From a virus, in IMG/VR virus record IMGVR_UViG_3300032401_001769, positions 1-25,291 of that record: 25,291 bases of DNA; one strand, written 5' to 3'. Below are positions 1-25,291 of this stretch, piece by piece. How positions within the stretch are numbered: the first letter of the stretch is position 1; each line of letters begins with the position of its first letter. The notes under the pieces were generated by a model. It did not search any database, was not told the DNA's origin, and was given only the letters and a program-made list of their open reading frames with translations. The position numbers were made by a program, and so were the translations under genes.

Positions 1-652
1 ATCTCAATCTCTTCCAACTTGGATCAAACTGCCCGAGATTGATCAGATTATAATCGTTGACTGGAGCTCTGAAGAGTCGGCTATCCCGTTAATAGATAGC
101 ATCAATGATGATAGAATAAGCATTGTGCGCGTGCCCGGGCAATCCTATTGGGACCCTGGCCGCGCTCACAATGTCGGCATTAAACACACCAAAACCGAAT
201 TAATATTTATAGTTGATTGTGATGTAAAAATTAATTTTCCGTGCTTCAAACATATTAAACCACTTCCAAATCGTGAATTTTATATACGAACTGATAAATG
301 GAGAGGTGAACCTTATAAGCTAAGAGGGTTGTCGGGAACCTGTATCTTTCAGAAATCAATGTGGGCTGAAATTAATGGATACGCTGAAGAAAAATCATCG
401 TATGGTCTTGAGGATCTTGATTTTTATAATCAAGCCCGTAATGCTGATTATAAGTGTATTAAATGTTTAACGGCTCATGAATTAACACACATATCTCATG
501 GATATGATATCAGACAAAAACATTATAAACATCAATATAGTGAATTTAATGAGGCTATTAAAGAATCGGAAAAAGAATTATTATTAATTAATAGGCGTAT
601 GCAAAACGTTGAAACATTAATTTATAATAAAGGATGGTCTCTTGCAACTTGA
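1..652 (+). CDS. GT2 family glycosyltransferase, 5' end cut by window edge
   Basis: Probable sugar transferase using a nucleotide-sugar donor, acting in the cytoplasm. The first ATG/GTG-type codon is GTG at 125, but the frame is open without a stop from base 2. The 41 extra residues include the Rossmann-like strand IIIVDWSS typical of GT2, so the true start lies outside the window. Downstream are GRAHNVGIK, the strand IFIVDCDV (DxD-type metal/nucleotide site) and YGLEDLDF, which resembles the acidic motif of the Glyco_transf_7C/galactosyltransferase C-terminal region. The last 50 or so residues are charged and helical. Its stop overlaps the next gene by 11 bases, so both are probably translated from one message. 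The GT2 fold is confident; donor and acceptor are unknown. Confidence 0.85.
   Translation, partial: SQSLPTWIKLPEIDQIIIVDWSSEESAIPLIDSINDDRISIVRVPGQSYWDPGRAHNVGIKHTKTELIFIVDCDVKINFPCFKHIKPLPNREFYIRTDKWRGEPYKLRGLSGTCIFQKSMWAEINGYAEEKSSYGLEDLDFYNQARNADYKCIKCLTAHELTHISHGYDIRQKHYKHQYSEFNEAIKESEKELLLINRRMQNVETLIYNKGWSLAT
631..637 (+). promoter_or_regulatory. Ribosome binding site supporting a TTG start at 642
   Basis: AGGATGG lies about four bases ahead of TTG at 642, inside the end of the preceding gene. No in-frame ATG lies near the beginning of the conserved domain, so this site decides the start. Confidence 0.55.
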
Positions 653-1277
653 TACGACAATTATATACTATACCGCAAATACTGAAGATCCTGTTTTAGA
701 ATCCAAAGTAAGATCAATTATATTGAAAAATAAAGGCGATCTTCCCATTATATCGGTATCAAGAAAACCGATTGATTTTGGTGAAAATATATGCGTTGGT
801 GAAACCGAAGTTTGTGATATTTCGGCTTTTAAACAATTATTAATAGGATTAAAATCAGCAACGACAAAATTTTGCATTGCCGCTGAAGCTGATGTTTTAT
901 ATCCGCCTGAGTATTTTAATTTTACCCCGCCAACCGATCAAGACGCTTATAGATATAATAACGTTTGGCTATTTTCATCATGGGTCAGTAGGGGTAATCA
1001 GAATAAATTCTGGAAGAAGGATTTTAGTGAAGGTGCTCAGACAGCCGGGCGCGAATATTGGATAGAACGATTACAAATAGGTATTAAAATGAATCATGGA
1101 AAATTTACTTTTCCTACCAAGGATCATTTTTTTTGGAACTCGGATAACCCAGTTGTTACAATAAAAACTGGCATGGGATTAAGATCTTTAACAGGTCATC
1201 TCAAAATATCAATGGACAAACTTCCAATGTGGGGATCAACCAATGAGCTTAGATCAGAAATTTGGGGAACAAAATGA
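642..1277 (+). CDS. Glycosyltransferase-like protein, unnamed phage family (copy 1 of 3)
   Basis: A 211-residue protein that I read as a GT-A-type sugar transferase, from pattern and context only. It begins with a strand and YYTAN (residues 9-13), then ISVSRKPIDFGENICVG (37-53), an acidic segment AEADVLYPPEYF (81-92) that could hold the DxD-type metal site, and LPMWG near the end (194-198). The same landmarks in the same order occur in the gene at 3021 and in the C-terminal half of the gene at 6526, so this is a family amplified within the cluster. The acidic site here reads EAD, whereas the other copies have EDD and EHD. The start is TTG with a good ribosome site. The stop overlaps the next start (ATGA). 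The specific reaction is not known. Confidence 0.7.
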   Translation: MQLDTTIIYYTANTEDPVLESKVRSIILKNKGDLPIISVSRKPIDFGENICVGETEVCDISAFKQLLIGLKSATTKFCIAAEADVLYPPEYFNFTPPTDQDAYRYNNVWLFSSWVSRGNQNKFWKKDFSEGAQTAGREYWIERLQIGIKMNHGKFTFPTKDHFFWNSDNPVVTIKTGMGLRSLTGHLKISMDKLPMWGSTNELRSEIWGTK

Positions 1278-1762
1278 AAATTCGTAAAGGATGGAGTTCT
1301 CATTTTCCTGTCTTAATTAAAACTATACGGATAACGTATGGGCCAATACTTGAAATTGGAACCGGATTATATAGTACACCATTAATACATTGGATGTGTT
1401 TTGATAAAAAAAGACCAATAGTTTCTTGTGAACATGATCCAAAATATTATAAATATAGTAAACAATTTTCTGATACTTTTCATGAAATTTGTTTTATTGA
1501 TGATTGGTCTAAATTTGATATTAGAGCATATTGGGACATCGTATTTATAGATTGTGACTCAGGTGCGAGATGGGGCCTTGCAGAAAAACTTTGCAATAAT
1601 TCTCAATATATTATTTTGCACGACACCGACCCAAAATTAAATAATGAATATCATTATGATAAAATATTTCCATTATTTAAATATAGATATGATTATATCA
1701 AAGCAAGCCCAAACACTTCAATTGTCAGCAATTTCAATAATGTTTCAAATTTCATGGATTAA
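1274..1762 (+). CDS. Class I SAM-dependent methyltransferase
   Basis: A 162-residue protein with the Rossmann-fold methyltransferase layout. ILEIGTG (25-31) is the SAM-binding glycine loop, VSCEHD (50-55) carries an acidic residue suited to the ribose hydroxyls, WDIVFIDCD (87-95) is strand 4, and YIILHDTD (112-119) is strand 5 with a possible metal or catalytic aspartate. It is short for the family and has almost no extra substrate domain. I chose ATG at 1274 over the in-frame TTG at 1262 because it forms the ATGA overlap with the previous stop. Given the neighbours it probably methylates a sugar or nucleotide-sugar, but the substrate is not visible. Confidence 0.75.
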   Translation: MKIRKGWSSHFPVLIKTIRITYGPILEIGTGLYSTPLIHWMCFDKKRPIVSCEHDPKYYKYSKQFSDTFHEICFIDDWSKFDIRAYWDIVFIDCDSGARWGLAEKLCNNSQYIILHDTDPKLNNEYHYDKIFPLFKYRYDYIKASPNTSIVSNFNNVSNFMD

Positions 1763-1769
1763 GAGGGAG
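1761..1769 (+). promoter_or_regulatory. Ribosome binding site deciding the start at 1778
   Basis: AAGAGGGAG ends eight bases before ATG 1778. An in-frame GTG at 1769 overlaps this site and so cannot be served by it. Confidence 0.6.
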
Positions 1770-1777
1770 TGGATAAA

Positions 1778-2392
1778 ATGGACGTAAATGAATATATACT
1801 TACCAAATATAATTTGAACGATTATAAGGGTAAAATGCCAATCGAACTCCCGATAGTTCGTGAGGATTTTTCCGTATTATTTAACGAGCTTGATTATAAA
1901 ATCGGAGCAGAGATTGGTGTTGAAAGAGCATTGTTCTCGGAAGCTCTTTGTAAAAATAATCCTGGAGTAAAACATTTTTGTATTGATATGTGGCAAACAT
2001 ATCGAGGGTATCGTGATCATGTTAATCAGGAAAAACTTGATGGATTCATGGCGGAATCCATCGAAAGAATGAAACCATATAATGCTGAGATGATAAAATC
2101 ATTCAGCCTTGATGCGGTCAAACAATTCAAAGATAATTCTCTTGATTATGTGTATATTGACGGCAATCATGACTTTCAGAATTGTTGTAACGATATTGTC
2201 GAGTGGGGTAAAAAAGTTAGATCTGGAGGAATTATATCAGGCCATGATTTTGAAAAACATCGAATAGGTGGAAGTTATATCCATGTGCATGAATGCGTGT
2301 ATGGGTATACCGAAGCTTATAAAATAAGACCTTGGTTTAAAACCAAGAATCAATCACATAACGCAGCCTCTTTCCTGTGGGTGAAAAAATGA
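1778..2392 (+). CDS. Class I SAM-dependent methyltransferase, tandem copy A
   Basis: A 204-residue protein resembling Methyltransf_24-type enzymes that act on sugars in capsule or antibiotic clusters. Motifs seen are GAEIGV (43-48, SAM loop, with ERA where GxG would usually continue), FCID (67-70), VYIDGNHDF (125-133) and GGIISGHDF (150-158). The last two match the D-G-x-H and G-H-D residues that bind a metal in this group. The N-terminus MDVNEYILTKY and 'GKMPI' are shared with the next gene, its closest relative here. The SAM loop is less canonical than in copy B. Substrate unknown; a sugar hydroxyl is an inference from context. Confidence 0.8.
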   Translation: MDVNEYILTKYNLNDYKGKMPIELPIVREDFSVLFNELDYKIGAEIGVERALFSEALCKNNPGVKHFCIDMWQTYRGYRDHVNQEKLDGFMAESIERMKPYNAEMIKSFSLDAVKQFKDNSLDYVYIDGNHDFQNCCNDIVEWGKKVRSGGIISGHDFEKHRIGGSYIHVHECVYGYTEAYKIRPWFKTKNQSHNAASFLWVKK

Positions 2393-3024
2393 CAACAACA
2401 GAATTTATTTTGAAGAAATTTGGAAAAGAAAATTATGTTGGTAAGATGCCGATACACCTCGATTGTCTTAGAGATGATCTGGCTGGTATATTCTGTGAAC
2501 TCGGATTAAATGTAGGTGTTGAAATCGGGGTTGCGGCGGGAAGATTCTCTGAAATTCTTCTTGGCGGTCATCCAAATCTGAAACTGTATTGCATTGATCC
2601 ATACCTATCCTATCCGGGATATTTAGATTTTCCAATACAAGAAAAATTGACGAATTTTGAAACGTGTGCCAAGGAAAAACTCGCTCATTATGGTGACAGA
2701 GTACAATTCATTAAGAAACCGAGCATGGCGGCCGTCAAGGACTTCGAAGATAATAGCCTTGACTTTGTATACATCGATGGTAATCATCTGTTTAGAGCCG
2801 TTGCGGATGACTTGGAAGAGTGGGGAAAGAAAGTCAGGCCAGGCGGTATTATAGCCGGCCACGATTTTGAAACTCACAAAAAACCGGCAATCATAAACGT
2901 CAAAGAGGTGGTTTGTGCCTGGACATATGCATTTGCTATCAGTCCATGGTTTGTGACGACCAGGATGAGGCGATATCCACAGGATGGTAATATAGCCCGA
3001 TCATTCTTTTGGGAGAAGAAATGA
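2389..3024 (+). CDS. Class I SAM-dependent methyltransferase, tandem copy B
   Basis: A 211-residue paralogue of the preceding gene, sharing 'YVGKMPI', GVEIGVAAG (43-51, intact SAM loop), YCID (67-70), VYIDGNHLF (127-135), EEWGKKVRPGG and GGIIAGHDF (152-160). ATG 2389 overlaps the preceding stop as ATGA, so I prefer it to the upstream in-frame GTG at 2377. The next gene starts at 3021 with the same type of overlap. The two copies are diverged enough to be old duplicates or separate acquisitions, which suggests two distinct methylation positions or acceptors. Confidence 0.82.
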   Translation: MTTTEFILKKFGKENYVGKMPIHLDCLRDDLAGIFCELGLNVGVEIGVAAGRFSEILLGGHPNLKLYCIDPYLSYPGYLDFPIQEKLTNFETCAKEKLAHYGDRVQFIKKPSMAAVKDFEDNSLDFVYIDGNHLFRAVADDLEEWGKKVRPGGIIAGHDFETHKKPAIINVKEVVCAWTYAFAISPWFVTTRMRRYPQDGNIARSFFWEKK

Positions 3025-3722
3025 ACGATCTGACTGTTGTTTATTATACGGCAAATTTTGCCAATGATCGGTTTATCGCCGCTACTCGTGAGCGGTTATT
3101 GCAGTCGATCGGTGATATTCCGTTGATCAGTGTATCTCAAAAACCAATGAATTTTGGTGAAAACATATGTGTTGGTGATATTGGCAGATCTCAGGTTAAT
3201 ATTTATAAACAGGTGCGTGTCGGCATCAATGCGGCGACAACAAAGTATGTGGCTTTATGCGAAGACGATTGTTTGTATCCACCAAGCCATTTTACATGTT
3301 TCAGGCCGAATGACGATGAATTCGGGTATAATATGAATCGATGGGGGATCTATACCTGGACTAAACCGCCAATCTTTTCGAATAAACATCGAATAGTTTT
3401 AAGCCAATGCATCGCAAATCGTGAATTTATGATCGAATGTATCAATGAACGATTTGCGCGATACCCTGACGAATCAACTATTCCATTGCACCATTTTGCC
3501 GAATTCGGAAAATACGAAAAGTGGATGTTGATTACGATTAGGAAAAGGTTTGAATTCAATTCACCCGAACCTACAATAATGTTTTCACACCCTGATGCTA
3601 TTGGGTATTCTGGACTTGGAACTAAAAAAAGACATGGAGATGTTAAGGTTAAGGAGCTTCCATTCTGGGGAACTGCCGAAGATGTTCTGAAAAAATATTG
3701 GGGTGAGGATAGGTTAGTATGA
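3021..3722 (+). CDS. Glycosyltransferase-like protein, unnamed phage family (copy 2 of 3)
   Basis: A 233-residue member of the same family as the gene at 642. Shared landmarks are YYTAN (8-12), LISVSQKPMNFGENICVG (35-52), CEDDCLYPPSHF (80-91) and LPFWG (213-217). The acidic CEDDCLY segment fits the metal-binding DxD of a GT-A fold. ATG 3021 forms an ATGA with the previous stop and is preceded by GGGAG at 3011-3015, so I prefer it to the in-frame TTG at 3009. The gene sits between methyltransferases, as expected in a sugar-decoration operon. The family assignment between copies is strong; the enzymatic role is inferred. Confidence 0.72.
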   Translation: MNDLTVVYYTANFANDRFIAATRERLLQSIGDIPLISVSQKPMNFGENICVGDIGRSQVNIYKQVRVGINAATTKYVALCEDDCLYPPSHFTCFRPNDDEFGYNMNRWGIYTWTKPPIFSNKHRIVLSQCIANREFMIECINERFARYPDESTIPLHHFAEFGKYEKWMLITIRKRFEFNSPEPTIMFSHPDAIGYSGLGTKKRHGDVKVKELPFWGTAEDVLKKYWGEDRLV

Positions 3723-4309
3723 CGAGGATATCAGATCAAGACCGTTTTGAGGTTCATCAAAGGCTTGGTGTAAAAAGATATGCAAGAACTTATCAACGCC
3801 CGCGAATATTATTAAGCAGGACATATATCGATCTTGCTTTAATATTTTGTGATGTTGAAAAACCAAAATTATGCGAAATAGGATGCGGGGTTCTTGATAT
3901 ATGCGGACCGTATGCATTAGATAGCGCAATAGTAACTGGATATGATTTCCATGAAAGCTCGGTTAAATTTGGAATGCTTCAATACCCTTGCGCAAAAATT
4001 TATTGCCAAGATATTAATACTATAACCGATATTGATTGTGATATTTTAGTAGCTTGTGAGGTTTTGGAACATATTGATGATCCTGTTTTATTGATGCATA
4101 ATGTTACTAAGAGCACCAAGTTGTTAGTAATATCACACCCTATAAATGAATTGGCAAACTCGGGAATAACCAATGGTGAGCACTGCTGGTCATACACTGA
4201 AGATGATTTTGATAATTGGTTTATACAAAACGGATTCACTATTTATTCTAAGGAATATTTTGATAATGGAAGGCTTCATTCTTTAATCGGTATCGGGGAA
4301 AAATTATGA
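3719..4309 (+). CDS. Class I SAM-dependent methyltransferase (Methyltransf_11/23-like)
   Basis: A 196-residue methyltransferase of a different subtype from the tandem pair. LCEIGCG (51-57) is the SAM loop, VTGYDFHESSV (72-82) gives the acidic residue after strand 2, ILVACEVLEHIDDP (109-122) is the post-motif characteristic of Methyltransf_11/23 enzymes, and LLVISHP (135-141) is strand 5. A charged N-terminal helix of about 45 residues precedes the core. It overlaps the previous stop by four bases and its own stop overlaps the next start as ATGA. The target may be a sugar or lipid-linked sugar; this cannot be told from sequence. Confidence 0.8.
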   Translation: MTRISDQDRFEVHQRLGVKRYARTYQRPRILLSRTYIDLALIFCDVEKPKLCEIGCGVLDICGPYALDSAIVTGYDFHESSVKFGMLQYPCAKIYCQDINTITDIDCDILVACEVLEHIDDPVLLMHNVTKSTKLLVISHPINELANSGITNGEHCWSYTEDDFDNWFIQNGFTIYSKEYFDNGRLHSLIGIGEKL

Positions 4310-5034
4310 ACGTACATCTTTATTGCATTTTAAGAAATGAGATTAAAATATTGCCTTATTTTTTAAGACATTATCAACAATTTGTTTCTCGATTTCACGT
4401 CTTTGACGATAAAAGCGATGATGGAACACTTGAGTTATTGGAAAAATATTCCAATATATTAGTTTTGCCGACAGAGATAAGCGGGCTTGATGATAAATAT
4501 TTTCGAAGAGTTCATCAAACGGAATATACCAAAAGAAGTCGTGGGTTATGTGATTTTGTTTTTGCCGTTGATGCTGATGAATTTGTATATCACCCCGATT
4601 TAATCAACGTGCTTCAGAAATGCAAAAATGAGGGATATCAAATCATAAGACCTGAAGGTTATGTGATGATTTCAAAAGAATTTCCACACACTGATGGACA
4701 AATTTGTGATGAAATAAAAACCGGACTCAAGGATGTCTGGTATAATAAACCGATAATTTTTGATCCATTGATTGATATACAATGGGATCTTGGCCGGCAT
4801 GGATTAAAGCCGATGGAAGGCATTCGTATTTGCGAAGACTCGGGAATTAAACTTCTTCACTATCGTTATCTTGGAAAAGAATATTGTGAAGAAAGGCACA
4901 CGACTCATTATAAAAGATTGAGTTCCAACAATCTTAAATGGAAACTTGGTAGACATTTAGACCCGGCAAGTAAATATTATCACAGTCTTAAATGGTTCGA
5001 ACACTATAAAGGAGATGCGGTACAATGCATTTAA
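4306..5034 (+). CDS. Glycosyltransferase, GT2/GT92-like (Glyco_tranf_2_4 type)
   Basis: A 242-residue protein. The start, LYCILRNE followed by 'LPYFLRHYQQF' and HVFDDKSDDGT (31-41), is the pattern of the Glyco_tranf_2_4/GT92 group, where the DDxSxDGT segment contacts the nucleotide. VFAVDADEF (85-93) holds the DxD metal site. The C-terminal region contains several conserved-looking His and Trp residues and ends with a helical segment. It lies in the operon with an ATGA overlap upstream and a ten-base overlap downstream. The fold is confident; donor and acceptor are unknown. Confidence 0.85.
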   Translation: MNVHLYCILRNEIKILPYFLRHYQQFVSRFHVFDDKSDDGTLELLEKYSNILVLPTEISGLDDKYFRRVHQTEYTKRSRGLCDFVFAVDADEFVYHPDLINVLQKCKNEGYQIIRPEGYVMISKEFPHTDGQICDEIKTGLKDVWYNKPIIFDPLIDIQWDLGRHGLKPMEGIRICEDSGIKLLHYRYLGKEYCEERHTTHYKRLSSNNLKWKLGRHLDPASKYYHSLKWFEHYKGDAVQCI

Positions 5035-5696
5035 AGGTCTCTATTCTTACAGCCAACATGGGTTCCTTTGATCCACCATCTACCATTGTAGATCAGGATT
5101 TACCGGAAGATGTTGAATTATCAATATTCAGATTTAATGATGATAATTTTCCATTGCGTAAATGCGCCATGACACCTCGATTACAGGCAAGAATACCGAA
5201 AATGTTCGGATGGGAAATGGCGCTCGGTTTTGATTATTATATATGGATTGATGGGTCATTTTCCATTTTAAATAAAGATACTGTTGCATGGTATTTAAAG
5301 CAATGCAAAGATTTTGATATAGTGATGTTTGAACATCCTAATAGGAAAACTATAAAATGGGAAGCTGAATTTATTCGAAAGAAAATAATGGATGGAAACG
5401 AATATCTCACATCAAGATATGAAAACGAATTGATTGATGAACAATTGGCGGCAACGATTAAACAACCAGGTTATACTGACGATCTTCTCATCGCAACCTG
5501 CTCATTTATATACAAGAACAACGTGCTACCAAGATATTTACTTGAAAGATGGTGGGTGCATACATCAAGGTATCATATTGTAGATCAGCTATCAATACCC
5601 TATCTTTTAAAAACATCGGATTGCAAGTATAAAATATTAAAAGATGATATCTATCATATTCCGTACTTGACATATACAAGAAATCAGAAGAGGTGA
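5025..5696 (+). CDS. DUF616/TOD1-like glycosyltransferase domain protein
   Basis: A 223-residue protein resembling the TOD1/MUCI70 (DUF616, PF04765) group. The signs are KVSILTANMGSFD at the start, PRLQARIPKM (51-60), YYIWIDGSFSI (71-81) with the D-G of the putative metal or nucleotide site, and MFEHPNRKTIKWEAE (101-115), which matches the family's 'HP.R....E' region. A ribosome site AAGGAG at about 5009-5014 lies within the end of the previous gene. Family members in plants and bacteria are linked to glycan synthesis. Here it is one of several transferases in one operon; its sugar is unknown. Confidence 0.75.
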   Translation: MHLKVSILTANMGSFDPPSTIVDQDLPEDVELSIFRFNDDNFPLRKCAMTPRLQARIPKMFGWEMALGFDYYIWIDGSFSILNKDTVAWYLKQCKDFDIVMFEHPNRKTIKWEAEFIRKKIMDGNEYLTSRYENELIDEQLAATIKQPGYTDDLLIATCSFIYKNNVLPRYLLERWWVHTSRYHIVDQLSIPYLLKTSDCKYKILKDDIYHIPYLTYTRNQKR

Positions 5697-5699
5697 TTC

Positions 5700-6563
5700 A
5701 TGGGTGGCTTTGAACCGAAAAATAAATTTCCTGAAGGTGATATTGAGTGTCAGTTGTGTTCTGATAAATTTTCCGGGCATATGCGATTAAGATCGTTGAC
5801 AAGACATTTAAAAGAAAATCATGGCGGGATTACGCTTAAAGAATATTTTGATATGTTCTATGGAACCGAACGTGATAGTCATTGTTTGCATTGTGGAAAA
5901 GAGGCTCCATGGTATAAATCTTTTTACAGAGATTTTTGTGACAGGTCATGTGATACTGCGTTTAGAAATACGCAAAATTGGAAAGAGGAAGAGTATAGAA
6001 AAACAAGATCGGAATTTGTAAAAGGCCAATGGAAAGATGAAAAATTTAGAAAAATGATGTTGGAAACATCTTCTAAAACAATAAAAAAAACATTAAAGAA
6101 ACAATGGAAAAATGAAGAATATAGAAAGGCGCAAAGCGATAGGGCCGTAAGAAGATTACGGGATGAAAATGATAAATTTGGAACAAACACAAAAACATCT
6201 AAATATAAAAATATTTTAATGAGATCTGAATTTGAGGTTAATTTTGCAAAAGAATTGGATTGTGTTGGTATTAAGTGGAGCTATGAGCCATTAGCTTTCA
6301 GAATGAATAGTAATAGTTTTGTTCCGGATTTTTATATTAAAAAACTTGATTTGTTTGTAGAAATAAAATCCAATAATTGGGTTAGCGAAAAAATTGTTAA
6401 TCAAATAGAATTTATTAAATTAAATGGACATAATGCTATTTTGCTTAATCCAAAAAATTGGGATACAACTGTTGGTGAAATAATTTCAAAAGCTATTAAT
6501 CTAAAGGGTGGTGAAGGAGGTTTAGATGGATTCTCTATCGGTGATAATCCCTGCAAGGAATGA
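5700..6563 (+). CDS. PD-(D/E)XK nuclease with zinc fingers, homing-endonuclease-like
   Basis: A 287-residue protein. Residues 17-41 form a C2H2-type finger (C17, C20, H36, H41). A second cysteine cluster is C62, C65, C80, C84. A basic linker (about 93-155) repeats a W-K-x-E-x-(Y/F)-R-K motif three times, like the DNA-contact repeats of phage homing nucleases. The C-terminal domain has S-E177, VPDFYI with P209-D210, and VEIK with E221 and K223, which is the PD-(D/E)XK catalytic set. The likely role is site-specific DNA cleavage by a free-standing selfish gene. It differs in function from everything around it, sits inside the sugar operon and overlaps the next gene by 38 bases. A host-takeover nuclease is the alternative. 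Confidence 0.75.
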   Translation: MGGFEPKNKFPEGDIECQLCSDKFSGHMRLRSLTRHLKENHGGITLKEYFDMFYGTERDSHCLHCGKEAPWYKSFYRDFCDRSCDTAFRNTQNWKEEEYRKTRSEFVKGQWKDEKFRKMMLETSSKTIKKTLKKQWKNEEYRKAQSDRAVRRLRDENDKFGTNTKTSKYKNILMRSEFEVNFAKELDCVGIKWSYEPLAFRMNSNSFVPDFYIKKLDLFVEIKSNNWVSEKIVNQIEFIKLNGHNAILLNPKNWDTTVGEIISKAINLKGGEGGLDGFSIGDNPCKE

Positions 6564-8139
6564 AGAATTTTTACAAAAAACAATTGATTCGGTATTAGAT
6601 GCTGCTAAAGCTGAAACAGAAGTTATTGCAGTTCTTGATGGGTATTGGCCAGAACCAAAATTGATTGAACGTAAAGGTTTAAGGATTTTACATTTTGATC
6701 AATCTATTGGTCAGAGAGCTGCGATAAATCGAGGTGTAGAATTAAGTAGCGCAAAGTATATGATGAAACTTGATGCCCATTGCGCGATCGATGAAGGTTT
6801 TGATATTAAGATGATGCAAGAGATGCATTACGATTGGACAATGATTCCTCGTATGTATAATCTCCACGTGTTTGATTGGGAATGCAAAAAATGTAAAAAC
6901 CATTCTTATCAAGGACCCAAACCAACCAAGTGTGACAAATGCGATAACATTACAGAATTTGAAAGAATTGTTGTATGGACACCGCGATGGAACCGAATGT
7001 CAGACTTTGCAAGATTTGATAGTACTTTACATTTTCAATATTGGGGTGAATACAAAAAAAGACCTGAAGCTCAAGGCGATATATGTGATACTATGAGCCA
7101 GATAGGTGCCTGTTGGATGATGGAACGTGAAAGATATTGGGAGCTTGGTGGGTCTGATGAAAAGCATGGAAGTTGGGGACAACAAGGGGTTGAAATATCT
7201 TGTAAAACCTGGCTTTCCGGTGGTCGTCAAGTCGTCAACAAGAAAACCTGGTTTAGCCATCTATTCCGTACTCAACCTGGTTTTGGATTTCCTTATCCAA
7301 ACCCAGGAGTTAATAAAGCAAGGGAGTATTCGAGGAAATTATGGATTGAAAACACATGGCCCAAAGCAATTCACCGCCTTGATTGGCTCATCGAAAAATT
7401 CAGCCCCGTCCCCGATTGGCCTGATAAAAATAACCAGCGTTTAACCAAAGGAATTGTCTATTATACCGACAATCTTTGTGATGAAAAAATCCTGGAAGTT
7501 GGTCAGAGAAATCTGAGACATATATGCAGTGATTTTGATATCGTTTCCGTTTCTCTTAAGCCTATAAAGTTCGGTAGAAACTTTGTTATGCCGCTCGAGA
7601 GGGGTCATTTAACGATGTTTAAACAAATTTTAAAGGGTTTAGAGGAATCAAAAGCCGATATTATCTATCTGTGTGAACACGATATGCTTTATCATCCATC
7701 GCACTTTGATTTTGTCCCTTCGAGGAAAGATATCTACTATTATAACGAAAATACGTGGAAGGTAGACGCTAAATCGGGGCAAGCGTTATTTTATTACTGT
7801 AAGCAGACTTCCGGATGTTGCGCGTATCGTGAATTATTGGTGGAACATTATAAAAAACGTGTTGCGAGAGTCGAGGAAAAGGGTTATGATAGAAACATGG
7901 GGTTTGAGCCTGGAACCCACTCTTTTCCGAGAGGTGTCGACAATTTTAAGGCTGAAAAATACTTTTCTGAAATACCGAATATTGATATCCGACACTCTAC
8001 AAATCTAACCAGGAGCAGATGGAGACAGGATCAATTTAGAAATCAAAAAAGTTGCCTTGGGTGGACCATGGCTGATGAAGTACCCGGATGGGGTAGAACC
8101 AAAGACAGATTCGATGATTTTTTAAAAACAGTCGGATAG
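6526..8139 (+). CDS. Two-domain glycosyltransferase: GalNAc-T-like GT2 with zinc ribbon, fused to family copy 3
   Basis: A 537-residue protein with ribosome site AAGGAGG at 6514-6520. Residues 1-300 form a GT2 domain: SVIIPARNE (5-13), then KLDAH with DxH at 83-85, the metal motif of polypeptide GalNAc-transferases, then SWGQQGVEISCKTWLSGG (216-233), which matches the 'WGxENxExSxRxWxCGG' motif of that group, and FSHLFR (243-248). A zinc ribbon (C120, C123, C136, C139) is inserted between DxH and WGQQG. Residues 305-537 repeat the family seen at 642 and 3021: YYTDN (312-316), SVSLKPIKFG, CEHDMLYHPSHF (383-394) and VPGWG (519-523). Members of the GalNAc-T group start O-glycans on Ser/Thr. No lectin domain is present. 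The acceptor is inferred. Confidence 0.82.
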   Translation: MDSLSVIIPARNEEFLQKTIDSVLDAAKAETEVIAVLDGYWPEPKLIERKGLRILHFDQSIGQRAAINRGVELSSAKYMMKLDAHCAIDEGFDIKMMQEMHYDWTMIPRMYNLHVFDWECKKCKNHSYQGPKPTKCDKCDNITEFERIVVWTPRWNRMSDFARFDSTLHFQYWGEYKKRPEAQGDICDTMSQIGACWMMERERYWELGGSDEKHGSWGQQGVEISCKTWLSGGRQVVNKKTWFSHLFRTQPGFGFPYPNPGVNKAREYSRKLWIENTWPKAIHRLDWLIEKFSPVPDWPDKNNQRLTKGIVYYTDNLCDEKILEVGQRNLRHICSDFDIVSVSLKPIKFGRNFVMPLERGHLTMFKQILKGLEESKADIIYLCEHDMLYHPSHFDFVPSRKDIYYYNENTWKVDAKSGQALFYYCKQTSGCCAYRELLVEHYKKRVARVEEKGYDRNMGFEPGTHSFPRGVDNFKAEKYFSEIPNIDIRHSTNLTRSRWRQDQFRNQKSCLGWTMADEVPGWGRTKDRFDDFLKTVG

Positions 8140-8235
8140 ATCAATGTTTGGAACAATATCGGTGAAAATCAGGGCGTTTCGTTCAAAAAATCTTGGGAGC
8201 GAGGCGCCCTTCTCATTTTGTAGAAGGTACTTATT
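8140..8235 (+). promoter_or_regulatory. Leader between sugar operon and fibre genes with two competing hairpins
   Basis: No gene is seen here. CCTTCT at 8208-8213 can pair with AGAAGG at 8222-8227 across an eight-base loop, and AGAAGG is the ribosome site of the next gene. AGGGCG at 8171-8176 can instead pair with CGCCCT at 8205-8210, using three of the same bases and so excluding the first hairpin. I see no convincing promoter or terminator. Confidence 0.3.
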
Positions 8236-11223
8236 GTGGCTACTGTAAAAGTATTAGTCGTTGGTGGTGGCGGCCATGGAGGCGGTACCGGTGGTTATAC
8301 TTCCGGTGGAGGTGGTGGTGGTGGCCGAGTCTTATACAACGCTTCTTATTCTATTACAGCCGGCAACAAAACAGTTACAATAGGCGCCGGCTCACCACGA
8401 TCTTCAACAAATGGTCAGGTTGGCGAGAGTTCCGTTTTTGACTCCCTTACCGCGGTCGGTGGAGGTTGTGGTGGTACTGGCGCTGCTGGTACTAACGGTG
8501 CTTGTGGAGGCGGTGGCGGAGGATCAAATGCTACATCGCGTATTGGTGGAACAGGAACTAACGGTTACGATGGCGGTGATAACTTTGTAGATGCAGATCG
8601 TCCTGCTGGTGGTGGTGGGGGCGCCGGCGCTGTTGGTCAAGACGCAACAGGTACCGACGCCGGTGATGGTGGAGCAGGAGCCAATAATGCAGTAATGGAT
8701 GCCACATATTACGGTGGTGGTGGTGGTGGTGGACAAACAGGTACAGCATCGCTTGGCGTCGGTGCTAATGGCGGCGGTAGTGGTAAATTAAATGCTATAG
8801 GTGCGGATGGTAACTCAAATACCGGATCTGGTGGCGGTGGAGGAAGTGATAATACCGGTGCTTCATATACTGGTGGAGCTGGTGGTTCCGGTATAGTAAA
8901 AATCAGATACATTACCAACGATTTTGGGCCGTGTACTGGTGGAAGTATAACTACAGAAGGTAATGAAACAATACATACATTCACCGGTACGGGAACATTT
9001 GGTTGTGTTTTAGCAAGCGCATCTATTAGCCCATCAGCGTCGACAAGCCCTTCAGCATCAAGAAGCCCGTCAGCATCGATAAGCCCTTCAGAATCAAGAA
9101 GCCCGTCAGCATCGATATCTCCAAGTTCAAGCGCATCAGCTTCAATAAGCCCATCAGCGTCAATATCACCAAGTTCCAGTACATCAAGATCAATTAGCCC
9201 ATCCGCATCAATTAGTCCTTCAAGTTCGGCAAGCGCATCCATTAGCCCATCCGCATCTCTCAGTCCGTCATCTTCCGCAAGCGCTTCTATTAGTCCATCA
9301 GCTTCAATTAGCCCTTCATCTTCGAAAAGCGCGTCTATAAGTCCATCGACTTCTATCAGCCCATCAGCTTCTATCAGCCCTTCATCTTCAGCAAGTGCAT
9401 CCATAAGCCCATCTGCATCCATAAGCCCATCATCATCTGTTAGCGCTTCTATCAGTCCGTCAGCTTCTATAAGCCCATCAGCATCTATCAGCCCTTCAAG
9501 TTCAGAGAGCGCATCCATAAGCCCATCAGTATCTATCAGCCCTTCAAGTTCAGAGAGCGCATCGATAAGCCCGTCGGCGTCTATAAGCCCATCAGAATCT
9601 GAAAGCGCATCAATAAGCCCATCAGCGTCGATAAGTCCTTCAAGTTCAGAAAGTGCATCCATAAGTCCATCAGCATCTATCAGCCCTTCAAGTTCAGAGA
9701 GTGCATCGATAAGCCCATCAGCTTCAACAAGCCCATCAGCATCAGCAAGCCCGACCGAACAACCATCCGTGTCACCATCGGCGTCTGTAAGCCCTTCAGA
9801 GTCTGTAAGTGCATCTATAAGCCCATCAGCCTCTATAAGCCCATCATCTTCTGAAAGCGCTTCTGTAAGCCCTTCAGTATCAATTAGTCCATCCACGTCA
9901 ATTAGCCCATCAAGTTCTGAGAGCGCATCGATTAGTCCATCGGCATCATTAAGCCCTTCTGAATCAGTAAGTGCATCAATTAGTCCATCCGCATCGGTAA
10001 GCCCTTCAGAGTCCATAAGCGCGTCTATAAGCCCATCAGCATCAATTAGTCCATCAGAATCGATAAGCGCATCTATAAGCCCATCAGCATCTATAAGCCC
10101 ATCGGAATCCATAAGCGCGTCTATAAGCCCATCAGCGTCCATAAGTCCGTCAGCGTCAGAATCAGCATCAATTAGCCCATCAGCTTCTATTAGTCCTTCA
10201 GAATCCGAAAGCGCTTCGATAAGTCCTTCGGAATCAGTCAGCGCATCGATTAGTCCATCAGCTTCTATTAGCCCATCTGAATCTATAAGCGCGTCTATTA
10301 GCCCATCATCCTCCATATCGGAATCGATTAGCCCATCAGCTTCTATCAGTCCTTCAGAATCAATAAGCGCTTCTATAAGTCCTTCAGCATCAATCAGCCC
10401 CTCAGAGTCTGTAAGCGCTTCTATAAGCCCATCCGCGTCTTTAAGTCCTTCAGAATCAATAAGCGCCTCTATAAGCCCTTCAGCATCAATTAGCCCTTCT
10501 GAATCGGTAAGTGCGTCGATCAGTCCATCATCTTCAGAAAGCCCATCGGTTAGCCCGTCATCATCAGTAAGTGCGTCTATCAGCCCTTCGCGATCGGTTA
10601 GCGCATCGATAAGCCCGTCATTGTCAAGATCACCATCGGGAAGTTTAAGCCCAAGTTCATCAAGAAGCCCGAGCCGATCGATATCGCCATCAGAATCGGT
10701 ATCACCAAGCGGTAGTCTAAGTCCCAGCGCAAGTATTAGCGCAAGCCCGTCATTGAGTCCATCAGCATCAGAATCAGCATCGATATCACCAAGCGCGTCA
10801 GCGTCACCAGGTCCCGGGTTTGTAGTATTCTCTAAAGGTTATTATGCATCACTTCCGGTTGATGATACTGATTTGACGAATATTTATACTGAACAACAAA
10901 TTATAGATGTATCAACGGAAGATGATATTTATGTTTGTCAAGAAGCTACTAATAAATATGATATTCATCAATTTAAAAATTGGAATGATAGTGAAATTAA
11001 TTGCAAATTAAAAAGTAGATTAGCATGTTCATTAGCCCCATCAATATCAACGGTTTATTTACAAATATATAATAGAAACTCCACGCTTTGGGAGACGGTG
11101 GATAGCAATAACACGGCTGCCGCTAATACAAAATTCACATTGACGGCAATCATATCCGATTTAACAAATTATAAAGATATTAACAATGTAACAGCGTGCA
11201 GAATTTATCAGTTAATTGTTTAA
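8236..11223 (+). CDS. Fibre/adhesin: glycine-rich domain, Ser/Pro repeat stalk, C-terminal beta domain
   Basis: A 995-residue virion surface protein by inference. Residues 1-228 are a glycine-rich domain of the Gly_rich_2 type: it opens with [10 protein letters not shown], has runs of up to seven or eight glycines, and closes with [12 protein letters not shown], as in many phage and bacterial adhesins. Residues 229-260 include [12 protein letters not shown], a motif that accompanies this domain. Residues 261-858 are Ser/Pro repeats on units such as ISPSAS and [10 protein letters not shown]. Residues 859-995 are a non-repetitive, probably beta-rich domain. The start is GTG at 8236, because an in-frame TAG lies at 8221-8223 and AGAAGG lies at 8222-8227. 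The repeats could be an extended, glycosylated stalk. No enzyme motif is seen. Confidence 0.75.
9016..10809 (+). repeat. Ser/Pro coding repeat array 1 (about 598 residues)
   Basis: This is a coding tandem repeat with an 18-base core close to ATAAGCCCATCAGCATCT and longer 30- and 48-base units. The serine before proline is nearly always AGC or AGT, while serines after proline and after A/E are nearly always TCN. Synonymous sites vary freely. One interruption (about 9750-9780) encodes [11 protein letters not shown]. Confidence 0.95.
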
Positions 11224-11235
11224 TAGGAGATTAAT

Positions 11236-11646
11236 ATGGCATCAGATCTAAAAATATCAGAGTTGACTTCGTATACAACACCGGTAAGCGCCGACCTGTT
11301 GCCTATTGTTGATGCGGCTAACATGATTACCAAGAGAGTCGCATTCAGTGTTATAAAATCAACTCTTGGGGCCACAAGATATAAACAAACAGAAATTGAT
11401 TTTGGTACTACACCGGTGTATGAAGCATCATTTACAATAACTGATTCTGAAATCACAACGTCATCAATTATTGTGGCACAGATAGCGTATGTAGCTCCAA
11501 CAGACAAGGATATTGATGAATTAGAATTTGATTTTTTTGATTTTAGATGTACTGCCGGAACAGGAAATTTTACTCTTTACGCACGATCTCTTGAAGGTCT
11601 TGTGGCTGATAAATTCAAAATTTTTTATTCTTATAATGTCGCATAA
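11236..11646 (+). CDS. Phage virion/tail-fibre-associated protein
   Basis: A 136-residue protein. It opens with DLKISELTSYTTPVSADLLPIVD and 'TKRVAFSVIK', the 'ISEL...ADLLPIVD...TKRV' pattern found at the N-terminus of many phage tail-fibre and surface proteins. The remainder is beta-rich and ends in a strand, KFKIFYSYNVA. The ribosome site AGGAGA is at 11225-11230. It lies between two other structural genes and is short for a fibre, so it may be an adaptor or a cap. The exact position in the virion is unknown. Confidence 0.65.
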   Translation: MASDLKISELTSYTTPVSADLLPIVDAANMITKRVAFSVIKSTLGATRYKQTEIDFGTTPVYEASFTITDSEITTSSIIVAQIAYVAPTDKDIDELEFDFFDFRCTAGTGNFTLYARSLEGLVADKFKIFYSYNVA

Positions 11647-11666
11647 CAATTTAAAGGGAGGACCAA

Positions 11667-12752
11667 ATGGCCGTAATAAAAAGTGGAGCAACATCTGACC
11701 AATTAACGGTTGATGCTGTTAGTAAAGCCGCAAGGGTAACGTTATATGATGCCGGCGGAAACGCTATTGAAGTTAGTACAGCAGCTGATGGCGCAAAACA
11801 TCTTTCCGTTGGTATGACTCAAGAAGTTTTTGCCAGCACGAAAAACAGTTCCATTGCGCAAATTAATACCGGAGTTGAATGGCAAGGTCAATCGGAAACA
11901 ACTCTTGGTGTTGCCGCAATACAGGTAAACACGTTTCTTGATAAAACCCATTTGATAACAGTTTATCAAAGCATGGATGGTGATAATTGGGATATAACGG
12001 ATGCGTGGACCGATCCGGCTAATTATGGTAATTCAAGGACAGTACAAGCTACCGCTTCGTATTATAAAGTGGGAGTCAAAAATCTTGCCGGCACGAATAC
12101 TGGTACAGTAAGAATACAAACCGCCCTTTGTCCTGTTGTAGAAGCTTTTCCAAGGGCGTTGACGAGTGGTGGTAACCTCCGTGTTACCGCTTGTGCGGAA
12201 TGGCAATCCACCAAAAGAACAACGGGAATTTATGGCGCCAGTTCTTTTAGAACTCTTGGGGCGGCATCAAGCCCTCAGAATATATTAACCATCGAGAATC
12301 CGGCAGCGTCTTTAGTTAATATAGCCGTCCGGCAGATGTCGGTAATGTCTGATTCCACCGCTGCACTTACATCAGTAACACAACAAATTCAACTTTCAAG
12401 AGCAACTGGTTTGCCAAGCGGTGGAACGGCTTTAACAGCTGTTAAATATCAAACCTCTTATGCGTCACCAGTCGCTATTGTGCGTGGTGGAAATGCAAGT
12501 GATGGTGGTGTAGCAACCGCAATAACCTCGACGGCGGGATCGGTTATTTGGCAACAATATCTTGATCGACCCTATACTGTTGTCGGATGGTTTACTCACC
12601 CGAATTATAGTCTTATCCCTGATGTGGGAACAGATCTTAGACAAATTATCCTTGTCCCAGGTGAATGTTTACTCGTTCAAGGTGTTACTTCTATTCCAGC
12701 AACAACCCATATAATCGTCCAAGTTGGATGGCTGGAGTTGACATCATTATGA
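11667..12752 (+). CDS. Putative phage structural protein
   Basis: A 361-residue protein with a strong ribosome site (AGGGAGG at 11655-11661). The start, MAVIKSGATSDQLTVDAVSKAARV, resembles the openings of structural proteins found in fibre regions of large phages. The body is predicted beta-rich, with short alternating hydrophobic strands and many Thr, Ser, Gly and Asn residues. No signal peptide, membrane segment or enzyme motif is visible. Its stop overlaps the next start as ATGA, so it is probably co-translated with the small lectin-like protein. It may be a host-range or baseplate component. I do not recognise a named family. Confidence 0.55.
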   Translation: MAVIKSGATSDQLTVDAVSKAARVTLYDAGGNAIEVSTAADGAKHLSVGMTQEVFASTKNSSIAQINTGVEWQGQSETTLGVAAIQVNTFLDKTHLITVYQSMDGDNWDITDAWTDPANYGNSRTVQATASYYKVGVKNLAGTNTGTVRIQTALCPVVEAFPRALTSGGNLRVTACAEWQSTKRTTGIYGASSFRTLGAASSPQNILTIENPAASLVNIAVRQMSVMSDSTAALTSVTQQIQLSRATGLPSGGTALTAVKYQTSYASPVAIVRGGNASDGGVATAITSTAGSVIWQQYLDRPYTVVGWFTHPNYSLIPDVGTDLRQIILVPGECLLVQGVTSIPATTHIIVQVGWLELTSL

Positions 12753-13039
12753 TGACAAATAATAAAATAATATTCGCAAAAGCGGGTGTTGTTACTACAA
12801 ATGCGTCAGGTTTAGCATATGTAGTATTTACTAACTCGTTCGAGTATAATTTATCGTATTGCGTCCAATTAACATGTGAATATCCAGGACTCGCATATGC
12901 GGTAACTGCATATCCGAGTAATTTATCACAAACGGGGTTTACGATAACCTCGAGAGATACACATATTGTTGGTGGTGGTGGTGATTTGCCTGTAGCAAAT
13001 GTGATAGTGCATTGGTGCGCAATACCTTACTTTAACTGA
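12749..13039 (+). CDS. Small lectin-like (H-type lectin/gp53-like) phage protein
   Basis: A 96-residue protein. The pattern [19 protein letters not shown] ... SQTGFTIT ... [12 protein letters not shown] matches the outline of the H-type lectin/gp53-like domain found at the tips of phage fibres: a strand, 'TGF.I', then 'I.W.A' at the end. In the family this domain trimerises and binds sugars. ATG 12749 overlaps the previous stop as ATGA, so I prefer it to a long in-frame extension from 12665 that would run inside the upstream gene. A second ATG follows directly at 12752. Cys residues replace some positions that are usually aliphatic. It is probably a receptor-binding tip, with moderate confidence. 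Confidence 0.55.
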
Positions 13040-13047
13040 GAGATGTA

Positions 13048-16000
13048 ATGTCCAAGAAGCTATTACAAGAGGATACCGGCTTAGTATTACAAGAAGATAC
13101 TGGCGGTATCCTCCTTGAACAAGATACTTTATGTATTGACTTATGGGAAGTAACGTATGATATCCCATCGATAAGCCCATCGGTATCCATATCGGCATCC
13201 ATAAGTCCATCAGCAAGCATTAGTCCATCAGCAAGCATTAGTCCATCCGTATCTATTAGTCAATCCATAAGTCCATCAGCAAGCGTTAGCCCATCTGAAT
13301 CGGAAAGTGCATCGATTAGTCCTTCCGCTTCCATAAGTCCATCAATCTCTATAAGTCCATCTGAATCGGTAAGCGCGTCAATTAGTCCATCAGCATCAAT
13401 CAGTCCATCTGAATCGATAAGTGCATCAATTAGTCCATCAGCATCAATCAGTCCATCTGAATCGATAAGTGCATCAATTAGTCCATCAGCTTCTATTAGC
13501 CCGTCTGAATCGGTAAGTGCATCAATAAGCCCTTCCGCATCTATTAGTCCGTCAGAATCAATCAGCGCTTCTATAAGTCCGTCAGCATCTATAAGTCCGT
13601 CAGAGTCAATCAGTGCTTCAATAAGTCCATCAGCATCTATAAGTCCGTCAGAGTCAATCAGTGCTTCTATAAGCCCGTCGGCATCTATAAGCCCATCTGA
13701 ATCAATCAGTGCATCTATAAGCCCATCAGCCTCCATTAGCCCATCTGAATCGATTAGTGCGTCTATCAGTCCATCGGTTTCTATAAGTCCATCAGAATCG
13801 GAAAGTGCATCAGTAAGCCCATCAGCATCCGTTAGTCCGTCTGAATCTGTAAGCGCTTCTATAAGCCCATCGGCATCTATAAGCCCTTCATCTTCTGAAA
13901 GTATATCGATAAGCCCGTCAGCTTCTATAAGCCCATCAGTATCAGAAAGCGCTTCAATAAGTCCATCCGCCTCTATTAGCCCATCTGAATCAGTCAGTGC
14001 TTCTATAAGTCCATCAGCATCCATAAGCCCATCTGAATCTATAAGCGCATCTATCAGTCCTTCAGAATCAGCAAGCCCGTCTGCATCTGAAAGTGAATCG
14101 GTTAGTCCATCAGCATCAGAAAGTCAAACCCCAAGTCCGTCTGTCAGCCCATCAGAATCGGAAAGCCCATCATCTTCTGAGAGTGCTTCTATAAGCCCAT
14201 CTGAATCAGAAAGCCCGTCTGCATCTGTCAGCCCTTCAGAATCAGAAAGCGCGTCTATAAGTCCGTCTGCATCTGTTAGTCCGTCAGAATCAGAAAGTCC
14301 ATCGATAAGTCCATCCGCTTCAGAAAGCACGTCTATAAGCCCATCAGCGTCAGTTAGTCCTTCAGAATCTGAAAGCGCTTCGATAAGTCCTTCCGCTTCT
14401 GTTAGTCCATCCGAATCTGAGAGTGCGTCTTTAAGCCCTTCAGCTTCGATGAGCCCGTCCTCATCAGAAAGCGCGTCTATAAGCCCGTCTTCATCTGAAA
14501 GTGCATCAGTAAGTCCGTCGGCATCGATAAGCCAATCGGCATCGATAAGCCCTTCAAGTTCCAAAAGCGCTTCTGTAAGCCCTTCAGCATCAAGAAGTCA
14601 GTCTGCATCACTTAGCCCATCTTCTTCATTAAGTGCGTCGATAAGCCCATCACTTTCGACAAGTCCATCACGATCGGTTAGTCTATCAGCCTCGGTAAGC
14701 CCGTCATTATCCAGAAGCCCCTCGGGATCAGAAAGCCCATCAGCATCAGAAAGCCCATCTGTTTCGATAAGTCCATCAGTGTCACCATCGGCTTCAGTAA
14801 GCCCATCGGAATCGATCAGCGCATCTGTAAGCCCATCAGCCTCTATAAGCCCATCAGCATCAGTAAGCGAATCGGCGTCTATAAGCCCATCGCTATCAAT
14901 AAGCCCTTCATTATCAATAAGTCCATCTGCGTCTGAAAGCGGATCAAAGAGCCCGTCAGCATCAAAGAGCCCGTCTGCATCAAGAAGCCCATCCGCGTCA
15001 GGTAGCGAGTCGGCTTCAAGAAGCCCATCGGCATCAAAAAGTCCATCAGCGTCAATTAGCCCGTCAGCTTCTGCAAGTGCATCTATTAGCCCATCAGCAT
15101 CAATAAGTCCGTCTGAATCAGTCAGCTTATCGTTAAGTCCTTCAGCGTCTTATAGCCAATCAGCATCCGTCAGCCCATCGTTAAGCCCATCAGCGTCGTT
15201 AAGTCCATCAATATCGGTAAGCCGTTCGACAAGCCCATCGAGATCAAGAAGCCCGTCAGCATCATTAAGCCGATCGGTAAGCCCATCGGCTTCAATCAGT
15301 GAATCGCCATCCCTTAGCCCATCAGCTTCTATAAGCGCGTCTATCAGCCCATCAGCTTCTATCAGCCCATCCGCTTCAGCTAGCGCATCAGTTAGTCCAT
15401 CAGCTTCGGTGAGCCCATCCGTTTCCAGAAGCCCATCAGTCAGCCCATCCGCATCCATCAGCCCATCAGCATCAGAAAGTGCATCAGTTAGTCCATCAGC
15501 TTCGGTAAGTCCATCTGCTTCCATTAGCCCTTCCGCATCGGAAAGCGAATCAGTTAGTCCATCAGGATCTCTAAGCCCATCAGCTTCAAGAAGCCCATCA
15601 GCTTCATTCAGCATTTCAATTAGCCCATCATCTTCAAAAAGCCCATCAGCATCAAGAAGCCGATCGGTTAGCCCATCAGCCTCTGTAAGCGCATCGGAGA
15701 GCCCATCTGCATCAGGTAGTCCATCTGCATCAGGTAGTCCATCAGCCTCAGAGAGCCCATCTGTAAGCGCGTCCAGGAGCCCTTCTGCATCAATTAGCCC
15801 ATCAGCATCTGTCAGCCCATCACGATCGAGAAGCCCTTCACGATCAGTTAGTCCATCATTAAGCCCGTCAGCGTCGGAAAGCCCGACTCCAAGCCCATCA
15901 CTTAGCCCATCGGTATCAGAGAGCCCATCGATTAGCGCTTCCGTGAGCCCATCGGTTTCCATTAGCCCATCTGCATCTACAAGCCCATCACGATCAAGGA

Positions 16001-16818
16001 GCCCATCACGCTCTGTCAGTCCTTCAGTAAGCCCGTCAGCGTCAAGGAGCCCATCAGCATCCCTTAGCCCATCGGAATCGATTAGCGCTTCTATCAGTCC
16101 ATCAGTATCGGTTAGCGCATCGTTAAGCCCCTCAGTCTCCGTTAGTGCATCCGTTAGCCCATCAGCATCGGCAAGCAAATCGAGAAGCCCTTCCCGTTCA
16201 CGAAGCCCATCGGCATCAGTTAGTCCATCATTGTCAATAAGCCCATCCGCGTCTGCCAGCGCCTCTATAAGCCCATCAGTTTCCATAAGTGCTTCAGAGA
16301 GTCCATCAGCTTCAGAGAGTCCATCCGCATCCGAGAGCCCGTCTGCATCTGAGAGCTTATCAGTAAGCCCATCAGCAAGCGAGAGCCCATCGGCAAGTGA
16401 GAGCCCGTCGGCAAGTGAAAGCGTCTCAAGAAGTCCATCCGCATCTAAAAGCCCATCCGCATCGATCAGTAGATCGGTAAGCCCTTCAAGATCAAGAAGC
16501 CCATCAAGATCAAGAAGCCCTTCAGCGTCGGCAAGCCAATCGCTTAGCCCATCTGCATCAGAGAGTCCATCGGCAAGCGAAAGTCCGTCTGCATCGGAAA
16601 GTTTCAGTATAAGTCCGTCTGAAAGCGTAAGTGCCTCGGTAAGCCCATCTGCTTCAAAGAGTTTCAGTATAAGCCCATCCGAGAGCGCAAGTGCTTCAGC
16701 AAGCCCATCACCATCCGATTTGGAAACTCGTGTTAAACGTATTGAAATGGCATTGAAAATAAGAAAGCCTATTTATATTAATGATGACCATTTTGAACAG
16801 ATGAATACAGGATTATGA
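13048..16818 (+). CDS. Giant Ser/Pro repeat fibre protein
   Basis: A 1256-residue protein. Residues 1-40 contain a short internal repeat, LLQEDTG / VLQEDTGG / LLEQDT, seen in phage structural proteins. Residues 41-1223 are Ser/Pro repeats. The early part is regular (16-residue unit [16 protein letters not shown]) and the later part is irregular, with Arg, Leu, Lys and Gly substitutions. Residues 1224-1256, starting [14 protein letters not shown] and followed by [11 protein letters not shown], form a short heptad segment plus a strand motif, likely a trimerisation or docking module. The ribosome site GAGAG is at 13038-13042, overlapping the previous stop. No signal peptide or enzyme motif is present. 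Best read as a long flexible stalk on the virion, probably O-glycosylated if the sugar operon acts on it. Confidence 0.75.
13168..16716 (+). repeat. Ser/Pro coding repeat array 2 (about 1183 residues)
   Basis: This is the longest repeat array of the window. It starts with 48-base units and becomes less regular after about 14050. The variable position after each SPS group is I, V, E or A early on and R, L, K, G, F or Y later. Serine codons follow the same split as in array 1. Confidence 0.95.
13381..13476 (+). repeat. Two exact 48-base tandem copies inside array 2
   Basis: Bases 13381-13428 and 13429-13476 read identically, each encoding [16 protein letters not shown]. Neighbouring units encode the same residues but differ at synonymous sites, so this pair looks like a recent duplication. 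Confidence 0.9.
16735..16818 (+). other. KPIYIN C-terminal module, copy 1
   Basis: This is the end of the giant repeat protein: a short heptad-like segment ([10 protein letters not shown]), then [12 protein letters not shown]. It matches two copies at the end of the gene at 17877, also at base level (CCTATTTATATTAAT occurs in both genes). A shared docking, trimerisation or tip element is likely. Confidence 0.7.
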
Positions 16819-16840
16819 TACAATTAATAAGGGATGAATT

Positions 16841-17875
16841 ATGGCTATGACATACCTCCAGGTAACGCCGGCTGGAGCCGGAAATAAGAGTGGATCATCA
16901 TGGGATAATGCCATGGGTGAAAGTGAATTTGAAACAAACTTGGAAGGATCAGCTGCCACAGATTACGTTTATTTTCTTAAAGCCGGTACTTATACTATGA
17001 ATAGTGCTTATGATTCATCAGCAAGAGGTGGTAGCGGTCAAGGGATGATTTCAATAATCGGTGTCAAAGCCGCCACGACAAACGAAGGTGCAAATGTTGT
17101 TTATTCTGATTGGGGTTCGGGGACGGATCGTCCATTTTTTGATGCTACTTCTTATGCATTTCGTATTGGAAATTATTATTCCGTTCGCAATATTTATATA
17201 CAAGGAACGGCTGCGGCAATGTTTCAATGCGGATCGGGGTGTGTAATAGAAAACTGTAAATTTGATAACAATTATGGAACATCTTCGAACAGATATGCTG
17301 TGACGGCGGCACAAAATTGTATGATTATTAATTGTGAAATTATGTCGATAAAATCACGCGGAATCAATATTACCAGTACAGGGGCCAGGGTTATTCATTG
17401 CTATTTTCACGATATACCCGACGATGGAAGCGGTGGTATAGCAATTAACAACGCATCAAATGGATTGACTGTATTATTTTGCTTTTTTAGTAATATTAAA
17501 TTTAATGCAATACTTGTAGGTGGAGCTACCGCTTGTATAATCATGAACAATACATTTTACACATGTGGTACGGATGTATCAGGAACATCTGGGTTATCAA
17601 ATGTATTTATAAATAATTTACATGAAGGGACAACGGCAAACGCTTACATTTATACGACACAAACAAATGGAAATTTCTACTGGAACAATTGGGGAAATGA
17701 TGCAAGATGTACTGATATGTGGAGCGGTGTCGATATAACTACTAACTGTCAAGATTATCCAAACGCTGCCGGACTTTATGGAGACCCGTCATTTTCAAGT
17801 GCCGGGTCATCGGCGGCATTAGGTGCAGGCAGTTCATGCTTAAACAATGGAATGTCATTAACTTTAGGCGTATAA
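16841..17875 (+). CDS. Right-handed parallel beta-helix protein, tailspike-like
   Basis: A 344-residue protein. MTYLQVTPAGAGNKSGSSWDNAM is the usual opening of phage and bacterial beta-helix (pectate-lyase-fold) proteins, followed by DYVYFLKAGTYTM. Regular rungs follow: GCVIENCKF, NCMIINCEI, GARVIHCYFHDI, NGLTVLFCFFSNI, TACIIMNNTFYTC. The end SSAALGAGSSCLNNGM is the standard terminal rung, normally followed by a DIGAW motif. That motif is missing here and occurs in another frame just after the stop. The fold often binds or cleaves polysaccharide, but I see no defined catalytic set. It is short for a complete tailspike. ATG 16841 is preceded by AAGGGATGA. Confidence 0.75.
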   Translation: MAMTYLQVTPAGAGNKSGSSWDNAMGESEFETNLEGSAATDYVYFLKAGTYTMNSAYDSSARGGSGQGMISIIGVKAATTNEGANVVYSDWGSGTDRPFFDATSYAFRIGNYYSVRNIYIQGTAAAMFQCGSGCVIENCKFDNNYGTSSNRYAVTAAQNCMIINCEIMSIKSRGINITSTGARVIHCYFHDIPDDGSGGIAINNASNGLTVLFCFFSNIKFNAILVGGATACIIMNNTFYTCGTDVSGTSGLSNVFINNLHEGTTANAYIYTTQTNGNFYWNNWGNDARCTDMWSGVDITTNCQDYPNAAGLYGDPSFSSAGSSAALGAGSSCLNNGMSLTLGV

Positions 17876-17876
17876 T

Positions 17877-19847
17877 GTGAGTGCTACTAAATTAGATATA
17901 GGTGCATGGCAGGGCGGTGGATCACACACTAAACTTGATATAGGTGCGTGGCAGGGATATTACGTTAGTAGTGCATCATCATCCGATAGCCCATCGGTTA
18001 GCCCTTCATCATCAGTAAGTCCAAGCGCTTCGGGGTCAATGAGCCCATCAGCTTCCGAAAGTCCATCGGCATCAACAAGCCCGAGTAGTAGTGAATCGGC
18101 GTCTCTTAGCCCTTCAGGATCTACAAGCCCTTCAGCATCAATAAGCCCTTCAGGTTCTACAAGCCCATCTTTTTCCGCAAGTTTAAGCAGAAGCCCGTCA
18201 GCTTCACGTAGTCCATCTTCATCAAGAAGCCCGAGTAGCAGCGAATCGAGATCAAGAAGCCCATCCGCGTCAGAAAGCCCAAGTAGTAGCGTCTCTGTAT
18301 CGGAAAGTCCGTCGGCATCAACAAGCCCATCAGTATCGATAAGCCCAAGCGAAAGCGAATCAGGATCTGTTAGCCCATCAGTATCCACAAGCCCAAGTAG
18401 TAGCTACTCCACATCTATAAGCCCATCGGAATCGGTAAGCCCAAGCGAAAGTGAATCAGGATCAATTAGTCCATCCTATTCTATAAGCCCTAGTAGCAGT
18501 GCTTCCGTATCAATTAGCCCTTCAGCGTCAATAAGCCCCAGTGAAAGCGAATCAACATCGATTAGCCCGTCATCATCGATTAGTCCAAGCGGTGAAGTAA
18601 CATCTGTTAGCCCATCATCTTCCGAAAGCCAATCGATTAGTCCATCAGCGTCAATAAGCCCAAGTGAGAGTGTTTCAACATCTATTAGCCCATCTGCATC
18701 AATAAGCCCCAGCTCGAGTATATCTGAATCAGTTAGTCCTTCAGAATCAACCAGCCCAAGCGTTAGCATATCAAAATCGATTAGCCCAAGTAATAGTGAA
18801 TCTGAATCTACAAGCCCTTCCGCATCAATAAGCCCCAGTATTAGTGAATCGGCATCGTTAAGCCCATCAGCATCAAGTAGTCCCGGCGGCAGTCCGTCAT
18901 CATCCCTTAGTCCGTCAGCATCGATAAGCCCAAGTAGTAGCATATCATTATCAGTTAGCCCATCTGTATCAATAAGCCCGAGTAATAGCATATCATCATC
19001 GGTCAGCCCGTCATCATCAATAAGTCCAAGCGGAAGCGAATCGGGGTCAATCAGCCCATCAGCATCAAAAAGCCCGAGTAGCAGCATATCAGTGTCGGTT
19101 AGCCCTTCAAGATCGGTAAGTTGGAGCGCAAGCCCTTCATCATCAGAAAGTCCGAGCAGTAGCGAATCCAAATCGATCAGCCCCTCATCATCAAGAAGCA
19201 AATCTTTAAGCCCTTCGACATCTGAAAGCCCATCAGTTAGCCCATCAGCATCACGTAGTAGATCTATAAGCCCATCAGTATCGTTTAGTAGCTCTGTAAG
19301 CCAATCACCATCCGTGAGCCCATCCGCCTCAACAAGTCCGTCAGCATCCGTAAGCAAGTCAAAAAGCCCATCTTCATCAATCAGTCAGTCTATAAGCCCA
19401 TCGTCCTCAGCCAGTAAATCAAGGAGCCCATCAGCATCAACAAGTCGATCGGTAAGCCCCTCAAGATCAAAAAGCCAATCCTTGAGTCCTTCAGGATCCT
19501 TGAGCCCATCAGCATCGGTTAGTCCATCAGCAAGCGAATCCGAATCGGTTGGCCCATCGCCATCATTAAGTCCGTCACGATCGGTAAGTCCATCACAACC
19601 TATTGGCGATCTTGAAGCCAGAATTGCACAATTAGAATATGTACTAACAACTCAGAAACCTATTTATATTAATAATGATGGGAATATGGAAGAACTTGAT
19701 CTTTGGGAGTTTGAACCAACAGCCAGCCCATCCGGTGATTTGGAGGAACGGGTGACATATTTGGAAAATCTTTTGAGCGATCAAAAGCTGATATATATAA
19801 ATATTGATGGTCATTTTAAACAAGTAGACCGAAACATTCACCCATAG
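17877..19847 (+). CDS. Third Ser/Pro repeat fibre protein, with duplicated DIGAWQG start
   Basis: A 656-residue protein. Residues 4-30 contain two copies of TKLDIGAWQG, a motif that normally ends beta-helix proteins and is not expected at an N-terminus. Residues 31-573 are Ser/Pro repeats, with many SPSSSxS and SPSESES units and a more varied alphabet than the other two arrays. Residues 577-656 hold two KPIYIN modules (GDLEARIAQLEYVL...KPIYINNDG and GDLEERVTYLENLL...KLIYINIDG). The GTG start at 17877 has only a weak upstream site and follows the beta-helix stop at once, so this may be the C-terminal part of one frameshifted or split protein. The stop is TAG. Confidence 0.68.
   Translation: MSATKLDIGAWQGGGSHTKLDIGAWQGYYVSSASSSDSPSVSPSSSVSPSASGSMSPSASESPSASTSPSSSESASLSPSGSTSPSASISPSGSTSPSFSASLSRSPSASRSPSSSRSPSSSESRSRSPSASESPSSSVSVSESPSASTSPSVSISPSESESGSVSPSVSTSPSSSYSTSISPSESVSPSESESGSISPSYSISPSSSASVSISPSASISPSESESTSISPSSSISPSGEVTSVSPSSSESQSISPSASISPSESVSTSISPSASISPSSSISESVSPSESTSPSVSISKSISPSNSESESTSPSASISPSISESASLSPSASSSPGGSPSSSLSPSASISPSSSISLSVSPSVSISPSNSISSSVSPSSSISPSGSESGSISPSASKSPSSSISVSVSPSRSVSWSASPSSSESPSSSESKSISPSSSRSKSLSPSTSESPSVSPSASRSRSISPSVSFSSSVSQSPSVSPSASTSPSASVSKSKSPSSSISQSISPSSSASKSRSPSASTSRSVSPSRSKSQSLSPSGSLSPSASVSPSASESESVGPSPSLSPSRSVSPSQPIGDLEARIAQLEYVLTTQKPIYINNDGNMEELDLWEFEPTASPSGDLEERVTYLENLLSDQKLIYINIDGHFKQVDRNIHP
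17886..17956 (+). repeat. Direct repeat encoding TKLDIGAWQG twice
   Basis: Two near-identical stretches of about 29 bases, at 17886-17914 and 17928-17956, lie 42 bases apart. Both encode TKLDIGAWQG, with a few base differences. Confidence 0.85.
17967..19598 (+). repeat. Ser/Pro coding repeat array 3 (about 543 residues)
   Basis: This array is less regular than arrays 1 and 2. Unlike them, it often uses AGY codons for the serines after proline, for example AGCCCGAGTAGTAGT. It has single interruptions such as SPSGEVTSVSP and SSSPGGSPSS. Confidence 0.93.
19608..19844 (+). other. KPIYIN C-terminal module, copies 2 and 3 in tandem
   Basis: Two related units, each D-L-E-x-R followed by a short heptad region and K-(P/L)-I-Y-I-N. 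They are separated by a linker ending in ASPSGD, which looks like a remnant of the Ser/Pro repeat. The unit also ends the protein encoded at 13048-16818. Confidence 0.7.
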
Positions 19848-19858
19848 TAGGTAAAAAA

Positions 19859-20587
19859 ATGGAAGACTTTTTTGGATGGCTTACAAAATTCAATGCACCC
19901 ACCGTCATTGTCATGTTATCACTTGCGCTTTTAATAGTGGCAATGTTAAAATTAAAAGGCGTATCGGAGATAATAAAATTTATTTTTAAGAATAAAATCG
20001 GAAGAACGTGTGGTGATTGTGTTCTTATTTTATTCGGGATGAGTGAAAAATATCATACCGAATCATTGGAAAATAGAACAAATATTCTTAGAAATCAAAT
20101 GTCGTATTTTGAACAAAAGAGTCAAGAAATATTTTTATGGTTAATTCAATCATTTCAGGATGATTTATTGGTTCTTGGTAACGGAAAATCACCATCATTA
20201 AAAGTTTCTCAGTTCGGAAATTATCAAGAAGCTTTAAAAAATGCCATGACTGCTGTTAAAAACGAAACACGAAAGGCGTTTAAGGAAAATGGGTTTGTTC
20301 ATATGTCTGATGTTGAATTTGATAATTATGTTAAATCAAAATTAAAAACATTGGTATCGATTGCTCAAACATATTTATCAACTTATTATTCCCAAAGTGA
20401 TGAAATAATTGTCTCTCTTAAATATCGATATGATAAACTTGATTTAAATAAATTAAGCGAAGTAGCCTTTGATGTTTTTGAAAAAGCAAAAATGATAGAA
20501 TTGGAATCCATTTCGAAAGCCGCTGAACTAAAATCAACATTTAAAAAAGATGTGGATAATTTTACCGGTTTGTCTGGAAAGGGTTGA
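19859..20587 (+). CDS. Membrane-anchored protein of unknown function
   Basis: A 242-residue protein. A single strong hydrophobic segment lies at residues 13-33 (PTVIVMLSLALLIVAML), followed by basic residues, a C51-x-x-C54 pair and a weaker hydrophobic stretch, CVLILFG (54-60). The rest is charged and largely helical, including a long acidic/basic segment, with no motif I recognise. Its place between fibre and tail genes is compatible with a holin-like, spanin-like or injection-associated protein, but it is long for a holin and has only one clear membrane span. The ribosome site AGTAGG is at 19846-19851 and overlaps the previous stop. Function not assigned. Confidence 0.6.
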   Translation: MEDFFGWLTKFNAPTVIVMLSLALLIVAMLKLKGVSEIIKFIFKNKIGRTCGDCVLILFGMSEKYHTESLENRTNILRNQMSYFEQKSQEIFLWLIQSFQDDLLVLGNGKSPSLKVSQFGNYQEALKNAMTAVKNETRKAFKENGFVHMSDVEFDNYVKSKLKTLVSIAQTYLSTYYSQSDEIIVSLKYRYDKLDLNKLSEVAFDVFEKAKMIELESISKAAELKSTFKKDVDNFTGLSGKG

Positions 20588-20704
20588 AAAAGCAAAGCGT
20601 GTATAATACAATTATATTAAATATGAATGTTTTGCCTCATGTGGCTATTCCGACTTATATTATAAGAAGGAAAAGCTCTTTGAAATTAACGTATAGGGTA
20701 TAAT
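20588..20704 (+). promoter_or_regulatory. Intergenic region before the tail module, possible promoter/operator
   Basis: This is the longest gap between genes inside the coding part of the window (117 bases). TATAAT occurs at 20602-20607 and 20699-20704, each with an upstream TTGAAA (20584 and 20680), but the spacers of 12 and 13 bases are too short for a standard sigma-70 promoter. A 13-base inverted repeat, CTTATA-T-TATAAG, lies at 20654-20666. A tail-module promoter is plausible but not demonstrated. Confidence 0.25.
20623..20703 (+). CDS. Possible 26-residue small ORF
   Basis: ATG at 20623 opens a frame beginning MNVLPHVAIPTY and ending LKLTYRV, with TAA at 20701-20703 just before the next gene's ATG. 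There is no clear ribosome site. It is basic and hydrophobic. It may be a leader peptide, or chance. Confidence 0.15.
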   Translation: MNVLPHVAIPTYIIRRKSSLKLTYRV

Positions 20705-21643
20705 ATGCCAGCATCAATGTTGAATTTTCCAATAGCGAATATCGTAGACGCCCTATTAAGCTATACTCAGCACCTTTTTTCGAATATCGAGCTTACTCCG
20801 GCAGAATATCGATGGAGTTCTGATGATCGGGCGAGTCGAATAAGAATTTGCGCCCCTTTTGTTATTGATAACGAAAAGCCGATGAGTGCCCCGTTTATCG
20901 TGATTGAAAGAGGTGGGTTTGAGTTTGAAGATAGAATGATCGATAACCTAAAATCAGCAGATGCAAATACTTTTTTAGACCCTAATTATGTCACGATATG
21001 CAATGGAATGGTTAATGTTACCGTTGGTTCCGGGGTTGCCTCCGAAGCTTCAAGTATAGCTAATTTTTTAGCCCTGATGTATCAGGCGGATAGACATGGA
21101 ATCATAAAAGTTGTAGATTTTTTACGCAATTTAAAACACACAAGCGTCGGGCCTGAGATACCGGTTATAAAAGATACTGAAGTGCGAAGATGGGAAGTAA
21201 CAATAACACTTTTTGTTTCGTTGCAAATGGGTTGGATAAGCACCCTTAAAGAAATTGGTCCAGTATGGAATAAATTTGCAATGTACGGAATAAAAAATGT
21301 TGATACTACACCACTTTCAGTTAGCGGAATAATCAGTGAAGGGTCTGATCTTTTAACGGATAGTACAAAAAATTTTGGGCTGCTTACTACTGATGATCCG
21401 CAGCTTTTAGAGCAAGAGTTGGCAAAAGGATGGTACTACATAAAATTTAATAATATAGGAAATGATGTTCCGGAGCAAATATATCCTGTCGTGGAAATTG
21501 TAGATGAGCGCACTTTAAGGTTATTGACTCATGATGTTGATAATAATTCAATACCTTGGTCAGCACCGGCATCATTAACGGACGTTGAGTATGAATTATA
21601 TTGGAATAATATTCATCTATATGTGGAAGTGCCAAAAGTCTAA
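20705..21643 (+). CDS. Probable tail-completion/neck-type structural protein
   Basis: A 312-residue protein directly upstream of the sheath gene. That position often holds the tail terminator or completion protein in contractile phages. It opens MPASMLNFPIANIVDALLSYTQHLF, a helix, and continues with SAPFIVIERGGFEFEDR and NVTVGSGVASEASSIANFLALMYQ, a strand-turn-helix layout also seen in tail-terminator proteins. The second half, from about residue 190, is an extra beta-rich domain. The ribosome site AGGG is at 20695-20698. The role is inferred mostly from neighbours; no diagnostic motif is present. Confidence 0.45.
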   Translation: MPASMLNFPIANIVDALLSYTQHLFSNIELTPAEYRWSSDDRASRIRICAPFVIDNEKPMSAPFIVIERGGFEFEDRMIDNLKSADANTFLDPNYVTICNGMVNVTVGSGVASEASSIANFLALMYQADRHGIIKVVDFLRNLKHTSVGPEIPVIKDTEVRRWEVTITLFVSLQMGWISTLKEIGPVWNKFAMYGIKNVDTTPLSVSGIISEGSDLLTDSTKNFGLLTTDDPQLLEQELAKGWYYIKFNNIGNDVPEQIYPVVEIVDERTLRLLTHDVDNNSIPWSAPASLTDVEYELYWNNIHLYVEVPKV

Positions 21644-21660
21644 TTTAAAAGGAGAATAAT

Positions 21661-24234
21661 ATGGCCAACTATCAGGGCCCAAACGCGTCAGTACGACAAG
21701 AATTCGTCACCTCTCCGGGTGCCGTTACCGTTGAAACCCTGCCTTCTGTGGCAGTGGCTTCAGCGTACAATGTGTTCGCGAAAGAATCCCTTGGAAATCC
21801 TAATGGTATAGAGAGTGCTGATCTTCCATGGGGGTCGGATAATGTGATTTATAACGAATCGATATCCGGCAAGAAATCTTTTGATATGTATCCACCAAAT
21901 GGTTTTGCTAACACCCGTTTTGGATATATTGATCTTGAACTCGAGTCGTCAGAGATGGATGTTGATGGAATTACGCTCGACAAGGATAGAACATTTGTTC
22001 TTCCAAATACCGAAAAAGCCGCTGGTTCATGTCAAGCGATCATTCCTTTTTACAAGCAAACAACGACCAATGGTGTTAATATTCTCGCTACAGATCTTGA
22101 CACTGTTATTATCACCGGCGGATCGGTTGTTACCGCAAAAGTAAAAGCTGGAATGAAGGTTTTTATTGATGGAACCTTGGTCGGAATCGTTAAATCGATC
22201 GGTGTCGATGAAACAAAAGTTAATCTTGCTAGTCCTTATAGCGCTGCGGTTACTGACGGGGATGAAATCGTTATCGGTAGCGGAGATTATGATAATGCCC
22301 CCGATACCCCTGATATTCTTTGGGATCCGACTGCAAACTTCGTTACCGCAAAAGTGGCTCCAGGAGACGTTATCTCCTTTTCAAGTTTGGCAATAACAGG
22401 ATCAATTGATTCTCCCAAGGTGGCGTCAGTCGTATCGGTTATCGATAAGAATACATTGAGGTTCAACACTGTTGCCCCAACAACCGGTCAGATTGATTAT
22501 GATATTTCAGGTTATAAAACATATATCGGAGAACCGGGATCGACAATTCAAGTATACTCTTATAACATCAATCGCCTCCTTGGATTTTCACAAAACAATG
22601 GACTGAAACTTTTTAACTCAGGACATTCTGGTGTTCCTATTATTGTAGTTACGCCAACCGACACCACGACATTTAAGATTGCAAAAATGCAGACTGCTGT
22701 AGCTATTCCGACTCCAAAAAAAGGAGATATCTTTAATATTGTTCCAACAAATACACCTGAGTCAACCGAAGAGTCGGCAAATACTTATCTTCAACTTTTC
22801 ACTATCGACACGGTTTCTTATGATGGGACCAATTATACCATCACCACCCTGGAACCAATTTACCAGTCAGTGGTAACAGCGGAAACTGCCATGGCAAATG
22901 GGAACTACATCAACATGTGGACCCCCCTAATTTCCACCGAAATCGTTGCAGACTTCCGTTCCGTCCGTTCTGAAGAGAATGGGGTTGTGAAACGTATCAC
23001 AAGCGTTCAGGATATCTATACCGCATGGGTACGTTCCGAGGAAACATCTATCGATCCCCGCAATGAACTTGCATTCATGATGTCTGTTATTTTCTCCCGT
23101 TCCGGTGGAAAGGTTTGTTACGGAGTCAATGTTGATGCAACCTCTGATAACTTGGCTGATGAATACGCCGCCGCTCTTGAAGAGCTTAAGCTTGTTGATG
23201 TCTACAGCCACGCTTTTGGAACCACTGATAGTGGTGTCAATGCCATTGTTGGACCCTATTGCGACGATCAAGCTGAGCCATACGAAGCCCATGAGCGTAT
23301 CGGGATTATCTGTTATGATCTCGACGATTTGTTCCTTATGGGAACATGCACCGGTGACATTAGTACCGCGGGTCTTATTAGCAATCTTGGTGGTGGTTTT
23401 AATCCTATAAGCGCCGGGATTACCATTAATGATTTGGTAAATATTTATGATGCCAGTGGTGATTTCGTAGCACAAGCTACCGTTGTTTCTACTCCGATAG
23501 ACCCTGACGAAGTTCAGACTGATTGGACCGGGGCAGCCGGCCTTACAACTCAAACTTTCAAGTTTGAAAGTGGTCGTAAAGATGATCAGGCTGTGCGTGT
23601 CGGTAATGTTCAGTATGGAAATCGCCGTGTCGCAATGCTGTTCCCGGGATGGTTCTACGCCGATTTCAATGGTGAGAGAATGCTGCTTCCACCATACTTC
23701 ATCGCTGCGGCGATAGCGGGTATGGACTCAGGAATCATAGTTTCCCAATCTTTCACCAACATGCCTTTTAGTATTCCTGGATTGTCCAACATTCAGTTGG
23801 ATACCAGCACTTATTATCGCAAGGCTCAGCTTGATGAGATGGGTGGTGGTGGTGTCGATATTATGATTCAAGACTCGACGATCACACAATCGATCAGGTC
23901 ACGCCATGATCTGACAACCAACATGGACGCTGTTCAATACCGTGAACGATCGATCACAAAACAGGCTGATGTGGCAGCTAAAACATATAGATCTGCTGTA
24001 TCTCCGTATGTTGGACGTTACAATGTTAACGATCCAAATCTATTTCGATTTCTTGGACAGGTTTGTTCAATAGTATCTACAAAACTTGTTAAAGATGGGA
24101 TTGTTGCAAGCGCATCAGTAACTAAAATTGTAAGAGACGAAGTAATTGATGATAAAATCAATTTCTTCATTGAATGTACAGTATTTATTGCTGGTAATTA
24201 TTACGATATTACCCTGTTGGTAAAATCACGTTAA
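21661..24234 (+). CDS. Contractile tail sheath protein
   Basis: An 857-residue protein that would form the contractile outer tube of the tail. The N-terminus has TSPGAVTVETLP, a common sheath opening. The C-terminal part carries the conserved sheath region: LPPYFIAAAIAGMDS, then a Leu/Arg-rich segment, RSRHDLTTNMDAVQYRE and SITKQADVAAKTYRSAVSPY (about 746-785), and a closing strand region, YYDITLLVKSR, used for inter-subunit contacts. It is longer than simple sheaths (often 400-500 residues). The excess, around residues 100-420, looks like inserted beta domains, as in sheaths of large phages. The ribosome site AAAAGGAG is at 21647-21654. The tube gene follows. Confidence 0.88.
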   Translation: MANYQGPNASVRQEFVTSPGAVTVETLPSVAVASAYNVFAKESLGNPNGIESADLPWGSDNVIYNESISGKKSFDMYPPNGFANTRFGYIDLELESSEMDVDGITLDKDRTFVLPNTEKAAGSCQAIIPFYKQTTTNGVNILATDLDTVIITGGSVVTAKVKAGMKVFIDGTLVGIVKSIGVDETKVNLASPYSAAVTDGDEIVIGSGDYDNAPDTPDILWDPTANFVTAKVAPGDVISFSSLAITGSIDSPKVASVVSVIDKNTLRFNTVAPTTGQIDYDISGYKTYIGEPGSTIQVYSYNINRLLGFSQNNGLKLFNSGHSGVPIIVVTPTDTTTFKIAKMQTAVAIPTPKKGDIFNIVPTNTPESTEESANTYLQLFTIDTVSYDGTNYTITTLEPIYQSVVTAETAMANGNYINMWTPLISTEIVADFRSVRSEENGVVKRITSVQDIYTAWVRSEETSIDPRNELAFMMSVIFSRSGGKVCYGVNVDATSDNLADEYAAALEELKLVDVYSHAFGTTDSGVNAIVGPYCDDQAEPYEAHERIGIICYDLDDLFLMGTCTGDISTAGLISNLGGGFNPISAGITINDLVNIYDASGDFVAQATVVSTPIDPDEVQTDWTGAAGLTTQTFKFESGRKDDQAVRVGNVQYGNRRVAMLFPGWFYADFNGERMLLPPYFIAAAIAGMDSGIIVSQSFTNMPFSIPGLSNIQLDTSTYYRKAQLDEMGGGGVDIMIQDSTITQSIRSRHDLTTNMDAVQYRERSITKQADVAAKTYRSAVSPYVGRYNVNDPNLFRFLGQVCSIVSTKLVKDGIVASASVTKIVRDEVIDDKINFFIECTVFIAGNYYDITLLVKSR

Positions 24235-24254
24235 TAACGATTTAGGAGGAATCA

Positions 24255-25049
24255 ATGTCAAAAATAGAACTTCAAGAATTAATTGATCATTCCGGTGGAT
24301 GGAATTGGGAAGATCAACATGTTGTTCAGGCATATCTTAATAAAACGAATGGTATTACCACGGAACCATCTATTGGAATTCATGATATTATTGAAGCGGG
24401 AACGGTATTGATTGCGGCTGGTCCGTCAGATCTTGATACCGCCACGGATCCTACAAAAAATACTTCGTATAGAGTTGTTCCTATTGGGTTGATAGAATCA
24501 GCCCAGGTAAGTCTCAATAAACCATTGAGCCGAATTTTTGAAATCGGCTCAAAACTTAGTTACATTATTCCAGGGCGCACAGTGGGTGGAATCGCCCTTA
24601 GTCGTGTATTTTTTGATGGACCAAGTATATTAAAAGCGATGTATTTTGGCGAAGTAAAAGCAGATTATGCCACACAGGATAAAAAATATACTCAATTTAT
24701 TTCTAGCCCATATAAGGTTAATGGTGTACAAAAATATGAAGAATTTGCAAACATAGGTTCTGGTAATTTAGCCATGAATCTTGCATCTTCATTCTTTGAT
24801 CAACCAATTGGTCTTGCTTTCTTTTTCAAAGATAATCAGACCGATACCGTGGGTCAAACATATTTCGAAGGTTGTAGGATCAGTACTTATAATATGGGTA
24901 TATCGGCCGGAATGAACGTTCTTACAGAATCAATTAATCTTGAATTTGTAAGAGTCCGTCCAATCTTGACAACAGAATCGTGGTCTTATACAAAAGGAAC
25001 TAATATTGCTGATATCAATATTGTTTCTGCTGGTGGAAATAAAGGGTAA
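24255..25049 (+). CDS. Tail tube-like virion protein
   Basis: A 264-residue protein immediately after the sheath gene, the standard place for the inner tail tube of contractile phages. IFEIGSKLSYIIPGR (94-108) followed by GIALSRVFFDGPSIL resembles the tube-like virion proteins of large myoviruses. The FFFKDNQTD and YFEGCRISTYNMGIS segments fit a beta-barrel tube fold with an alpha-loop. The ribosome site AGGAGGA at 24244-24250 is the strongest in the window, fitting a high-copy product. An intrinsic terminator follows 28 bases after the stop. Confidence 0.75.
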   Translation: MSKIELQELIDHSGGWNWEDQHVVQAYLNKTNGITTEPSIGIHDIIEAGTVLIAAGPSDLDTATDPTKNTSYRVVPIGLIESAQVSLNKPLSRIFEIGSKLSYIIPGRTVGGIALSRVFFDGPSILKAMYFGEVKADYATQDKKYTQFISSPYKVNGVQKYEEFANIGSGNLAMNLASSFFDQPIGLAFFFKDNQTDTVGQTYFEGCRISTYNMGISAGMNVLTESINLEFVRVRPILTTESWSYTKGTNIADINIVSAGGNKG

Positions 25050-25077
25050 GCGTAATTCAAAACATCATAATAGCTAA

Positions 25078-25107
25078 AAAAAAGCCCGAAGTTAATCGGG
25101 CTTTTTT
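25078..25107 (+). terminator. Intrinsic terminator after the tail tube gene
   Basis: The stem GCCCGA/TCGGGC (25084-25089 and 25096-25101) has a six-base loop. It is extended by A-T pairs on both sides and followed by a run of T. It probably ends the tail transcript and may also work on the opposite strand because of the A run. Confidence 0.9.
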
Positions 25108-25117
25108 GTTTTAACGA

Positions 25118-25195
25118 TGCGGCTCATGTTTGCGCGCCGAATATGGTAAGAGAGGTGTATCAAGTCTCTCTTACCAATCCTAGACATGGACCGCA
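25118..25195. repeat. Nested inverted repeat, possible structured RNA or DNA site
   Basis: The outer arms TGCGGCTCATG (25118-25128) and CATGGACCGCA (25185-25195) pair with two mismatches. The inner arms GGTAAGAGAG (25145-25154) and CTCTCTTACC (25166-25175) pair perfectly around an 11-base loop. No gene is seen. It is not a terminator (no T run) and not a normal tRNA (no T-loop). Confidence 0.5.
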
Positions 25196-25291
25196 CCGTC
25201 CGGAATAATGCTAACTAGTTCGATCACGTATGGTTACCAGCACGCAGGGGAATTCCCTGGAACTCGGGATCCGGCCGGCGCCGGCCAGCGG
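25196..25291. other. GC-rich non-coding tail rich in palindromic restriction sites
   Basis: The last 81 bases are about 63% G+C by my count, against a clearly AT-rich window. They contain ACTAGT (25214), GGTTACC (25232), GAATTC (25250), GGATCC (25267) and a 14-base palindrome GGCCGGCGCCGGCC (25273-25286). No ORF or RNA gene is seen. This may be a linker, a vector or adaptor join, or a real intergenic site. Confidence 0.45.

Follow-up and report, generated by a model that had tools for sequence, protein, structure and literature searches.

The main finding of this study is that the virus record analyzed here (a 25.3-kb stretch of DNA, hereafter the window) quite likely encodes a dedicated phage module for protein O-glycosylation, which would act on long (S-x)n stalks and whose methyltransferases would O-methylate the glycan. 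Genes and repeats named in an original prediction for this DNA were re-located by coordinate, and all of these coordinates were confirmed (Table 1). Mucin-type O-glycosylation of Ser/Thr is generally regarded as a feature of eukaryotes, and according to the abstract of PMC5504323 bacteria do not have it. What appears to be new, judging from homology and structural models, is that phages and Patescibacteria alike pair Ser-x stalk proteins with a probable O-glycosylation cassette whose two-domain enzyme is GT27/GT60-like, and we found no description of such a cassette/repeat module in the open-access literature. Cassette and repeats are kept together in dozens of phages and in a few of these ultra-small bacteria.

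Table 1. Genes of the window discussed in the text, with their coordinates and supporting matches.
Gene	Coordinates	Strand	Description	Matches
g01	2..652	+	GT2/GT7C-type glycosyltransferase, 5' end cut by window edge	PF10111 1e-7, PF02709 1.5e-7
g02	642..1277	+	stand-alone GT-A-fold protein, same family as g11 C-domain	no Pfam family
g03	1262..1762	+	probable SAM methyltransferase	EIGTGLYSTP motif only, no family match
g04	1769..2392	+	Methyltransf_24 methyltransferase	PF13578 8e-15
g05	2377..3024	+	Methyltransf_24 methyltransferase	PF13578 1e-18
g06	3009..3722	+	stand-alone GT-A-fold protein, family of g02 and g11 C-domain; likely start 3021	
g07	3719..4309	+	Methyltransf_23/11 methyltransferase	PF13489 2e-6, PF08241 4e-5
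g08	4306..5034	+	Glyco_tranf_2_4 glycosyltransferase	PF13704 5e-15
g09	5025..5696	+	conserved cassette protein, possibly glycosyltransferase	no family match in profile searches
g11	6526..8139	+	tandem two-domain enzyme: residues 1-303 GT-A domain, 305-537 second GT-A-like domain	
g12	8236..11223	+	fibre/adhesin-like; Gly_rich_2 N-domain, 632-aa (S-x)n stalk (8968-10863), C-terminal domain	PF21722 1e-21, phrog_2295 3e-32
g16	13048..16818	+	1256-aa protein, 1212-aa (S-x)n stalk (13126-16761)	
g17	16841..17875	+	right-handed beta-helix protein between repeat genes	PF13229 5e-10
g18	17877..19847	+	656-aa protein, 578-aa (S-x)n stalk (17901-19634)	
g21	21661..24234	+	tail sheath	phrog_279 1e-5; 46% to L009 sheath

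The three Ser repeat tracts that had been predicted at 600, 1180 and 540 residues are indeed present, although these lengths proved slightly low when compared with the measured 632, 1212 and 578 aa. Ser occupies alternate positions (with a parity of 590:7 in the second protein, g16) and accounts for 49-51% of the tracts, Thr for less than 3%, while x is mostly Pro, Ala or Ile, with Glu and Val also found at non-Ser positions. A degenerate 14-residue repeat pattern has 9 matches in the window versus 0.00 expected from shuffles. The C-terminal PIYIN-DG tail of g18 is related to the repeat protein of a homologous locus (L008). With the tail sheath gene g21 downstream, the repeat genes are neighbours of a contractile-tail module; against isolates, this sheath has weak Vibrio and Salmonella phage matches only (~25% identity, covering under half of its length), and a scan with a sheath alignment returned one relative only. 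Codon choice for Ser in the tracts depends on position: a Ser that precedes Pro is nearly always encoded by AGY (71/79, 154/157 and 68/70), other Ser residues mostly by TCN. Expansion of 18/48-bp repeat units is a possible source of this pattern. Long open antisense frames (DGLIDADGL...) also run over the repeats (window 8709-10316, 13260-14024 and 15150-16286), and, as a by-product of the repeat codon make-up, are unlikely to be genes.

The enzyme at the core of the module is g11, whose N-terminal domain matches animal and Toxoplasma polypeptide GalNAc-transferases in both sequence and fold. A single-sequence phmmer search relates it to human GALNT2 (E 3e-8), and a 58-sequence profile to GALNT1 (E 8.6e-12). 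Its AlphaFold model (pLDDT 93) superposes on GALNT2 with a Z of 27.0 over 262 residues (rmsd 2.6); the top 29 structural matches are all GALNTs (Z at least 23.5), and the next glycosyltransferase follows at Z 19.9. The predicted DxH and WG...E motifs are there (D83-A-H85, WGxxxxE), together with HLFR, and D83, H85, W217, E223, H245 and R248 are invariant in 58/58 homologues. The GT27 metal ligands—DxH (D83/H85) and the C-His (H245), which binds metal in GT27—are thus kept throughout; DxH replaces DxD in GT27 and GT60, both families of polypeptide Ser/Thr O-glycosylation (PMC7185993). The xED acid position is Gly in 57/58 homologues, and this Asp is variable in, or lost with, retaining enzymes (PMC7185993). 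GT60 is a further candidate for the closest family; its Pfam model was not among the matches of g11, and the structural matches listed included no GT60 structure. Overall, g11 is similar to a polypeptide O-glycosyltransferase and probably acts in the same way. However, the Gal/GalNAc-T motif WGGEN is not kept, being replaced by WGQxG in nearly all 58 homologues, which makes the donor, and even the activity, of g11 uncertain. GalNAc as the transferred sugar, part of the original prediction, is therefore unsupported, and with this donor unproven g11 should not be named a GalNAc-transferase. An insert with four conserved Cys (C120, C123, C136 and C139) suggests a zinc-ribbon-like element. A weak Pfam HNOB match was taken as spurious.

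The C terminus of g11 lacks a ricin-type lectin domain as judged by Pfam, and has instead a domain (residues 305-537) homologous to g02 and g06, a family thus also encoded as stand-alone proteins (g02 versus g11 305-411: 38%, 3e-15 by blastp). No Pfam model matched this family. A GT-A fold is seen in the AF2 model of g06 (pLDDT 95, best Z 13), with generic structural matches in which glycosyltransferases come best and nucleotidyltransferases such as IspD are close behind (Z about 12-13). The family has an acidic DxD-like site, EDD or EHD (384-386 in g11). From these models, the C-domain family is most simply read as an extending transferase.

Upstream of the repeat-protein genes, glycosyltransferase and methyltransferase genes form an operon. 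The original count of five glycosyltransferase-related and four methyltransferase genes stands by family or fold for most of them, but g03 as the fourth methyltransferase and g09 as the fifth glycosyltransferase are motif-based guesses. The YGLED (xED) motif of g01, an uncut copy of which lies at L003:3417-4127, suggests an inverting type. Among 74 related loci, homologues of g03, g04 and g05 occur in 16, 35 and 13, respectively; those of g09 were found in L005, L008, L009 and L186. The operon is interrupted by g10 (window 5700-6563), an endonuclease-like gene by PHROG endonuclease families that overlaps the start of g11; since g10 is absent at the corresponding place in L004, L005 and L008, it is probably a homing insertion.

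The linkage between cassette and repeats extends well beyond the window. Scanning IMG/VR with a g11 alignment gave 409 relatives, the best 80 of which, together with a first scan, yielded 83 loci, all of them metagenomic fragments or MAGs. Repeat ORFs are present in 66/83 of these loci and in 33/34 of those whose two flanks both measure at least 6 kb; after 90% dereplication, the figures are 57/71 and 30/31. Random viral stretches, which were shorter than the g11 loci, have repeats in 2/52 cases (Fisher 9e-20), and the repeat density per base of the two sets is about tenfold apart. A cassette lies within two genes of a repeat gene in 48/74 loci, versus 25 expected and a maximum of 36 in 2000 permutations. 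The order is conserved—a single-domain g11 paralogue, a Methyltransf_24 gene, variable accessory genes and g11, with repeat genes just outside either end. Outside the repeat tracts, the proteins encoded by the repeat genes have domains such as Laminin_G_3 lectin, F5/F8-type C and Gly_rich_2. A survey of related phage genomes for co-occurrence of repeats and operon had been suggested with the original prediction; the linkage holds in 30 of 31 well-covered dereplicated loci, and DNA-hypermodification genes are nearly absent from the 34 long records scanned. Among well- or partly-covered loci, L012, L015 and L029 have a cassette without repeats; L014 and L032 also have none, but in both the contig breaks off on the downstream side. 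About 1 kb downstream of the Ser-repeat-free cassette of L029 lies a gene for a Pro-rich PAPVPTP repeat protein (L029:8488-9348). The 77,155-base record of L030 has repeat matches near its start (16-233) and again near its end (about 74-77 kb), and is perhaps a complete genome cut inside a repeat gene. A tblastn search of 50,697 phage records with g11 gave no match, and hence no isolate.

The reverse relationship does not hold. Repeats without the cassette are found in phage contigs of up to 54 kb, and only 9/50 repeat-bearing records outside the g11 list have a cassette; a narrow repeat DNA pattern gave 86 stretches in the collection, with 12 matched contigs also in the g11 lists. Repeat-bearing contigs being mostly without cassette, the rule runs from cassette to repeats, and repeats do not need the cassette. 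The broader notion that Ser/Pro repeats in general accompany the operon is thus unsupported. Repeat records without cassette are not clearly enriched in GT2 genes above cut-off (4/15 versus 2/24 random records), Methyltransf_24 genes occur in 1/15 versus 1/24, and repeat composition shows no difference with or without cassette. Several of the loci without g11 (L087-L166) are T4-like by their terminase, neck and baseplate genes, which lie beside long (S-x)n proteins.

In a genome scan, g11 relatives of full or near-full strength were found only in Patescibacteria MAGs, where the family is rare (287 genomes from the phylum gave 2 full-length matches, neither of them new). A repeat gene follows the g11 relative in L186, L187, L188 and L189, the last of which also has a tape-measure gene and is thus phage or prophage. 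In L188—a 455-kb Parcubacteria contig—and L186, the genes that follow encode surface proteins of Ig-like, dockerin and cohesin type. The ~20 kb on either side of L188 contain tRNA synthetase, LepA/EF-G-type, TsaD, MurJ and TatC genes, and no phage structural families are among the families listed there. That the pairing occurs among Parcubacteria housekeeping genes indicates that it is independent of a tail or of phage DNA. The repeat proteins at L186 and L188 (with L201 and L202) are without obvious signal peptide. The tree groups 4/5 Patescibacteria copies in a single supported clade that lies within the viral copies, as would be expected if phages and these bacteria had exchanged the gene; the g11 branch of the window phage is far from theirs.

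The chromosomal locus also bears on what the cassette modifies. The cassette might glycosylate other virion proteins—capsid, tube or sheath—with the repeats as incidental spacers, which would agree with the glycans reported on mycobacteriophage capsid and tail tube (Freeman 2023, as cited in PMC12619734) and with the existence of repeats without cassette. We nevertheless consider this unlikely, because almost all well-covered cassette loci have repeats and because it fits badly with a non-phage locus where there is no capsid or tail. Similarly improbable is a role in remodeling host surface glycans, for superinfection exclusion or receptor masking. Some cassettes do have extra GT2, GT-A, Gly_transf_sug/Caps_synth-like and epimerase genes, as polysaccharide loci have, but epimerases and capsule-like transferases would equally fit the building of a glycan on protein, no flippase or polymerase family was found among the cassette proteins scanned (from part of the loci), and both the tight linkage to repeat structural genes and a conserved core enzyme homologous to polypeptide transferases argue against it. 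Least credible is that the cassette acts on phage DNA, making hypermodified bases that carry glycans, and that its position near fibre genes is incidental: DNA modification is a frequent role of phage glycosyltransferases (literature cited in PMC12619734) and g04 and g05 match a PHROG labelled DNA methyltransferase, but the latter via a generic SAM-binding fold, whereas in 34 long records, all partial genomes, a thymidylate-synthase-family gene occurs once (its control was detected) and TET/JBP not at all (a weak result, as no positive control was detected), the cassette tracks repeat genes and accompanies them in a bacterial chromosome, and g11 is a polypeptide-type enzyme by fold.

We thus favor glycosylation of the stalks, and from the gene content we infer both this glycosylation and the methylation. 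In the host cytoplasm, the N-domain of g11—GT27/GT60-type, metal-dependent and probably retaining—would move a first sugar from a host nucleotide sugar onto stalk serines. The GT-A-like C-domain of g11 and the accessory g01, g02, g06 and g08 would then extend or branch the glycan, which the small methyltransferases would O-methylate; O-methylation is probably part of the module, whether the stalks are those of Ser-repeat adhesins or of fibres. The stalk proteins would enter the tail or baseplate as bristle-like linkers with lectin-type or beta-helix tips, and the sugars may stiffen and solubilize the stalks and shield them from proteases. The overall interpretation of the original prediction is therefore supported in part: the class of mechanism is largely supported, while donor sugar, activity and methylation are unproven. 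A wider proposal, which we regard as possible rather than probable, is that prokaryotes have here their own, mobile version of mucin-type O-glycosylation—an enzyme of GT27/GT60-like type that both initiates and extends, methyltransferases and an (S-x)n substrate—exchanged between tailed phages and Patescibacteria and giving phage fibres an O-methylated glycan brush. A phage mucin-type enzyme beside its likely Ser-repeat substrate would show how phages protect or disguise their fibres; it would also help to model, in a simple case, how GT27/GT60 enzymes arose, and would provide small bacterial tools for mucin-like polymers.

Comparison with known systems highlights both similarities and differences. 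Like GT27 polypeptide GalNAc-transferases (GALNT1/2, TgGalNAc-T3), g11 has a GT-A fold, DxH, C-His, HxFR and WGxxxxE, is without xED base and has a Ser-rich acceptor nearby. Unlike them, it has lost WGGEN (WGQxG), is without ricin lectin domain, has no secretory signal noted, and possesses a zinc-ribbon-like insert and a fused second GT-A-like domain. The predicted analogy to serine-rich-repeat glycoproteins survives, since a non-phage bacterial locus has the same pairing of repeats with glycosyltransferases. As in Gram-positive SRR loci (GspB/Fap1/SRRP with GtfA/GtfB), long Ser-x repeats lie beside their own glycosyltransferases, with presumed cytoplasmic glycosylation. However, the enzyme is GT27-like, not GtfA/B, profile searches found neither accessory Sec (SecA2/SecY2/Asp) nor GtfA/GtfB among the proteins of the window, methyltransferases are added, and the product would be a virion rather than a cell-wall protein. 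We know of no GT27-type initiator in mycobacteriophage virion glycosylation. Mycobacteriophages, according to Freeman 2023 as cited in PMC12619734, likewise encode glycosyltransferases and have glycans on virion proteins, but at capsid and tail-tube C-termini, not on repeat stalks. In staphylococci, SdgA and SdgB add sugars stepwise to Ser-Asp dipeptide repeats, which protects these from proteolysis (PMC3794999); the arrangement of glycans on dipeptide Ser repeats is the one proposed here from genes, although SdgA/SdgB are other enzymes, with a GlcNAc donor, and act on cell-wall adhesins (PMC3794999). Finally, g11 shares with chondroitin and heparosan polymerases (K4CP, PmHS2) two tandem GT-A domains in one chain, but those enzymes make free polysaccharide, whereas the N-domain of g11 is closer to GALNTs.
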